Below are positions 1 to 64,000 of a stretch of DNA of 64,000 nt, piece after piece; the stretch's first letter is position 1, and every line of letters begins with the position of its first letter. The stretch covers positions 248,001 to 312,000 of the forward strand of contig PADB01000012.1 of the NCBI GenBank assembly GCA_002700365.1, read 5' to 3'. The notes beneath the pieces were generated by a model that saw only the letters and a program-made list of their open reading frames with translations, was not told where the DNA came from and searched no databases. Position numbers and translations under genes: made by a program. The stretch comes from Kordiimonas sp. (GTDB taxonomy: Bacteria; Pseudomonadota; Alphaproteobacteria; Sphingomonadales; Emcibacteraceae).

Positions 1-108
1 AGAAACGACGGCAACAACCCACCCTAAAACTGCACCAGCCACCCAGACTAATACTGAGTGCCGAAGGGAGAGCCGGTTTTGATCATTATTATCTAAATCA
101 TTAGCCAT
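1..108 (-). CDS. Partial unknown membrane protein, N-terminal 36 residues only
   Basis: The first 36 codons of a gene that runs off the left edge. The ATG at 108-106 is preceded on the minus strand by AGGGAAA at good spacing, which supports a real start. The peptide begins MANDLDNNDQNRLSLRHS and then becomes hydrophobic (VLVWVAGAVLGWVVAVV), so it is probably a membrane protein with a short polar N-terminus and a first transmembrane helix near residues 19-35. The family cannot be named from this fragment. It reads away from the phosphate regulon's 3' end, on the same strand, behind a terminator and a 345-bp spacer. Confidence 0.55.
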   Translation of the reverse strand, partial: MANDLDNNDQNRLSLRHSVLVWVAGAVLGWVVAVVS

Positions 109-452
109 ATCGGTTTCCCTGAGGTCTTTTACTCTCTAATAACATGTATAATACATTATTATGGTTAACAATTCCTTATGATCTTAAATAATTTTACTAA
201 AAAAGAGAATAATTATTTAGTGTCATAACGGTTTACGTATTTCTTTACAAAAATGTAAAAATTAATGTCGATATCTATGTACTTACAATATTTGTGCCAA
301 TCTTTAGAAACCCCTTATAAATCATTGTTGTAGTGCCAAGTGCGGACGTGTGCCAAGTAAGGCGCAAGACTAAGGTGTAAAGAACTCTGACATTTGCACC
401 AAATATTAGGGGGAAAGCCGTGAAATTTTACAAAAAGGTGTAAAGTTAAACG
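109..452. other. AT-rich 345-bp intergenic region with short repeats
   Basis: No gene is apparent here. It holds two inverted repeats of TTTACA/TGTAAA (244-259 with a 4-bp spacer, 427-444 with a 6-bp spacer) and three GTGCCAA words (294-300, 333-339, 350-356), of which the last two extend to a perfect 9-bp direct repeat. The word ATTTAGTGTCA (215-225) recurs in the intergenic region before recX. The region should contain the promoter of the minus-strand gene cut by the left edge. No ncRNA family was recognised. Confidence 0.5.
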
Positions 453-476
453 AAAAAAAACTCTCCGAAGAGAGTT
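453..476 (-). terminator. Rho-independent terminator of the pho-pst operon
   Basis: Read on the minus strand: a 7-bp stem AACTCTC/GAGAGTT closed by a TTCG tetraloop and followed at once by a run of T. The stem touches the phoB stop codon (475-477), so transcription of the operon ends directly after phoB. Confidence 0.9.
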
Positions 477-1164
477 AAATTTCTTTATCTAGTGCGTATC
501 CCGCTGAACGAACGGTTCGGATAATATTTTTTGAGGAACCGGTATCCAGTGCTTTTCGAAGACGCCTAATATGTACGTCTACAGTGCGGGCTTCCACATA
601 AATATCATGCCCCCATACAGCATCGAGTAGTTGTTCACGCGAAAAGACGCGGCCGGGATGTTCCATGAAATGGCGAAGCATCCGAAACTCGGTAGGACCT
701 AAATGTATAGGTGTTCCGTCACGCATGACCTTATGGGAAGCCGTATCCATGCTGATACCGCCATATTCTAACGTCTGGCCGGACAGAGCAGGGCGTATTC
801 TGCGTAATATGGCGTGTATGCGGGCAATAAGCTCACGCGGGGAAAAGGGCTTTGTTATGTAGTCATCTGCCCCTGTATCCAGCCCCCGGACACGGTCAGC
901 TTCTTCTGAACGTGCTGTTAGCATTATAATTGGTACATTGCTGGTTTCGGGCTGCTTACGCAGCCGGCGGCAGATTTCAATGCCAGATAGATTAGGCAGC
1001 ATCCAATCAAGGATAATAAGGTCAGGAGGCGTTTCCGACGCCATCATCAGGCCATCTTCGCCATCCAGGGCTGTGTTGACGCTATAACCTTCCTGTTCCA
1101 GATTGTAGCGTACAAGCTCTGTAATGTTTATGTCATCCTCGACAAGAAGAATGCGCGCAGTCAT
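475..1164 (-). CDS. phoB: Phosphate regulon response regulator PhoB
   Basis: OmpR/PhoB-type two-component response regulator of 229 residues, the usual length. An N-terminal receiver domain (about 1-120) has the acidic pocket ED-D at residues 9-11, the phospho-acceptor D53 in the segment LILDWMLP, and the conserved K105 in TKPFSP. A C-terminal winged-helix DNA-binding domain (about 130-225) follows, with the HIRRLRKAL recognition region. When phosphorylated by PhoR it should bind Pho boxes and activate phosphate-starvation genes, including the pst genes upstream. It is the last gene of the operon, 41 bp after phoU, and ends in a strong terminator. PhoB rather than another OmpR-family regulator is inferred from this context. 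Confidence 0.93.
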   Translation of the reverse strand: MTARILLVEDDINITELVRYNLEQEGYSVNTALDGEDGLMMASETPPDLIILDWMLPNLSGIEICRRLRKQPETSNVPIIMLTARSEEADRVRGLDTGADDYITKPFSPRELIARIHAILRRIRPALSGQTLEYGGISMDTASHKVMRDGTPIHLGPTEFRMLRHFMEHPGRVFSREQLLDAVWGHDIYVEARTVDVHIRRLRKALDTGSSKNIIRTVRSAGYALDKEI

Positions 1165-1205
1165 ACAGCAGGACCCTTATTAACTATGTATATGTAACAG
1201 TTCAA

Positions 1206-1922
1206 TTATTCTTCTACATCCGGTGCGGCGGCAAGGTGGCTTTTATCCTTTTTAGGACGTTCCATATCCAGTGCCTTACCCGTTGCAATGTAATAGGCCA
1301 TTTCGGCAATATTTGTCGCATGATCACCAGCACGTTCGATGTTCTTCGCAATGAACAACATATGGGTTGCCGTCGTGATATAGTGGGGATGTTCCATCAT
1401 ATAGGTCAGCAATTCGCGGAACATGGTATTATAAATGGCATCAATTTCTTGGTCCCGGTGCCATATTTCTAAGGCAAGGTCGATATCACGGCGAATATAA
1501 GCATCAATGACATCTGTCACCATTTTGCTGGTGATATCTACCATATGGGAGAGTAAGCGCTCACTGGAGCGGATGCTGTCTGTCTCAAGCAGTACATCGA
1601 GACGTTTGGCAAAATTTTTCGCATAGTCCCCTATACGCTCCAAAGTATTAGAAATGCGAATAATTGCTATAATTTCACGTAGGTCAACAGCAACTGGTGC
1701 CCGGCGTGCGATAAACTCTACGGCACTGCGTTCAACATCGGAGTCTAAATCGTCCAGAAGCTGATCGGTGAGCCGAACTTTTTCTGCAAGCTCTGAATTG
1801 CGGTCTTGTAGTGCTGTTAATGAGTTTTGAAGCTGCGTATTAACAATGTTGGCCATTTGCACAACTTTGCTACGCATTTCGTTTAGTTCTTCATCGAATG
1901 ATGCAACAGTATGGTCAGTCAT
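1206..1922 (-). CDS. phoU: Phosphate transport system regulator PhoU
   Basis: Protein of 238 residues made of two PhoU three-helix bundle repeats. The repeated metal-site pattern is visible as E-R-I-G-D-Y-A-K-N in the first half and E-R-A-G-D-H-A-T-N in the second. PhoU sits in the cytoplasm at the interface of the PstSCAB transporter and PhoR, and signals phosphate sufficiency so that PhoR is held off; it also limits uptake. It lies between pstB and phoB, the classic place. The C-terminal tail after about residue 220 is charged and looks disordered. No unusual residue was noticed. Confidence 0.95.
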   Translation of the reverse strand: MTDHTVASFDEELNEMRSKVVQMANIVNTQLQNSLTALQDRNSELAEKVRLTDQLLDDLDSDVERSAVEFIARRAPVAVDLREIIAIIRISNTLERIGDYAKNFAKRLDVLLETDSIRSSERLLSHMVDITSKMVTDVIDAYIRRDIDLALEIWHRDQEIDAIYNTMFRELLTYMMEHPHYITTATHMLFIAKNIERAGDHATNIAEMAYYIATGKALDMERPKKDKSHLAAAPDVEE

Positions 1923-1979
1923 TCTTTTGGCCCCATAGGATATAAAAGTTGCGATTTAGCAGAGTGTAAAAACGAACCC

Positions 1980-2777
1980 CTAGCCATAACGCCCAGTAAT
2001 GTAATCTTTTGTTTTAGGTTCTTGCGGATTTGTGAAGATTTCAACTGTATCGCCATATTCAACAAGATTACCTAAATGGAAAAAGGCTGTTTTTTGTGAC
2101 ACCCGTGCGGCCTGCTGCATGGAGTGTGTCACAATGACAATGGCGTAATGCCCCTTTAGCTCATCGATTAATTCTTCAATTTTTGCCGTCGCAATAGGGT
2201 CAAGGGCAGAACAGGGCTCATCCATCAAAATGACTTCAGGGTTCACTGCAATCGCCCGGGCGATACACAGGCGCTGCTGTTGCCCGCCGGATAATGCCGT
2301 TCCTGACGTATCAAGGCGGTCTTTTACTTCATCCCAAAGTCCTGCTTTTTGCAAGCTGGTGAAGACGATTTCATCCAGCTCATCGCCCTTGCGCGCCAGA
2401 CCGTGAATGCGCGGTCCATAGGCAACGTTGTCATAAATGGATTTAGGGAAGGGGTTCGGTTTTTGGAAAACCATGCCGACACGGGCACGTAACTGGACAA
2501 CATCCACTTGCTTACTGTAAATGTCTTCGTTGTCCAAAGTCATTACCCCTTTAACACGGCAGCTAGCCACCGTGTCGTTCATGCGATTCAGGCATCTTAG
2601 GAAAGTGGATTTACCACAGCCAGAAGGACCGATCAGGGCGGTTACCTCATCAGCATAGATGTCCAGATTCACATCTTTCAATGCATGGGTGTCACCATAA
2701 AAGACATTGACACGACGGGCCTGCATTTTAGGTTCCCGGTCTGTGGTGATATTTGTATCTGCGGCTTGAATATTCAT
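1980..2777 (-). CDS. pstB: Phosphate import ATP-binding protein PstB
   Basis: ATPase subunit of the high-affinity phosphate ABC importer, about 265 residues. Walker A is GPSGCGKST at residues 50-58, the Q-loop is FQKPNPFP, the ABC signature LSGGQQQR, Walker B VILMDEP followed by CSALDP, and the switch histidine lies in VTHSMQQA. The FQKPNPFP segment is typical of PstB. I prefer the ATG at 2777 (AGGCAG upstream) over an in-frame TTG eight codons earlier, since the TTG lacks a clear ribosome site and the extra residues are not family-like. The gene follows pstA closely and should be translated as part of the pst operon. Confidence 0.95.
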
Positions 2778-2807
2778 GGTTTTACTGCCTGAGTTACCCA
2801 AATGAGT

Positions 2808-4145
2808 TTACCAACGACGTTCGAATTTTTGGCGTAGCCAAATGGCCAGGCCGTTCATGGTGACCAAAAAGGCCAGTAGGACAATAATCGCAGCGGATGT
2901 TTTTTCAACAAAAGCCCGTTCAGGACTATCGGCCCATAGGAAGATTTGTACTGGCAACGCAGTTGATGCATCAAATATACCTTGCGGGATATCAACAACA
3001 AAAGCAACCATGCCAATCATCAGCAGCGGCGCAGTCTCCCCCAGTGCCTGGGCCATACCGATAATTGTTCCTGTCATAATTCCTGGCATAGATAGCGGTA
3101 AGACATGATGAAAAACAACCTGATTAGGGGAGGCACCGAGACCAGTTGCCGCATCACGAATAGACGGCGGCACGGCCTTAATCGCGGCACGCGCGGCAAT
3201 GATGATGGTTGGCAATGTCATCAGTGCGAGAGTTAAGCCTCCAACAACTGGGGCGGAGCGAGGAAATTGGAAGACATTGAGAAAGATCGCAAGCCCCAAT
3301 AGACCGAACACAATAGAGGGGACAGCCGCCAGATTGTTAATGTTAACTTCGATGATATCGGTAATTTTATTTTGGGGCGCAAATTCTTCCAGATATATAG
3401 CGGCTAAAACACCGATAGGGAAGGCGACAATAAGTGTGACAAGCAAGGTGTAGAAGGACCCGACAGTTGCTCCCCAGATTCCAGCCAGTTCAGGTTCACG
3501 TGAATCTCCTGATGAGAAAAATCTCCAGTTGAAGCGTTTTACCAATCGCCCATCAGCGGACAGACTGTCAATCCAGCCAATTTGAAGGTCAGAAACCTTA
3601 CGGTCCGATTGGGCAACGTTACGGCTAATTTTGCCCTTTACAAACATATCGACATCATCAGCCGCGAGTATCCATAGGCTTTGGGTCTTGCCAATGACAC
3701 CAGGGTCTTCACGGACAATGTTTTGAAGTTGCGTGCGGGAACCGGGGCTTACAAACTGGAAAAGTCGGAACACTTCACGACGTGATTTGACCTCCGGAAA
3801 CAATTTTCGCAGACTATCTTGCGTTAGTTTTGCGTAATTTGCGGAAATGAAAGCATTTTCAAGGTCTTCACCAGAAGACGTCTGGATTTCCTCCAATACG
3901 GCGGGGTCAAAATAGATATCTAACTTTACATAGGTTTGGCTAAAGCCCGCGATACCTGTAAGGAAGATACTACCTACCAGAAGCACCAACGCGATAATAG
4001 CGGCACAGATTGCTGCAAAGCCCATGGCTTTAAACCGCCCTTCTGAACGATAGCGACCTTTAACCCGCTTGAGCATTTCATTAGACTTCCAAGCAGTTGG
4101 CTGTGGAAGTTTTGATCCTTTTTCAAGGTCTTCTGGCTTACTCAT
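2808..4145 (-). CDS. pstA: Phosphate ABC transporter permease PstA
   Basis: Inner-membrane permease of the phosphate importer. The N-terminal part (to about residue 210) carries one transmembrane helix and a long periplasmic segment, the extended form seen in alphaproteobacterial PstA (DUF3333-type). The C-terminal part is the binding-protein-dependent transport domain, with the EAA-like loop around IRDAATGLGASPNQVVFHHV. The ATG at 4145 has GAGAAG upstream and gives an 8-bp overlap with the end of pstC, implying translational coupling; an upstream in-frame start nine codons earlier lies deeper inside pstC and is less likely. Partner of PstC in the membrane, energised by PstB. Confidence 0.93.
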   Translation of the reverse strand: MSKPEDLEKGSKLPQPTAWKSNEMLKRVKGRYRSEGRFKAMGFAAICAAIIALVLLVGSIFLTGIAGFSQTYVKLDIYFDPAVLEEIQTSSGEDLENAFISANYAKLTQDSLRKLFPEVKSRREVFRLFQFVSPGSRTQLQNIVREDPGVIGKTQSLWILAADDVDMFVKGKISRNVAQSDRKVSDLQIGWIDSLSADGRLVKRFNWRFFSSGDSREPELAGIWGATVGSFYTLLVTLIVAFPIGVLAAIYLEEFAPQNKITDIIEVNINNLAAVPSIVFGLLGLAIFLNVFQFPRSAPVVGGLTLALMTLPTIIIAARAAIKAVPPSIRDAATGLGASPNQVVFHHVLPLSMPGIMTGTIIGMAQALGETAPLLMIGMVAFVVDIPQGIFDASTALPVQIFLWADSPERAFVEKTSAAIIVLLAFLVTMNGLAIWLRQKFERRW

Positions 4146-5520
4146 ATTCTTCTCTGTATTTCCGCACGACATATAGCGCTACAACGTTGAGGCAGAGGGT
4201 GATGATAAAGAGGGCAAGACCAAGGGCAAAAGCAGAGAGGGTCTTGGCACTGTCAAATTCCTGGTCCCCAGTGAGGAGGGCAACAATTTGCACGGTAACG
4301 GTGGTCACGGCATCTAGGGGGTTTGCGGTTAAATTAGCGGCCATACCAGCGGCCATAACCACAATCATTGTCTCCCCGACCGCGCGTGACGTCGCCAATA
4401 GAAAAGCGCTTACAACGCCGGGCAATGCTGCGGGAAGGAGGACTTTCAACATTGTTTCCGTTTTGGTGGACCCAAGAGCAAGCGAGCCATCGCGCATGGA
4501 CTGCGGTACTGCCGTAATGGCGTCATCGGAAAGTGAGGAGATAAAGGGAATAATCATAATCCCCATGACTAAACCAGCCGCAAGCGCACTTTCAGAGGCC
4601 ACATCAAGGCCAACATAAGTCCCGAAATCCCGTATGGCGGGTGCAACGACCAGAGCGGCAAAGAAGCCGTAAACAACTGTTGGTACGCCAGCAAGGATTT
4701 CCAGTACAGGTTTGGCAATAGTCCGGATGCGATCGCTGGCAAACTCTGTCATGTAAATGGCGGAAAGTAGACCAATAGGGCCAGCAACAAGCAGAGCAAT
4801 GAAAGTAATAAATAATGTTCCGGCAAACAGAGGAAGTGCCCCAAAGCTTCCTGAACTCCCGACCTGATCGGCACGCAATGCTGTTTGCGGGCTCCATTTC
4901 AGGCCAAACAAAAAGTCATCAATCGCAACATGCTGCAAGAATAGCATTGTTTCAAATAACAAGGAGAGCACAATGCCAATTGTTGTCAGGATTGCGATGG
5001 TTGAACTGGCAACCAAGACGAACCTTACGGCCTGTTCAATGTGATTGCGCGCACGCAAAGTAGGCGTAATGAGTTTTGCAATATAAGCTGATGCGCCCAA
5101 CATAATGCCAAAGGCCAATAAGGCGGCAGCCCAGAAACTGTTGACACGCAACTTATCATAATAATCGGCGGCCTCACGTAACTCAGGACTGATTGCTACG
5201 GAGACGGCATCGTTATTTGCTAAATTACGAATGTCACTCAAATGGACGTTAATTTCAAAATCACTTAACGCCCCGTAAGTTGCTTTAATTTTTTCGATCA
5301 GTATCGTGTCAATAATATGACCATGTGACACCATCCAGATAAAGAGAATAAATAGAGAGGGGGTCAATGAGAAAATAACCGCAAACCATCCATAATGATT
5401 TGGAAGTGAATGAAGTCCTGCCATATCGCCATTGACGGCAGCAAGAACTCGTTTCTTTCCGAGTGTGAAATTTAACACGGAAAGAGCCAGTAAAATCAGT
5501 AGAACGATGTATGTGTTCAT
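4138..5520 (-). CDS. pstC: Phosphate ABC transporter permease PstC
   Basis: Permease of 460 residues, much longer than the roughly 320 of E. coli PstC. The first half contributes extra N-terminal transmembrane helices and a soluble segment; the second half (from about residue 220) is the transport permease domain, with GVPTVVYGFFAAL and an EAA-type loop MRDGSLALGSTKTETMLKVLLP. The long form is usual in alphaproteobacteria. It forms the phosphate channel with PstA. It starts 90 bp after the pstS stop and its last codons overlap the start of pstA. No Shine-Dalgarno sequence stands out before the ATG. Confidence 0.92.
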   Translation of the reverse strand: MNTYIVLLILLALSVLNFTLGKKRVLAAVNGDMAGLHSLPNHYGWFAVIFSLTPSLFILFIWMVSHGHIIDTILIEKIKATYGALSDFEINVHLSDIRNLANNDAVSVAISPELREAADYYDKLRVNSFWAAALLAFGIMLGASAYIAKLITPTLRARNHIEQAVRFVLVASSTIAILTTIGIVLSLLFETMLFLQHVAIDDFLFGLKWSPQTALRADQVGSSGSFGALPLFAGTLFITFIALLVAGPIGLLSAIYMTEFASDRIRTIAKPVLEILAGVPTVVYGFFAALVVAPAIRDFGTYVGLDVASESALAAGLVMGIMIIPFISSLSDDAITAVPQSMRDGSLALGSTKTETMLKVLLPAALPGVVSAFLLATSRAVGETMIVVMAAGMAANLTANPLDAVTTVTVQIVALLTGDQEFDSAKTLSAFALGLALFIITLCLNVVALYVVRKYREEYE

Positions 5521-5610
5521 GATGGTATCAATTACTGCGGTTCATATGAAAAATGACAAAAAAGATAGTGTAGAAGTTGGGGGGAACTTAATCGTTCCCC
5601 CCAGCATAAA

Positions 5611-6648
5611 TTACATTTGCAGAGGTGTCAGGTTTTTAGCGTCTGCACGGAATTTCTGCATTTCCGCTTTAGGCATTGGGATCAGGCCTTTTTCAGCCAG
5701 GTAACCAAAGTCACCCATTGCTTTTTCGCTGACGAATTCGCCCAAATATTCCTGAATGCCAGGAATTTTCCCAACGTGAGCTTTTTTCACGTAGAAGAAC
5801 AAAGAGCGTGATACAGGGTATTTACCGCTTGAGATGTTCTCAAATGTCGGCAAAACGCCATTAACTTGGCTGCCCTGAAGAACGTCGCTGTTCTGATCCA
5901 GGAAGCTGTAACCGAAGATACCCAGTGCATTTGGATTAGCCTGAAGCTTGTTCACAATCAGATTGTCGTTTTCACCAGCTTCAATATAGGCACCATCTTC
6001 ACGTACTGTGTGACAGATCTTTTTATAGGCTTTTTTGTCTTTCTTTTTCATGGCTTTGATTTCTGGGAAAGTTTTACAACCACCTTCCATAGCCAATTCT
6101 GCGAAAGCGTCACGTGTACCTGATGTTGGAGGAGGACCCAGAACTTCAATTTTAGTTGCAGGCAGAGATGGGTCGATTTCATTCCATGTTTTATATGGAT
6201 TTTCGATCATAGAACCGCCAACAGGAATTTCTTTGGCCAGAGCCAACCATACTTGACGGGTTGTCAGAGAGAACTGCTTCGTTTCTTTTGAGTTTGCCAA
6301 GGCAATCCCATCGTAACCGACTTTAACTTCAACGATGTCGTTGATGCCGTTATCTGCGCAACGCTTAACTTCAGATTTTTTAATCCGGCGAGAAGCATTT
6401 GTAATATCAGGGTGTGTTTCACCAACACCCGCACAGAACAACTTCAGTCCACCGCCGGAACCTGTGCTTTCAACGATAGGTGTTTTGAATTTTGTGGAAC
6501 GACCGAATTCTTCAGCAACTGCAGTTGCGAAAGGAAAAACAGTTGAAGAACCAACAATACGGATTTGGTCGCGGGCTTCAGCGCCTGCGGTAAAGGACAT
6601 TGCCAGTGCGCCAGCGCCAACAACAGTAAGGATTGATTTTTTCAGCAC
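5611..6648 (-). CDS. pstS: Periplasmic phosphate-binding protein PstS
   Basis: Substrate-binding protein of the Pst importer, 345 residues. I choose a GTG start at 6648: GGAGA lies 8 bases upstream, and it gives a textbook signal peptide (two lysines, a hydrophobic core, cleavage after about residue 24 near GAEA). The upstream in-frame ATG at 6708 would bury this signal behind 20 unrelated residues. The mature protein begins with the phosphate-loop segment IVGSSTVFPFA and carries ESTGSGGG and PPTSGTRDAF, both typical of PstS. It lies downstream of phoR in a 200-bp spacer that holds a candidate Pho box, so it may have its own PhoB-activated promoter. Confidence 0.94.
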   Translation of the reverse strand: MLKKSILTVVGAGALAMSFTAGAEARDQIRIVGSSTVFPFATAVAEEFGRSTKFKTPIVESTGSGGGLKLFCAGVGETHPDITNASRRIKKSEVKRCADNGINDIVEVKVGYDGIALANSKETKQFSLTTRQVWLALAKEIPVGGSMIENPYKTWNEIDPSLPATKIEVLGPPPTSGTRDAFAELAMEGGCKTFPEIKAMKKKDKKAYKKICHTVREDGAYIEAGENDNLIVNKLQANPNALGIFGYSFLDQNSDVLQGSQVNGVLPTFENISSGKYPVSRSLFFYVKKAHVGKIPGIQEYLGEFVSEKAMGDFGYLAEKGLIPMPKAEMQKFRADAKNLTPLQM

Positions 6649-6724
6649 GTCACATTCTCCGGTTAGGTGCAGATGTATATAAATACGGAGACAGTATTTG
6701 CAGTTCATGCAGACACTGGCCCTC

Positions 6725-6747
6725 CCGAGGAAGCTAGGAAGCCTCGG
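6725..6747. repeat. Inverted repeat in the pstS leader
   Basis: A perfect 6-bp inverted repeat, CCGAGG and CCTCGG, separated by 11 bases, lies between the candidate Pho box and pstS. It could fold in the pstS leader RNA. No T-run follows on either strand, so it is not a clear terminator. Confidence 0.4.
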
Positions 6748-6767
6748 TGAACCATTTGGGGCAGTTT

Positions 6768-6786
6768 TGTTAAACTATTATGACAG
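6768..6786 (-). promoter_or_regulatory. Candidate Pho box upstream of pstS
   Basis: On the minus strand the site reads CTGTCATAATAGTTTAACA. The first half is a perfect CTGTCAT Pho half-site; the second half, 11 bases on, matches only weakly (GTTTAAC). It lies about 120 bp upstream of the pstS start, in the right orientation to drive the pst operon. The -10 element is not obvious. Confidence 0.45.
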
Positions 6787-6849
6787 CCCATGCTAAGGGT
6801 ATTATTTTTCAATGATAAATACTTTTTTGATAATGCCGAAATGGACAGG

Positions 6850-8157
6850 TTATATGTTAAAAGGGAGAGATACTGTGACTTTGACGTATTCATTAACGGT
6901 ACTCTCAAAACTGAGGGTCCCGCGGTGTCTATAGACAATATGTTTAACAATCGCCAGTCCTAAACCCGTACTTCCCATGTTACGGGAACGTGCTTTGTCC
7001 ACACGATAGAAACGTTCTGTGAGTCGGGGCAAATGTTGCGGAGGGATGCCCACGCCTTTATTGTGTATTTCTATACATAACCCACGGCGGCGGCTTTCGG
7101 GTATGTGTTCCATTTCGCTAATTGTCACACTTATATCGGTTCCTTCAAACCCATATTTTATACCGTTATCAATGAGATTTTGAAAAACCTGCATTAATTG
7201 GTCATGATCACCTGAAATACGGGGCAGATTATCAGCAGCGACAATTTTGACGCTCATATCCCGGCTTTGCATTTGTGTCTTTAATGTTTCCGCTACGCTT
7301 TCAATTAAATTTTTAACATCGACCTCACCTTTGGGCGGGAGATGTTCGTCCATTTCAATACGTGATAGCGACAATAGGTCTTTAATCAACCGCGACATCC
7401 GCTCCGCTTCGTCATGCATGATTTTTAGAAAACGATCATGTGCCGCTAAATCTTCGCGGGCCGGACCACGTAGCGTTTCAATAAAGCCTAATATAGAGGC
7501 CAGGGGTGTTTTAAGTTCGTGGCTAGCATTGGCGACAAAATCAACTCGCATTTTTTCAGCGGTTTTTATCTGCGTGATATCATAAATTCCCAGGACGACG
7601 TAGCGGCGTGTATCGTTATCGGTGCTGATGCTTGGCCCGTCCATTACATTAATGCGCACAAGGAAATCTCTGGGGACATGGGTGTTGATACTGTATTCGA
7701 CGGTGCCGGACTGGCCGCTTTGGGTGGCTTTATCTATAGCTTTTAAAACCTGAGGAGAGCGTAGATATAAGGAAATATTCTTTCGCAACATATCGGCACC
7801 GAAGGTATCTAATGCGGCTTGATTGGCGGTTAGAATCCGCCGTTTTGATTCGATAAGAATGATGGGATCAGTCACATTCTCCAGAATGTTATTTAATAGA
7901 GAATGATATTTACGTGTTGTCTCACTGTCTTTTTCCTGAACACTGCTTAAGCGCCTTAGTTGGTCGAGCTCATGTGAGTAGGATGAGTGAATCCAGAGTA
8001 GCGTGAGGAAGGCAGCAAGGCCGATGAGGAAAAACAGAGCCCCCGTAATCACTTCGGACAGTAGCAGGATGATAAGCAAACAGAAAATAGGGAGAAAGGT
8101 ATAAAGCGGGCGCCAGCTTATCTCGTCTTCCCGTATGTCATTTTCTTGTCCTGGCAT
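6850..8157 (-). CDS. phoR: Phosphate regulon sensor histidine kinase PhoR
   Basis: Membrane histidine kinase of about 435 residues. Two hydrophobic segments lie at about residues 18-58, followed by a PAS-like domain (about 85-195), a HisKA domain with the phospho-acceptor H213 in SHELKTPLA, and a HATPase domain with QNLIDNGIKYG, GVGIPPQHL and GSTGLGLAIVK motifs. It should phosphorylate PhoB under phosphate limitation, held in check by PstSCAB-PhoU. The ATG at 8157 has AGAG upstream; the in-frame ATG at 8202 has no ribosome site. First gene of the pho-pst cluster, 200 bp ahead of pstS. Confidence 0.9.
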   Translation of the reverse strand: MPGQENDIREDEISWRPLYTFLPIFCLLIILLLSEVITGALFFLIGLAAFLTLLWIHSSYSHELDQLRRLSSVQEKDSETTRKYHSLLNNILENVTDPIILIESKRRILTANQAALDTFGADMLRKNISLYLRSPQVLKAIDKATQSGQSGTVEYSINTHVPRDFLVRINVMDGPSISTDNDTRRYVVLGIYDITQIKTAEKMRVDFVANASHELKTPLASILGFIETLRGPAREDLAAHDRFLKIMHDEAERMSRLIKDLLSLSRIEMDEHLPPKGEVDVKNLIESVAETLKTQMQSRDMSVKIVAADNLPRISGDHDQLMQVFQNLIDNGIKYGFEGTDISVTISEMEHIPESRRRGLCIEIHNKGVGIPPQHLPRLTERFYRVDKARSRNMGSTGLGLAIVKHIVYRHRGTLSFESTVNEYVKVTVSLPFNI

Positions 8158-8245
8158 TATTTTCTCTAAATATATATGCGCGCAATTTATGAAAGGTGAC
8201 ACTTTAACGTTGTATTCTGCAAATATGTATACGGATTACGTGTGG

Positions 8246-8261
8246 CTATGTCACCTATGTC
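8246..8261. repeat. Direct repeat CTATGTC-AC-CTATGTC before phoR
   Basis: Two perfect 7-bp copies (8246-8252 and 8255-8261) with a 2-bp spacer lie in the 121 bp between gph and phoR. They could be an operator for the phoR promoter, but the 9-bp period is not that of a Pho box (11 bp). Confidence 0.35.
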
Positions 8262-8278
8262 GTATATATTTCATCTTC

Positions 8279-9025
8279 TTAAAGTTTGTGTAACTGATGT
8301 GACGCGCTAATCGTCGCCAGACAGGGCGTCAGATCGTTATATGACGATATAATCGCATCAGGTTTTAGTGTGGACACGGGCACATTGCTGTAACCAAAGT
8401 CAACAGCAATACTGGCAATGCGGGCACGCCTGGCCGCTTCTATATCGTTGTAACTATCGCCAATCATTACCGTGTCATCTGGGTTACATTGCAGGGCAGC
8501 CAGGGCTTCCAGCAGATGAGCTTTGTCGGGTTTAGGTATAGAGACGGCCTCACGCCCCTTAATGGTCTGGAAATAATCTGTTCCCGCCAATTCGGAGAGA
8601 AGCTGTAAGGCTAGCTGGTGTGGCTTGTTTGTGCAGACGGCTAATGCGATGCCATGATCCTGCAATTGCTTGAGAGCTGCTTCGGCCCCCGGGAAAAAGT
8701 GTGAATGCACGGTAAGATTGTTTCTATAATAGCTTAGAAAGTCGTTCAGCAGTTCGTCCATGTGGATATCTTCTGGCAGGCCACCTGAATCACGCAGGCC
8801 TCTTTCCAGCAACGCCTTGGCGCCGTGTCCGGTAAGGTGGCGTACATGGCTTTCATCCATTATCGGCCGGTTAATTTTCTGGAGTACGTAATTGAGGGCG
8901 GCCCGCAAGTCTCCTGAAGTGTCAACCAGCGTGCCATCCAGATCAAAGAGAACCGCGCGGATATGGGACAAGTCCTGACTTTGTGACATAGTTTGGCGAA
9001 CATTCATATTTTTGACATCTAGCAT
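8279..9025 (-). CDS. gph: HAD-family phosphoglycolate phosphatase-like hydrolase
   Basis: Haloacid dehalogenase hydrolase of subfamily IA. Motif I is FDLDGTLVDT with the nucleophile D28 and D30, motif II lies at AVCTNKP, the conserved lysine near IPKPDKAH, and motif IV is MIGDSYNDIEAARRA. Phosphoglycolate phosphatase removes phosphate from 2-phosphoglycolate formed during DNA repair; the exact substrate is inferred from similarity to Gph and could be another sugar phosphate. Three in-frame ATGs (9025, 9007, 8989) are possible starts and none has a convincing ribosome site. The gene is divergent from glmU and precedes phoR on the same strand. Confidence 0.75.
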   Translation of the reverse strand: MLDVKNMNVRQTMSQSQDLSHIRAVLFDLDGTLVDTSGDLRAALNYVLQKINRPIMDESHVRHLTGHGAKALLERGLRDSGGLPEDIHMDELLNDFLSYYRNNLTVHSHFFPGAEAALKQLQDHGIALAVCTNKPHQLALQLLSELAGTDYFQTIKGREAVSIPKPDKAHLLEALAALQCNPDDTVMIGDSYNDIEAARRARIASIAVDFGYSNVPVSTLKPDAIISSYNDLTPCLATISASHQLHKL

Positions 9026-9118
9026 TATAGAATTGTTAGTGTCTTTATGGCACTTTCAAGCCTATGAATCTACGATCAACATTATCTATGAACAATATAC
9101 CGCATAACAGACAACGCC

Positions 9119-10456
9119 ATGACACAAAAAAATATCGCCGCTATTATTCTTGCTGCTGGTAAAGGCACACGTATGAAGTCCTCCCTGCATAAGGTATTGC
9201 ACCCTCTAGGGGGGCATCCAATGTTATTACATTTGATGGACAGTCTGGACCGGTTGGCGCCGTCGAAGCAGGTTGTGGTTGTCGGTGCTGGTAAAGAGCA
9301 GGTGGCAGAAGCCGTAAAAGGACGTGCTGAAACTGCATTACAGGAACCGCAACTGGGGACGGGTCATGCTGTGCAAGCGGCGCAAGACCTGATGGCGGGC
9401 TTTGACGGAGATGTCCTGATTTTATATGGGGATGTGCCCTTGTTGTCATCGGCAACGATGGAGGCGATGATCGCGGCCCGACACGGGCCAGATGCTGCTG
9501 ATGTTGTTGTATTGGGCTTTCGACCGGAAGATACGAAAGCCTATGGCCGCTTGATTGTCGAAGGTGGTGAATTGCAGGCCATTGTTGAACATAAGGATGC
9601 GACAGAAGCACAACGGGCTATTAACCTCTGCAATTCCGGCATTATGGCGGTCAAGGGAGATGTGTTGTTTGATTTGCTTGGCCGTGTAGGAAATGACAAT
9701 GCGTCACAGGAATATTACCTGACGGATATTGTGAAAATTGCCCGGGGGTTGGGCATGCGCTGCAGCGTGGTGGAGGCTGATGAAGTGGAAGTGATGGGCG
9801 TGAATTCACGCCAGGAGCTTTCACAAGCAGAAAAAGTATTTCAGGGCCAAAAACGCGAAGCGGCGATGAAAGACGGGGCAACCTTGCTGGACCCGGATAC
9901 TGTTTACTTTAGCCATGACACAGTGGTTGGCCGTGACGTTGTGATTGCCCCTAATGTGTTTTTTGGGCCGAAGGTCACTATCGCAGACAATGTCACGATT
10001 AATGCGTTTTGCCACCTTGAAGGTGCGGATGTGGGCGAGGGGGCGATCATTGGTCCTTTTGCGCGTTTGCGTCCGGGAACGGCATTAGCGCAAGGGGTCA
10101 AGGTTGGCAATTTTGTTGAAATCAAAAAGTCTCAGATTGAAGCCGGTGCCAAGGTTAATCATCTGACCTATATTGGCGATGCCCGTGTTGGGGCAAAAGC
10201 GAATATTGGTGCGGGAACGATCACCTGTAATTACGATGGCTTTAATAAGTCTTTCACAGATATTGGTAAGGGGGCCTTTATAGGATCAAATACCGCATTG
10301 GTGGCACCCGTGACAATTGGTGATGGGGCCATTGTGGGGGCAGGCAGTACGATCAGCAAGGATGTAGAGGCTGACGCTCTGATTGTGGAGCGTTCACCTG
10401 CCCGGGAAATTGGTGGTTGGGCGGCGAATTTTCGTGCCAAACAAGATAAAAAATAG
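9119..10456 (+). CDS. glmU: Bifunctional GlmU: GlcN-1-P acetyltransferase / GlcNAc-1-P uridylyltransferase
   Basis: Makes UDP-GlcNAc, the precursor of peptidoglycan and lipid A, in the cytoplasm. The N-terminal pyrophosphorylase domain has the signature LAAGKGTRMK at residues 11-20, with QLGTGHA and YGDVPLL following. The C-terminal left-handed beta-helix acetyltransferase domain shows hexapeptide repeats and the conserved NFVEIKKS, NHLTYIGDA and GAGTITCNYDG segments. At 445 residues it is close to the usual length of about 455. It lies 52 bp upstream of glmS, the preceding enzyme of the pathway, so the two are probably co-transcribed. Confidence 0.96.
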   Translation: MTQKNIAAIILAAGKGTRMKSSLHKVLHPLGGHPMLLHLMDSLDRLAPSKQVVVVGAGKEQVAEAVKGRAETALQEPQLGTGHAVQAAQDLMAGFDGDVLILYGDVPLLSSATMEAMIAARHGPDAADVVVLGFRPEDTKAYGRLIVEGGELQAIVEHKDATEAQRAINLCNSGIMAVKGDVLFDLLGRVGNDNASQEYYLTDIVKIARGLGMRCSVVEADEVEVMGVNSRQELSQAEKVFQGQKREAAMKDGATLLDPDTVYFSHDTVVGRDVVIAPNVFFGPKVTIADNVTINAFCHLEGADVGEGAIIGPFARLRPGTALAQGVKVGNFVEIKKSQIEAGAKVNHLTYIGDARVGAKANIGAGTITCNYDGFNKSFTDIGKGAFIGSNTALVAPVTIGDGAIVGAGSTISKDVEADALIVERSPAREIGGWAANFRAKQDKK

Positions 10457-10508
10457 CAGTACTTATTTTAGTGTAGAACAATAGTTTTAAGACAGGATTT
10501 GGTCAGGT

Positions 10509-12332
10509 ATGTGCGGTATAATTGGAATAATCGGTAAAGAGGATGTGTCATCGCGGATCATTGAAGGGCTGAAGCGTCTGGAATATCGCGGCTACGATTC
10601 TGCGGGCGTTGCAACAATACATGATGGCCGTCTGGATCGCCGCCGCGCTGAAGGAAAACTGGTCAACCTAGAGCAGAAACTGCAACAGACATCACTTCCC
10701 GGCCATATTGGGATCGGCCATACACGTTGGGCAACCCACGGTGCCCCCACAGAAAATAATGCCCACCCGCACACCACCGAAAAAGTCGGTGTTGTGCATA
10801 ACGGGATTATTGAGAATTTTCGTCTTCTGCGCGAAGAATTGTCCGCCAAAGGGCATAGCTTTGTCTCCGAGACCGACACAGAGGTCATCGCACATTTGGT
10901 TACTGATTTTCTGGATCAGGGACATCCGCCGCGAGACGCCGCGCGCGAAGCCATTGCGCGTCTTGAGGGGGCATTTGCCATCGCCATCATTTTTGAAGGT
11001 GATAATGAACTGATGATCGGCGCCCGCAAAGGTAGCCCGCTTGTCTTGGGTTATGGCGACGGTGAAATGTATCTGGGGTCGGACGCGATTGCCCTGGCCC
11101 AACTAACGAACCGCATCACGTATTTGGAAGAAGGCGACCGGGTCGAATTGCAAAATAGCGTTGCGGTTATCTTTGACGAAAACAACAAGGAAATAATTCG
11201 TCCGGTGGTTCTGGCCGCCGCGACGGGAGCGATGATCGATAAGGGTAATTATCGCCATTATATGCTCAAAGAAATTTTCGAGCAGCCCACAGTTGTTGGA
11301 CAGACGATCGGCAGTTATGTGGACCCTTTGAAAGGGCATGTGGAATTACCTGATTTAGGATTTGATTTGGCCGATGTGGAACGGGTGACAATTATTGCCT
11401 GCGGCACGTCATTTTATGCGGGTATGGTCGCCAAATACTGGTTGGAACAAATCGCCCGGGTGAGTGTTGAAGTGGATATTGCGTCCGAATTCCGCTACCG
11501 GGAAGCGGTTATGCCCAAAAATGGTTTAGCCATCTTTATTTCACAGTCTGGTGAAACGGCGGACACCTTGGCAGCCCTGCGTTATGCGAAATCACAAGAT
11601 CAGAAAATTCTGAGCATTGTCAATGTGCCGGAAAGTTCGATGGAACGGGAATCTGACGCGGTGCTGCATACGCATGCCGGGCCAGAGATCGGCGTTGCCT
11701 CGACAAAGGCATTTACCTGTCAGTTATCCGTGCTGGCCTGTTTGGCGATTGCGACAGCAAAAGCAAAGGACACGATTGATGCAGACGGAGAAGACCGGCT
11801 GTGTCAGGCGTTAACCGAGGTGCCGGCGCGTATGGCAGATGTACTTAATCATGACGAAGCCATACGTGAACTGGCCGATGATGTCGCCAAGGCACGTGAT
11901 GTGCTGTATCTGGGGCGGGGAACGGAATACCCCATTGCCATGGAAGGCGCCCTGAAATTAAAAGAAATTTCCTATATTCATGCCGAAGGATATGCGGCTG
12001 GTGAAATGAAGCATGGCCCCATTGCCCTGATTGATGAGGACGTCCCGATTATCATGATTGCGCCCTGCGGTACGCTGTTTGATAAAACGGTATCCAATAT
12101 GCAGGAAGTGATTGCCAGGAAGGGACAGGTTATTTTCTTTTCTGATCAGGAAGGTGTTGATGCCTATGGGCAGGATACGGTGGCGTCGATCGCATTACCA
12201 AAACTGGATGAGTTTGTCTGTCCTCTGCTGTATGCGATTCCGGTGCAGTTGTTGTCTTATCATGTAGCCGTAGCCAAAGGCACCGACGTGGACCAGCCGC
12301 GTAATCTTGCCAAATCTGTGACGGTGGAATAA
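10509..12332 (+). CDS. glmS: Glutamine-fructose-6-phosphate aminotransferase (isomerizing)
   Basis: Converts fructose-6-phosphate and glutamine to glucosamine-6-phosphate, the entry to UDP-GlcNAc synthesis. The protein starts MCGIIG, so removal of Met exposes the catalytic Cys of the N-terminal class II glutamine amidotransferase domain (HTRWATHG and HNGIIENF motifs). Two SIS sugar-isomerase domains follow, with ACGTSFYAG, ISQSGETADT and the C-terminal segment ending AKSVTVE. Full length at 607 residues. No glmS ribozyme or leader was seen in the short spacer after glmU. Confidence 0.97.
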   Translation: MCGIIGIIGKEDVSSRIIEGLKRLEYRGYDSAGVATIHDGRLDRRRAEGKLVNLEQKLQQTSLPGHIGIGHTRWATHGAPTENNAHPHTTEKVGVVHNGIIENFRLLREELSAKGHSFVSETDTEVIAHLVTDFLDQGHPPRDAAREAIARLEGAFAIAIIFEGDNELMIGARKGSPLVLGYGDGEMYLGSDAIALAQLTNRITYLEEGDRVELQNSVAVIFDENNKEIIRPVVLAAATGAMIDKGNYRHYMLKEIFEQPTVVGQTIGSYVDPLKGHVELPDLGFDLADVERVTIIACGTSFYAGMVAKYWLEQIARVSVEVDIASEFRYREAVMPKNGLAIFISQSGETADTLAALRYAKSQDQKILSIVNVPESSMERESDAVLHTHAGPEIGVASTKAFTCQLSVLACLAIATAKAKDTIDADGEDRLCQALTEVPARMADVLNHDEAIRELADDVAKARDVLYLGRGTEYPIAMEGALKLKEISYIHAEGYAAGEMKHGPIALIDEDVPIIMIAPCGTLFDKTVSNMQEVIARKGQVIFFSDQEGVDAYGQDTVASIALPKLDEFVCPLLYAIPVQLLSYHVAVAKGTDVDQPRNLAKSVTVE

Positions 12333-12340
12333 GGTATTTT

Positions 12341-12359
12341 ACTAGTTGGGGTAACTAGT
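12341..12359. repeat. Hairpin between glmS and the small membrane protein gene
   Basis: A perfect 7-bp inverted repeat ACTAGTT/AACTAGT with loop GGGGT lies just after glmS and immediately before the GGGGGG ribosome site of the next gene. There is no T-run, so it is more likely an RNA-processing or stability element than a terminator. Confidence 0.45.
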
Positions 12360-12371
12360 CGGGGGGCACAG

Positions 12372-12623
12372 ATGCTATTTAAGAATCCGCAAAATGACTA
12401 TATTGAGGACTCAGCATCTATTTTAAGTTGGTTATGGGTGTTTTTGTTTGGGCCTATATATTGGGCAGTCAGGGGCGTTTGGACGCATATGGTTGCACAT
12501 TTCTTTCTGGGTATTGCAACTTTTGGGATTGCTCACTTTATCTATCCATTCTTTACGTATTCAATTCTCAGAAACTCCTATTATAAAAAGGGCTGGATTC
12601 CTGTTGATGCTGAAAGTGAGTAA
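12372..12623 (+). CDS. Small membrane protein, DUF2628-like
   Basis: An 83-residue protein of unknown function. It has a short polar N-terminus (MLFKNPQNDYIEDSAS), then two hydrophobic segments (about 18-38 and 42-66) separated by few polar residues, with the aromatic-rich segment LFGPIYWAVRG and a Y/S/R-rich segment ending YYKKGWIPVD. This pattern (F-G-P-x-Y-W followed by a second helix and an N-x-Y-Y-x-K-G-W tail) resembles small DUF2628 inner-membrane proteins. A strong GGGGGG ribosome site precedes the ATG. It follows glmS by 39 bp and is closed by a terminator, so it may be the last gene of the glmU-glmS unit. Confidence 0.7.
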   Translation: MLFKNPQNDYIEDSASILSWLWVFLFGPIYWAVRGVWTHMVAHFFLGIATFGIAHFIYPFFTYSILRNSYYKKGWIPVDAESE

Positions 12624-12670
12624 GAGATTTAATATTGGCTGCATTGGATAAGTCCTGAATATTAAGCCGC

Positions 12671-12700
12671 AAAAATGCCCGCTTGTCGGGCATTTTTTTT
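12671..12700 (+). terminator. Rho-independent terminator of the glmU-glmS unit
   Basis: Stem AAAATGCCCG / CGGGCATTTT around the loop CTTGT, followed by a run of eight T. It separates the glm unit from glutathione reductase. Confidence 0.93.
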
Positions 12701-12796
12701 CATAGTGCCTTATCTGGCAATTAGGTAGGCTGGCCTTGTATTTATAGCTGTTGGTCACTACGTGATAGCTGACATTGAATTTAAGGATTTCCCCAA

Positions 12797-14143
12797 ATGT
12801 ATGATTATGATTTTTTTGTGATTGGTGCTGGTTCCGGCGGCGTGAGGGCAAGCCGAATGGCTTCATCTTATGGAGCGAAAGTCGGCATTTGCGAAGATTA
12901 CCGCGTTGGGGGAACATGTGTTATTCGGGGATGTGTACCAAAAAAGCTTTTCGTATATGCCTCTGAATATGCAGAAGATTTTCAGGATTCCCAGGGCTTT
13001 GGCTGGTCGGAAGCACAGCATAATTTTGACTGGACACGTTTAATTGCTGCCAAGGATAAAGAAATTGACCGCCTTAATGGTTTATACCTTAAGACATTAA
13101 ACAATGCTGGTGTGGAAGTGATTCAGGCCCGCGGGCGTCTGGTTGACGCACATACAGTGGAATTAAGTGGCGCCGACGGGACGCGCCAGATCACAGCGGA
13201 TAAAATCCTTGTGGCGACGGGGGCCTGGCCGATGATGCCTGATATTCCGGGTATCGACCATGCCATCAGTTCTAACGAAGCTTTTCATCTGGAAGACTTT
13301 CCTAAGCGGATTGCCATTGTTGGGGGTGGTTACATTGCTGTTGAATTTGCAGGTATTTTTAATGGCATGGGGGCCGATACAGCGTTGCTTTATCGCGGTG
13401 AGCAGATTTTGCGGGGCTTCGATAATGACTTGCGTAATAAACTTGCGGAAGAAATGCCTAAAAAAGGCATTGATTTGCGTGTGGAAACGAATGTGACGGC
13501 AATTGATAAACAGGATGATGGCCTGCATTTGACGTTAACAGATGGGTCTGTGTTGGTGGTTGACCAGGTGATGTTTGCGACAGGGAGAGTCCCTAATGTC
13601 AGAAATCTGGGGCTGGCGGAGCTAGGGGTGGAAATGGCCGGCAATGGGGCCATTAAGGTCAATGAATATAATCAGACATCTGTGGATAACATTTATGCGG
13701 TTGGCGATGTGACGGACCGTATTCAACTGACACCTGTCGCGATTAAAGAGGGGGCGGCTTTGGCAGAAACCCTATTTAATGATAATCCAACGGTTGTGGA
13801 CTATGACTATGTACCGACAGCGGTTTTCTCTCAGCCTCCTATAGGAACGGTGGGTTTAAGTGAAGACGAAGCCCGTGAGGCTTATGGTGAAATCAATGTT
13901 TATCGTTCGGAATTTCGGCCAATGAAGTTTACACTGGCAGGGCGTGATGAGCGGGCCTTGATGAAAATGATCGTCGATAAAGCCACAGATAAAGTTGTCG
14001 GGGCACATATGATTGGTGCCGATGCGGGCGAGATTATACAAGGCATTGGTGTCGCAATAAAATGCGGTGCGACAAAAGCTCAATTTGATAGCACTGTGGC
14101 TGTCCATCCCTCTTCCGCCGAGGAATTTGTACTGATGAAATAA
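12797..14143 (+). CDS. gor: Glutathione-disulfide reductase
   Basis: FAD-dependent NADPH:glutathione reductase of 448 residues. The N-terminal FAD site is VIGAGSGGVRASR, and the redox-active pair C41/C46 lies in GGTCVIRGCVPKK. The second dinucleotide fold is VGGGYIAVEFAG, the second FAD contact YAVGDVTDR, and the C-terminal dimer domain ends with the active-site motif HPSSAEEFV. The CVIRGCVPKK form and VHPSSAEE tail fit glutathione reductase rather than dihydrolipoamide dehydrogenase or mercuric reductase. AAGGA precedes the ATG. It stands alone between a terminator and the leader of the DAHP synthase gene. Confidence 0.93.
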   Translation: MYDYDFFVIGAGSGGVRASRMASSYGAKVGICEDYRVGGTCVIRGCVPKKLFVYASEYAEDFQDSQGFGWSEAQHNFDWTRLIAAKDKEIDRLNGLYLKTLNNAGVEVIQARGRLVDAHTVELSGADGTRQITADKILVATGAWPMMPDIPGIDHAISSNEAFHLEDFPKRIAIVGGGYIAVEFAGIFNGMGADTALLYRGEQILRGFDNDLRNKLAEEMPKKGIDLRVETNVTAIDKQDDGLHLTLTDGSVLVVDQVMFATGRVPNVRNLGLAELGVEMAGNGAIKVNEYNQTSVDNIYAVGDVTDRIQLTPVAIKEGAALAETLFNDNPTVVDYDYVPTAVFSQPPIGTVGLSEDEAREAYGEINVYRSEFRPMKFTLAGRDERALMKMIVDKATDKVVGAHMIGADAGEIIQGIGVAIKCGATKAQFDSTVAVHPSSAEEFVLMK

Positions 14144-14169
14144 GTCAGTGAAATAGCTGGTGATTGATT

Positions 14170-14226
14170 ATGATCGCCTATGGCTGTTGTTTCTATCGGT
14201 TTTTGAGGCGAAAAAGTGTAAAATAA
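14170..14226 (+). CDS. Possible aromatic-rich leader peptide before DAHP synthase
   Basis: An 18-codon reading frame, MIAYGCCFYRFLRRKSVK, with GGTGA 8 bases before its ATG. Four of its first eleven residues are aromatic (Y4, F8, Y9, F11), and it lies between gor and a gene for aromatic amino acid synthesis, followed after 19 bases by a strong hairpin. This is the layout of a ribosome-mediated attenuator, in which stalling at Tyr or Phe codons would control the downstream gene. It could also be a chance reading frame. Confidence 0.35.
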   Translation: MIAYGCCFYRFLRRKSVK

Positions 14227-14245
14227 ACGTCAATAGACTGGAAAT

Positions 14246-14277
14246 CTGTGGATAAGGTGCTTATACCTTGCCCACAG
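14246..14277 (+). promoter_or_regulatory. Leader hairpin upstream of the class II DAHP synthase gene
   Basis: An imperfect stem: CTGTGG/CCACAG outside and AAGGT/ACCTT inside, around the loop GCTTAT. A run of six T follows after about 13 bases (14290-14295), further than in a standard terminator. An alternative pairing of ATAAG with CTTAT inside the same segment could compete. Part of a possible attenuator with the short reading frame upstream. Confidence 0.45.
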
Positions 14278-14306
14278 AGATATCTTAATTTTTTACGGAT
14301 AAGACG

Positions 14307-15686
14307 ATGACAAAGCAGTGGAGTCCCGAAAGCTGGAGAAGCAGACCTGTTCGCCAGGTTCCGGAATATCCAGATCAAAAAGCCCTGGAAAAGGTGGAAG
14401 CAGAATTGCGTTCTGCGCCTCCGTTGGTTTTTGCTGGTGAAGCACGCCGCCTAAAATCCCAGCTTGGCGATGTTGCGGAAGGCCGTGCTTTCCTATTACA
14501 GGGAGGGGACTGCGCCGAAAGTTTTGCAGAATTCCATCCTGACAATATCCGCGATACATTTCGTGTCTTATTGCAGATGTCTGTGGTGTTGACTTTTGCG
14601 GCGTCATGCCCTGTGGTTAAAGTCGGGCGTATGGCGGGGCAATTTGCAAAACCCCGTTCAGCACCGATGGAAAAAATCGGAGATCAGGAATTTCCGAGTT
14701 ATCGCGGTGACATCGTAAATAACATCGATTTTGATGCTGAATCCCGCATACCGGACCCGGCGCGTATGCTTAAAGCATACAGTCAGGCTGCTGCAACATT
14801 AAATTTGTTGCGGGCGTTCTCACAAGGCGGATATGCCAATTTGCATAAAGTGCACCGCTGGAATCTAGAGTTTCTCGATAATAGTCCGGCTGGTGATAAA
14901 TATCAGCAATTGGCTGAGCGTATTGATGAGGCCCTTCGTTTTATGGAGGCCTGCGGTTTGGGGAGCGATACACAGACGCTGCGCGGCACAGACTTTTACG
15001 TGTCCCACGAAGCGTTATTGCTGTGGTATGAGCAGGCACTCACGCGTGTAGATAGCACCAGTGGTGACTGGTATGACACGTCCGGGCATATGCTATGGAT
15101 CGGTGATAGAACGCGACAGATTGATGAAGCACATGTGGAGTTTTTATCTGGTGTTGCTAACCCTATTGGCATGAAAGTAGGGCCGTCGGCTGACCTTGAT
15201 GACCTGATCCGTGTGATTGATAAACTTAATCCGGAAAATGAAGCCGGGCGATTGACGCTGATCTGTCGTATGGGAGCAGATATTATTGAAGATAAATTAC
15301 CGCCCATCGTCAGACGTGTTCAAAGTGAAGGGCGTAAAGTGGTTTGGTCATCTGATCCGATGCATGGCAACACCATAAAATCGCCTAGCGGCTTTAAGAC
15401 ACGCCCCTTTGACAGCATTTTGTCGGAAGTTAAGAGTTTCTTCCGCATTCACCGTGCAGAAGGAAGTTATGCGGGGGGTGTGCATTTTGAAATGACGGGA
15501 CAGAATGTGACGGAGTGTACTGGCGGTGCGCAGGAAATAACGGATGAAACTTTGGGCGATCGTTATCATACCCATTGTGACCCGCGACTGAATGCAAGCC
15601 AGAGTCTGGAATTGGCCTTTCTGATAGCGGAAGCTTTGAAAGAAGAGCGACTGGCTCGCGCACAGGATGTGGCACAAGCATCTTGA
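14307..15686 (+). CDS. Class II 3-deoxy-7-phosphoheptulonate (DAHP) synthase
   Basis: First enzyme of the shikimate pathway; condenses phosphoenolpyruvate with erythrose-4-phosphate. The 459-residue protein is of the plant/AroH-II type: it starts with the W-S-P-E-S-W-R segment and carries [11 protein letters not shown], with the metal-ligand cysteine, then [37 protein letters not shown] and CDPMHGNT-like SDPMHGNTI motifs, ending in TDPRLN-like [15 protein letters not shown]. Class II enzymes are the common form in alphaproteobacteria. GGATAAG precedes the ATG. The leader holds a hairpin and a possible aromatic-rich peptide. nadE follows after 47 bp and may be co-transcribed. Confidence 0.95.
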
Positions 15687-15733
15687 GCGGGTGTCTAGTG
15701 ACTGACTATGCTTAAGTTTTGTCAGAGGGACAA

Positions 15734-17413
15734 ATGGCTGAGACGTTGAAGATTGCCCTTGCAACTGTAAATCCCACTGTTGGTGATATCGATGGCAACG
15801 CGCAGAAAATACTGTCTGCACGCTCATCTGCAGCAGAGCAAGGGGCAGATCTGGTTGTCTATAGCGAGCTTGCGCTGATTGGCTATCCGCCTGAAGATTT
15901 GGTGTTAAAGCCTGCCTTCCAACGTCATACCCGTGAAAAATTAATGGATTTAGCTGTCACGACAGGTGACGGTGGTCCGGCAATGCTTTTGGGTTGTATA
16001 TGGCAGGAAAAAGAGCAGCTGTATAATGCAGCCATACTATTAGATAAGGGCGAAATTGCCGAAATACGTCTCAAACATGATCTTCCCAATTATGGCGTTT
16101 TTGATGAAAAACGGCGTTTTACTGCGGGACCATTACCATTGCCGATGGATTTTCGCGGCACAAAACTAGGGGTTATGGTCTGTGAAGACATGTGGACAAC
16201 CGATGTCGCAGCGTCACTGACGAAGAATGGGGCTGAAATCCTTGTTGTGTTAAATGCGTCCCCCTTTGAGGAAGACAAAAAAGATCTACGCTTGCAACAT
16301 GCCTGCGGGCGTATAACAGAAACAGGCTTGCCGCTTATTTATGTCAATAAAGTAGGGGGGCAGGATGAATTGGTTTTTGATGGGGCCTCTTTTGTCATTA
16401 ATGCGGATAATAAAATAGCGTTCAAAGCTGAGTCATGGGTTGAAGATATAGCTGTAACAGATTGGAAAAAAACAGATAGTCAATGGATTTGTGTGACGGG
16501 TGAGATCGCGCAAACTGAGGATAGATATACGGCTATCTACGAAGCTATGGTGTGCGGATTGCGTGATTATGTGCAGAAAAATCATTTCCCAGGTGTGGTG
16601 CTGGGCATGTCTGGCGGGATCGACAGTGCCTTGAGCGCGGCTGTTGCCGTAGATGCCCTGGGGGCAGATAAAGTCCGATGCGTCATGATGCCATCACAAT
16701 ATACATCTGAGGAAAGCCTGATTGATGCGGAGCTTTGCGCCAATCGTTTGGGCATTCAGATTGATCTGGTGCCGATTGAACCGGCTATGGCGGCCTATGA
16801 CCAGATGCTGTCGCCCCTGTTTGCCGGTACTGAAAAGGATACGACTGAAGAGAATATTCAGGCTCGCATTCGCGGTATTTTGTTGATGGGCATCAGTAAC
16901 AAGTTTGGCCATATGCTGCTAACGACAGGGAACAAGTCTGAAATGTCTGTGGGGTATGCAACGCTGTATGGTGATATGTGTGGCGGTTATTCCGTACTGA
17001 AAGATATCTATAAAATGGATGTCTTCGGCCTGTCGGAATGGCGCAATCACAATAAACCGAAATCAGCCTTTGCCCCCGGTGGTGAAGTAATCCCGGTTAA
17101 TATCATTACCAAGCCACCCACGGCGGAACTGCGTCCTGATCAAAAGGATGAGGATAGCCTGCCGCCTTATGAGCAACTGGATGATATCCTGCGTTGCCTG
17201 ATTGAAGAGGAAATGGGCATCCGTGATATTGTTGCCCGTGGCCATGACCGTGAGGTGGTCACCCGCATTGAACATTTGCTTTATGTTGCGGAATACAAAC
17301 GTAGACAATCCCCACCGGGCGTAAAAATCACACGCCGTAATTTCGGGCGTGACCGCCGCTATCCTATTACTAATGGATATCGTAATGCACGCCATGAACT
17401 TCATGAATTTTGA
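15734..17413 (+). CDS. nadE: Glutamine-dependent NAD+ synthetase
   Basis: Last step of NAD synthesis: amidation of nicotinate adenine dinucleotide using glutamine. The N-terminal nitrilase-like glutaminase domain has the catalytic triad E45 (YSELAL), K114 (RLKHDLPNYG) and C150 (VMVCEDMW). The C-terminal ATP-pyrophosphatase domain has the P-loop GMSGGIDSAL at about 291-300 and TTGNKSEMSVGYATLYGD. At 559 residues it is the two-domain glutamine-using form. I place the start at the ATG 15734, preceded by AGAGGGA, not at an in-frame TTG 15 bases upstream. gltX follows after 17 bp. Confidence 0.95.
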   Translation: MAETLKIALATVNPTVGDIDGNAQKILSARSSAAEQGADLVVYSELALIGYPPEDLVLKPAFQRHTREKLMDLAVTTGDGGPAMLLGCIWQEKEQLYNAAILLDKGEIAEIRLKHDLPNYGVFDEKRRFTAGPLPLPMDFRGTKLGVMVCEDMWTTDVAASLTKNGAEILVVLNASPFEEDKKDLRLQHACGRITETGLPLIYVNKVGGQDELVFDGASFVINADNKIAFKAESWVEDIAVTDWKKTDSQWICVTGEIAQTEDRYTAIYEAMVCGLRDYVQKNHFPGVVLGMSGGIDSALSAAVAVDALGADKVRCVMMPSQYTSEESLIDAELCANRLGIQIDLVPIEPAMAAYDQMLSPLFAGTEKDTTEENIQARIRGILLMGISNKFGHMLLTTGNKSEMSVGYATLYGDMCGGYSVLKDIYKMDVFGLSEWRNHNKPKSAFAPGGEVIPVNIITKPPTAELRPDQKDEDSLPPYEQLDDILRCLIEEEMGIRDIVARGHDREVVTRIEHLLYVAEYKRRQSPPGVKITRRNFGRDRRYPITNGYRNARHELHEF

Positions 17414-17430
17414 TTATGTAGAGATTACTT

Positions 17431-18774
17431 ATGACCGTTAAAGTTCGTTTTGCGCCGTCTCCGACCGGCCGTTTGCATGTAGGTAATGTGCGCACCGCGT
17501 TGGTCAATTGGTTGTTCTGCAGAAAGGTAAAAGGTACCTTCCTGTTACGTATGGATGATACCGATCTGGAACGGTCCACCGAAGAATTCGCCACGGCTAT
17601 TGAACAGGATCTGACTTGGCTGGGCCTGAACTGGGATGAATTTGCACGGCAGTCTGATCGTTTTGATCGTTATGATGCGGCGGCTAATGCGTTGAAGGAG
17701 GGCGGGCGTCTCTATCCATGTTATGAGACAGAACAGGAACTGCAGCTGAAACGCAAGATTCAGCTGTCGTCCGGCAAGCCACCGGTATATGACCGTGCAG
17801 CACTAAGCTTGACGGCTGATGAAATTGCGGCTTTCGAGTCAGATGGCCGTAAACCGCATTGGCGTTTCAAATTGGATACACCTGCACGTATTGAATGGGA
17901 TGATCTGGTGCGTGGCCCGCAAAGCTTTGATCTTGCCAGCCTGTCTGATCCGATCCTGATCCGCGAAGACGGCAGCTATCTGTATACGTTACCGTCTGTT
18001 GTGGATGATATCGACTTTGGCATCACCCATATTATGCGCGGTGAAGACCATGCGGCGAACTCTGCGGTGCAAGTGCAGCTCTTTGAAGCCCTGGGCGGCA
18101 AGTCACCGGAACTGGCGCATTTTTCATTGTTGACCGGTGCTAAGGGAGAGGGCCTTTCCAAACGTCTTGGGTCTGCGAGCATTGAATCCTTCCGCGAGGA
18201 AGAAGGCCTGGAAGCCATGGCGATTACCAGCCTGCTGGCGCGCATTGGCACATCCGATCCGGTGGAACCTTTTGGTGATCTGGCCCCATTGGTGGACGGC
18301 TTTGATTTCAGCAAATATGGCAAGGCCCCGGCCAAGTTTGATGTGGAAGAATTAAAGCTGATCAATGCCAAAATCCTGCATGAAAAGTCCTATGGGGATG
18401 TAGCAAAACGACTAGAAGCCATGGGACTGGATGTGGATGAAGATTTCTGGCTGACGGTGCGGCCTAATATCAGCAAATTGGCAGATGTGGCGGAATGGTG
18501 GCAACTGGTACAAGGTCCTGTAACACCAATGATCGAAGATAGCGAATTTATTGCCAATGCACTGGAAGCTCTGCCGGCAGGCGAATTGACGGCGGATAGC
18601 TGGCAGGAATGGACTGGTGCTGTCAAGGCCGCCACAGGTGCCAAGGGGCGCGCTTTATTCATGCCATTGCGTCAGGCATTGACCGGCATGAACCACGGGC
18701 CGGAACTGGCACCATTGCTGCCGTTGATGGGACGGGAACGCGTGGTTGCCCGCCTGCGGGGTGAAAAGGCATAG
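17431..18774 (+). CDS. gltX: Glutamyl-tRNA synthetase
   Basis: Class I aminoacyl-tRNA synthetase of 447 residues. The HIGH-type motif is [11 protein letters not shown] at residues 9-19 and the KMSKS-type motif is GLSKRLGS. At 447 residues it is slightly shorter than the typical 470. Many alphaproteobacteria carry two gltX genes, one acting on tRNA-Glu and one also or mainly on tRNA-Gln for the transamidation route; which this one is cannot be decided from the window. It is flanked by nadE and cysS in the same direction with short gaps, suggesting an operon. Confidence 0.93.
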
Positions 18775-18789
18775 GTAGAGGGTAATTTG

Positions 18790-20133
18790 ATGGGACTAAA
18801 ATTACATAATACCCTGACCCGAAAGAAAGAGGATTTCAGGCCAATAGATGCGGATCACATCCGTATGTATGTTTGTGGGCCAACGGTTTATAACTATGCG
18901 CATATTGGTAATGCACGCCCGGTGGTGGTGTTTGACCTGCTGGCGCGGCTGCTGCGCCATGAGTATCCAAAGCTGACCTATGCCCGTAATATCACTGATA
19001 TTGACGATAAAATCATTGAGGCCGCACAGGAAAGTGGTGTGCCGATATCCGAAATCACGGAAAAATATACCGCGATTTATGAAGAAGACATGGGGGCCCT
19101 GAACGCAGAGCTACCGGACCTGCGGCCAAAGGCGACAGAGACCATACCGCAAATGATCAACATGATTGAACGGTTGGTGGCGAAGGGGCATGCCTATGCG
19201 GCGGAAGGGCATGTGCTGTTTCATGTGCCGTCCATGGAAAATTATGGTGAGCTGTCTAACCGCAACCGTGACGAAATGGTGGCGGGTGCCCGTGTTGAAG
19301 TTGCACCGTACAAGCAGGATCCGGCGGATTTTGTGTTGTGGAAGCCATCCTCTGACGATCAGCCGGGCTGGAACAGCCCCTGGGGCCGGGGGCGGCCAGG
19401 CTGGCATCTGGAATGTTCCTGCATGATCGAAGAAAATCTGGGGCAAACGATTGATATCCACGGGGGCGGTCTGGATCTGATCTTTCCACATCATGAAAAT
19501 GAAATTGCCCAAAGCCGCTGTGCCCATGATGGCTCACCCTTGGCCAATTACTGGATGCATAACGGTTATCTGACCGTAGATGGTGAGAAGATGTCCAAAT
19601 CGCTGGGCAACTTCTTTACGGTTCATGATTTGCTGGATGAATTTGGACGTAAGGGCGGGGAAGCCATCCGCCTGTTACTGTTGACGGCGCATTATCGCCA
19701 GCCGCTGGATTTTTCCAAGGACGGCATCGAACAGGCACGCAAACAATTGGACCGCTGGTACCGGGTGACGGCGGAGGTCGAAGGTGAGGTGACGGCTGCG
19801 GATATCCCGACGGAATTCCTTGAGGCTTTACGTGATGACCTGAACACGCCGAAGGCTATTGCGGTGCTGAATAAATTAGCCAAGCAAGGGCAGGGGCGTG
19901 CCTTGAAGGCAGCCGCATCGTTATTTGGGGTCTTATTGCAGGACGATTGGTTTGCTGTTGAAAGCAATGATACAGATCTGAGTGCAGATGCCATAGAGGC
20001 TTTGATTGCAGAGCGTAATGCGGCGCGTGCGACAAAGGACTTTGCCGCATCAGACCGCATCCGTGACGAATTAGCAGCACAGGGTATTATCTTGAAAGAT
20101 GGCGCTGGCGGCACGACGTGGGAGCGGTCATAG
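18790..20133 (+). CDS. cysS: Cysteinyl-tRNA synthetase
   Basis: Class I synthetase charging tRNA-Cys, 447 residues. The zinc-binding cysteine C29 in MYVCGPTVYN is followed by HIGN at 38-41; further zinc ligands lie in HLECSCM and the following HHENE segment; the KMSKS motif is KMSKSLGNF. I start at the ATG 18790, with AGAGGG 10 bases upstream; an in-frame TTG directly before it is unlikely. The gene lies 15 bp after gltX and 3 bp before the next methyltransferase gene, so the three should be one transcript. Confidence 0.95.
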   Translation: MGLKLHNTLTRKKEDFRPIDADHIRMYVCGPTVYNYAHIGNARPVVVFDLLARLLRHEYPKLTYARNITDIDDKIIEAAQESGVPISEITEKYTAIYEEDMGALNAELPDLRPKATETIPQMINMIERLVAKGHAYAAEGHVLFHVPSMENYGELSNRNRDEMVAGARVEVAPYKQDPADFVLWKPSSDDQPGWNSPWGRGRPGWHLECSCMIEENLGQTIDIHGGGLDLIFPHHENEIAQSRCAHDGSPLANYWMHNGYLTVDGEKMSKSLGNFFTVHDLLDEFGRKGGEAIRLLLLTAHYRQPLDFSKDGIEQARKQLDRWYRVTAEVEGEVTAADIPTEFLEALRDDLNTPKAIAVLNKLAKQGQGRALKAAASLFGVLLQDDWFAVESNDTDLSADAIEALIAERNAARATKDFAASDRIRDELAAQGIILKDGAGGTTWERS

Positions 20134-20136
20134 CCC

Positions 20137-20961
20137 ATGGCAGGAACCGAAAGTACACAACCCTTTGCGATGAGCCATCCGGGGCCAGCCATTATTCTGG
20201 TGCGCCCGCAATTAGGGGAAAATATCGGTAAGGCTGTACGCGCCATGTATAATTTCGGGCTGACGGATTTGCGTTTGGTGGCACCACGTGATGGCTGGCC
20301 CAATCCAGATGCGGTGCCGGCGGCTGCGGGCGCAGACATGGTACTGGAAAATGCAAAAGTCTTTGATGACTTAAAAGGTGCCGTAGCGGATCTGCATCAT
20401 GTCTATGCAACGACGGCACGACGGCGCGATATGGTTAAACCTGTCGTCACCCCGCGTCACTGTGCTGACCTGATGCGGGATTATACCCTGCAAGATCAGA
20501 AAATAGGAATGCTGTTTGGTCCGGAAAAGGCGGGCCTGCGCAATGATGAAGTGGCACTGGCGGATGCGATTGTTTCTGTACCGTTAAATCCGTCATTTGC
20601 CTCTATCAACCTCGCCCAAGCAGTAATCCTGATGGCCTATGAGTGGTTTCAGGCGATGGATGACACGCCCGATACTTATCAGCCACCCGTAGACGTGATG
20701 CCAGCGACCAAGGCGGACTTGATTGATCTGTATGAGCATCTGGAATATGAACTGGTAGAGGCAGGCTTCCTGCGTTATCCACAACGCCGGGCCTTAATGG
20801 TGCGTAATCTGCGCAATATGCTGGAACGCGCGCGTTTTACCCGTCAGGAAGTCTCAACCCTGCGGGGCGCGATCAAGGCATTGGTGACTGGCGGCGGTCC
20901 CAAATGGCAGGCGGAACGGGACGCAAAGCGCGCGGCAGCCCAAAAAACCCAGAAAACTTGA
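20137..20961 (+). CDS. SPOUT-family RNA methyltransferase, TrmJ-like
   Basis: A 274-residue TrmH/SPOUT methyltransferase. The N-terminal half holds the family motifs ILVRPQLGENIGKAVRAM, the central GMLFGPEKAGLRNDEV and the C-terminal knot segment VPLNPSFASINLAQAV, which form the trefoil-knot SAM site. The order and wording fit TrmJ, which 2'-O-methylates position 32 of tRNAs. A C-terminal helical extension (about 190-274), rich in arginine and alanine, is also TrmJ-like. It is read directly after cysS and ends 147 bp before rpsD. Exact target inferred from the family. Confidence 0.82.
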   Translation: MAGTESTQPFAMSHPGPAIILVRPQLGENIGKAVRAMYNFGLTDLRLVAPRDGWPNPDAVPAAAGADMVLENAKVFDDLKGAVADLHHVYATTARRRDMVKPVVTPRHCADLMRDYTLQDQKIGMLFGPEKAGLRNDEVALADAIVSVPLNPSFASINLAQAVILMAYEWFQAMDDTPDTYQPPVDVMPATKADLIDLYEHLEYELVEAGFLRYPQRRALMVRNLRNMLERARFTRQEVSTLRGAIKALVTGGGPKWQAERDAKRAAAQKTQKT

Positions 20962-20981
20962 GCCAAAGTCAGCGAAAAAGT

Positions 20982-21009
20982 TTGACAAACCAAGGGGCGA
21001 CTATATATT
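20982..21009 (+). promoter_or_regulatory. Sigma-70-type promoter of rpsD
   Basis: A perfect -35 box TTGACA (20982-20987) and the -10 box TATATT (21004-21009) are separated by 16 bp, about 100 bp upstream of the rpsD start. This is the clearest housekeeping promoter in the window and suits a ribosomal protein gene. Confidence 0.8.
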
Positions 21010-21108
21010 GCGCCCATCGTGAATGGTCCGAAGAGGGCCGTGCAGTCTGTGATGACGCAGGTTGTAGCGCTAACACACAACATTTAACAAATAGAAGCGG
21101 TTCGAAAT

Positions 21109-21726
21109 ATGTCAAAACGTATTGAAGCTAAATATAAAATTGATCGCCGGATGGGTGAAAACATCTGGGGTCGCCCGAAAAGCCCTGTCAACAATCGTGA
21201 ATATGGCCCCGGCCAGCATGGTCAGCGTCGTCGCAGCAAACTGTCCGACTTTGGTATTCAGTTGCGCGCCAAGCAAAAGCTGAAGGGTTACTACGGCAAC
21301 ATCACAGAAAAACAATTCAAGCGCGTCTATAAAGAAGCCGATCGCCGTAAAGGGGATACTGGTGAGATTCTGGTGGGTCTGCTGGAGCGTCGTCTGGATG
21401 CGGTTGTCTACCGTGCGAAGTTCGTACCCACTGTGTTTTCTGCTCGTCAGTTCGTGAACCACGGCCATGTGATGGTCAATGGTAAAAAAGTCAACATTCC
21501 CAGCTATCAAGTGAAACCGGGTGATGTGGTAGAAGTACGTGAAAAGTCACGTCAGATCCCGCTGGTACTGGAAGCGCTGGAATCTGCAGAGCGTGACCTG
21601 CCGGAATATATCACAGCCGACGAAGCACCGACAAAAGTGACCTTCGTCCGTCAGCCAACACTGGATGAAATTCCATACCCTGTGCAAATGGAACCAAATC
21701 TGGTGGTGGAATTCTATTCCCGTTAA
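21109..21726 (+). CDS. rpsD: Small ribosomal subunit protein uS4
   Basis: Primary 16S rRNA-binding protein of the 30S subunit, 205 residues, the normal length. The N-terminal S4 domain shows the basic KIDRRMG and [18 protein letters not shown] segments, and the S4 RNA-binding domain (about 95-160) carries [15 protein letters not shown] and [14 protein letters not shown]. The sequence ends VVEFYSR, a typical uS4 tail. It has its own strong promoter and a terminator, so it is transcribed alone, as often in alphaproteobacteria. Confidence 0.98.
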
Positions 21727-21746
21727 GGTTACCCCAATATTTATGT

Positions 21747-21775
21747 AAAAAGGCTGCCTTTGGCAGCCTTTTTAT
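21747..21775 (+). terminator. Rho-independent terminator of rpsD
   Basis: Stem AAGGCTGCC/GGCAGCCTT with a TTT loop and a following T-run, 20 bp after the rpsD stop codon. Confidence 0.92.
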
Positions 21776-21800
21776 TATCTATCAGGTGATGAGAACAGAC

Positions 21801-21838
21801 AAAAGCCCCGCAGGAGTTGATCCTACGGGGCCTTTTTT
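21801..21838 (-). terminator. Terminator of the pur-bolA-grxD unit, usable in both directions
   Basis: A long stem GCCCCG-C-AGGA / TCCT-A-CGGGGC with loop GTTGA, flanked by AAAA on one side and a T-run on the other. It lies just downstream of grxD and also backs up the rpsD terminator. Confidence 0.9.
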
Positions 21839-21859
21839 ATATTCTCAGATCGCGGCTGA

Positions 21860-22195
21860 TTATTCAGCGCGGGGCGCAATGCCCTTGCTGACGAACAGCT
21901 GGCCCAATTCGCCGCTGACGGCCATTTCACGGATGATGTCGCAACCACCGACAAATTCACCTTTGACATAAAGTTGTGGCACTGTGGGCCAGTCACTGAA
22001 TTCTTTAATGCCGTCACGAAGGGCCGGGTCCTGCAGCACGTCAAAACCTTCAAATTCCACATTGAAGTGATTAAGGATTTCGACCACAGAGGCGGAAAAA
22101 CCGCATTGGGGGAACATCGGGCTGCCTTTCATATACAGCACGATGTCGGAACGACTGATATCGTCGTGAATACGTTGAAAAACGGGGTTTGTCAT
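21860..22195 (-). CDS. grxD: Monothiol glutaredoxin, Grx4 type
   Basis: A 111-residue glutaredoxin with the monothiol active site CGFS (C31 in MFPQCGFSA), the glutathione-binding WPTVPQLYVKGEFVGGCDI and the CGFS-class spacing. Such proteins bind a [2Fe-2S] cluster with glutathione, often as a complex with BolA, and pass clusters or sense iron status. bolA is the next gene upstream, matching this partnership. AGGGACAG precedes the ATG. It is the last gene of the run before a strong terminator. Confidence 0.95.
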   Translation of the reverse strand: MTNPVFQRIHDDISRSDIVLYMKGSPMFPQCGFSASVVEILNHFNVEFEGFDVLQDPALRDGIKEFSDWPTVPQLYVKGEFVGGCDIIREMAVSGELGQLFVSKGIAPRAE

Positions 22196-22230
22196 TGTTA
22201 CTGTCCCTGATAGCGTTGATTTGATTATTG

Positions 22231-22464
22231 TTAATCTGGTGTCGATGTTTGCAGTGCCAAGGCATGCAATTCACCACCCATGTTGCCCTTAAGGGCTTTA
22301 TAGACCATTTGATGTTGCTGAACGCGGCTTTTGCCTTCAAAGGCGCTACTGACCACAAGAGCGGCATAATGGTCACCATCCCCGCGGAGGTCTTGAATCT
22401 CTACCTTGGCATCAGGGAAGCTTTCCTTGATCAGGCGTTCAATTTCACCAGCATCCATTGGCAT
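22231..22464 (-). CDS. BolA-family protein
   Basis: A 77-residue BolA-like protein with the family core GDGDHYAALVVSSAFEGKSRVQQHQMVYKAL in segments: the conserved histidine lies in RVQQHQMVY and the E-L-H-A-L-A-L tail is typical. It should pair with the CGFS glutaredoxin encoded next door and bind a [2Fe-2S] cluster through its histidine. AAAGGA lies before the ATG. It follows the sulfotransferase gene by 35 bp and precedes grxD by 35 bp, so the three are likely co-transcribed. Confidence 0.9.
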   Translation of the reverse strand: MPMDAGEIERLIKESFPDAKVEIQDLRGDGDHYAALVVSSAFEGKSRVQQHQMVYKALKGNMGGELHALALQTSTPD

Positions 22465-22499
22465 ATTAGTTATCCTTTACACAATAACGTATTTAAATC

Positions 22500-23465
22500 T
22501 TAAAAATCATTTGCGTAGAGCTGACCGGGAAGGGAATCTTTGACAAATTCCTGAATACGGCTAATTTGCTCCGGCTTTAGACTATCTTTCCATTTATACG
22601 CTGCTTTAACAGGGTCGCGGACGACCTGGAAATATTTTTCATTTTGGCCCTGATAATTCAGGCTTTGTTCCAAAAAGTTATTCGTTTGTTCATTCCAATC
22701 CAAATCACAAAAAGAAAATAGTTCACGTGTCTTTTCAATTGGTGCACGACAGAGGTCTTCATATACCAATGTAATGCAATTCGGTTGGTCTTTGATCTCC
22801 TGCATGGTTTTTTCGTTATGTAACATCCAGCTGCAAACGATTTGTTCTTCTATGCTCAGCGTTTTTAGTTTTTCTAGTGTCAGGCCACGGCGTTTTGCTT
22901 CTTGCATTTCTGAAAGGGAATGCGCGTAAAACTCATCTCCCATCAGATTCAAAGCACGTCCCTTTAACTGGGAAGCCACATAGCCGCAAGGATGGCGGAC
23001 AATATGGACAACTTTCGCATCAGGAAGGGCCTTGCTATATAGATAGGTACGCGAAATCGTATTTACAGACTTCAGGACATATTTGACCTGATCTTTTTTT
23101 GCTGAGGCAATCATATCAGGTAATGACGCTGATCTTAAAAAAGACAAACCTGGAATAGATTGCAGGCTTTTCAGAATAAAAGCGTAGAATTTTCTGAAAT
23201 AGAAGCCCAAGGGCCGATAGAAATTTTTATCGAATTGCGGCAGGGAACCTGCAGACTTTGTTTGCCGGACATGTTTTATTTTTTGCAAATACTGACGTGC
23301 TGCAGTTTCGTAATTTGCACAATCTTCGGCATAGGGGGTAAAGGGAATATCGGCATTTACGACAAGGGAATCCGGCTCATGCCGATAGACAACATTGGGG
23401 TGGCTATCAAAGATTTTGCCCAACCATGTGGTCCCGGAACGCGGGCTCCCTTGAATGAGTATCAT
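22500..23465 (-). CDS. Sulfotransferase-family protein
   Basis: A 321-residue protein with a PAPS-type phosphosulfate loop at its very N-terminus (IQGSPRSGTTWLGKIF, residues 4-19) and the 3'-phosphate loop VVHIVRHPCGYVASQ near the middle, with YEDLCRAPIE further on. These are the marks of cytosolic-fold sulfotransferases, which move sulfate from PAPS to a sugar, lipid or small molecule. There is no signal peptide or membrane segment. AAGGGA precedes the ATG, 38 bp after the purL stop, so it is read with the purine genes. The acceptor is unknown; a lipid, capsule or exopolysaccharide substrate is possible. Unexpected in this neighbourhood, where purL normally adjoins bolA. Confidence 0.8.
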   Translation of the reverse strand: MILIQGSPRSGTTWLGKIFDSHPNVVYRHEPDSLVVNADIPFTPYAEDCANYETAARQYLQKIKHVRQTKSAGSLPQFDKNFYRPLGFYFRKFYAFILKSLQSIPGLSFLRSASLPDMIASAKKDQVKYVLKSVNTISRTYLYSKALPDAKVVHIVRHPCGYVASQLKGRALNLMGDEFYAHSLSEMQEAKRRGLTLEKLKTLSIEEQIVCSWMLHNEKTMQEIKDQPNCITLVYEDLCRAPIEKTRELFSFCDLDWNEQTNNFLEQSLNYQGQNEKYFQVVRDPVKAAYKWKDSLKPEQISRIQEFVKDSLPGQLYANDF

Positions 23466-23503
23466 CTCTTTGATCCCTTTAGCTTTTGTCGTTCCAATTT
23501 GTA

Positions 23504-25723
23504 TTAAGCACTGTGTTCCGCGCGCATATATTCTGGCATCCAGTTTCTGTGCAGGTCAAGAACCTGCTGTAGCGGTATATTCATTTGTCCCTTAACAATC
23601 AGGTCTGTTCCCTGCGTTTTGCCAAGAATTGACGCGGGGATATTTTCATCTTGTGCGTCTTTGACGATCTGTTCAGCGTGGGCAGCAGTAACAGACAAGA
23701 TGTAACGGGCTTGATCTTCGCCGAAGGCAGCCGCATGAATAGGCAGATTATCCCCAAGGTCGATATCAAAACCAATGGAAGATGCCAAAGACATTTCTGT
23801 CAATGCAACAAGAAGCCCACCGTCCGAGATATCGTGACAGGCACTGACTTTGCTGCCCAGAATCTGTTCACGCACAAAATCGCCATAGTGACGTTCTTTA
23901 TCCAGATCCACTTCGGGGGCGCCGCCGTCCTCCCGGCTTTCAATGATATCCAGATAAAGGGAGGCCCCCAGATGCCCCTGTCCACCACCAATCAGGACCA
24001 GAACCTCACCTTCTGCTTTCGGGGCAATGGTGGTCATCTTGCTGGTATCGGCAATCAGGCCCACACCACCAATGGCGGGTGTCGGGTGAATGCCGGTGCC
24101 GTTTGTTTCGTTATAGAGGGACACGTTACCAGACACGACCGGGTAATCCAGTGCGATACAGGCTTCGCCCATGCCTTTGAGGCATTCGACAAACTGGCCC
24201 ATGATTTCCGGGCGTTCCGGGTTGCCAAAGTTCAGGCAGTTTGTAATCGCCAGTGGTGTGGCACCCGTGGCCGTAATGTTCCGCCATGTTTCGGCCACAG
24301 CCTGACGGCCGCCTTGGACCGGATCGGCGTAGCAATAACGTGGTGTACAGTCAGTGGATATCGCCAGACCTTTTTCGGTGCCATGCACGCGCACCATGGC
24401 GGCATCACCACCCGGGCGCTGGATGGTATCACCCATAACCATATGGTCATATTGTTCCCAGATCCATTTGCGGCTGGCCAGATGAGGGGAGCCCATCATT
24501 TTCAGCAGCGCATCACCCAGATCCGCCGGGGCGGCTACGTCTTCAGCCTTGATGTCGGCTTTTGGTTCGGATGGTACCCACGGACGGTCATATTCGGGGG
24601 CAAGGTCAGTCAATGGAGCCACTGGAATGTCGGCGACCACATCACCATCAAATGTCAGTGTCAGATTACCGGTATCGGTAATTTCACCAATAACGGCAAA
24701 GTCCAGATCCCATTTGCGGAAGATGGCTTCGGCTTCGCCTTCATGGCCCGGCTTCAGCACCATAAGCATGCGTTCCTGACTTTCGGACAGCATCATTTCA
24801 TAAGGGGTCATGTGCTCTTCACGTTGTGGCACATTGTTCAGGTTCAGTTCAAAGCCAACGTCACCCTTGGACGCCATCTCCACAGAAGAAGAGGTGAGGC
24901 CAGCCGCGCCCATATCCTGAATGGCAACGATGGCATCTTTCTGCATCAGTTCCAGGCAGGCTTCGATGAGCAGCTTTTCAGTGAACGGGTCACCAACCTG
25001 GACAGTTGGACGCTTCTCTTCACTGTCTTCGGTAAATTCAGCAGAGGCCATGGTGGCACCATGGATGCCGTCACGACCGGTTTTGGACCCGACATAAACA
25101 ACAGGGTTACCCACACCAGCAGCAGCACAATAAAAAATATTATCAGCGTCCGCTAGACCAACGGTCATGGCATTGACCAGAATATTGCCATTGTAAGACG
25201 GGTGGAAGTTTGTCTCCCCCCCCACGGTTGGCACGCCAACGCAGTTACCGTAACCGCCGATTCCTTCAACCACACCACTGAGCAGGTGGCGGGTTTTGGG
25301 GTGTTCAGGTTCGCCAAAACGCAATGCGTTCATATTGGCAACAGGGCGCGCACCCATGGTGAACACGTCACGCAGAATACCGCCAACGCCTGTTGCGGCC
25401 CCCTGATAAGGTTCGATGTAGGACGGATGGTTATGACTTTCCATTTTGAAGATTGCTGCCTGACCATCACCAATGTCAATAATTCCGGCGTTTTCACCGG
25501 GACCACAGATAACCCATGGGGCTTCTGTCGGCAGTTTCTTCAAATGCAGGCGGGATGATTTGTACGAACAATGTTCACTCCACATCACGGAGAATATACC
25601 TAATTCAGTGAGGGTCGGGGTGCGGCCCATAATGTCCAAAACACGCTGATATTCATCTGCGGATAGGCCATGTTCGGCAATAAGGTCTTCTGTAATATCA
25701 ATGTTGTTTTCAAACGCAGTCAT
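23504..25723 (-). CDS. purL: Phosphoribosylformylglycinamidine synthase, large subunit PurL
   Basis: The small form of FGAM synthase (739 residues), working with PurQ and PurS, both encoded upstream. It catalyses the ATP-dependent conversion of FGAR to FGAM. Visible motifs are [11 protein letters not shown] near residue 50, [31 protein letters not shown], the [14 protein letters not shown] segment and the second-half [11 protein letters not shown] and [10 protein letters not shown] 501-codon open frame on the opposite strand is a shadow. It lies 32 bp after purQ. Confidence 0.97.
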
Positions 25724-25755
25724 CTGATGGAAATCCAGATCGTTATCTATGTCTA

Positions 25756-26445
25756 TTAATTCAGGCTATGCATCAGGCTTTCAAAAAAGCCACGGCCATC
25801 TGTCCCCCCCAAGGCATCTTCGATCAGTCTTTCGGGGTGCGGCATCATGCCTAGAACATTACCTTTTTTATTCAGTATGCCCGCGATATTGTGTTGTGAA
25901 CCATTGGGGTTAGCCGCTTTTGTGGCTTCCCCATTATGGTCAACATATCGTACGGCTATTTGATTATTGTCTTCTAACCGCTTTAGCGTGTCGGCATCGG
26001 CAAAATAGTTCCCATCATGATGCGCGATGGGGATATTGATTAATTGACCGTGCTGATATTGTCTGGTGAAAACACTATCGTTGTTTTCAACCTTCAATGT
26101 GACATCTTTACAGATGAATTTCAGGTTGCGGTTACGCATTAGTGCGCCGGGCAGCAGGCCCGTTTCTGTCAATACCTGGAAGCCATTGCACACACCAAAA
26201 ACATATTTGCCCTGGTTCCCATGGTCTACAATAGCCTTCATGATATGAGAACGTGCGGCCATGGCACCACAGCGTAAGTAGTCACCATAGGAAAAACCAC
26301 CGGGCAGAGCCACCAAATCGACGTCAGGAAGTTCGCTTTCCTGATGCCAAACCATTTGCGGGGCCTGCCCAGTTATTTTTTCCAGAGCGACGGCCATGTC
26401 ACGATCACAATTGGAAGCGGGAAAAACTATAACGGCACTTTTCAT
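25756..26445 (-). CDS. purQ: Phosphoribosylformylglycinamidine synthase, glutaminase subunit PurQ
   Basis: Class I glutamine amidotransferase of 229 residues supplying ammonia to PurL. The nucleophile cysteine is in [11 protein letters not shown], the partner His/Glu in [10 protein letters not shown], and the substrate loop [14 protein letters not shown] is typical of PurQ. It begins [12 protein letters not shown], another family signature. It forms the FGAM synthase complex with PurS and PurL, whose genes flank it in the order purS-purQ-purL. Confidence 0.97.
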
Positions 26446-26482
26446 GTGACAAAATACCTGTTTTCAAAGAAGCCCTCAGGGC

Positions 26483-26722
26483 TTAGTCAATATCAATACT
26501 GTAATTTTCGATGACGGTATTTGCCAAAAGGGACTTACACATCTTTTCAACAGCAGCGCGGGCAGCATCCTTATCGGTTTCTGCCAAATCAAGTTCGATA
26601 AACTTACCTTGGCGAACATCGTTGACGCCTTCAAAACCCAAAGCAGTGAGGGCGTGTTCAATGGCCTTACCCTGAGGGTCTAAAACGCCATTTTTTAAAG
26701 TGACATGAACGCGGGCTTTCAC
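26483..26722 (-). CDS. purS: Phosphoribosylformylglycinamidine synthase subunit PurS
   Basis: A 79-residue protein with the PurS pattern: VHVTLKNGVLDPQGKAIEHAL near the N-terminus (the L-K-x-x-V-L-D-P-Q-G signature) and a C-terminal Y-S-I-D-I-D strand. PurS dimers bridge PurL and PurQ and allow ammonia transfer. It lies 21 bp after purC and 37 bp before purQ, within the purine run. Confidence 0.96.
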   Translation of the reverse strand: MKARVHVTLKNGVLDPQGKAIEHALTALGFEGVNDVRQGKFIELDLAETDKDAARAAVEKMCKSLLANTVIENYSIDID

Positions 26723-26743
26723 GGCCTGTCCTTTCCTTGTTTA

Positions 26744-27481
26744 CTAAGTATTTTCAGTTGCGATGGTGATACCAAGGCGCCGGGCGACTTCTGTATAGGC
26801 TTCTGTCTCCCCGCCCAGGTCGCGGCGGAAACGGTCTTTGTCCATTTTTTCGCCTGTTTTTATATCCCATAGACGGCAGTTATCCGGACTGATTTCGTCT
26901 GCAAGGATTACATGAATATCGCCATCTTGTTCACGACGCCCGTATTCAAGTTTAAAGTCTACCAGTTGAATGCCGATGGCGGCAAACAAACCACAGAGGA
27001 AATCATTGATCCGCTGTGTCAGTTCAAAAATAGTTGCCAATTCATCTTCAGTGGCCCAACCAAATGTCACGATATGCTCTTCAGCGATCAGGGGGTCATT
27101 CAACGCATCTTCTTTATAGCAGAATTCTATAAGCGGACGTGGTAGGGGATCGCCTTCAGTCAGGCCGAGTCGCGTACAAATCGACCCTGCAGCAATATTG
27201 CGGACGATGATTTCCAGTGGAATGATTTCAACCTGACGGATGAGCTGCTGGCGATCGTCAATACGTTCGATCAGATGTGTTGGAATGCCAATTTTTTCCA
27301 GATACCCCATAATAACTTCAGAGATATAGTTATTTAAGAGGCCCTTATTGGCAAAAGTTCCTTTTTTTTGCGCATTAAATGCCGTGGCATCATCTTTGAA
27401 ATATTGGATCAGTGTCCCGGGTTTGGGGCCTTTGTAAAGAATTTTGGCCTTACCTTCATAAAGCTTTTCAAGCGCAGACAT
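26744..27481 (-). CDS. purC: Phosphoribosylaminoimidazole-succinocarboxamide synthase
   Basis: SAICAR synthetase of 245 residues; joins CAIR and aspartate with ATP. The family motifs [10 protein letters not shown] at the N-terminus, [11 protein letters not shown] in the middle, [10 protein letters not shown] and [12 protein letters not shown] are all present. It is the first gene of the minus-strand run purC-purS-purQ-purL-sulfotransferase-bolA-grxD, and is divergent from the ATPase zeta subunit gene across a 207-bp spacer that should hold both promoters. Confidence 0.97.
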
Positions 27482-27688
27482 GCAGGGACACCTTACATTT
27501 TAATATGATATAATAATTGATATAAGTCATTAGCCATTCGGCGAGGCGAACATATAACATAACGAAATGAATGACAATGAAAGTTGGGGCTTAATTCCCG
27601 GAAAACAAACTGTCATAATTAAGCTATGGACAATGACGCGTTCCACCATATGATAGCGCGCAAATTTTTGATTTAAGGAGTTGTCGTA

Positions 27689-28018
27689 ATGAGCCAGTTT
27701 GATGATCGTGAGCAGGTGTTTGAAAAACAGTTTGCAATGGACGAAGAGCTGCAATTCAAAGTTATGGCCCGTCGGGACAAATTATTGGGATTGTGGGCGG
27801 CGGATAAACTGGGTTTGACAGGTCAGGACGCACAGGATTATGCCATGTCCGTTGTCAAAGCCGATTTGCGGGAACCGGGCGATGAAGATGTCTTTGAATA
27901 TTTACAGCAAAGCTTTGCGGATAAGAATATCGAAGTCTCTGAACATCAAATTCGCCGTGAGATGGACTCCAAATTGGATGAAGCCCGCGAACAGGTCATG
28001 TCAGAAGCCGGTAAATAG
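27689..28018 (+). CDS. F1-ATPase inhibitor subunit zeta (DUF1476 family)
   Basis: A 109-residue, mostly helical acidic protein. It shows the family pattern FDDREQVFEKQFAMDEEL near the N-terminus, then KVMARRDKLLGLWAADKLG and a helical tail. DUF1476 proteins are the zeta subunit first found in Paracoccus denitrificans, which inhibits ATP hydrolysis by the F1FO-ATPase, chiefly through the N-terminal region, and is restricted to alphaproteobacteria. The ATG is preceded by a strong AAGGAG. The gene is monocistronic, with a terminator shared with convergent purB. Confidence 0.88.
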   Translation: MSQFDDREQVFEKQFAMDEELQFKVMARRDKLLGLWAADKLGLTGQDAQDYAMSVVKADLREPGDEDVFEYLQQSFADKNIEVSEHQIRREMDSKLDEAREQVMSEAGK

Positions 28019-28060
28019 GCCTTAATTTAACAGAACTGCGAAATATTATTTTATAGAATG

Positions 28061-28104
28061 AATAAAGGCGCAGCCCTTAATTAGGGGTTGCGCCTTTATT
28101 TATT
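28061..28104 (+). terminator. Bidirectional terminator between the zeta subunit gene and purB
   Basis: Stem AATAAAGGCGCA...TGCGCCTTTATT with an inner pairing of CCCTTAATTAGGGG. A-rich and T-rich flanks allow it to act on both convergent genes. Confidence 0.88.
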
Positions 28105-28125
28105 TTCGAAGTATCACCTGCTGGT

Positions 28126-29421
28126 TTATTCAGCAAAGACCCGCTTAAAAATCGTATCGACATGCTTTGTGTGATACGACATATCAAATTTGTCATCTAT
28201 TTCCGCATCACTGAGCTTTGCTGAGACTTCCGGGTCTGCTTTTAATTCTGCGGCAAAGTCGGCCCCTTCTTCCCAGACTTTCATGGCATTGCGTTGTACA
28301 AGGCGATAAGAGTCCTCCCGGCTTACGCCGGCTTGCGTCAGGGCCAACAAGACACGTTGTGAATTATGCAGACCGCCCAGCTTATCCATATTTTTGATCA
28401 TATTTTCAGGATAGATTACTAACTTATCCATGACCATTGTCAGACGCGCGAGAGCAAAATCCAATGTTACCGTGGCGTCAGGCCCGATCATACGTTCGAC
28501 AGATGAATGGGAAATGTCCCGTTCATGCCAAAGGGCAACATTTTCCATTGCGGGCAGGGCATAGCCCCGCACCAGCCGCGCAAGTCCTGTGAGGTTTTCC
28601 GTCAACACGGGGTTACGCTTATGGGGCATTGCGGATGAACCTTTTTGCCCTTTTGAGAAAAACTCCTCCGCTTCGAGAACTTCTGTGCGTTGCAAGTGCC
28701 GGACTTCTGTTGCAAGCCGTTCTATAGAGCTGGCAATAACCCCGAGAGTTGCAAAAAACATGGCATGGCGGTCACGGGGAATAACCTGTGTTGAGACGGG
28801 TTCAATTTCCAGTCCCAAGGCTTTGGCAACATGTTCTTCCACATAGGGGTCAATGTTTGCAAATGTGCCAACCGCACCGGAGATGGCGCAAGTCGCTATT
28901 TCTTTTCGTGCTGATTGCAGACGGTCACGGTTGCGTTTGAATTCCGCGTATGCTTGGGCCATTTTCAGGCCAAAGGTTACCGGCTCAGCATGAATGCCAT
29001 GGCTTCGGCCAATACAGACATCATATTTATGCTCTTCTGCGCGACGTTTCAGGACTGTCAGCAGTTCGTCAATGTCTTCCAGCAAAATATCAGCTGCACG
29101 GGTCAGCTGTACATTAAGGCAGGTGTCCAGGACATCAGATGAGGTCATTCCCTGATGAACGAAACGCGCTTCCGGTCCGACATATTCAGCAAGGCTAGTG
29201 AGGAAGGCGATAACGTCATGTTTGACTTCGCGTTCGATTTCATCAATGCGATCAACGTTGAAATTACCGCGTTCCCACACAGCTTTGGCGGCGTCTTTGG
29301 GAATAATCCCTAATTCTGCTTGTGCGTCACAGGCATGTGCTTCAATTTCAAACCAAATACGGAAACGGGACTCTGGCTCCCATAGGGCAACCATTTGTTC
29401 ACGTGAATAACGAGGTATCAT
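28126..29421 (-). CDS. purB: Adenylosuccinate lyase
   Basis: Fumarase-superfamily lyase of 431 residues acting twice in purine synthesis (SAICAR to AICAR, adenylosuccinate to AMP). Motifs include GMTSSDVLDTCLN, the catalytic region RSHGIHAEPVTFGLK and the mobile signature loop GSSAMPHKRNPVLTENLTG. It starts MIPRYSREQM, typical of the bacterial PurB short form. It stands apart from the purC-L run, convergent with the zeta subunit gene. Confidence 0.96.
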   Translation of the reverse strand: MIPRYSREQMVALWEPESRFRIWFEIEAHACDAQAELGIIPKDAAKAVWERGNFNVDRIDEIEREVKHDVIAFLTSLAEYVGPEARFVHQGMTSSDVLDTCLNVQLTRAADILLEDIDELLTVLKRRAEEHKYDVCIGRSHGIHAEPVTFGLKMAQAYAEFKRNRDRLQSARKEIATCAISGAVGTFANIDPYVEEHVAKALGLEIEPVSTQVIPRDRHAMFFATLGVIASSIERLATEVRHLQRTEVLEAEEFFSKGQKGSSAMPHKRNPVLTENLTGLARLVRGYALPAMENVALWHERDISHSSVERMIGPDATVTLDFALARLTMVMDKLVIYPENMIKNMDKLGGLHNSQRVLLALTQAGVSREDSYRLVQRNAMKVWEEGADFAAELKADPEVSAKLSDAEIDDKFDMSYHTKHVDTIFKRVFAE

Positions 29422-29565
29422 GCTGCATCACTCTTTATAAAATTAGGGAAACTCTTAGCGGAGGGATTAGCAGACATCTAGGTCAGGCTCAAGAGGCAAA
29501 ACCGCCTAATGGCAGTATCTCTCTGGGATATTGTTCTTTATGCTGTTTGCCATATCTGTCTTATG

Positions 29566-30267
29566 TCAGAGTAAGCCCAATGACTTAAAGCTGTTATGAC
29601 CGCTTTTGGCGATAATAAGATGGTCATGTACGGCCACGCCCAGCTCCTGACCAATGCGGGCAATTTTTTTCGTCATTTCAATATCATCGCGGCTGGGGGT
29701 TGCGTCTCCACTGGGGTGATTATGTACCAGAATAATCGCGGAAGCATGTAAATCTAATGCCCTGCGTATGACTTCACGCGGATAGACAGGCGTGTGATTG
29801 ACGGTACCTTGTTGAAGGCATTCATCTTTAATGAGACGATTGCGGTTATCTAAAAATAGAACGCGGAATTGCTCAATTTTTTTATGCGCCATTGCGGCTT
29901 GGCAATAATTGAGCAAGGCTTGCCAGTTCGATAAAATAGGTTGATCCAGGACTTTATGTTGAGAAAGGCGCAAGGCTGCTGCTTCAACGACTTTTAGTAG
30001 TATCGCACTGTGTTCGCCAATCCCTTTTTGTTTTGTAAGCTTGTGAATATCTGCAGTAAGTACGTCTGATATGCCGCCAAAATCTGCGAGAAGGTTTTTT
30101 GCGTCTTCTTTGACGTCTCTGCGAGGGATAGCGTAAGTCAGCAATAATTCCAGCAGCTCATAATCCTGAAGGCTATCGGCACCATGATTGGTGAAACGTT
30201 GCTTTAGTCGTTCGCGATGTCCCACATAATGGGCTTTCTTCGGGGCATCATTAGCCTCATCTCCCAT
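29566..30267 (-). CDS. radC: RadC-family JAB/MPN domain protein
   Basis: A 233-residue protein with an N-terminal helix-hairpin-helix region (about 25-100) and a C-terminal JAMM metalloprotease-like domain with the motif VHNHPSGDATPSRDD. RadC was once thought a DNA repair factor; its biochemical role is unsettled. It lies 12 bp after map, so they are probably co-transcribed. RadC also occurs on mobile elements, but nothing mobile is seen around this copy. Confidence 0.9.
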   Translation of the reverse strand: MGDEANDAPKKAHYVGHRERLKQRFTNHGADSLQDYELLELLLTYAIPRRDVKEDAKNLLADFGGISDVLTADIHKLTKQKGIGEHSAILLKVVEAAALRLSQHKVLDQPILSNWQALLNYCQAAMAHKKIEQFRVLFLDNRNRLIKDECLQQGTVNHTPVYPREVIRRALDLHASAIILVHNHPSGDATPSRDDIEMTKKIARIGQELGVAVHDHLIIAKSGHNSFKSLGLL

Positions 30268-30279
30268 TATGGACCCCTC

Positions 30280-31101
30280 TTAGGTATAGGGTGGGCAGTG
30301 CCAACCTTTGGGTGATTGAGTGAAAATCTCGAACCCGTCAGCGGTAACCGCAATGCTATGTTCAAATTGTGCGGAAAGCGATTTGTCACGTGTGACGGCC
30401 GTCCAACCATCGGGAAGAATTTTGACGTCAGGCTTGCCGAGATTAATCATCGGTTCAATAGTAAAAAACATGCCTTCCTGAAGGATGGCACCGGAACCCG
30501 GTTTACCGTAATGCAGAACGTTAGGGGCATCATGGAAAACACGCCCTAAACCGTGACCGCAAAAGACCTCCACAACACTGCAGCGTTGTTCTTCCGCGTA
30601 TGTCTGTATGGCATGACCAATATCCCCAAGAGTGGCTCCCGGTTTTACCACATCAATGCCCCGCATAAGGCATTCATAGGTAACCTCTACCAATCGCTTA
30701 CTTTTCACTGTGGGCTTACCAACAAAAAACATGCGGCTGGTATCGCCATGCCATCCATCCACTATTGGCGTGACATCAATATTGATAATGTCTCCATTGG
30801 CCAGTTTCTTGGGACTGGGAATACCATGGCAGACCACATGGTTGATCGATGTGCAAATTGATTTGGGAAAACCACGATAGTTCAGCGGGGCAGGGATGCC
30901 GCCGTGATCTATGATAAAATCGTGACACAAACGGTCCAGTTCATCTGTTGTTACACCGGGGACCACATGCGGTGTAATGTAATCTAAAGTTTCCGCTGCC
31001 AGGTGACCTGCTTTGCGCATACCCTCATAATCTTCTTTTGCATGAAGTTTGATGGCTTTGGTCATTGTGTCCAGTGCTTCAGAGGCGGGAATGTAGTTCA
31101 T
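30280..31101 (-). CDS. map: Type I methionine aminopeptidase
   Basis: Removes N-terminal methionine from nascent proteins; 273 residues. Metal ligands and neighbours are visible as CHGIPSPKKLANGDIINIDVT in pieces: the conserved His in VVCHGIP, Asp in NIDVTPIVDGWHGDTSRMF, His in VFCGHGLGRVFH, and Glu in FTIEPMIN and QFEHSIAVT. The length and order match the type Ia enzyme. It reads into radC with a 12-bp gap. Confidence 0.95.
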   Translation of the reverse strand: MNYIPASEALDTMTKAIKLHAKEDYEGMRKAGHLAAETLDYITPHVVPGVTTDELDRLCHDFIIDHGGIPAPLNYRGFPKSICTSINHVVCHGIPSPKKLANGDIINIDVTPIVDGWHGDTSRMFFVGKPTVKSKRLVEVTYECLMRGIDVVKPGATLGDIGHAIQTYAEEQRCSVVEVFCGHGLGRVFHDAPNVLHYGKPGSGAILQEGMFFTIEPMINLGKPDVKILPDGWTAVTRDKSLSAQFEHSIAVTADGFEIFTQSPKGWHCPPYT

Positions 31102-31149
31102 TATTTGCTCTGTTATCTAATGTATACTGATGGCTTGCCGTTATAGTAT

Positions 31150-31866
31150 CTAAAGCATAATAGGCAAGGGGCGATCAAGCTCTATTTCTGTGGGAGATAA
31201 TCGGCAGGCATAACATATAATTTCAACGCCTTCCTCTACAGCGACTTTCAAAGCGGAGTCATAGGCTGGGTCTATATCATTGGCGATGCGAAATTGGCTG
31301 CAATCATCGCGTTGGACGAGGTAAAACATGACGGCACGATGTCCTTCGTGAACCATATGTGTCAGTTCCTGCAAATGTTTGGTCCCGCGTGCAGTGACTG
31401 CGTCCGGGAATTCCGCATATCCGGGTTCACGTGATAACGTGACGTTTTTCACTTCAACGTAGCATTTGCTATCTTGACTACTGTCACTGTTATTTTCTAA
31501 CAGGATATCAATGCGTGAATTGGTGCCATATTTTACTTCACGCCGAAGACTGTCATATTGGTCCAGCCCGGGTATTTCTTTATTTGCTATGGCCTCTGCA
31601 ACGATACGGTTGGGATGTGATGTATTAATACCAACCAAAGCACCGGAAGGAATACGGACCATTTCCCACTTGTAAGGTAATTTTGCCTTGGGGTTGGTTG
31701 CAGGGGATAACCAGACTTTATTATCTTCATCCTTCAGTCCCATCATAGAGCCAGAATTAGCGCAATGGGCTGTAACGACATCGCCATTCTCTAAGGTGAC
31801 ATCTGCGAGAAAGCGTTTATATCTTTTAAGGAGCGTAGCAGGAATAAGTGTATTTTCAAATTTCAT
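31150..31866 (-). CDS. sfsA: Sugar fermentation stimulation protein homologue SfsA
   Basis: A 238-residue SfsA-family protein, a nuclease-like fold protein reported to bind DNA. Characteristic segments are RYKRFLADVTLENG, AHCANSGSMMGL, LVGINTSHPN, and the endonuclease-like core SRIDILL and CYVEVKNVTL (the D and E-x-K pattern). The molecular role is not established. It is read upstream of map with 48 bp between them and is divergent from the CinA-like gene. Confidence 0.92.
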   Translation of the reverse strand: MKFENTLIPATLLKRYKRFLADVTLENGDVVTAHCANSGSMMGLKDEDNKVWLSPATNPKAKLPYKWEMVRIPSGALVGINTSHPNRIVAEAIANKEIPGLDQYDSLRREVKYGTNSRIDILLENNSDSSQDSKCYVEVKNVTLSREPGYAEFPDAVTARGTKHLQELTHMVHEGHRAVMFYLVQRDDCSQFRIANDIDPAYDSALKVAVEEGVEIICYACRLSPTEIELDRPLPIML

Positions 31867-31920
31867 GGTGGCAAGATAGCCGTATTAAACAATGTATTAA
31901 AGCAGAAAAATTGGACAACA

Positions 31921-32715
31921 ATGACCGACAAGAAAACGACGACCGCGGCCCTATTGATTATTGGAGATGAAATCCTGTCGGGACGGACCAAAGATGCCAA
32001 TCTTAATCATTTGGCTGTGTGGTTGGGTGAGCGGGGGATACAACTAAAAGAAGCCCGCGTCATTCCTGACGAAGAGGACATTATTGTTTCTGCAGTAAAT
32101 CATTGCCGGGCAGAATTTTATTATGTCTTCACGACAGGAGGTATTGGCCCTACGCATGATGATATTACAGCGTCTTGCGTTGCCAAGGCGTTCGGTGTCC
32201 CGTTTGGTTATCATGATGAAGCCTTGCGTATTTTGACGGATTATTATGGGGAACAAGACCTGACTGATGCCCGCAAACGGATGGCTATGATACCCGAAGG
32301 TGGCATATTAATTGATAATCCGGTGAGCCGCGCCCCGGGTTTTCAAATGGATAATGTTTTTGTAATGGCTGGCATTCCAAAGGTTATGCAGGCCATGTTA
32401 CGGGATATAGAGCCACGTCTGGAGGGGGGCGATAAGGTTTTGTCTCGTGCCATTTATGTTTATAGAGGGGAAAGTTGGTTTTCGGCACTGTTAGAGCAGG
32501 TACAAAATCAGTTTTCGGGACTTTCGATAGGCAGTTACCCTTTCATGAATAAAGGTGTTTTTGGTGCCACGTTTGTTTTGCGGTCACAACATGAAGATGT
32601 TCTTGAACAAGCGTTAAAGCTGTTACAGCAAGGCATAGAGGCGTCCGGGGAAGAATGGCATGAGGGAGAACCTGAAAAGGATCCGCGCTGGTCTGGGTCG
32701 CCAATGAATAATTAG
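31921..32715 (+). CDS. Molybdopterin-binding (CinA N-terminal-like) domain protein
   Basis: A 264-residue protein of the MoCF_biosynth superfamily. It starts with LLIIGDEILSGRTKDANLN and has the ligand loop FTTGGIGPTHDDIT, both typical of the CinA COG1058 domain, but lacks the C-terminal deamidase domain of full CinA. Such stand-alone domains may act as ADP-ribose or nucleotide pyrophosphatases; the substrate here cannot be told. The C-terminal third is variable and ends in a polar tail. It stands alone, divergent from sfsA, followed by tRNA-Leu. Confidence 0.85.
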   Translation: MTDKKTTTAALLIIGDEILSGRTKDANLNHLAVWLGERGIQLKEARVIPDEEDIIVSAVNHCRAEFYYVFTTGGIGPTHDDITASCVAKAFGVPFGYHDEALRILTDYYGEQDLTDARKRMAMIPEGGILIDNPVSRAPGFQMDNVFVMAGIPKVMQAMLRDIEPRLEGGDKVLSRAIYVYRGESWFSALLEQVQNQFSGLSIGSYPFMNKGVFGATFVLRSQHEDVLEQALKLLQQGIEASGEEWHEGEPEKDPRWSGSPMNN

Positions 32716-32760
32716 TTCGCAATTAGTGTCGAATAACTATTTATTTCTAGTTCAGAATAT

Positions 32761-32776
32761 GCAATATGCGTATTGC
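32761..32776. repeat. Inverted repeat before tRNA-Leu
   Basis: A perfect stem GCAATA/TATTGC with loop TGCG lies 28 bp before the tRNA. It may be a weak terminator of the preceding gene (only CTTT follows) or part of the tRNA promoter region. Confidence 0.3.
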
Positions 32777-32803
32777 CTTTCGGAGTTGAAGGACAGGATT
32801 TAA

Positions 32804-32890
32804 GCGAGCGTGGCGAAATTGGTAAACGCAATGGACTTAAAATCCATCGCCCGTATGGGCTTGCGGGTTCAAGTCCCGCCGCTCGCACCA
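32804..32890 (+). tRNA. tRNA-Leu (anticodon UAA)
   Basis: An 87-nt class II tRNA. The acceptor stem GCGAGCG pairs perfectly with CGCTCGC, the anticodon stem ATGGA/TCCAT holds the loop CTTAAAA (anticodon TAA, decoding UUA), a long variable arm follows (CGCCCGTATGGGC), the T-arm is GCGGGTTCAAGTCCCGC, and CCA is encoded. Nothing suggests an integration event next to it. Confidence 0.97.
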
Positions 32891-33030
32891 CCTGTCTTTC
32901 CCGCTATTTTCAGAACATACGCACCTTAATTGTTACTTAAATGTATCACCTGATTTTTAAGGTTTCTTAACCAGATGACGCTAATGATGGGTGCAGTGTA
33001 GGGAAAAGAAGGCGAAAGGCCGCCATCGTA

Positions 33031-34158
33031 ATGAGTTCACTTAACAGCGATAGCCTTGTCAATTTAGTCAATTTGGCACAGGACAAATCAGATGCTGCCC
33101 GCAAAATGCTGGTGGAAAATATATCTGATTTGTTTTTATCTGCTGAGGGCCGTTTGAATGAACATGAACGGGTTTTGATGAATGACATTCTCGGAAAACT
33201 CATAAAAAATGTTGAAAAAAATGTAAGGCAGGCGCTGTCAGAGAGACTTGCTGCGTCTAATTCTTTATCAGAAGATCTTGCCGATTTTTTAGCCCGTGAT
33301 GATATTGATATTGCCAGGCCTATTTTGGAAAAATCCAATGTTCTTCGCGATGAATCTTTAATGGAGATCATCCGCAATCGTACAGATGAACATCGATTGG
33401 CAATTGCGATACGTGAGCATATTAGTACGGATGTGTCTGCAGAATTGGTAGAATTTGGCAGCGAAGATGTGATCGAAGCGTTGCTCAAAAATGAAGACGC
33501 TGAATTATCACAAACAACGATGGAATATTTGGTCAACGAATCTCGTCGTGTGGACCGCTTTCAGGAACCATTATTGGGACGCCACGACCTTCCTACAGCG
33601 TTGGCGCACAGGATGTACTGGTGGGTGAGTGCTGCATTCCGACGCAAAATTCTAATGGAGTTTGATATTGACGAAGCCATGCTAGATGATGCTTTGGAAT
33701 TATCTTCTAATGTTGCTTTAGCTAAAAAAAGCACGGAAGATAACGCAGAAGCCAGTGCAAGAAAATTAGTTATAAGGATGGCGCTGCGTGGCCAGCTTAC
33801 GGCAGAGTTTCTGTTGCAATCATTACGTCAGCAAAAAATATTGGTGGCGGTGACAGGGCTTGCGGAATTGGCAGGACTGGACAATAAAATTATTTGGCGG
33901 GCGTTCCGTGAGAAGTCGGGAGAAAGTCTTGCCGTGATTTGTAAGGCTATAGATATAGATCGTTCTGATTTTACGTCATTATTTTTATTGATATCACAGG
34001 CCTCATCAGGGGGTGGTGGCCGTGCAACACATATTTTAAAACAAACACTTGCCTTGTATGATGAGATAAAAACTCAAAATGCAATTAGTGCGATAAGGCA
34101 CTGGCAGCGGGACATAGGTTTTCAGGAGGCCGTGTCTGACATTATGAAGGCAGGTTAG
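33031..34158 (+). CDS. DUF2336 protein, first copy
   Basis: A 375-residue, helix-rich protein of the DUF2336 family, found mainly in alphaproteobacteria and of unknown function. The most conserved block is RVDRFQEPLLGRHDLP followed by ALAHRMYWWVS (about residues 172-200). The second copy at 38335-39465 has the same block. There are no membrane segments, signal peptide or catalytic motifs, so a scaffold or regulatory role is likely. The PAS histidine kinase gene starts 14 bp downstream, which suggests they act together. Confidence 0.8.
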   Translation: MSSLNSDSLVNLVNLAQDKSDAARKMLVENISDLFLSAEGRLNEHERVLMNDILGKLIKNVEKNVRQALSERLAASNSLSEDLADFLARDDIDIARPILEKSNVLRDESLMEIIRNRTDEHRLAIAIREHISTDVSAELVEFGSEDVIEALLKNEDAELSQTTMEYLVNESRRVDRFQEPLLGRHDLPTALAHRMYWWVSAAFRRKILMEFDIDEAMLDDALELSSNVALAKKSTEDNAEASARKLVIRMALRGQLTAEFLLQSLRQQKILVAVTGLAELAGLDNKIIWRAFREKSGESLAVICKAIDIDRSDFTSLFLLISQASSGGGGRATHILKQTLALYDEIKTQNAISAIRHWQRDIGFQEAVSDIMKAG

Positions 34159-34172
34159 GGAGTAGTTGGGAT

Positions 34173-35870
34173 ATGGGGAGATCGCCCTTATCACATGTCG
34201 GTAAAAGTGCTGGTTTGTCACATCGTTTGGGACAATCGACAATTCTTCCGTTACGCATTGTTGATGAACAGTTTCAGCGACAAAATTCACACAGAGTTGG
34301 TATGAATGACCAATCAAGTGCAATAGTACGTTCTCTGCTGGAAAAGATGCACATAGATGATGATGTGCCATTATATGTTGCGGGGGTTGATGGTAAGCTT
34401 GTTTACGTCAATGATGGATACCGTAAATTAGTGTTACGTTGTGACCGCAGTGAGACTTCAGCACTTCGGACCTCACCACAGAGAAATGATACTATGCCTC
34501 CCAGTCTTGCGGCTGTTCTCAATGAGGTGCAGCTCGTGCGTCATAGTATATCTATTGAAGAAAAACTGAGCTTTGGTGAAAACCTACGGCAGTTCAGATC
34601 CCGGCATTTTCCTATCTGCGATAATCAGGGCAAAATTGTTGCCGTCGGCGGGACTTATATCGACTGCACAGAACAGTTGGAAGTCGTGAATGCGGAACAT
34701 GAAATGCAACAACGCTTTCGTGATTTCGCCAGAGCGACATCGGACTGGTTTTTTGAAATCGGCCGGGATTACCAAGTCACATATTTATCAGAAAGAATAA
34801 CTGCGATCACGGGAAAGCCGGCAATATTATTTAAAGGCCAGCCTTTAGATCAAATGGGCTATTTTGCGGATCGTCCCGGGGGTGAGCGCCTTTCTGTTTA
34901 TGCTAAATTAGACGAGTATAAGCCATTTCGTGATTTGCTGTTTGTGATACAGGATAGCGAAGGACAAGAGCTGCTCATGCATTTAAGCGGTGTTCCCCTT
35001 TTCGATAAAGAAACAGGCGAATTTAAGGGCTTTCGTGGGGCGGGCATGGATATGTCTTCCAGTTATCAGGCACAGAACGAAGCGCGCAAAGCTCGCAAGG
35101 AGCTGGAGAAGACCCTTCAGGTTCTAACAAATAAAAATACAGAACTGGATATGGCAAATGCCAGCGTGGAGGCATCCCTAGAAGCCAAAAATGAATTCCT
35201 GGCCGCAATGAGCCATGAGCTGCGCACGCCGCTTAATGCCATTATTGGTTTTGCGGAAGCCATGAAAATGGAAGTTTTCGGCGATCTCAACAGTCAATAT
35301 GTCAGCTATAGTAATGATATAATGAATGCCGGAACGCATTTGTTAGGGCTTATTAATGATGTGCTGGATGTTGCGGTATTAGAAAGCGGCAAGATTAAGC
35401 TGGAGACGTCATCAACTTCGCTGGGTGATATATTATCCAAAGCGATGAACTTAGTGGTGATGCAGGCTGAAGATAAAGAAATTGATATGTCCGGCATTAG
35501 CCTGGACCATGATTGGCACGTGTTGGTGGATGAGCGCCGCGCGGTGCAGATTTTTGTAAATCTGTTTAGTAATGCGGTGAAGTTTACTGAAGAAGGTGGA
35601 CAAATTGGCGTCTGGGCTAAGCCGCAGGCTCATAATTTATTGGCAATAACGGTTTGGGATACCGGTGTGGGTATTCCACAAGATCAGCAAAGCCTTATTT
35701 TTGAGAAATTTCATCAGGCAAGGGACGATATATATTCCCGCAAACAGGAAGGAACTGGCCTTGGGCTCCATATTTCCCGTGAGCTTGCCCGCATGATGCA
35801 TGGAGATATTACGCTCACAAGCAAGGCCGGAAAAGGGTCGGAATTTACGGTGCTGTTACCGATGGTCTAA
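34173..35870 (+). CDS. PAS-domain sensor histidine kinase, PleC/DivJ-like
   Basis: A cytoplasmic histidine kinase of 565 residues, with no transmembrane helix. There are PAS-like domains at about 55-170 and 180-310, a coiled-coil linker, a HisKA domain with H348 in the box MSHELRTPLNAIIGFAEAM, and an ATPase domain with NLFSNAVKFT, DTGVGIPQDQ and GTGLGLHIS. The H-box region resembles alphaproteobacterial PleC/DivJ-type kinases. No receiver is fused and no response regulator lies beside it, so the partner is unknown. GGGAG before the first ATG supports 34173; an internal ATG at 34302 is an alternative. It follows the DUF2336 gene by 14 bp. Confidence 0.85.
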   Translation: MGRSPLSHVGKSAGLSHRLGQSTILPLRIVDEQFQRQNSHRVGMNDQSSAIVRSLLEKMHIDDDVPLYVAGVDGKLVYVNDGYRKLVLRCDRSETSALRTSPQRNDTMPPSLAAVLNEVQLVRHSISIEEKLSFGENLRQFRSRHFPICDNQGKIVAVGGTYIDCTEQLEVVNAEHEMQQRFRDFARATSDWFFEIGRDYQVTYLSERITAITGKPAILFKGQPLDQMGYFADRPGGERLSVYAKLDEYKPFRDLLFVIQDSEGQELLMHLSGVPLFDKETGEFKGFRGAGMDMSSSYQAQNEARKARKELEKTLQVLTNKNTELDMANASVEASLEAKNEFLAAMSHELRTPLNAIIGFAEAMKMEVFGDLNSQYVSYSNDIMNAGTHLLGLINDVLDVAVLESGKIKLETSSTSLGDILSKAMNLVVMQAEDKEIDMSGISLDHDWHVLVDERRAVQIFVNLFSNAVKFTEEGGQIGVWAKPQAHNLLAITVWDTGVGIPQDQQSLIFEKFHQARDDIYSRKQEGTGLGLHISRELARMMHGDITLTSKAGKGSEFTVLLPMV

Positions 35871-35899
35871 GTGGCCAGAATTGGGCGGACCGTAAACTA

Positions 35900-36394
35900 T
35901 TACATCGTTCTCATTTTTGCTGTGAGTGTTGTTAATTCCCGAATAATTGCCTGTGCAATCGGGCTGTTCTGATCTAATGCTTTTTCCTGAATAAGAGCCC
36001 GCAGGGCACCAATATGGCTTTCGATCGCCGCGATGTATTGCGCGTGCTGTGGGTTAATTTCGCTCAAGACCTGGCAGAGAGATGCACAAACCTGACTGAC
36101 AACGTCATAGCCAAATGTGCCTGCCAATCCCTTGATTTCAAAGGATTTGGCAAATAGTTGGGTGTCTTTCCCGTTTGATCGGGCAACCTCTGTTTCAAAA
36201 TTCTGAAAGCTTTCGAACAGGTCGCTCAAGTCTTTGGCCAATGCTTTGGAGTAATCATTCTTAAGGCTGTCTATGGCCTGATTGGCACGTTCGATGGCCT
36301 CCCGTTCGCTGATCCCGGAAGAAACAGAACGCAGTTTGTCACGCAGGTTAGTGGGGGGCGTAACAATTTTGGAAGTTTTTGAACGTTCAGACAT
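35900..36394 (-). CDS. HPt-like protein lacking the phospho-acceptor histidine
   Basis: A 164-residue helical protein. Residues 81-110 match the alphaproteobacterial HPt pattern H-D-I-K-G-x-A-G-T-F-G-Y, but the histidine position is F85 (F-E-I-K-G-L-A-G-T-F-G-Y), so it cannot be phosphorylated in the normal way. The N-terminal 50 residues are polar and probably flexible. It is convergent with the PAS histidine kinase, 29 bp apart. It may bind the kinase or a receiver domain as a decoy or inhibitor. HPt assignment is by motif only. Confidence 0.6.
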   Translation of the reverse strand: MSERSKTSKIVTPPTNLRDKLRSVSSGISEREAIERANQAIDSLKNDYSKALAKDLSDLFESFQNFETEVARSNGKDTQLFAKSFEIKGLAGTFGYDVVSQVCASLCQVLSEINPQHAQYIAAIESHIGALRALIQEKALDQNSPIAQAIIRELTTLTAKMRTM

Positions 36395-36437
36395 TTACAT
36401 CACCATAATGTTGAATGATCTAATTTGCAGGAAACAT

Positions 36438-37208
36438 TTATTGTACGAACTGTTCATGCAGTATGCGCTCAGCGAGGGTATGGTCGCTATCAAACAGGAC
36501 TTTCAGTTCAACAGAATGATCTTCACGAATACGTACTTTTCTTACATTACGAACTTCGCGAGTGTCCGCAACCGCACTTACAGGCCGTTTGTCACGTTCC
36601 TGCACTTCGAATTCGACAATTGCTGTATGGGGGAGGAGCGCACCATGCCAGCGCCTTGGCCGGAAGGCACTGATGGGTGTTAGGGCAAGAATATCCGAAC
36701 TTAAGGGAATGATCGGCCCGTGTGCAGAGAGGTTATATGCAGTGCTTCCCGCGGGTGTGGAGACAAGAACGCCATCACATATGAGTTCTTTCATACGGAC
36801 TTTACCATCAACGGATATACTGACTTTTGCAGCCTGGCGTGTTTCACGGAAGAGGGAGACTTCATTTATCGCCAGACTTTCACTAATTGTGCCATCAATT
36901 GTTTCTGCCTGCATACGAAGCGGATGTAATATGAATAACTCGGCAGCCTCTACACGTTCTATAAGGTTTTCAAGGTTATATGGGTTCATCAAAAAACCGA
37001 CGGTGCCGCAGTTCATGCCGTAAATTGGTACATTCCGGTGCATATAGTCATGCATGACCTGCAGCATAAAGCCATCACCACCCAGAGCAACGATAAGGTC
37101 ACAGTCATCGGCCTCAACAAAAGCGTACTTTTCCGCTAAAGCATTACTTGCCTGTTTTGCTTCTTCAGTGTCGCTTGTCAGGAGCGCAATTTTTTTGGCC
37201 ATTGTCAT
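36438..37208 (-). CDS. nadK: NAD kinase
   Basis: ATP-NAD kinase of 256 residues that makes NADP. It has the nucleotide motif [10 protein letters not shown] (GGDG), the conserved [19 protein letters not shown] and the substrate loop [23 protein letters not shown]. Slightly shorter than the E. coli enzyme (292), but normal for alphaproteobacteria. It lies 43 bp upstream of the HPt-like gene and 51 bp downstream of moaA. Confidence 0.94.
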
Positions 37209-37259
37209 GATTATTTAGCTCAGCTTTGAGTCATAGGGGCAGGAAAAAGTACACAGCTC

Positions 37260-38249
37260 TTATCCACCTGTCACGTTCATATGTCGTTTAAGGGCGGGGC
37301 TACTGTTATTTTTATCAATAAAGAAGTCGTGCCCCTGAGGTTTGCGACCAATGGCGTTATCGATAGCTTGATACAACATGGTGTCGTCATTGCTTTCGCG
37401 CAGGATTGTGCGCAGGTCTTTGCCATCATTTTGACCCAGACATAAATATAAATGCCCTGTGCAGGTGACGCGAATGCGATTACAGCTATCACAAAAGTTG
37501 TGGCTTAAGGGAGTGATAAAGCCAAGTTTTTGTCCTATTTCTGCAATTTCCATATATCTTGCGGGCCCTGAAGTCCCATAGGCTGTAGGTGATAATGTCC
37601 AGTTTTTGTGAAGTTCTGCTTTTACCAGGGATAATGGTAAGTATCTATCCGTACGATCTTCATCAATATCCCCTAAGGGCATGGTTTCAATTAAGGTAAG
37701 ATCTAGACCTTCCTGGCCACAAAAATAAAGCATATCATTGAATTCATCTTCATTGATACCGCGCAGGGCGACCATATTTATCTTGACCTGTAAGCCCTGA
37801 CGGCGGGCTTCCTGTATGCCTTTGATGACAGGATTAATATCCCCCCAACGTGTTATGCGGCGGTATTTTGTGCTGTCAAGCGTATCAAGCGAGACATTAA
37901 TGCGTCTAATGCCATATTGATGTAACGCGGCGGCATATTGTTCTAACAAAGTCCCGTTCGTTGTCAGGGTCAGTTCCTGTAAGGATCCATCGTCCAGATG
38001 CCGTGAAAGTGAAGAGATAAGGGACAGGATATTCTTTCTGACCAGTGGCTCTCCGCCTGTCAGGCGTAGTTTGCGGATGCCTTTATGGATAAAAGCAGAG
38101 GCTAGCCTATCCAACTCTTCCAGACTAAGGACCTCTGTTTTAGGGAGAAAAGTCATGTTTTCAGCCATACAGTACTGGCACCTTAGGTCGCAGCGGTCAG
38201 TAACAGAAAGACGTAAGTAGTGAACATGGCGCCCGAATGGGTCCTGCAT
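37260..38249 (-). CDS. moaA: GTP 3',8-cyclase MoaA
   Basis: Radical SAM enzyme for the first step of molybdenum cofactor synthesis; 329 residues. The SAM cluster motif is CDLRCQYC near residues 20-27, and the second 4Fe-4S cluster ligands are [18 protein letters not shown] in two pieces near the C-terminus. [11 protein letters not shown] binds SAM. The protein ends in the conserved Gly-Gly (VTGG), which is needed for catalysis in known MoaA. AGGG lies upstream of the ATG. No other moa gene is in the window. Confidence 0.95.
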
Positions 38250-38334
38250 ATGACTATACCCTGAACAATCAATTTATTATTCTAGGTAATATAGAGAAAA
38301 TATTGGTCAGATTAAAGAGAGGTTGGGGAAAATA

Positions 38335-39465
38335 TTAAAACAGCCGCTGACGGGATTCCTCTTCTGCCCATTTGTGCAGTGTTAATTGGGCCTGTCGTTG
38401 ATCTGTATTCTGGAAGCGGTCATATGCCGTTTCCAAGATAGATGGATCCAGTTCTTCCGTTTGTCCCCGTGCCTTGCGGGTCAGTCGATAAATTGTCATG
38501 AATACACTTTGATCGATGCCAACAGCCCGGCAAACAATTGCCAAAGAAATAGGGCCACTGTCATAGGTGAATTGACGTGCAAGATTTAGTTCAAGATTGG
38601 TTAGCTTTGCCAGGGCATATTCGAAAAGTTCTGTATCTCCTTGGCTAAGACTTTTCATCAGGAACGATGGTTTTAGCTGTTTGGCATTATAGAGTTTAGT
38701 AACAAGTTTTTCTTTCGGGTTGATATCCGATCGTGCCAGCTCTTCTTCTTTTAGGCCGTCAACGGTATCATTTAACAGACTATCTAGTTCATGCTTGTCT
38801 ATGGTCTGCGTCTGCAAAATAACTTGTTTTAGAGCGTCAGAAACCCAGTCATACATTTTAAGGGCCATGGCTTTAGGAAGGTCATGGCGTTGTAATAGGG
38901 GGCGTTGAAATGTCTCTACAGTGCGTGATTGCTCTACTAATTTTTCAATAGTGTTATTGGCTATACGTGCAGACTGGTTCGCCAGCAGAGCTATTATAGC
39001 CCGTTCATGTCCCGTTTTGATGATTTCATGAGAGACAGACTCACTAAGCTCACGTCGTGCGGCGACGCTGATTTGATGACTGAGTGTCTGCCCACGTATT
39101 ATTTTAATAAGCTCGTCATCTTGAAGAACTTTACTTTCCAGTAAGACCGGGTGGGCAACATCTATAGTGTCATTTGCAAGAAGTACGATCAGTTCAACAG
39201 GTGCTGCAGGATTACGTGCCAACCGTTCAGCAAGGCGTATTCGTAATTCCATTTCCACATTATGCGTAAGGCTGCGGAGGATATCGGCCATAAGGTCACG
39301 TTCTATCGCCGATAGATCCTGATGGTGCAGTTCAAAGAAGTCGGAAACTTTTTCGTACAGGTCACGCTTTCCAGAAGGCGCTGTATGCTCTTCTGCAAGT
39401 CGGAGAAGCCCTGTTACTTCCTTTTTAATACTATTGTTTACTGAACCACTCATGCCTTTTGGCAA
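38335..39465 (-). CDS. DUF2336 protein, second copy
   Basis: A 376-residue helical protein that is a diverged paralogue of the one at 33031-34158. The shared block reads TVETFQRPLLQRHDLP then AMALKMYDWVS. The two agree in overall length and N-terminal pattern (a segment ERDLMADIL versus ERVLMNDIL, then LAERLA versus LSERLA). Function unknown; no signal peptide or transmembrane helix. It is followed by moaA on the same strand and preceded by the flagellar rod-like gene. Confidence 0.8.
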   Translation of the reverse strand: MPKGMSGSVNNSIKKEVTGLLRLAEEHTAPSGKRDLYEKVSDFFELHHQDLSAIERDLMADILRSLTHNVEMELRIRLAERLARNPAAPVELIVLLANDTIDVAHPVLLESKVLQDDELIKIIRGQTLSHQISVAARRELSESVSHEIIKTGHERAIIALLANQSARIANNTIEKLVEQSRTVETFQRPLLQRHDLPKAMALKMYDWVSDALKQVILQTQTIDKHELDSLLNDTVDGLKEEELARSDINPKEKLVTKLYNAKQLKPSFLMKSLSQGDTELFEYALAKLTNLELNLARQFTYDSGPISLAIVCRAVGIDQSVFMTIYRLTRKARGQTEELDPSILETAYDRFQNTDQRQAQLTLHKWAEEESRQRLF

Positions 39466-39563
39466 AATGCCCTCTGGAATAGCCGCGCTACTATAAAGAT
39501 GTACTTACTTGTTTCGTTGTTACAGTATGACTGAAAAAGGTTAACCACAAGGAAAAGTCATCA

Positions 39564-39935
39564 TTACTTTTTCTTAGCCAGTTGATCGATGACGCTTCCC
39601 AGTGTTTCGTCCAGAGTTTTAATGAGATTAATATTCGCTTTATACGCCTGTGTCGCAATTTTTAACGTAGCGACGTCAGAAATTGTATCATCATTTTCCA
39701 CCGGGGTCGAAGCATAACTGCCCGGGGTATTCTTGGGTGGCCCATAGTTAAGGGCGGCGGGTGCGGCTATTGATGAGCTTTTTTGATAGGCTTCAGTGGC
39801 AAACAACGATCTGCTCTGATCTTTGTCTGCTGTTATGGAAGAGGATGTTTTATGGATAATATTATGGCTTGCCGTGGCCATACTATTTTGTGCTGCGAGA
39901 AGGCCGGCTACACCCGTTCTAATGTTATGGATCAT
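39564..39935 (-). CDS. Small flagellar rod/hook-like protein
   Basis: A 123-residue protein when started at the ATG 39935 (an upstream in-frame ATG at 40022 adds 29 residues unlike the family). The N-terminus (IRTGVAGLLAAQNSMATASHNI) resembles the Flg_bb_rod motif, in which A-x-x-x-N-I-A-N is usual; here it reads S-H-N-I-I-H. The C-terminus (ATQAYKANINLIKTLDETLGSVID) fits the Flg_bbr_C helix of FlgC-like proteins. The middle is a low-complexity, Ser/Pro-rich linker of about 50 residues. No other flagellar gene is nearby. It may be a short rod-related protein or a remnant. Divergent from the PopA-like gene. Confidence 0.6.
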   Translation of the reverse strand: MIHNIRTGVAGLLAAQNSMATASHNIIHKTSSSITADKDQSRSLFATEAYQKSSSIAAPAALNYGPPKNTPGSYASTPVENDDTISDVATLKIATQAYKANINLIKTLDETLGSVIDQLAKKK

Positions 39936-40135
39936 TTCTGCACACCACGACGTTATCTGGATGTCGTAGCTTATAAGAGATCTCGTTTCAAAAACGTAAA
40001 GACTGATTAAAATATTAGCCATTTATGACAAAGAGGCAAAAATGTCTGTTTGTCATCCTTTTAAAATAGCATTATCTTTTTGGAGAAAAGAAATTCCTGA
40101 CATAGGCGCGTCGTTAATACGTAGAGGGGCAAGCT

Positions 40136-41503
40136 GTGGCGTATAAACCAGAATTCTGGATCATATCAACAGATACTGAATCAGCACACTATGTCGAAAA
40201 CACATTATCGCATATATCAGGCGGGTCACAAATTGCCCTGCTGACACATTTTCAGGGATACGAAAGTATTTTCGATGGAGAAACCCTGTCTGCAGCAGGT
40301 TTGATTTTCATTATTTTGTCTGATGAGATGGTTGATGCTGATAAGGAAGCGGTTTCTGACTTAATTCGCCACCTGAAGACGAAAAGTGAGGGGACTGCGC
40401 CATTAGTTGTCGTCTTGTCGTCTATTGAGATGGTTGACTATCATCAGGTCATTGCTGAAGCAGATGAATATTTACCCCTTCCTCTTAATACCGCACATTT
40501 GGAGGCCAGATTACGGGCCTTATTAAGACTAAACGTTATGTATCATGAGTTCTGGTGCCGTAGTGAGACCAATAGGCGTTTCGGGGTGGAAGAGCAAACT
40601 GTGTTTGATATTCAGGATGCGGCTGTTTCGAAGGCTTTGTGTGTCAGCCTGCCCGCAGGGGCTTTGCCGCATTGGAGCGAACAAGTTCCGGATTGGCTTG
40701 TCATTGATACCGTTGGGGATGTTGAAGATGCTGTAACAATGCTAAGAGGTGGGGAATACAGCTGCTGTCTGATTGTTGTTAACGATGGATTGCTACAAGA
40801 AGCCAGTGAGTTTGCTGAAACAATTAGGAAGTATCCGCGTTTATATAGTCTTCCTGTCCTTTTGATGTCTGGACAGGAAATATCTGTGGGTACCATTGAA
40901 CAGGTCATTAGTTCTGGTGTAACGGATATATTTTCAATGCCGGAAGGAGAAGACCTTTCACTATTTAGTCGCTTAAGCTTTTATATTCGTCAGGAAAAGT
41001 TGCGGGCTAAGTTACAGGCTTTCTACAAGGAAGACACGAAAATGTCAGTTTGTGATAGCCTAACAGGTTTGTATAATTATGGTTACTTTATGGACCATAC
41101 ACAGGCACTTATAGAGCGGATGGATGAAAATAACCGGCCAGTTTCATTATGTTGTTTTTATCTAGAGGGGCTTGAAGACATTAATCGAAACTATGGCTAT
41201 GCAGGCGGGGATTACGTCTTGCAGCAGGTAGGTGTATTGATTGGCCGGTTGCATAGAGGGGAAGATACCGCAGCACGGATAGGCGCAGGCTTTTTTGCCC
41301 TCTTAATGCCCAATACAACTGAAGAGCAGGCAAAAGTTGTTATAAACCGTATCACAAGCATTATTCGCCATACAGAATTAAGCTACAAAGAATATGGTAA
41401 GATATTTCCTCTTGTTCTAAGAGGTGTTACGGCCCCTTTGCAGGCTAATGTCGGCATTAATCAAAAAATCCGAGAACTTAAAGATTGTTTATTTAAGAAA
41501 TAA
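40136..41503 (+). CDS. PopA-like protein: two degenerate receivers and a GGDEF domain with only the I-site
   Basis: A 455-residue protein started by GTG at 40136, with GAGGGG 7 bases upstream. Residues 1-130 and about 155-290 look like receiver domains lacking key residues (the conserved Lys position reads LPLPLN in the first). The GGDEF-like domain (about 300-455) begins DSLTGLYN. The active-site motif is GAGFF at 383-387 in place of GGDEF, so no cyclase activity is expected, but the inhibitory-site motif RGED (374-377) sits exactly five residues ahead, as in c-di-GMP binders. Caulobacter PopA has this architecture and recruits cell-cycle regulators to the protease ClpXP. Here function is inferred. 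Divergent from the flagellar rod-like gene. Confidence 0.72.
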   Translation: MAYKPEFWIISTDTESAHYVENTLSHISGGSQIALLTHFQGYESIFDGETLSAAGLIFIILSDEMVDADKEAVSDLIRHLKTKSEGTAPLVVVLSSIEMVDYHQVIAEADEYLPLPLNTAHLEARLRALLRLNVMYHEFWCRSETNRRFGVEEQTVFDIQDAAVSKALCVSLPAGALPHWSEQVPDWLVIDTVGDVEDAVTMLRGGEYSCCLIVVNDGLLQEASEFAETIRKYPRLYSLPVLLMSGQEISVGTIEQVISSGVTDIFSMPEGEDLSLFSRLSFYIRQEKLRAKLQAFYKEDTKMSVCDSLTGLYNYGYFMDHTQALIERMDENNRPVSLCCFYLEGLEDINRNYGYAGGDYVLQQVGVLIGRLHRGEDTAARIGAGFFALLMPNTTEEQAKVVINRITSIIRHTELSYKEYGKIFPLVLRGVTAPLQANVGINQKIRELKDCLFKK

Positions 41504-41522
41504 CTTTAGAAAAGATCTTTAA

Positions 41523-44500
41523 CTAATTATTTTTAATGGCCAAATTCCGTAAATTCTGGGAAAGAACAAGTGCGCCTTTCAGGCGTTTTTCCACGTCAGG
41601 CCATTTCCGCACATAGGTTAAACGGTGATCCGGGCGTAATTTGGCAACAACGTTTTTACGGGTAATGAATTCAATTAATCCTCCGGGATTTGCAAAGCTG
41701 TTATTCCGGAATGTGACGATGGCTCCTTTTGGTCCGGTTTCTAATTTTTCGATGCCGGCGTCACGGCAGAAATTCTTAATCAGAATTATTTTAAGCAGAT
41801 GATCGACTTCCGATGGCAGGTCGCCAAATCTATCAATTAATTCGGCGGCAAAATGGTCAATATCCTCCCGGCTTTCCAGGTCTGCGATGCGGCGGTAGAG
41901 TGACATTCGCAAATTTTGATCTACCACATAATTTTCCGGTATCATGACTGTGGCCCCGACATTAATCTGGGGAGACCAGTGATCTGCACTATGTATATCG
42001 TCCTGTGCCCCTGACCGTGCTTTGGCGACAGCCTCTTCTAACATTTGTTGGTAGAGTTCAAAGCCGACTTCTTTGACGTGACCGGATTGTTCATCGCCTA
42101 ATAAATTTCCTGCTCCACGTATGTCGAGATCGTGGCTTGCAAGTGTGAAACCAGCCCCGAGCGTATCTAGCGTTTGCAAGACATGTAGCCGCTTCTCTGC
42201 GGTTTTCGTCGGGAGTTGCCGAGGGGGAAGCGTCAGGTAGGCATAGGCTCGTATTTTAGAACGGCCCACGCGACCGCGCAGTTGATAAAGCTGCGCCAGG
42301 CCAAACATATCCGCACGATGGATAATGAGGGTGTTTGCGCGTGGCACGTCCAGGCCAGATTCCACTATGGTTGTAGAGAGCAAAACATCAAACTGCCCCT
42401 CATAAAACGCAGTCATGATGTCCTCTATTTCAGTGGGGGGCATCTGACCATGGGCTTTGACGACCTTGACTTCTGGCACATGATCTTTCAGAAAGTCTTC
42501 AATTTCCTGAAGGTCAGATACTCGTGGACAAACATAGAAGCTTTGCCCGCCCCGGTAATGTTCCCTGAGTAAGGCTTCTCTTATCACTAAAGGATCCAAA
42601 GGGAGCACAAAAGTACGTACGGCAAGGCGATCTACAGGCGGGGTAGCGATAAGGCTTAGCTCCCTCATCCCGGTCATGGCCATTTGTAAGGTTCGCGGGA
42701 TCGGGGTGGCGGTTAATGTCAGGACGTGTATGTCCGCTTTTAGTTGCTTTAATTGCTCCTTATGCGTAACGCCGAAATGTTGTTCTTCATCAATTATAAG
42801 CAAGCCCAGGTTTTTGAATTTTATTTTTTTGCTCAACAAGGCATGGGTGCCGACAATAATATCGCATTGCCCGTTGGCCAGTTCATCGCGGACCTGGTTT
42901 TGTTCTTTGGTTTTGACAAGGCGGGAAAGTTGGCCAATACGGACAGGAAAGCCCTTAAAACGGTCTGTGAATGTTTTGTAATGTTGCCGGGCCAGTAACG
43001 TTGTCGGCACGATCAGCGCAACCTGCAGCCCCGACATCACAGCCAGAAAGGCTGTTCGCAGGGCGACTTCGGTTTTTCCAAAGCCAACATCACCACAGAC
43101 AAGCCTATCCATTGGCTTACCCGCCCCAAGGTCGTTGATAATGTCCTCTATACTGCGCAGCTGATCATCGGTTTCATTATAGGGAAAGCGCGCACAAAAT
43201 TCATCATACATTCCATCAGGAATAGTGACTTTATCGGCCTTGCGCATTTCCCGGGCGGCAGCGACTTTAATCAGGTCTTCTGCCATGGCCAGGAGGCGCT
43301 CTTTCAGTTTGGCTTTGCGGGCCTGCCAGTTGCCCCCACCAAGCTTATCGAGTTGTACAACACTGCCTTCTGCGGCGTATCGACTGAGGATATCTATATT
43401 TTCGACAGGGACATATAGACGATCGTCCCCTTGATAGGTAAGGGTGACACATGCATGGGGGGCGTTTAGGACATCAAGAGTGATGAGACCATCAAAGCGG
43501 CCAATGCCATGGTCAATATGTACTACATAATCACCGATGTTGAGTGAGGATGCCTCAGTCAGGAAGTTTTCAGCTTTGCGGCTGCGTTTGACCCGACGGA
43601 TCATGCGATCACCTAACAAATCCTGTTCGGAAATCACCACCATGTTTTGCGTCTGAAAGCCACGTTCTAGCGGCAAAACCAGCAATGCTGTATGCCCTGC
43701 GGGTAATGCAGAGAGGTCTGACCAGCGGTCGATATTCTGGTGTTTTTCGATATTATGGTCGTTAAGGACGCCAGAGAGTCGATCACGCGCACCAACGCTA
43801 TAAGACGTCAGAACACTGGCTTTATTTTCTTTATGTGATAGATTAATATATTCTTTTAATGCCTCGTAAATATTTATATTTTTGTCATTTCTCTCTAATG
43901 AAAAATCGCGTCCGACTTTGCCCTTCATATCCAGATGCGGAATATCGTCGGGCACATGATGAGGCACGAACTGATGGAAATTATTTTGTTGTTGTAGTGC
44001 CTCCCACCCGGATGCATTTATATACAACGTATCCGGAGAAATAGGTTTATATGTTACCGATGATGTATCCTGTGCCTTTGTGGAATTTTTATATAATTCT
44101 GCGCGCGCCTGATAATAATCCTGAACGGCATTCTGGCGATCAATGACGGCTTCGGGGACAAGATGGTCGACGGTAACAAGGGCATTGGGCAGGTAATCAA
44201 ATAAGCTATCTAACTTTTTATAGAAAAGAGGAAGCCAATGTTCCATCCCCTGATGACGCCGTCCTTCTTTTACGGCGGTATAAAGAGGGTCTTCATCCCG
44301 AACGGTTCCAAAAGCTTCTATATAGTTTCGTCTGAAACTTCGGGTGGTGTCAGGTGTCAGCAGAACCTCTCCGACAGGTAAAATTGTTATGAGTTGTTTT
44401 TTACCTGTAGTGCGCTGGCTAAGAGGGTCAAATTCACGGATGCTTTCAACGTCATCACCAAAGAGGTCAATGCGGGAAGGGTTATCATGATCAGGAGGAT

Positions 44501-45026
44501 AAATATCCAGCAACCCACCGCGCAGAGCAAAGTCACCATGTTCCATAACGGTGCTGACGCGATTATATCCGTTACCCATAAGGAAAGTGGTAAATTCTTC
44601 AATATTTAATGTATCGCCAGGTTTGATCCGGTAGTGGTTATTTTCCAGAATGTCACGCGCCGGGACTTTCTGTGTAATGGCATTGACAGTTGTCAATACG
44701 ATGACCGGCTGCGTATTTTGCATATGGCGAAGATGGCTGAGCGTTGCCATACGTTGCGCGACGAGCTCCGGGTTTGGTGAGATACGATCATATGGAAGAC
44801 AATCCCACGCGGGGAACGTCAATATTTGCACAGTGGGTGCAAAATAACGCAATGTGTCTTCTATGCTCACCAAACGGTTATCTTCGCGGCAAATATGCAG
44901 GAATATTTGGGGCGTGTCTTTAGCGTCAGATATTAAATTTGCCAGCGTGAGCGCATCCAGCCCCTCTGGGCAGTTTGCAATTTTAAGTACCCCGTCACTT
45001 TGGGTAAAATCAGAGCAGGAAATCAC
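41523..45026 (-). CDS. mfd: Transcription-repair coupling factor Mfd
   Basis: A DNA translocase of 1167 residues that removes stalled RNA polymerase and recruits UvrA. The N-terminal UvrB-like domains (about 1-350) include FPAWDCLPYDRISP; the RNA polymerase-interaction domain (about 470-560) carries GDYVVHIDHGIGRFDG; the RecG-like helicase has Walker A GDVGFGKTEVALR, the DEEQHFG box, TATPIPRTLQ and RGRVGRSK; the C-terminal TRCF domain follows. It starts with GTG at 45026, which overlaps the sdhE stop as GTGA, so translation is probably coupled. Confidence 0.96.
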   Translation of the reverse strand: MISCSDFTQSDGVLKIANCPEGLDALTLANLISDAKDTPQIFLHICREDNRLVSIEDTLRYFAPTVQILTFPAWDCLPYDRISPNPELVAQRMATLSHLRHMQNTQPVIVLTTVNAITQKVPARDILENNHYRIKPGDTLNIEEFTTFLMGNGYNRVSTVMEHGDFALRGGLLDIYPPDHDNPSRIDLFGDDVESIREFDPLSQRTTGKKQLITILPVGEVLLTPDTTRSFRRNYIEAFGTVRDEDPLYTAVKEGRRHQGMEHWLPLFYKKLDSLFDYLPNALVTVDHLVPEAVIDRQNAVQDYYQARAELYKNSTKAQDTSSVTYKPISPDTLYINASGWEALQQQNNFHQFVPHHVPDDIPHLDMKGKVGRDFSLERNDKNINIYEALKEYINLSHKENKASVLTSYSVGARDRLSGVLNDHNIEKHQNIDRWSDLSALPAGHTALLVLPLERGFQTQNMVVISEQDLLGDRMIRRVKRSRKAENFLTEASSLNIGDYVVHIDHGIGRFDGLITLDVLNAPHACVTLTYQGDDRLYVPVENIDILSRYAAEGSVVQLDKLGGGNWQARKAKLKERLLAMAEDLIKVAAAREMRKADKVTIPDGMYDEFCARFPYNETDDQLRSIEDIINDLGAGKPMDRLVCGDVGFGKTEVALRTAFLAVMSGLQVALIVPTTLLARQHYKTFTDRFKGFPVRIGQLSRLVKTKEQNQVRDELANGQCDIIVGTHALLSKKIKFKNLGLLIIDEEQHFGVTHKEQLKQLKADIHVLTLTATPIPRTLQMAMTGMRELSLIATPPVDRLAVRTFVLPLDPLVIREALLREHYRGGQSFYVCPRVSDLQEIEDFLKDHVPEVKVVKAHGQMPPTEIEDIMTAFYEGQFDVLLSTTIVESGLDVPRANTLIIHRADMFGLAQLYQLRGRVGRSKIRAYAYLTLPPRQLPTKTAEKRLHVLQTLDTLGAGFTLASHDLDIRGAGNLLGDEQSGHVKEVGFELYQQMLEEAVAKARSGAQDDIHSADHWSPQINVGATVMIPENYVVDQNLRMSLYRRIADLESREDIDHFAAELIDRFGDLPSEVDHLLKIILIKNFCRDAGIEKLETGPKGAIVTFRNNSFANPGGLIEFITRKNVVAKLRPDHRLTYVRKWPDVEKRLKGALVLSQNLRNLAIKNN

Positions 45027-45340
45027 TTTACAATATCAATGTAGTCTAATTGTTGCAGCATGGTCATAACGCTGTTCTGGAGGTATTCTGGAGGCATGCT
45101 GCCACCTGTAATCCATGAGACAAGGTCTGAATCCTGTTCGCGCATGATTTCTTCATACATGTCCAGCTTAGCATTGCTGAGTGAATGGATATATTTGTCA
45201 GCAAATTGACCAAAGAGAAGGTCGGCTTCTTTTATCCCCCGATGCCAACTACGGAAACGCAACCGTTTGCGCCTGATTGTGATATCTTCATTAGGATCAC
45301 GTTTAGCTTCTATAAAGCCTGGTGTGTTCGGCTGTGCCAT
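45023..45340 (-). CDS. sdhE: Succinate dehydrogenase flavinylation factor SdhE
   Basis: A 105-residue protein of the SdhE/SDHAF2 (DUF339) family. The signature R-G-x-x-E is present as SWHRGIKEADLLFGQFA. The family promotes covalent attachment of FAD to the SdhA subunit of succinate dehydrogenase, in the cytoplasm. The N-terminus is longer and more charged than in E. coli. GGAATACAAT precedes the ATG. It overlaps mfd by four bases. Confidence 0.92.
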   Translation of the reverse strand: MAQPNTPGFIEAKRDPNEDITIRRKRLRFRSWHRGIKEADLLFGQFADKYIHSLSNAKLDMYEEIMREQDSDLVSWITGGSMPPEYLQNSVMTMLQQLDYIDIVK

Positions 45341-45436
45341 ATTGTATTCCTTTATGCCTTACTTTAACTTGATGGCATCATTAATTTATGGTTTTAGCCC
45401 ACTAGGCGGCTTTAAGATAGATGTAAAAGCGAATTT

Positions 45437-47536
45437 ATGCGTCCTGATTTATTGTATCCTCTTTTTGCACAGACCGTCAGCTTGCCGGGCATTGGGGGTC
45501 GGTTTGCGGCGTTATTGGATAAGGTTGCAGGATCAAAGATTATTGACCTTTTGTGGCATCTTCCCACTGAATTAAAACACCGCGTTTGGCGAAGCTCTTT
45601 GGAGGATATCCAGTTTGGCGAGCTTGCGATATTGGATGTTACAATAGAGAAACATGAGCCTCCGCCGAAGCGAAACCGTCATACACCATATCGTGTGTGG
45701 TGCCATTTGCGGGGAGAACGACTATCGCTGGTTTTTTTTCATGCTCATGGCGATTATTTGTTAAAACAGTTACCGCCAGGTCAAAATCGTATCATTAGTG
45801 GAAAAGTGGAACATTTTCAGTCCATTGTGCAGATCACACACCCAGATTATATCCTCAGTCCAGATGATAAACAGCAGATCGCCGAATGCGAAGCCGTATA
45901 TGCGCTGACAGCAGGCCTGAGCAATAAAACAGTACGCAAGGCCATTAACGCGAGCCTGGAGAAAATGCCGTCTATGCCGGAATGGCTAGATAAGCCGCTG
46001 TTGCAGCATAAAGGCTGGCCTGGTTGGTCTGCGGCGATTTCAGCAGTTCACAATCCTGCAGAAATGAGTGATTTATCGCCATTGACGCCATCACGTCAAC
46101 GATTGGCTTATGATGAATTATTGGCTAACCAGTTGGCATTAGCGCTGGTAAGAAGACGCTACCAGCGGCGCAGTGGGCGTGTAGTTGAGGGGAATGGAAA
46201 ACTGCGTCGTAAGCTGTTGCAACTATTACCCTATGAGTTGACTCCTGCGCAGCAACAAGCAATAGGCGAAATTGAAACGGATTTGACCGCCGCGCATGCC
46301 ATGTACCGCTTATTGCAGGGGGATGTTGGCAGTGGAAAGACGGTCGTGGCCTTGATGTCAATGCTATCCGCCGTGGAAATGAGTCAGCAGGCGGCTTTGT
46401 TAGCCCCGACTGAAATTTTAGCGCAGCAACATTATCAGGGGATTTCCGCATTGCTGAAAGATTTGCCTGTACGTGTAGAGCTGCTTACAGGCCGTATTAA
46501 GGGGAAAAAGCGTAGCAGTTTGTTAGCAGCTTTGGCACAAGGCGAAATTGATATCCTCATTGGTACACATGCACTTTTACAGGATAATGTGGCTTTCCAT
46601 GATCTAACTATCAGCATCATAGATGAGCAACATCGTTTTGGCGTAGAGCAACGCATGGCGTTAATGGCGAAAGGACGCAATGATGAGGGGGGGATAAATA
46701 TCCTTTCCATGACAGCAACGCCAATACCCAGAACATTAACATTAACCGCTTATGGTGATATGGACGTGAGCCGTCTATATGATAAACCGCCGGGACGCCA
46801 ACCCATTGACACGCGCATAATGCCATTAGAGCGGCTGCAGGATATTATAATGGCCGCAGAGCGGGCCGTGCAGTCAGGACGGCAGATATATTGGGTTTGT
46901 CCTTTGGTAGAAGAGTCAGAGTCCATAGACCTTGCTGCGGCTGAAGACCGCTATCAAAAATTAAAAGAACACTTTCCCGATCAAGTAGGCCTGGTCCATG
47001 GTAAAATGAAGGGGGCAGACAAAGATGCCGTCATGAAAGCATTTGCGGACGGTGACATACGCATTCTTGTTGCGACAACAGTCATAGAAGTAGGTGTCGA
47101 TGTCCCTAATGCCAGCATTATATTGATAGAGCATGCAGAGCGATTTGGATTGGCTCAACTGCATCAATTGCGTGGACGTGTCGGCCGGGGAACGGAAAAG
47201 TCATCTTGCTTGTTACTTTATGGACCGAAATTATCAGAAGTTGCCCGCAAAAGGCTCAAGATTATGAGAGAAACCGAGGATGGTTTTAGAATCTCCGAGG
47301 AAGACCTGAAGTTACGGGGAAGCGGCGAAATTTTAGGAACAAAACAAAGTGGTCTTCCGGACTTTCGTCTAGCAAATCTGGATATACATGGAGAGCTTTT
47401 GCAGATGGCCCGGGATGATTCTGCTCTGATTATGACAAAAGACCCAAAGCTACAAACAGAAAGAGGGGAGGCTTTACGGGTTTTGCTGTACCTTTTTGAA
47501 AAAGATCACAGTATTCAATATCTTAAATCTGGATAA
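45437..47536 (+). CDS. recG: ATP-dependent DNA helicase RecG
   Basis: Superfamily 2 helicase of 699 residues that remodels stalled replication forks. The N-terminal wedge/OB domain (about 1-230) includes LPGIGGRFAALL and LLWHLPTELKHR; the helicase core has Walker A GDVGSGKTVVAL, IIDEQHRFGVEQR (DEQH box), TATPIPRTL, and the C-terminal QLRGRVGRG. The C-terminal wedge-locking motif follows. It is divergent from sdhE-mfd and convergent with the DUF502 gene. Confidence 0.95.
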   Translation: MRPDLLYPLFAQTVSLPGIGGRFAALLDKVAGSKIIDLLWHLPTELKHRVWRSSLEDIQFGELAILDVTIEKHEPPPKRNRHTPYRVWCHLRGERLSLVFFHAHGDYLLKQLPPGQNRIISGKVEHFQSIVQITHPDYILSPDDKQQIAECEAVYALTAGLSNKTVRKAINASLEKMPSMPEWLDKPLLQHKGWPGWSAAISAVHNPAEMSDLSPLTPSRQRLAYDELLANQLALALVRRRYQRRSGRVVEGNGKLRRKLLQLLPYELTPAQQQAIGEIETDLTAAHAMYRLLQGDVGSGKTVVALMSMLSAVEMSQQAALLAPTEILAQQHYQGISALLKDLPVRVELLTGRIKGKKRSSLLAALAQGEIDILIGTHALLQDNVAFHDLTISIIDEQHRFGVEQRMALMAKGRNDEGGINILSMTATPIPRTLTLTAYGDMDVSRLYDKPPGRQPIDTRIMPLERLQDIIMAAERAVQSGRQIYWVCPLVEESESIDLAAAEDRYQKLKEHFPDQVGLVHGKMKGADKDAVMKAFADGDIRILVATTVIEVGVDVPNASIILIEHAERFGLAQLHQLRGRVGRGTEKSSCLLLYGPKLSEVARKRLKIMRETEDGFRISEEDLKLRGSGEILGTKQSGLPDFRLANLDIHGELLQMARDDSALIMTKDPKLQTERGEALRVLLYLFEKDHSIQYLKSG

Positions 47537-47570
47537 TGATGATTGCGCAACTCAATATAACAATACTAAC

Positions 47571-47587
47571 GGCCTTTATGACAGGCC
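47571..47587. terminator. Weak hairpin between convergent recG and DUF502 gene
   Basis: GGCCT/AGGCC with a 7-bp loop, with outer pairing of CAATA (47561-47565) and TATTG (47590-47594). There is no T-run, so this is only a candidate. Confidence 0.35.
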
Positions 47588-47588
47588 A

Positions 47589-48332
47589 CTATTGTTGTTG
47601 AGGATCAGTGGGCATATCGGGTGATATGATATTGTCTTGGCCTTCTTGACCTTCGGTGGTATTGCGGCGTTTCATGGTTTTGGGATTAACCAAACCTGCG
47701 GAAATAACGTATTTCACGCCTTCATCCGGTGTCATATCCAAATATATCAGTTCTTTCTTGGGGGCGAATAAAAGAAAACCGGATGTCGGGTTTGGTGTCG
47801 TCGGTAGAAAGAGGTTCACGACTTCATCATTTGTTTTATCCTGTACATCCATGGTGTTTTCGCCTGTGACAAAGGCAATTGCCCACATACCGCGTCTGGG
47901 ATATTCGACCAGTACCACATCACGAAATGATCCCGTGTTCTGAGAAATTATGGTTTCAAATATTTGCTTTAATGTGCTGTAGATGCTGCGGATTACAGGC
48001 ATACGATTTAATGCTTTTTCACTAAACCTAAGCAAAATACGCCCGAAAAAGTTGGCGGCTAATGCGCCTAATAATGTGAGCGAGACGACAACAATAATAA
48101 GACCTAATCCGGGAATACCGAAGGGCAGGTATGTTTCTGGATTATATTTCTCAGGAATCAGCGGGGTAATATAATCATCAATTGTAGTGATAAAGAGCCA
48201 TGCCAAATAGGCTGTGATTGCAATAGGGGACGCAATGACCACTCCAGTTAGAAATGAATTACGTACGCGATGCCAAAAACCTGTTTTTACAGGTTTAGGC
48301 TCTTCTACAGGGATAGGATCCAAAATACTCAT
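47589..48332 (-). CDS. DUF502 inner-membrane protein
   Basis: A 247-residue membrane protein of the DUF502 family, function unknown. Two transmembrane segments lie at about 25-50 (VVIASPIAITAYLAWLF) and 72-95 (IPGLGLIIVVVSLTLLGALA). The conserved core continues IRSIYSTLKQIFETI and VVLVEYPRRGMWAIAFVTG, with PNPTSGFLL further on. The C-terminus is polar (KRRNTTEGQEGQDN). It is the last gene of the minus-strand run that begins at lptF, 36 bp after the ceramide-synthase-like gene, so co-expression with sphingolipid synthesis is plausible. Many alphaproteobacteria carry this gene near recG, so this place may be ancestral. Confidence 0.85.
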   Translation of the reverse strand: MSILDPIPVEEPKPVKTGFWHRVRNSFLTGVVIASPIAITAYLAWLFITTIDDYITPLIPEKYNPETYLPFGIPGLGLIIVVVSLTLLGALAANFFGRILLRFSEKALNRMPVIRSIYSTLKQIFETIISQNTGSFRDVVLVEYPRRGMWAIAFVTGENTMDVQDKTNDEVVNLFLPTTPNPTSGFLLFAPKKELIYLDMTPDEGVKYVISAGLVNPKTMKRRNTTEGQEGQDNIISPDMPTDPQQQ

Positions 48333-48368
48333 AATGTTCTTTTTGGCTAAAAATGTGACGTGAATATG

Positions 48369-49526
48369 TCACGATAGACTTTTCTCATAAAGCCGATAGG
48401 TCTTTGTGATGTAGCATTCAAAAGCATCCAGAATTTTCCGCAAGGCCGTGTTATCTTCCAATACCCACGAGTATTCTGCTTGTCGGCAGCCCGCATCAAT
48501 GGCGGCATGACCGCATTTGTAAATCAGTGCAAGAGCGATAGCACCGCCCAATGGGGTACTTTGAATATCTTTGCGGATACCCATAAGCGGAATTCGGACC
48601 GTGCGGGTGGTTTTCACTTTAATACGCCACAGCAATTTCAACCAGCCAAAAGGAAAGAGGCGGCCGTTTAAGTCAGCAATGGCCTCATTCACATTCGGAA
48701 GTGTAACCATCATCGCGACGGGCCGTCCTTCATGTTCTACAATTGTGGTGAAATCTTCCCTGATTAAAAGCTTAAGACTTTTTGCGGTATGCTTTAGTTC
48801 TGAATTAGTAAACGGTAAAAACCCCCAATTATCCCGCCAGGCATCATTAAAAATGTCTAATATTGTGGCAAGGTCTTCGTCGTAGTTATTGCGATCAATT
48901 TTACGGAAAACAACATCTTCGGCCTTTTCCGTGGAAGCGACAACGCGTTTTACTGCACGGGGGATTGTTGCTTCCACCAGACCAACTTCATAGGCGTAAA
49001 GGTCTTTGACTTTATGATAGCCATTCTGTTCAACCAGGGCTGCATAGTAAGGAAGGTGGTGGGGCATCATCAGGAATGAGGGTTCATCAAAGCCATCAAC
49101 CTGCAATCCTGATTCTTCGTTAATGGACAAACTAAAAGGGCCAACGACTTTTTCGGCCCCTTGGCGTCGGAGCCAGTCTTCTGCAACAGCAAAAAGAGCA
49201 TTGGCGACCGCGGGGTCGTCAATAGTTTCAAAGAAGCCAAAATGCCCGGTTTTTTCGCCATGATATTTATAGACCAATTCATCCAGCTGGGCCGTAATGC
49301 GACCGACAGGGCGGGCATCTTCATAGGCCACCCATGCCTGCATCTTTGCATGTTCAAAATAGGGGTTTTTCTCAGGATTCAGTCTATCCTGAATTTCCAT
49401 TAAGAGCGGGGGAACCCAATTGGGATCATCTTGATATAGCTGCCAGGGAAGGTGGATAAAATCGTTCCAGCTTTTTTTATCATTTACGGGGCGTATATCT
49501 GCCAGTGGTGTGACCATGTTATCCAT
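48369..49526 (-). CDS. Bacterial ceramide synthase-like N-acyltransferase (GNAT fold)
   Basis: A 385-residue GNAT-superfamily protein. In Caulobacter the enzyme that N-acylates 3-oxo-sphinganine (bCerS) is such a protein of about this length, encoded near spt. Segments fitting this family include WVPPLLMEIQDRL, ARPVGRITAQLD, GPFSLSINEESGLQVDGFD and YSWVLEDNTALRKILDAF. The N-terminal and C-terminal halves each look like a GNAT domain. No signal peptide or membrane helix; probably membrane-associated. It follows the hydroxylase gene by 46 bp. Assignment to bCerS rests on context and recalled similarity, so is not certain. Confidence 0.75.
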   Translation of the reverse strand: MDNMVTPLADIRPVNDKKSWNDFIHLPWQLYQDDPNWVPPLLMEIQDRLNPEKNPYFEHAKMQAWVAYEDARPVGRITAQLDELVYKYHGEKTGHFGFFETIDDPAVANALFAVAEDWLRRQGAEKVVGPFSLSINEESGLQVDGFDEPSFLMMPHHLPYYAALVEQNGYHKVKDLYAYEVGLVEATIPRAVKRVVASTEKAEDVVFRKIDRNNYDEDLATILDIFNDAWRDNWGFLPFTNSELKHTAKSLKLLIREDFTTIVEHEGRPVAMMVTLPNVNEAIADLNGRLFPFGWLKLLWRIKVKTTRTVRIPLMGIRKDIQSTPLGGAIALALIYKCGHAAIDAGCRQAEYSWVLEDNTALRKILDAFECYITKTYRLYEKSLS

Positions 49527-49572
49527 ATGTGGACTTTACTATGAGAGGGCAATTTGTCCCAGTATTAATTGG

Positions 49573-50343
49573 TTAGGGTTTCTGTACGGCTTTGCGTCTT
49601 TCACGTGGGCCATTATGACTGACCCCGCCGGATAATTTAGAAACCCACGGGTATTTTTCAGCCATTTCCGCAGTATAACCAAGATCGAATACGGTCGGGC
49701 TTTTATCTAATTGGGTCTGGTCCGGATAATAATTACCAAACAGGCGATCCCATTCATAATTGGTAATACCGTAATTGGCTTTTTCGTTATGAAAATGATG
49801 AATGAGGTGTAAGGCTTTTATTTTGCGTAAGTATTTATTTTTTGGCTTGTACGATAGATGCATAATGCAATGGCAAAATTCATTTATGCAGGTAAAAAAC
49901 ATGCCGGCAGCAAAAGCGGATGCTGCACCGCCCCAGCCATCCAGATAGTGGCCAATGGGCAGTGTTACAGCTGCAATGGTGGGCATGGTGGTGTATAGGG
50001 CCCCAAACAATATTGATAGATCATAGGGGTCTTGATGATGATCGTAATGGATGCGCTTCCACAGGGCTGCGGTTACCGGGTTTTTGTAAAGATAGTTACC
50101 GTGCAGGACAAATCGATGCAGAATATACCACGCCAGCGGATAGACAACGACCGCAATGACCGCTGCGAGCAGGCTCATCAGGACGGAAACATGTAAGGTG
50201 ATCGCGTAGTAAGTCGCGATAACCCCGGCGACGAGGTAAGCCTGTATGGCATAATACTGGAAGAAGGCCTTGACCAGTTCATTCAATGTCATTTTATCTA
50301 AATGATATTGACGTTCCTTCCAAAACCCTATCTGTGCAAACAC
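49573..50343 (-). CDS. Fatty acid hydroxylase / sterol desaturase superfamily membrane protein
   Basis: An integral membrane di-iron enzyme of about 256 residues. Three histidine clusters are visible: HRFVLHG, HYDHHQDP, and HLIHHFHNEKANYG, with CHCIMH between. Hydrophobic segments lie before and between them. I place the start at GTG 50343, with GGGAG 6 bases upstream, rather than the TTG 18 bases before or the ATG at 50292. Relatives hydroxylate sphingoid or fatty acyl chains; in this place it probably hydroxylates the ceramide. It lies 118 bp after the flippase gene and 46 bp before the N-acyltransferase gene. Confidence 0.8.
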   Translation of the reverse strand: MFAQIGFWKERQYHLDKMTLNELVKAFFQYYAIQAYLVAGVIATYYAITLHVSVLMSLLAAVIAVVVYPLAWYILHRFVLHGNYLYKNPVTAALWKRIHYDHHQDPYDLSILFGALYTTMPTIAAVTLPIGHYLDGWGGAASAFAAGMFFTCINEFCHCIMHLSYKPKNKYLRKIKALHLIHHFHNEKANYGITNYEWDRLFGNYYPDQTQLDKSPTVFDLGYTAEMAEKYPWVSKLSGGVSHNGPRERRKAVQKP

Positions 50344-50479
50344 TTTTTTCTCCCAATACAAGGCACTGATTACAGGCTAACATACTGTGGAGGCCTGAAA
50401 TCTTCAAATGACTTTCGTCAATTCACATCTTTTTTAGACTTTTATAAGGCAAAACCCCGCCTTTAGATCAGTTTATGAC

Positions 50480-52024
50480 TTATTTAGAAGATTTATTCGT
50501 CTGTTTTTTCTTTTCCAGGCGCGGGCCTTTTCCCAGTGAGCGGCGATCCTGAAAATCAAAGCCGTAATGATATAGCAGAAAAAGAATTAACAATAAGGTA
50601 GAAAGGCCGATGCCTAAACGCCATGCAGTCAAAAGGTCATGCGTTAGGATATCCACTAAAAAGAGAGAGGCCGAAAATAACGCTGCAGATAAGACCGGGC
50701 GGACAATTCGATGGTCATATGGCTGTAAATCAAAACGCAAATATAATATGAAAAAAGCCAGTAAACTCGTCACATTCAAACCAATGACTGCAGCAACAGC
50801 CGCCCCGGCCATCTCATATTGCGGTACGAGTATGGCCATAAGTACACAGGCAACAGACAAACCTGAAAAAGAATTAATCAGCGGTATACGATAACGACCT
50901 ATGACATCGATTATCGCATTGGCAGGCCCGGTTAGGGCCTCAGCCCCGCGGCCGATTGTGAGAATAAGCAAAACGCTACCCGCTGCAACAAAGTCATGCC
51001 CTGCGAGGCCCAGGATGTCGTGACGAAAAATGACAATAAATGTGGCAATGGGGATGAAAATACTACAAATGAGGCGGGTCGAAAAAGCGTAAATAACCTG
51101 TACATTTTCTTTGTTTTCTCCCGCATGTATTGCCGCCGCAAGTGGGGAGAGGACATAAGAGAAAACCTGACGAATAACATGCAAGACACTGACGATTTTA
51201 CGTGCAACACCATATAGCGCAACAGCTTCCGCCCCGCGAACGCCGGGTAGAAAGGCATTGAGAAAGAACAGAGGAAGATTGGAATAAAGGCGCTGAGTGG
51301 CCAGCGAAATCATCATGGGAATGCCATAACTGATGGCGTGCCCAAGGATATCAGATTGCCATGAAGTTCGAAATATCAGTGAGACATCGTAAAATCGCCC
51401 TAAGAGACGCAGGCTAAGTAGCATGGTGATAAAAAGAGAGCAAAGATGGGCAAGGTATAGACCAAAAGTATCCTGGCCTAAAAAATAGAAGACCATGGCC
51501 AGAACGATCCGTAAAAATTGTTCGTAAAAGATACGAAGCCTGATTTCGGCACCAAACGCATGACGTGCACGCACTGCGCCTGTAGCAATCTCAACAAGAC
51601 ACCAAAGGGGTAATGTCCATATATATATGCGCACAATATCAGTTATGGCTTGTTGTTTCTCCTGCCCCGCATTGATATAGGGGGAGAGGACAGGCGCTGC
51701 AATAAAGGTGATAACACAGAATATCAGGCTGAGGGTCAGCGTGACGGTCAGGGCAATCTTAAGATAACTGTGGGCTTCGTGTTCGTCTTTTGCCCCAGGG
51801 ACAAAACGTTGTAGGACGGCAACCATTCCCAAGTTTGTGAAAGAAGACGTGAGAAATATGTATCCCCAGAACAATAGAAATATGCCGTAGCTTTCTGCGC
51901 CATAAGTTTGGGCGAGCAGGACAACGCTCAACAATTCAATAACAGCGCCGAGCCGCCCCAGAAATGTAAGTCCTGCCCCTTTTGCCACGGATGTATTAGG
52001 CGATTTATTGAGTGTGTCGGCCAT
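50480..52024 (-). CDS. Oligosaccharide/lipid flippase-like membrane protein (MVF/Wzx superfamily)
   Basis: A 514-residue protein with about 12-14 transmembrane helices of the polysaccharide-export flippase type. The start at 52024 (GGAAG upstream) overlaps the lptG stop as TAATG, so it is translationally coupled to lptG; an in-frame start 21 codons earlier inside lptG is unlikely. It begins MADTLNKSPN and the first helix segment is GLTFLGRLGAVIELLSVVLLAQ; the last 30 residues are basic. Such proteins move lipid-linked sugars or lipids across the inner membrane. In this neighbourhood the load could be a sphingolipid or its glycosylated form; this is inference. Confidence 0.75.
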   Translation of the reverse strand: MADTLNKSPNTSVAKGAGLTFLGRLGAVIELLSVVLLAQTYGAESYGIFLLFWGYIFLTSSFTNLGMVAVLQRFVPGAKDEHEAHSYLKIALTVTLTLSLIFCVITFIAAPVLSPYINAGQEKQQAITDIVRIYIWTLPLWCLVEIATGAVRARHAFGAEIRLRIFYEQFLRIVLAMVFYFLGQDTFGLYLAHLCSLFITMLLSLRLLGRFYDVSLIFRTSWQSDILGHAISYGIPMMISLATQRLYSNLPLFFLNAFLPGVRGAEAVALYGVARKIVSVLHVIRQVFSYVLSPLAAAIHAGENKENVQVIYAFSTRLICSIFIPIATFIVIFRHDILGLAGHDFVAAGSVLLILTIGRGAEALTGPANAIIDVIGRYRIPLINSFSGLSVACVLMAILVPQYEMAGAAVAAVIGLNVTSLLAFFILYLRFDLQPYDHRIVRPVLSAALFSASLFLVDILTHDLLTAWRLGIGLSTLLLILFLLYHYGFDFQDRRSLGKGPRLEKKKQTNKSSK

Positions 52025-53151
52025 TATTCTTCCGTGAAAAGAATGAAGAAACCACCTGTCAGCGTAAACAGCAACATGGGAAGCCATGCTGCAATCCAGG
52101 GGGGAATAGTGCCGAATTGTCCTAGGGCAATAAAGAGATTGTTAGCTATAAAAAAGCCAAAACCCAAGGCGAGGCAGATCATAATGCGCGCGAAAATTGT
52201 GCCAGAGCGATGCACCCCGAAAGCGGCAATTCCAGCCATTAAAGGCATGATGACAGTGCTTAAAGGCGCAACAATTTTCTGTAATAAAGATGTTTCCAAA
52301 TCGTCCGTATTATGCCCTTCAGCCCTGAGCTGCCCGATGGCGGAAGCGAGTTTAGGAAACGACACATGATCGGCAGTGACGGACAGGGCGAGAAAACGTT
52401 CCGGTGCGATCTGTGTTTGCCATAGCATATTTTCCAATGGGGTAACACTATGGTCCGCAAGATTAAATTTCTTCACTTCAAATAATGACCATTGCCCTTC
52501 TCTATATACGGCAAAGTCAGCATGTAATAAGGATGTAAGCTCTAGATTTTTATTGCGGATATATTGCGTGACGTTATCCAGAAGTAACAGGCGGCCATTA
52601 TATGTGATGCCTTCCACCTTTATCAGTGTGTTACCTTCTGCAACCCAGGTATCTTTTGTGGAAATGGGGGCAGGGGGGGTGTCCGCTGCATAATCATTGT
52701 TTTCCCAATTATAAAGCTCCGCCCGGGTATCCACGACAATGGTCTCGTTAAAAGCAAAGTGCAGGCAGGCAATCAAGGCGCAGATTAGTGTCATCGGCAA
52801 AATGATACGGAAAGCTGACCATCCTGATGCTTTAATAATGATAATTTCACTATGTTGATTTAGGACTACAAAGGTAAAAATTGCCGCCAGCAAGGCCGTG
52901 AAGGGTGAAAATTGCGATGCAATTTGCGGGAATCTAAGGAGTGCGTAACGCCATAGGTCCCCAATTTGTGCCCCGTCACCCGCCAGAATATCATCGGAGC
53001 GGGAGAGAAGGTCTAACATTTGTAAAATCGTTGCCAGGCCTAATAAAAGAACCAAAAATCGCATAATAAATAATTTGGCGAGGTACAGGTCCAGACTGCT
53101 GGGTTCAATAATTTTTTTGATCTGCGTATAGAGGCTATGTGCTTGTACCAT
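52024..53151 (-). CDS. lptG: LPS export ABC permease LptG
   Basis: A 375-residue LptF/LptG-family (YjgP/YjgQ) permease. It has helices near 25-45, 70-95 and 110-130, a large periplasmic beta-jellyroll region (about 135-290) and three C-terminal helices. It pairs with LptF and the ATPase LptB to extract lipopolysaccharide from the inner membrane and pass it to LptC and the Lpt bridge. AAGGTAACC precedes the ATG. It lies 9 bp after lptF, and its stop codon overlaps the start of the flippase gene. Confidence 0.9.
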   Translation of the reverse strand: MVQAHSLYTQIKKIIEPSSLDLYLAKLFIMRFLVLLLGLATILQMLDLLSRSDDILAGDGAQIGDLWRYALLRFPQIASQFSPFTALLAAIFTFVVLNQHSEIIIIKASGWSAFRIILPMTLICALIACLHFAFNETIVVDTRAELYNWENNDYAADTPPAPISTKDTWVAEGNTLIKVEGITYNGRLLLLDNVTQYIRNKNLELTSLLHADFAVYREGQWSLFEVKKFNLADHSVTPLENMLWQTQIAPERFLALSVTADHVSFPKLASAIGQLRAEGHNTDDLETSLLQKIVAPLSTVIMPLMAGIAAFGVHRSGTIFARIMICLALGFGFFIANNLFIALGQFGTIPPWIAAWLPMLLFTLTGGFFILFTEE

Positions 53152-53160
53152 GTGGTTACC

Positions 53161-54348
53161 TTAATTTACGGCAGATAGACGTTGAGTTAATTTACGGAAG
53201 GCAGACGAGACCACATCGTAAATAATCTCAATGCGCCGCAGAGGTTGTCCGCCTACCGTATAAGCCCCAATGTAGAACAGACGCAGACTAATAAAAATAA
53301 ACAGCAATGTCGGCCCCCATATGGCGAGATAAGGGGAAAGGCTGCCTGTTGCGGAGAAGGCCTCACCAAATTGCAATATTTTATGTAGGGAGATTAGCAG
53401 GACCAACCCCACGGTAATACCCAAGGCTTTACCCGAACGTTTCGCCACTAACCCAAGTGGAACAGCCAGAAGTGGGATAAAGAGAATTGAAATAGCCCGG
53501 GCAACACGGGCATGGAAAGCGGCCGCGTAAGAGAGGTTTTCATGATCAGACCTCATATGATCCCATAGTTCCGGGAGTGTAAATTCACGGGCATTGGCAT
53601 CTGAACCACGTTCCCTAAAGCTGGCAAAGTCGGGCACGTCAACCGGTAGATCATGAACGTTAAAGGTCAGTACACGTGGTTTAATATCTTTGGGATTTAA
53701 GTCCACAATTGTGCCGTCGAAAAGGCGCAGGACAATAGTCTGTTCTGAAGGGGTCGCAAAAAAGCGGCCTTTTTGTGCGGAAATCACAACGACCCGCCCG
53801 TTATCATTTTTACTCTGGGCAAAAATATTATGGAGCTCTGTCCCGTCTTTGCGAGATTCTTCAATCCTGAGAATTAGACCGTTACCCAGGTTGGTGAAAT
53901 CGCCAGTTTTAATGCTGGCCCCCAATGCACCGCTCTTAATTTCAAACCTCAGGCCTTTGTATGCGTAATGGCTATAAGGTTGCAAAAAACCTGAGATGAA
54001 TACATTGACAATAAGTAAGACAAAGGCAAGCACTATGGCCATACGGACCATGCGCGTCAAACTGAGTCCACAAGAAAGCAAAGCGTCGAGTTCACTATTT
54101 AACGCCAACTTGCGGAAGGCCATGAGAACCCCAAGGAATAGGCCAATAGGTACAGCAAGGGCTAGGTATTCAGGGAGAAGGTTAGCCAGCATCTTCCAGA
54201 CGACTTCGACAGGTCCTCCCTGATTGACGATGAAGTCAAAAAGGCGCAGCATTTTTTCTAGCAGCAATAACAAGGCCGCAATCAGCAAGGTCATAAACAG
54301 GGGGATTAAAATCTGTTTGAGTATGTAGCGGTCAATGGATTGTAACAT
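53161..54348 (-). CDS. lptF: LPS export ABC permease LptF
   Basis: A 395-residue permease of the same family as LptG, with the usual N-terminal D-R-Y-I-L-K-Q segment, LALAVPIGLFLGVLMAFRKLALNSEL (here in pieces) and a periplasmic jellyroll region followed by three helices with LFIPLLAVPLGLVA. It forms the LptF2 permease complex with LptG. It is the first gene of the minus-strand unit that continues through lptG, the flippase, the hydroxylase and the ceramide-synthase-like gene. It is divergent from the DUF2141 cassette across 152 bp, which should hold both promoters. Confidence 0.9.
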   Translation of the reverse strand: MLQSIDRYILKQILIPLFMTLLIAALLLLLEKMLRLFDFIVNQGGPVEVVWKMLANLLPEYLALAVPIGLFLGVLMAFRKLALNSELDALLSCGLSLTRMVRMAIVLAFVLLIVNVFISGFLQPYSHYAYKGLRFEIKSGALGASIKTGDFTNLGNGLILRIEESRKDGTELHNIFAQSKNDNGRVVVISAQKGRFFATPSEQTIVLRLFDGTIVDLNPKDIKPRVLTFNVHDLPVDVPDFASFRERGSDANAREFTLPELWDHMRSDHENLSYAAAFHARVARAISILFIPLLAVPLGLVAKRSGKALGITVGLVLLISLHKILQFGEAFSATGSLSPYLAIWGPTLLFIFISLRLFYIGAYTVGGQPLRRIEIIYDVVSSAFRKLTQRLSAVN

Positions 54349-54500
54349 TTGGCTTTACGGTTTTTTTCGGCTTCTGTGTTGCGTTTGAAAACTTGTTATC
54401 TTGCCGGGATAGTAAAATTTTATGGACATTATAAGGCCATATTCTTTTGACCATAATTGCTTTACGTAAAGAAGGAAATACAGAAAACGGTTTTGGCAAT

Positions 54501-55022
54501 ATGAATATATCGCGCCTTGGTATTGTTATTATCTATATTTTTATGGTCGTGCTTTTTCATATTCAGGCGGCTGAAGCCGCTGTTTATGGTCAGGAATATT
54601 TTGCAGATGATCCGTCGCAATGCCAAAATACGAAAGGGCGACCCAATATTCTTGTGACTGTGACGGGGTTAAAGGAATTATCAGGTAATGTACGGCTATC
54701 ATTATATGATGATAAGCCCGATAATTTCCTCGCCAAAGGTGCGAAGATCGCACGTATTGACGTGCCCGCGAAAGAGGGTCTCCAAATTTGTGTTTCCCCT
54801 CCGCAGCCTGGTATATATGCCATCGGCATACTGCATGATATCAATGCCAATGGGCGTTTTAACCTTATGGTTGATGGCGGCGGTTTTTCAAATAATCCTA
54901 AGATATTATTCGGAGCACCACCTCATAGAAAAGCATCTTTTAATACGGGAATGAACGGTACGGAGCTGGAAATAAAGGTAACGTATTTTGGTCAAAAGAA
55001 AAAACGGCGTCACCGGAAGTAA
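54501..55022 (+). CDS. Secreted DUF2141 protein of the sphingolipid cassette
   Basis: A 173-residue protein with a signal peptide when started at the ATG 54501 (MNISRLG followed by a hydrophobic core and cleavage near AAEA at about residue 27); an in-frame TTG at 54447 would put 18 polar residues before it. The mature part is a single DUF2141 beta-sandwich-like domain (ILVTVTGLKELSGNVRLSLYD, IYAIGILHDINANGRFN). The C-terminus is strongly basic (KKKRRHRK). The role is unknown; a periplasmic lipid-handling or binding role is possible. It is the first gene of the plus-strand cassette leading to the lipid kinase. No other function can be offered. Confidence 0.75.
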   Translation: MNISRLGIVIIYIFMVVLFHIQAAEAAVYGQEYFADDPSQCQNTKGRPNILVTVTGLKELSGNVRLSLYDDKPDNFLAKGAKIARIDVPAKEGLQICVSPPQPGIYAIGILHDINANGRFNLMVDGGGFSNNPKILFGAPPHRKASFNTGMNGTELEIKVTYFGQKKKRRHRK

Positions 55023-55109
55023 TTTGACACATAAAGAATTTTGCTTTTCAACATATAAAGTGGTAGAAAGCGCAATTAAACAATAGAAATATAAGAAGGT
55101 TTCGCAGTA

Positions 55110-56078
55110 ATGATTGCCGTATTAAGCAATCCTCTGAGTACGCAAAATAAATTGGCGATGGATAAGATACGTGACGTCATTGAGAATAGTCACGATATCT
55201 TTCACTATGAAATTAGTACCATAGAGCAGATCAATGACGCTTTAGTGACATTTGCCGATTTATCTCCGGAAGTTTTGGTCATTAACGGTGGCGATGGCAC
55301 TGTGCAGGCTGTGTTAACGCATATTGTTACCCATAAATATTTTGACGATATGCCACCTATTGTGGTTTTGCCCGCGGGCAAAACGAATATGATTGCCGAA
55401 GACTTAGGGGCGATTGGGCGTGTACCACACGAAGAGTTACGCCGATTAATCTCAATGCGTGATATGGGCATTCTTCAAGATGCTATTACCAGTCGGCAAT
55501 TGCTGACCCTAGATGGCCTGGAAGGCAACAGCCGTCTTTGTGGCATGTTCTTTGGGACTGCGGGCATTGTTAAGGGCATAGAATTCTGCCGTAAACGTAT
55601 TTATCCGTTAAATTTGCCCAATCTTTTGTCACATGTTCTGACGGTATTATTGCTGATCGCAAATGGTTTGTTTGGCGGACGTAAATCATTTATTCGGACT
55701 GGCCCGATTACGGTAAAACAGGATACACGCGGAACTGTGGTTGGAAACTACTTTGTTATCGTTGTGACGACACTGAATAAACTGATTATGGGCGTAAGCC
55801 CGGATGGCGGTGCAAAGAAAAAAGGGATGCAATATTTGAGCATCGATCAGGACCGCAAAGTATTACTTAAAAGCCTCTGGTTGTTTTTGTGTCGCCGACT
55901 GGGACGCCAGAATGAACCGGGGCAGGTGATACGCACAGTGCAGGACCTGACATTATCGCTGGACTGCCCCGTAACATTAGATGGCGAACTCTACCACCCC
56001 AATGAAACCGGCCTTTTACATCTGCAGGTCACGGACCCTGTGCCTTTTGTGCAATTACGTCCCGAAAAAGGGGCCTAG
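55110..56078 (+). CDS. Diacylglycerol kinase-family lipid kinase, probable ceramide kinase
   Basis: A 322-residue soluble kinase of the DAGK catalytic-domain family. The nucleotide motif is GGDGT at residues 60-64, with VLPAGKTNMIAEDL further on, and the core ends with LTLSLDCPVTLDGELY. It is of the LCB5/DgkB fold that phosphorylates lipids. In Caulobacter a homologous gene near spt, cpgB, encodes a ceramide kinase. A ceramide or dihydroceramide substrate is inferred from this neighbourhood; a diacylglycerol or sphingosine substrate cannot be excluded. It lies 6 bp ahead of the Tam41-like gene. Confidence 0.82.
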   Translation: MIAVLSNPLSTQNKLAMDKIRDVIENSHDIFHYEISTIEQINDALVTFADLSPEVLVINGGDGTVQAVLTHIVTHKYFDDMPPIVVLPAGKTNMIAEDLGAIGRVPHEELRRLISMRDMGILQDAITSRQLLTLDGLEGNSRLCGMFFGTAGIVKGIEFCRKRIYPLNLPNLLSHVLTVLLLIANGLFGGRKSFIRTGPITVKQDTRGTVVGNYFVIVVTTLNKLIMGVSPDGGAKKKGMQYLSIDQDRKVLLKSLWLFLCRRLGRQNEPGQVIRTVQDLTLSLDCPVTLDGELYHPNETGLLHLQVTDPVPFVQLRPEKGA

Positions 56079-56084
56079 CTTCAT

Positions 56085-57077
56085 ATGACCCGTGAGACGG
56101 CTGCTATTCAAGATTTCCTTTTAGAAGAAAGTCGCGCTTCTCGCATTCCCGGGACTGACGAAGTTGCACAGGACCTTCTTTCCACATTAAGAGCCGATAG
56201 TGTTGTGGCTGTTTTGTTTTATGGCTCTTGCCTACGTACAGGTGATGTGAAAGATAAGATATTAGATTTTTATCTTGTGGTAGAAAACTATAAAAAAGCG
56301 TATGGCTGGGGATGGAAGGCTATAGCGAATAAGTTGATCCCCCCCAATGTTTTTTATCGTGAAACCATGACTTCACAAGGGGTAATGAGGTCAAAATACG
56401 CGATTATCAGCGAACAGGACCTTAAATATGGCACATCCCAGAAATGTTTGAATGTGTCTTTGTGGGCGCGTTTTTCGCAGCCTATACAAATACTCTATCT
56501 TCGTAAGCCGGACGATAAAGCGACTATATTAGAATGTTTGGCACAGGCCCCCATCACATTATTGGGTAATATACTTCCGTTAATGCCAGAGAGGTTTACG
56601 GTTGCTGACCTATGGGGGCAGGCATTCACGGCAACCTATAATGCGGAGTTGCGATCAGAAAAAGCCGGTAAAGGGATAGAGATCTATGATCTATATGCTG
56701 ACCGTTATCAGCAGATGATGCCACTATTGTATCGTCACTTTCCTTTTCTAAGTCCATACCCGGTTCAGTCACGACGTCAGAAAGTCGCACAAAAAACAGA
56801 GAATTTAGAGTATTTTGCGCCGAAGAAACAACGCGAGAGAAAACGAAAGAGAACCCAAGCACTATGGCTGTTACGGCGGATTCAAGGGAAGTGCCTAACC
56901 ATTGCACGACTGTTAAAAGCCACAACCACCTTTGAAGGCGGTGCGGATTACATTGTCTGGAAGATCAGTCGCCATTCAGGAGTAGAAATAACCCTTACCC
57001 CGTGGCAGCGGAAACATCCGATACTTGCTGGCTTTGGTTTGTTTCTTCAGCTTCGCAGGAAAGGGGCATTCCGCTAG
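56085..57077 (+). CDS. Tam41-like nucleotidyltransferase, candidate CDP-ceramide-forming enzyme
   Basis: A 330-residue protein. Residues 43-66 (VLFYGSCLR...ILDFYLVV) give the nucleotidyltransferase pattern G47-S48 followed by the D61-containing strand, as in Tam41 (YGSG... then LDF..). The segments SKYAIIS (103-109) and ARFSQPIQIL match the Tam41 KYG[VI]IS and GRL-P-K-I blocks, and LPLMPERFTVADLWGQAF matches its later helix. Tam41 is the mitochondrial CTP:phosphatidate cytidylyltransferase. After the lipid kinase, it may convert ceramide phosphate to a CDP-lipid. Recognition is by motif from memory. The 3' 83 bp overlap the spt gene on the other strand. Confidence 0.68.
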   Translation: MTRETAAIQDFLLEESRASRIPGTDEVAQDLLSTLRADSVVAVLFYGSCLRTGDVKDKILDFYLVVENYKKAYGWGWKAIANKLIPPNVFYRETMTSQGVMRSKYAIISEQDLKYGTSQKCLNVSLWARFSQPIQILYLRKPDDKATILECLAQAPITLLGNILPLMPERFTVADLWGQAFTATYNAELRSEKAGKGIEIYDLYADRYQQMMPLLYRHFPFLSPYPVQSRRQKVAQKTENLEYFAPKKQRERKRKRTQALWLLRRIQGKCLTIARLLKATTTFEGGADYIVWKISRHSGVEITLTPWQRKHPILAGFGLFLQLRRKGAFR

Positions 57078-58284
57078 CATCAGCTGCGGGCAGGACACCA
57101 AGGCGTTCCCCAACCAGTTTAAACTTTTGTAACATAAAGTCTATTTGTGCAGATGTATGCGCAGCAGATAAACTACAACGTAATAAATTTAGATTCTGTG
57201 GCGTCGCCGGCGGCAAGGCGAGATTGACATAAACGCCTTCTTTCAGCATTTCCCCCCAAAAGGCAATCGCCGTTTCCTTACTTTCAATCTTAATGGCGGC
57301 GATGGGGCTTTTTCCTGTCGTTCCCATATCAAAACCGACCTGGTCCAGACCTTTATTAAGTTGAATAGAATTTGTAATGATCTGCTCACGTAACTGATTG
57401 TTTTCGACAATGATTTTTAGGGCTGTTTGGGCAGAAGCAACCACTGAAGGCGGTAAAGAGGCCGTGAACATATAAGGCCGGCATACCAGCCGCAGGACTT
57501 CGAATTTGGGATGGTTAGAGACACAGTAACCACCTATAGTGCCGACACTTTTACTGAAAGTCCCGACAATAAAATCAATCTGATCTTCGACGCCTTGCTC
57601 TTGTGCGACGCCACGACCTGTCGCGCCGAAAACACCTATGGAATGGGCTTCGTCTACGAGTATTGCAGCACTATGTTTTTTAGAAATTGCGGCCAGCTCT
57701 GCCAAAGGTGCCTGGTCGCCGAGCATACTATATATACCTTCGACAACCACTAGTTTTCCCGCGTCAGGATCAAGACGTTTAAGTTTTTTATCCAGATCAG
57801 CAGCGTCATTGTGTCTAAAACGGATGACTGTAGCATTGCCCATGGCGCAACCATCATAGATGCTCGCATGGCTATCCGCATCAATAAGAATATAGTCTTT
57901 AGGCCCAGCTAACGTTGCGATCACGCCGAGATTTGCCTGGTAGCCTGTGGAGAAAACCATGGCGTGCTCTGTGCCGTAGAATTCTTTAAGTGTTTCTTCC
58001 AACGCATTATGGGAAGAATAAGTTCCATTCAAGACGCGTGAGCCCGTGGTGCCCGTTCCTTGTTCGTCCAAAGCGGCGTGGGCAGCAGAGATGCAATCCT
58101 GATTAAACGTCATGCCCATATAGTTGTTAGTGCCGGCCAAGACAGTATGACGACCATTAATAACGGCTTCGGTCTGGGAAATGACTTTTTCCATTGAGAC
58201 TGTAAATGGATTGCCATCACCTTCAGGCAGTTGGCTGAAATTATTTAAGATCGTATCGAATTTATCGAAAAGGCTTGTCGTCAT
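56995..58284 (-). CDS. spt: Serine palmitoyltransferase
   Basis: Alpha-oxoamine synthase of 429 residues. The PLP lysine is K245 in VGTFSKSVGTIGG, with the PLP-ring histidine H139 in DADSHAS and D211-H214 in DEAHS. It condenses serine with an acyl thioester, here probably on the dedicated ACP, to give 3-oxo-sphinganine, the first sphingolipid step. The identity as Spt rather than KBL or BioF comes from the neighbours (ACP, ceramide reductase, acyl ligase, kinase). The last about 25 residues overlap the convergent gene and are poorly conserved. It lies 2 bp after the ACP gene. Confidence 0.88.
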   Translation of the reverse strand: MTTSLFDKFDTILNNFSQLPEGDGNPFTVSMEKVISQTEAVINGRHTVLAGTNNYMGMTFNQDCISAAHAALDEQGTGTTGSRVLNGTYSSHNALEETLKEFYGTEHAMVFSTGYQANLGVIATLAGPKDYILIDADSHASIYDGCAMGNATVIRFRHNDAADLDKKLKRLDPDAGKLVVVEGIYSMLGDQAPLAELAAISKKHSAAILVDEAHSIGVFGATGRGVAQEQGVEDQIDFIVGTFSKSVGTIGGYCVSNHPKFEVLRLVCRPYMFTASLPPSVVASAQTALKIIVENNQLREQIITNSIQLNKGLDQVGFDMGTTGKSPIAAIKIESKETAIAFWGEMLKEGVYVNLALPPATPQNLNLLRCSLSAAHTSAQIDFMLQKFKLVGERLGVLPAADASGMPLSCEAEETNQSQQVSDVSAATG

Positions 58285-58286
58285 GA

Positions 58287-58535
58287 TTATTCATTCACAA
58301 TTTTTGCAACAGCATCTGCAACTTGCCCAACATTCTCTAAATCAGGAAGAATGTTAAGAGGCACAGTAATATCGAAGTGATCTTCAATTTCTGCAAGTAA
58401 ATCCATGACGGCCAACGAATCTAGGTCCAGGTCTGCCGTAAATTTAGTCTCCTTATTAATTTCAATACCACGGGTATTAAAATTTCCAACAAGTGTAGCG
58501 ACTGTATTGAAGATTTCTTCTTGGCTTTGTGTCAT
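58287..58535 (-). CDS. Dedicated acyl carrier protein for sphingolipid synthesis
   Basis: An 82-residue acyl carrier protein started at ATG 58535 (an upstream in-frame start adds 11 residues that are not ACP-like). The phosphopantetheine site is the serine in DLDSLAVMD. It is acidic and follows the usual four-helix pattern. In Caulobacter the ACP next to spt is AcpR, needed for ceramide synthesis; by context this is its counterpart and should be charged by the acyl ligase encoded upstream. It runs into spt with a 2-bp gap. Confidence 0.87.
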   Translation of the reverse strand: MTQSQEEIFNTVATLVGNFNTRGIEINKETKFTADLDLDSLAVMDLLAEIEDHFDITVPLNILPDLENVGQVADAVAKIVNE

Positions 58536-58624
58536 GCGATATGCCCATAAAATAAAACTTGGCCACAATTACTGTCCAAATAGGACGAAAAGATGGCAAT
58601 ACTCATATGTTTGATCGTCAGTGA

Positions 58625-59581
58625 TTATAGTAATTTTTCCTGACGATACCACTGTAAGGTTTCAGAAAGTCCTTGTTCTAAGCTATAGCGTGATTGCCAA
58701 GGGGTATAATCCTGAACAAAGTCTCCCTCTGCGACCCAAGAGGCGTGATAGATTTCTCTCACTTTCTCTGGTGTAAGCATTGGTGTTATGCCGCAGATCC
58801 TGGCAATGAACACGTTACTTACGGCTATAGTTTTCAGTATCCACCGGGGTAGCCTGATTTCTATTGTTTTATGTCTGCCGAGTAAGGTTGCCGCTAACGT
58901 CATGATGTCAGCAAGTGTATATCCATCTATATTATTATCAGAAACATTTAAGAGTTTGCCGTAACAGGAGTTAGAGAGCATGCAGGCTGCAATTGCTTCG
59001 GTCAGGTCTGTGACATGTATTAAAGCAGCGCGCTGGTCTTTTACAGCGGGTAAAACCTTTAGCCCGTATTGCAAAGGTTTAAACATTTTCAATGTTTCCG
59101 CATCGCCGGGCCCATAAACTGCGGGGGGGCGAATGATTGTCCAGGGCATAGTTCCGGCATTCCGTTTTAGATATTCTTCCCCCAGTCTTTTACTATCCCC
59201 GTAGCTGGAGATGCCGGGAACTTGGGCGGCCATCGTTGAAATCAATATAAAATGAGGTGTTGTGGGGGTTGGAAGCTGTGCTTCGGGGACAGGGTTGTTA
59301 ATTGCGTTGAGGAGTGCTGTCACGCTTTCTGCATTAATATGATTAAAAGTTTCCGCATTTCGTGCCTTTATAAGGCCGGCACAGTGGATGACAATATCAC
59401 ATTCGGCAGTAAGCGTTTTCAATACTGAAGGGTTATCGAAATCACCCAATATCCATTCAACGTTTTGCCGCGGGGGTTGAGGGCGGCGTGTCAATGCTTT
59501 GATGTGATGATTTTGAGCCAGAAGACGCAGTAGGGGTTGTCCGACAAATCCGGTTGCACCCGTGAGGGCAATGGTTTTCAT
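58625..59581 (-). CDS. NAD(P)-dependent ceramide reductase-like protein (CerR type)
   Basis: A 318-residue extended short-chain dehydrogenase/epimerase. The N-terminal nucleotide motif is TGATGFVG, and the catalytic pattern is S-T-M... with SSYGDSK (Y-x-x-x-K). In bacteria of the Caulobacter type, CerR reduces 3-oxo-ceramide after N-acylation and is encoded beside spt and acp. This gene stands in that place. It could instead be another sugar or lipid reductase, but the operon makes CerR most likely. It lies 89 bp before the ACP gene and 74 bp after the acyl ligase gene. Confidence 0.78.
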   Translation of the reverse strand: MKTIALTGATGFVGQPLLRLLAQNHHIKALTRRPQPPRQNVEWILGDFDNPSVLKTLTAECDIVIHCAGLIKARNAETFNHINAESVTALLNAINNPVPEAQLPTPTTPHFILISTMAAQVPGISSYGDSKRLGEEYLKRNAGTMPWTIIRPPAVYGPGDAETLKMFKPLQYGLKVLPAVKDQRAALIHVTDLTEAIAACMLSNSCYGKLLNVSDNNIDGYTLADIMTLAATLLGRHKTIEIRLPRWILKTIAVSNVFIARICGITPMLTPEKVREIYHASWVAEGDFVQDYTPWQSRYSLEQGLSETLQWYRQEKLL

Positions 59582-59655
59582 TATAAAGCCCCCCGACTAA
59601 AAGGAATAAAGCCTGTCCGCCCAGTACACACCTATTCCTATAGAAAAGATGCGAT

Positions 59656-61386
59656 TTAAGAAACCAGCTTGCCGGCGAGATATTGTTGGCGCGCCTTTGT
59701 CCGGCTTAGTTTTCCAGAAGATGTTCGTGGTAGCGTGCGTGGTGGCAGTAATACGACCTTCGAAGAAGAACCAACGAGGCTTTGGACCATGTCACGAATG
59801 CGACTAGCAAGCTCTGCGCGGCTTTTCTCGTCGCGTATGCGGCATTGTACCAATATGGCCGGTACTTCTTCGTTATTATCGCCAGGAATAGAGATTGCAG
59901 CACTATCACCACTTCTTAGTTCTGGTAATTGTTCTACGGCCCATTCAATGTCTTGTGGCCAATGATTCCGCCCGTTGATTATAATAAGGTCTTTGAGCCG
60001 CCCAATAATATATATCGCCCCATTAGAGATATATCCCATATCACCTGTATCCAGCCATCCATCATTCAGGCAGGCTTTGGTGGCCTCATCATCGTTATAG
60101 TACCCGACCATGACACTTGGGCCTTTAACGCAAACGCGACCTATTTTGCGTTCCCCCAGCGGATTGCCATTTTCATCCCAAATTTCAACGTCATACTGAG
60201 GAAGGGGAATGCCGCAATTAATGACCTCGCGATAATTTACACCGTCCTGAATTTCACCGTTGAGTTCTTTTATTTCACCGGACAGGACGCGCTCATCAAC
60301 CAGTTCAGTCTCAAAACCTTGCTGTGGAGGTGTAAAGCTTACGGCTAATGTTGTCTCGGCAAGGCCGTAACTCGGGACAAATGTTTTTTCCGTGAAGCCT
60401 GCGTCTTTAAAGGCATCATAGAACGAACGCAAGACTTCCGCACGAATCATGTCACCGCCGATTCCGGCAACACGCCAGCTCGATAAATCTAAATCCGCGA
60501 TGTCCGAAGGTTTAAAACGGCGTGTACAGATTTCGTAACCGAACGTAGGGCTGTAGGAAATTGTGCCACGATTCTCTGAAATAAGCTTTAGCCACAATAA
60601 AGGGCGCCGGGCGAAGTCTTCTGTGCGCAGGAAATCAGTTGTTACTTGCGATGTAAGGCAGGCAAGAAAACAGCCAACCAATCCCATATCATGATAAAAA
60701 GGAAGCCATGAAACGCAGCGGTCATCATCTGTTGTATGCACGCCGTCATATGATATGCCGTAGCAGTTCGCCATGAGTGATTTGTGTGAAACGGCAACTC
60801 CATGCGGAAAACGCGTGCTTCCTGATGAATATTGCAGGTAGGCTATATCGTCAGATTGAGGGCGTTCCAATACAATCGCGTCAAGGGCTACATCCGCAGT
60901 CTGAGCTTCGAACATATCGGCGGTACCGATAAAATTCATTTTCAAGCCTTCGGCCGCTTCATCCAGTAAAGGTAACATCTGAGAGGCTGAAAAAGCGTAA
61001 CTTGCACCGCAACTCTTCATTTGCTGATGTAGTTGTTGCGTATATCCATCCCGGCCACCGAAAGATGTTGGCAGGGGGAGAGGTACAGGTAACAATCCCG
61101 CATACTGACAACCAAGGAAGTAGCAGACAAAATCATCACTGGTTTCTGCGATCAGGGCAACTCTTTCGCCCTTTGTGGCCCCAAAACCGACAAGCCGTCG
61201 ACCTATTTCCTGCGCGCGTTCACACATCTCTGTAAATGTCAGTGGACATTCCAATTCACCACGTGCGGAATAAAAGTTGAATCCTCTTATTCCTTTGGCA
61301 GCATATTCGAGTGCATCCAATACATTTTCAAAATCAGCATGCCGTCGCGGCAATGATGGGTCGTGTGTAGGAATTGGTTCACGCAT
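59656..61386 (-). CDS. Fatty acyl-AMP ligase / acyl-ACP synthetase for sphingolipid synthesis
   Basis: A 576-residue ANL-superfamily enzyme. The core motif is LQYSSGSTRFPHGVAVSHKSL, in which the usual Lys of the P-loop tail is His; the same relaxed wording occurs in fatty acyl-AMP ligases that load carrier proteins instead of CoA. WLDTGDMG and the C-terminal catalytic Lys in RTSSGKLSRTK are present. It should activate a fatty acid and load it on the ACP encoded two genes downstream. The Caulobacter counterpart is the acyl-ACP synthetase near spt. The first gene of the minus-strand unit. Confidence 0.82.
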   Translation of the reverse strand: MREPIPTHDPSLPRRHADFENVLDALEYAAKGIRGFNFYSARGELECPLTFTEMCERAQEIGRRLVGFGATKGERVALIAETSDDFVCYFLGCQYAGLLPVPLPLPTSFGGRDGYTQQLHQQMKSCGASYAFSASQMLPLLDEAAEGLKMNFIGTADMFEAQTADVALDAIVLERPQSDDIAYLQYSSGSTRFPHGVAVSHKSLMANCYGISYDGVHTTDDDRCVSWLPFYHDMGLVGCFLACLTSQVTTDFLRTEDFARRPLLWLKLISENRGTISYSPTFGYEICTRRFKPSDIADLDLSSWRVAGIGGDMIRAEVLRSFYDAFKDAGFTEKTFVPSYGLAETTLAVSFTPPQQGFETELVDERVLSGEIKELNGEIQDGVNYREVINCGIPLPQYDVEIWDENGNPLGERKIGRVCVKGPSVMVGYYNDDEATKACLNDGWLDTGDMGYISNGAIYIIGRLKDLIIINGRNHWPQDIEWAVEQLPELRSGDSAAISIPGDNNEEVPAILVQCRIRDEKSRAELASRIRDMVQSLVGSSSKVVLLPPRTLPRTSSGKLSRTKARQQYLAGKLVS

Positions 61387-61738
61387 TAACGTTACTACCA
61401 GCTTTTTTTATTTAACGGCCAATACACATATACATTATGTAAAGGCATTCATTTAGTGTCACATAAAGTTCATGCTTCGATATAGATTGTTCTTCTTTAC
61501 CGCAAGTTCTTAATCTCGCAAAATTAATTTTTTTTCCATATCGGTTTTAATCTTCTACTTTCTGGCACTAATATGCCAAAGATTACATTTATTTTCACAC
61601 TTGATTTTATTTTTTTTCAAGGACATAGCCTTTTTTAAGCGATATTGGGTCGTTAAGTGTCATGCAAATGCAACTTTTCTGACATTATGGCCGGAAAATA
61701 ACGCATGACTGAAAATAACTCATAGCAAAAAATAACGC
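61387..61738. other. 350-bp intergenic region before recX
   Basis: Between the divergent acyl ligase gene and recX, AT-rich. It holds the word ATTTAGTGTCA at 61451-61461 (the same 11 bp as at 215-225) and GTTAAGTGTCA at 61652-61662, a TGGCA/TGCCA inverted repeat at 61563-61578, and three tandem 17-bp repeats at its right end. No ncRNA or gene was recognised. Promoters for both flanking genes should lie here. Confidence 0.5.
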
Positions 61739-61744
61739 ATGGCA
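61694..61744 (+). repeat. Three tandem 17-bp repeats spanning the recX start codon
   Basis: Copies at 61694-61710, 61711-61727 and 61728-61744, each built on AAAATAAC(G/T)CAT. The third carries the recX ATG (61739), the first an ATG that opens a six-codon frame (MTENNS, 61704-61724) ending just before recX. recX has no Shine-Dalgarno sequence, so this repeat region may replace it. Confidence 0.6.
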
Positions 61745-62320
61745 AAGAAGCTTACACAAGACTATCTAAAAAATGCGGCTTATTATTATTTGTCGCGATT
61801 TTCTTCATCAGAGGTGAATTTATCACAGGTTTTACAACGTAAGGCGTTGCGTCGCCTCAAGATAAGTGGCGAACAGATAGAACCAGATGAAATAGACGGT
61901 TGGATTAAGGCCGTCGTGCAGTCATGTGTTGAGCTGGGGCTGTTAGATGATGCTGAATACGCAAAAAGTAAAGCCCGTAGTTTATTTAATCGCGGAAATT
62001 CCAGTTATCAGATACGGCAAAAATTACGACAAAAGGGGCTAAGTGAAGAGAACATACGTATAGCCCTCGAAGCATTAGCAGAGTTTTCAGATCGTCCAGA
62101 CTGGGATGCAGCCGTACGTTTCGCAAAACGCAAGCGTTTTGGAGTCTTTGCCTCACAACGCGGAGAATCTAAGGGAACAGGCTCCGCAGATAATGCCAAA
62201 TATCAAAAACAGCTACAAAGCTTTATGCGGGCAGGGTTTTCGGTTGACCTTGCGCGTAAGGTCCTAAGTGCCAAGACGGAAGATGAATTACAGCAGTTAT
62301 CCAACGAGTTCGAAGATTGA
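61739..62320 (+). CDS. recX: RecX-like regulatory protein
   Basis: A 193-residue protein of three-helix repeats like RecX, which inhibits RecA filament growth and ATPase activity. The family pattern is seen in AAYYYLSRFSSSEVNLSQVLQRKALRRL, YAKSKARSLFNRGNSSYQIRQKLRQKGL and FMRAGFSVDLARKVL, each in pieces. recA is not in the window. The start has no ribosome site and lies in the third of three 17-bp tandem repeats. It stands alone on the plus strand. Confidence 0.78.
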   Translation: MAKKLTQDYLKNAAYYYLSRFSSSEVNLSQVLQRKALRRLKISGEQIEPDEIDGWIKAVVQSCVELGLLDDAEYAKSKARSLFNRGNSSYQIRQKLRQKGLSEENIRIALEALAEFSDRPDWDAAVRFAKRKRFGVFASQRGESKGTGSADNAKYQKQLQSFMRAGFSVDLARKVLSAKTEDELQQLSNEFED

Positions 62321-62393
62321 TTTCCATTGGCTAATTGTGGTGGCTACATAAGCGGGCAGAGCCGCTCTTTATAGCTATACAAAAAGCTGTAAG

Positions 62394-63326
62394 TTAACCG
62401 TTTTGAATCCAATTTAGAGTGTATGTTAGTCCATCGCGCAAGCTGACATTTGCTGATGTGCCAAGGTCACCAATTGCTTTATCGGGTTTACCATAAGATG
62501 CGTATATATCTCCCATTCTTGCAGGCTCATAAACTATATTGGCTTCGACACCCAAGATGTCGGCTATCAGCTTTGCGAGATCGGTAATCGTTGTTGGGTT
62601 TCCAGTGCAGACATTATAGACAGCAGCGCCTTGGGAAGCGTTTTCCATTCCGGCAATGAGGTGACGGACAACATCACCCACATATATAAAATCACGGGAT
62701 TGCCCACCATCGCCAAAAATGGTGATTGTTTGCCTGCGTGCAAGTTTTTCAGCAAAAATTGCAATTACGCCCGAATAGGGTGATTTGGGGTCTTGTCGTG
62801 GGCCATAAACATTGAAGAAACGAAAGCCACGCGTTGGAACCATATGTACATTGGACGCGACAAAGGCGTGTAGTTCAGACCCATATTTATCAGCACCATA
62901 AGCGGATAAAGGTTTTATAGCTGATTCTTCGTGCAGGGGGACTTCTGAATTGTCCCCATAAACAGCTGCAGAAGAAGCGTAGACGACGGGAATAGGGCCC
63001 GCAACGTTTGCTCTGCGAGCTTCGTCCAGAATACAGATTGTCCCGGTTAAATTAGCTTTGTGTGTTTCTAACCAGGCTTCATTAGAACGTTGAACAGAAG
63101 CAACAGCGGCCAGATGAAAACAGCCGTCTACGTTCTCAAGGCTTTTTTTGACAATCGCCTCGTCAGCAACGTCACCAATGATGACTTCTGCACCGTTGGG
63201 GGCATTTTCACGATGACCAGTGGAGAGGTCATCGAGGATACGAACATGATGACCCTGATCTATCAAAGAGGCCGCAAGATGCGAACCAATAAAGCCAAGG
63301 CCGCCTGTCACAAGATATGTCGCCAT
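62394..63326 (-). CDS. NAD-dependent epimerase/dehydratase, UDP-sugar type
   Basis: Extended SDR protein of 310 residues. The Rossmann motif is VTGGLGFIGSHLA, the catalytic Y-x-x-x-K is YGADKYGSE, and GFRFFNVYGPRQDP and SRDFIYVGDVV are typical of UDP-hexose 4-epimerases such as WbpP/GalE. It likely makes a UDP-sugar for polysaccharide or glycolipid. It could supply the sugar of a glycosylated sphingolipid, but the neighbourhood link is only proximity. It stands 68 bp from the convergent recX and 84 bp downstream of the IscU-like gene, which is read first. Confidence 0.82.
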   Translation of the reverse strand: MATYLVTGGLGFIGSHLAASLIDQGHHVRILDDLSTGHRENAPNGAEVIIGDVADEAIVKKSLENVDGCFHLAAVASVQRSNEAWLETHKANLTGTICILDEARRANVAGPIPVVYASSAAVYGDNSEVPLHEESAIKPLSAYGADKYGSELHAFVASNVHMVPTRGFRFFNVYGPRQDPKSPYSGVIAIFAEKLARRQTITIFGDGGQSRDFIYVGDVVRHLIAGMENASQGAAVYNVCTGNPTTITDLAKLIADILGVEANIVYEPARMGDIYASYGKPDKAIGDLGTSANVSLRDGLTYTLNWIQNG

Positions 63327-63410
63327 TTTTACCGTACTCCGTCTATGGGTCAGCGCAGTGTAAAAGGCATGCGTTAAAAGAAAATGAAATCTTTAAATCA
63401 GGTCAGCATT

Positions 63411-63851
63411 CTATGCATGAACATTTTTGATGTCTAAGGCGGCGAGAGCTTCGAACGGTAAAGTAACACAATGGTGACGGCTTTTATGTGGGCCCACGGC
63501 AGAAAAAGCGGTCAGTTTTTCCCATTCTGGGGCCGGCCATTTTACTTCAGTAAGTGTGTTTGTTTGCAGGGCCGTTGTTAGAAGAGTTTCTACCTGGCAT
63601 AGCTCTTCAACTGTTTTTCCCTCTATATATTCTCCGATCAGTGATGCCGTAGCCTGGCAAAGGACGCAGGCCTTTGTTTCATGGGCATAGGATTGAATTT
63701 TGTTGTCTTCCAGGACCACATCAATGGTAATACGATCCCCGCAGTTTGGATTATGTATCGTGGTACTGTGTGTCGGCTCTTTTATGCGTCCCGCGTGACT
63801 TGCCGTAGCCGCCATTTTAAGAATTTCACGCTGATAAAGTTCGTCTATCAT
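63411..63851 (-). CDS. IscU/SufU-like iron-sulfur cluster scaffold protein
   Basis: A 146-residue protein of the NifU N-terminal (IscU/SufU) fold. Candidate cluster ligands are C37 in NPNCGD (with D39), C62 and C65 in ACVLCQATAS, and C128 in RHHCVTLP. The C-V-L-C spacing and the extra region before the last cysteine differ from IscU and approach SufU-like proteins. It builds or carries Fe-S clusters in the cytoplasm. No isc or suf genes are seen around it. The 149 bp to the right edge hold no recognisable gene. Confidence 0.85.
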   Translation of the reverse strand: MIDELYQREILKMAATASHAGRIKEPTHSTTIHNPNCGDRITIDVVLEDNKIQSYAHETKACVLCQATASLIGEYIEGKTVEELCQVETLLTTALQTNTLTEVKWPAPEWEKLTAFSAVGPHKSRHHCVTLPFEALAALDIKNVHA

Positions 63852-64000
63852 TTAACAACAATTGCTTTCTTGGTGGACCTGCCTAGAGGGCATAATATTG
63901 TCTATACATCCGATATATACAGATGCGTTTCTATAGGGGCGTGCTGTTTTTCGCATAAACTGTGAATAATATTCCGGTTTTGCTTGATTCTGCTATGCCA

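Follow-up and report, generated by a model that had tools for sequence, protein, structure and literature searches.

A Tam41-like gene within a sphingolipid gene cluster

The window analysed here, a stretch of 64,000 nucleotides from a Kordiimonas sp. contig (PADB01000012.1), carries at 56085-57077 of its plus strand an open reading frame of 330 amino acids plus stop, the reverse strand of which is interrupted by many stops. This frame stands among genes related to ceramide synthesis and lipid transport, which are the following:

48369..49526, minus strand: GNAT-like acyltransferase in the CerS position (sub-cut-off GNAT matches only, PF13480 at 16.9 and PF00583 at 16.7 bits; named from the described cluster)
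49573..50361, minus strand: fatty acid hydroxylase (PF04116, 71.1 bits)
50480..52087, minus strand: polysaccharide-type flippase (PF01943, 47.3 bits)
52024..53151, minus strand: LptG-type permease (TIGR04408, 284 bits, cut-off 240)
53161..54348, minus strand: LptF-type permease (TIGR04407, 264.5 bits, cut-off 230)
54447..55022, plus strand: DUF2141 protein, first gene of the plus-strand group (PF09912, 73 bits)
55110..56078, plus strand: ceramide-kinase-like DAGK_cat protein in the CpgB position (PF00781, 46.8 bits, cut-off 23.6; putative ceramide kinase by analogy with CpgB, passages of PMC10331486)
56085..57077, plus strand: CpgC/Tam41-like nucleotidyltransferase, proposed CTP:ceramide-1-phosphate cytidylyltransferase (fold, family profile matches, conserved residues)
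56995..58284, minus strand: serine palmitoyltransferase, Spt (NF047599, 629.3 bits, cut-off 500)
58287..58568, minus strand: acyl carrier protein in the AcpR position (PF00550, 39.7 bits, cut-off 20.8)
58625..59581, minus strand: NAD-dependent epimerase/SDR in the CerR position (PF01370, 64.5 bits; named from gene order)
59656..61386, minus strand: fatty acyl-AMP ligase in the AasR position (NF006624, 812 bits, cut-off 600)

The names CerR, CerS, AcpR and AasR follow gene order and the cluster described in passages of PMC11324152. Only 6 bp separate the stop of the kinase gene from the start of the Tam41-like gene, which in turn is convergent with the Spt gene and overlaps it by 83 bp. The kinase carries GGDGT at residue 60 and LDGE at residue 290, so that the earlier note was right in placing a lipid kinase with this motif directly before the gene. 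As a side observation on the Spt profile, the Escherichia coli control genome unexpectedly matched NF047599 above its cut-off.

Relationship to Tam41

The earlier note had related the protein to Tam41, the mitochondrial CTP:phosphatidate cytidylyltransferase. This likeness holds by fold and, through the relatives of the protein, by sequence, but not by a Pfam Tam41 match (PF09139) of the protein itself, for which 0 Pfam families were found at E ≤ 1. The link rests on a fold search, a member-by-member Pfam scan, a PF09139 search of genomes and an hhalign comparison.

The AlphaFold model of the protein (pLDDT 84.7, pTM 0.83, from a 16-row alignment) has a single strong fold family, that of Tam41 from S. 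pombe and from a Firmicutes bacterium. Foldseek ranked the Tam41 entries 6ig4, 6ig2 and 7ecd at E 5.2e-9 to 3.7e-8 and the next family at 3e-5, with modest TM-scores (0.48 by query, 0.56 by target, rmsd 7.4). In the comparison with Tam41 that the earlier note had suggested as a check, VIA structure comparison returned Z 18.2 with 7ecd (226 residues aligned, rmsd 3.0) and 16.8 with 6ig4, against 7.2 for the next unrelated fold. CTP is present in the structures 6ig2 and 7ecd, the latter holding CTP-Mg. According to passages of PMC7018664, Tam41 has a two-domain fold of nucleotidyltransferase and winged helix, and passages of PMC11646218 describe it as retaining one of the three usual catalytic acids.

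At the sequence level, the window protein searched on its own had no real match in Pfam, NCBIfam or PDB sequences, and PF09139 found nothing at E ≤ 10 in the window genome, with the Caulobacter control likewise without a match. The family as a whole is more informative. PF09139 matched 8 of 47 diverse members at E ≤ 1 (best 3.9e-7), whereas every other listed Pfam family matched one of the 47 in this member-by-member scan. When 30 relatives were scanned singly, five of them (L069, L064, L096, L087 and L133) scored 26.6-30.2 bits over a cut-off of 24, one (L110) scored 14.8 bits, below that cut-off, and 24 were without a Tam41 match, among them all ten relatives of one set and 14 of the 20 in the other. 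The same profile run against 249 Pseudomonadota genomes gave two matches at E ≤ 0.01, both under the cut-off, the better of which (E 2.2e-4, 21 bits) belongs to the Tam41-like family and adjoins a kinase gene. Aligned by hhalign with an 88-column stretch of two real Tam41 sequences, the family profile scored 30.8 with a probability of 64%, and the best of 100 column shuffles scored 18.0. The family profiles A1 and A2 did not reach the Tam41 chains among PDB sequences, where their best match was 9xbd, a small nucleotidyltransferase (E 0.16 and 0.024).

The motifs of the protein are Y46-G47-S48-C49, D61, K104-Y105-A-I-I-S109, A128-R129-F130-S-Q132-P133-I134 and LPLMPERF. The KYAIIS and LPLMPERF segments are thus present as had been claimed, but the third segment reads ARF-xx-P-I and not ARF-x-P-I. 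Tam41 (TAMM41) and the Firmicutes enzyme of 7ecd share with the window protein the fold and the GS...D pattern with D61. The agreement with the Tam41 motifs KYG, GRFQKP and SYxGDxRM, as read from the two solved sequences only, is partial, in that KY, RF..P and Y..[DE].R (the residues K, Y, R, F, P, Y and R) are kept. D61 is followed by F62-Y63, which leaves the usual DxD incomplete, and would correspond, by motif, to the Tam41 acid.

There are also departures. In addition to the missing Pfam match of the protein and its gene's placement in a sphingolipid cluster, the window family has an invariant glutamine (Q132) in place of the lysine in the Tam41 RFQKP motif, SYxGDxRM reads TYNAELRSE, with D replaced by E188 and M by S191, and the best structural alignment stops at residue 283, beyond which lies a conserved C-terminal stretch with pLDDT of about 64 to 78. 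Because of Q132, TYNAELRSE and this stretch, we take the window protein for a putative distinct branch of the Tam41 nucleotidyltransferases, and because the first two depart from the Tam41 motifs, its chemistry or substrate could differ from those of Tam41.

Distribution and conservation of the family

The Tam41-like protein or a homologue occurs in 131 of the 196 genomes searched, the window's own included, and in 42 of 385 genomes drawn from the class. A scan of a genome collection gave 406 relatives out of 419 pattern matches, with no Caulobacter among the 80 listed, and a search of viral contigs gave no relative. The contigs carrying relatives were labelled Alpha- and Gammaproteobacteria, Nitrospirota, Desulfobacterota and Calditrichota. 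Homologues were also seen in 17 plasmid records (Roseomonas 13, Pseudomonas 2, Diaphorobacter 1 and Qipengyuania 1), where the feature under every match was annotated as "hypothetical protein".

In an alignment of 170 homologues, Y46, G47, D61, P87, K104, R129, Q132, E188, R190, Y289 and K293 are 100% conserved where covered, and S48 at 99% of the homologues covering the position; LPLMPERF was not among the listed conserved columns. Loci from the genome collection and from the genome library are partly the same DNA, so the counts of 170 loci and 170 homologues, as well as the motif tallies other than those of the unique kinases, include duplicates. The full conservation of 11 residues across the homologues covering them marks a constrained protein and not a chance open reading frame.

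Parallels with the cpg genes of Caulobacter

The closest described counterpart is CpgC of Caulobacter crescentus (CCNA_01219 / CC_1161), for the window order of Spt, Tam41-like gene and kinase equals spt-cpgC-cpgB. The Caulobacter positions CC_1160-CC_1161-CC_1162 and the set CC_1161, CC_1160, CC_1159 and CC_1158 are given in passages of PMC11324152; there and in passages of PMC12275187, CpgC is assigned a domain of the CDP-DAG-synthase type, as in the window gene, and the genes belong, like those of the window, to a cluster for the synthesis and probable export of anionic sphingolipids. The Caulobacter pair adjoins cpgA, a CDP-alcohol transferase gene, and a phosphoesterase gene, neither of which is labelled in window positions 44000-64000, and a DUF2141 gene stands before the window pair, unlike in Caulobacter. 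Elsewhere in the family, the Tam41-like gene, the kinase and a CDP-alcohol transferase are consecutive in four loci (L118, L120, L121 and L125), which also have a metallophosphoesterase gene in the vicinity. Because of its place between Spt and the kinase, and of the gene set of these four loci, which is as described for Caulobacter, we take the window gene for a probable orthologue of cpgC.

In Caulobacter, CpgB is a proven ceramide kinase (passages of PMC10331486), and CpgC is needed for the conversion of ceramide 1-phosphate to ceramide phosphoglycerate (CPG), for which CpgA and CpgD are dispensable (passages of PMC12275187 and PMC11324152). CpgD, a CTP:phosphoglycerate cytidylyltransferase, also belongs to that pathway, but it acts on phosphoglycerate and not on a lipid, and the mutant without it still makes CPG (passages of PMC12275187). 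CpgC itself is said in passages of PMC13228409 to act "via an unidentified mechanism", a view shared by passages of PMC12275187; it is the step that the Caulobacter papers of 2025 and 2026 leave without a mechanism.

An NDP-activated ceramide made through CC_1161 has already been proposed, with the nucleotide left open, in passages of PMC11324152. The claim of the earlier note that an activated sphingolipid of this kind is an undescribed intermediate has to be narrowed accordingly; what stands is that CDP-ceramide is demonstrated in none of the papers searched, the term having no full-text match in open-licence literature, outside which most subscription journals lie. The wording "NDP-activated", together with Q132 and the Y..ELRSE motif, where the protein differs from Tam41, would accommodate an enzyme that activates ceramide 1-phosphate with ATP, GTP or UTP and yields an NDP-ceramide other than CDP-ceramide. 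We regard this as very unlikely, given that CTP occupies two of the closest solved structures (6ig2 and 7ecd), which score far above the adenylyltransferases of the same superfold (Z 7.2).

Linkage to the kinase gene

The kinase lies just upstream of the Tam41-like gene, on the same strand, in 161 of the 170 loci with that gene, duplicates included. With an iterated kinase profile, seven loci were without a kinase: L085 and L110 have less than 1 kb of upstream sequence, and L087, L127, L133, L151 and L156 have room for it, although in L156 a kinase lies elsewhere on the contig. In L133 and L151, with no adjacent kinase, the Tam41-like gene adjoins a CerS-like gene, and in L127, also with none adjacent, a CDP-alcohol transferase gene. 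Loci with the Tam41-like gene hold 142 unique kinases in all, among which [GAS]GDG[TA] is kept in all 137 covered (5 uncovered), GGDGT is exact in 130 of these 137, and DGE is kept in 138 of the 142.

The window's own taxonomic family offers the opposite situation. The Tam41-like gene is absent from 31/31 relatives (47-row profile, E ≤ 0.1), with Spt present in 26 of them (E ≤ 1e-140) and a kinase-like protein kept in 28. Twenty-eight stretches were compared, 14 of them of 4.6 to 19.9 kb and 14 shorter; in 25 the kinase abuts a convergent Spt gene, with -11 to 50 bp between them, and in the other three the stretch examined holds no Spt. The order in this family, seen in seven loci, is DUF502, CerS, (hydroxylase), LptF/G, kinase, Spt, CerR, AasR and RecX. 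GGDGT is lost in 28/28 of these kinases (GDRAL, GGQAL and so on), and the E of DGE in 27/27 of those covered. No remnant of the window protein was detected by tblastn in the 28 loci nor in L212-L214. What is new here is, then, the tie to Tam41 by structure and this joint absence of the gene and of the catalytic motif of the kinase. On the simplest interpretation, the kinase has a use only where the Tam41-like protein is there to consume its product. The coupled loss was probably one main evolutionary event and not 28 independent ones.

Other genes of the cluster point to the same family. The window is 74% identical to its own family in Spt, 57-58% in LptF/G and 68% in AasR, and Spt and Lpt trees place it beside the family, represented by 8 of the loci, with support of 100/99 and 99/96; for CerR, DUF502 and RecX, own family and outgroups tie. 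The window kinase is 29% identical to own-family kinases versus 36-43% to the outgroups compared. Accelerated evolution of the kinase was considered as a sign of lost function and set aside as not specific: the stem value is 1.77 in the own family, but two lineages in which the gene is retained have values of 1.86 and 1.4. The specific sign of lost kinase function is motif loss alone, not faster evolution.

The DUF2141 gene was not found in the 28 own-family stretches, and a flippase gene was found in none of 14 loci, one of which, L196, is too short; the shorter stretches could not have shown a flippase. Since neither was found in these stretches without the Tam41-like gene, the DUF2141 protein (54447-55022) and the flippase (50480-52087) may serve a head-grouped lipid. 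The kinase-like proteins without GGDGT themselves (28 genomes, L184-L211, for example L187:9414-10373) remain beside Spt in 25 of the 28, and each may be a pseudokinase that serves in lipid binding or regulation.

Outside the own family, three other genomes without the Tam41-like gene present different states of the kinase. That of G039 is a kinase-like protein with GGDAT and DGE that abuts Spt; G075 keeps GGDGT and DGE and has the middle of the kinase shortened; and G066 has an intact kinase with GGDGT, on a contig that ends there in an assembly 64% complete. By a soft count, kinase matches at E ≤ 1e-10 were missing from 34 of the 65 genomes without the Tam41-like gene versus 20 of the 131 with it.

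CdsA and the lipid substrate

CdsA, the bacterial CDP-DAG synthase, is a membrane protein unrelated to the Tam41-like protein. A reaction of the same type would be expected of both, but the Pfam scan of the window protein found no CTP_transf_1 domain (CdsA, PF01148). The window genome has a CdsA of its own (PF01148, 205 bits), which leaves no need for another plain CDP-DAG synthase.

This bears on the idea that the Tam41-like protein is a second ordinary phosphatidate cytidylyltransferase, the adjacency to the kinase reflecting shared lipid regulation only. Both solved Tam41 groups (6ig4 and 7ecd) are indeed phosphatidate enzymes, according to passages of PMC11646218 and PMC7018664, and the neighbouring kinase is of the DAG kinase superfamily. 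Besides the CdsA already present, however, the gene is placed within a sphingolipid cluster and is absent from loci that retain the ceramide genes but have lost the kinase motif, and a route through diacylglycerol would leave unexplained that loss of the Caulobacter counterpart abolishes CPG (passages of PMC11324152). We consider an ordinary phosphatidate enzyme quite unlikely.

A candidate route through CDP-ceramide

We favour, with somewhat more than even confidence, the reading of the window gene as a CTP:ceramide-1-phosphate cytidylyltransferase of the CpgC family, a sphingolipid branch of Tam41. The combination of kinase and cytidylyltransferase put forward in the earlier note is the best reading at hand and agrees with the coupled loss in the own family; that the nucleotide is CTP, and the lipid ceramide 1-phosphate rather than phosphatidate, we infer from fold and genomic context, as computation does not separate these choices here. 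Along this route, Spt, AcpR, CerR, AasR and CerS would make ceramide, which the adjacent kinase would convert to ceramide 1-phosphate. The Tam41-like enzyme would bind CTP-Mg between its nucleotidyltransferase and winged-helix domains, with D61 as the conserved acid, and transfer CMP onto ceramide 1-phosphate, so that CDP-ceramide and pyrophosphate result. A transferase acting afterwards would exchange CMP for the head group, and the LptF/LptG-type permeases would carry the lipid outward.

Should CDP-ceramide be the product, the phosphosphingolipids of bacteria would follow the same CDP-lipid logic as glycerophospholipids. A solved, CTP-bound relative and the joint absence with the kinase motif reduce the CpgC gap to a simple assay question, that of CTP plus ceramide 1-phosphate.

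CDP-alcohol transferases and the head group

A route via CDP-ceramide needs some transferase, and this is its weakest link. The only CDP-alcohol transferases of the window genome at E ≤ 1 are PgsA (149.6 bits, cut-off 109.1) and PssA (120.6 bits, cut-off 107), so within the PF01066 class, at this threshold, no dedicated enzyme accompanies the Tam41-like gene there. Of the 131 genomes carrying the gene, 48 have at most two PF01066 matches. For this order, we reject the idea that the gene comes with an extra CDP-alcohol transferase, the mean number of PF01066 matches being 2.95 in these 131 genomes and 3.17 in the 65 without the gene. A CDP-alcohol transferase of the L120 type, which adjoins the kinase (PF01066, 34.8 bits), is present in 34 of the 170 loci with the gene. 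After CDP-ceramide, PgsA or PssA might act, or an enzyme of another kind, or CpgC might do more than activate.

The missing excess of CDP-alcohol transferases in genomes with the gene also suits a different proposal, in which proteins of the CpgC type make no free CDP-lipid and the fold builds the head-group bond directly on ceramide 1-phosphate, by transfer of glycerate or phosphoglycerate. It is the simplest reading of the Caulobacter genetics, where CpgB and CpgC are the only proteins with a known requirement for CPG, which still forms when CpgA is missing (passages of PMC12275187 and PMC11324152). Yet the direct attachment of glycerate to ceramide 1-phosphate is judged energetically not very favourable in passages of PMC11324152, the specific fold match is with a CTP-using lipid enzyme, and the Tam41 K, Y, RF..P and Y..[DE].R positions are kept. 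On balance we hold direct transfer to be unlikely.

Returning to the cytidylyltransferase reading, we tentatively extend it, as a possibility with the odds against it, to the whole Tam41-derived family: all its members would make CDP-ceramide, with head groups diverging by lineage. Dedicated CDP-alcohol transferases would act in some lineages, and in genomes like that of the window the housekeeping PgsA or PssA would act on CDP-ceramide, giving ceramide analogues of phosphatidylglycerol or phosphatidylserine. Provided that CDP-ceramide is the product, genomes without a dedicated transferase would suggest that PgsA or PssA takes a sphingolipid as substrate.

Some loci hold two CDP-alcohol transferases. 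In L120, a second and longer one (14495-15703, PF01066, 403 amino acids) has the Lpt permease pair on one side and the hydroxylase gene on the other, with similar matches in L118, L121 and L125. In the Nitrospirales loci L064, L068 and L078, two CDP-alcohol transferases flank the pair of kinase and Tam41-like genes, one on each side.
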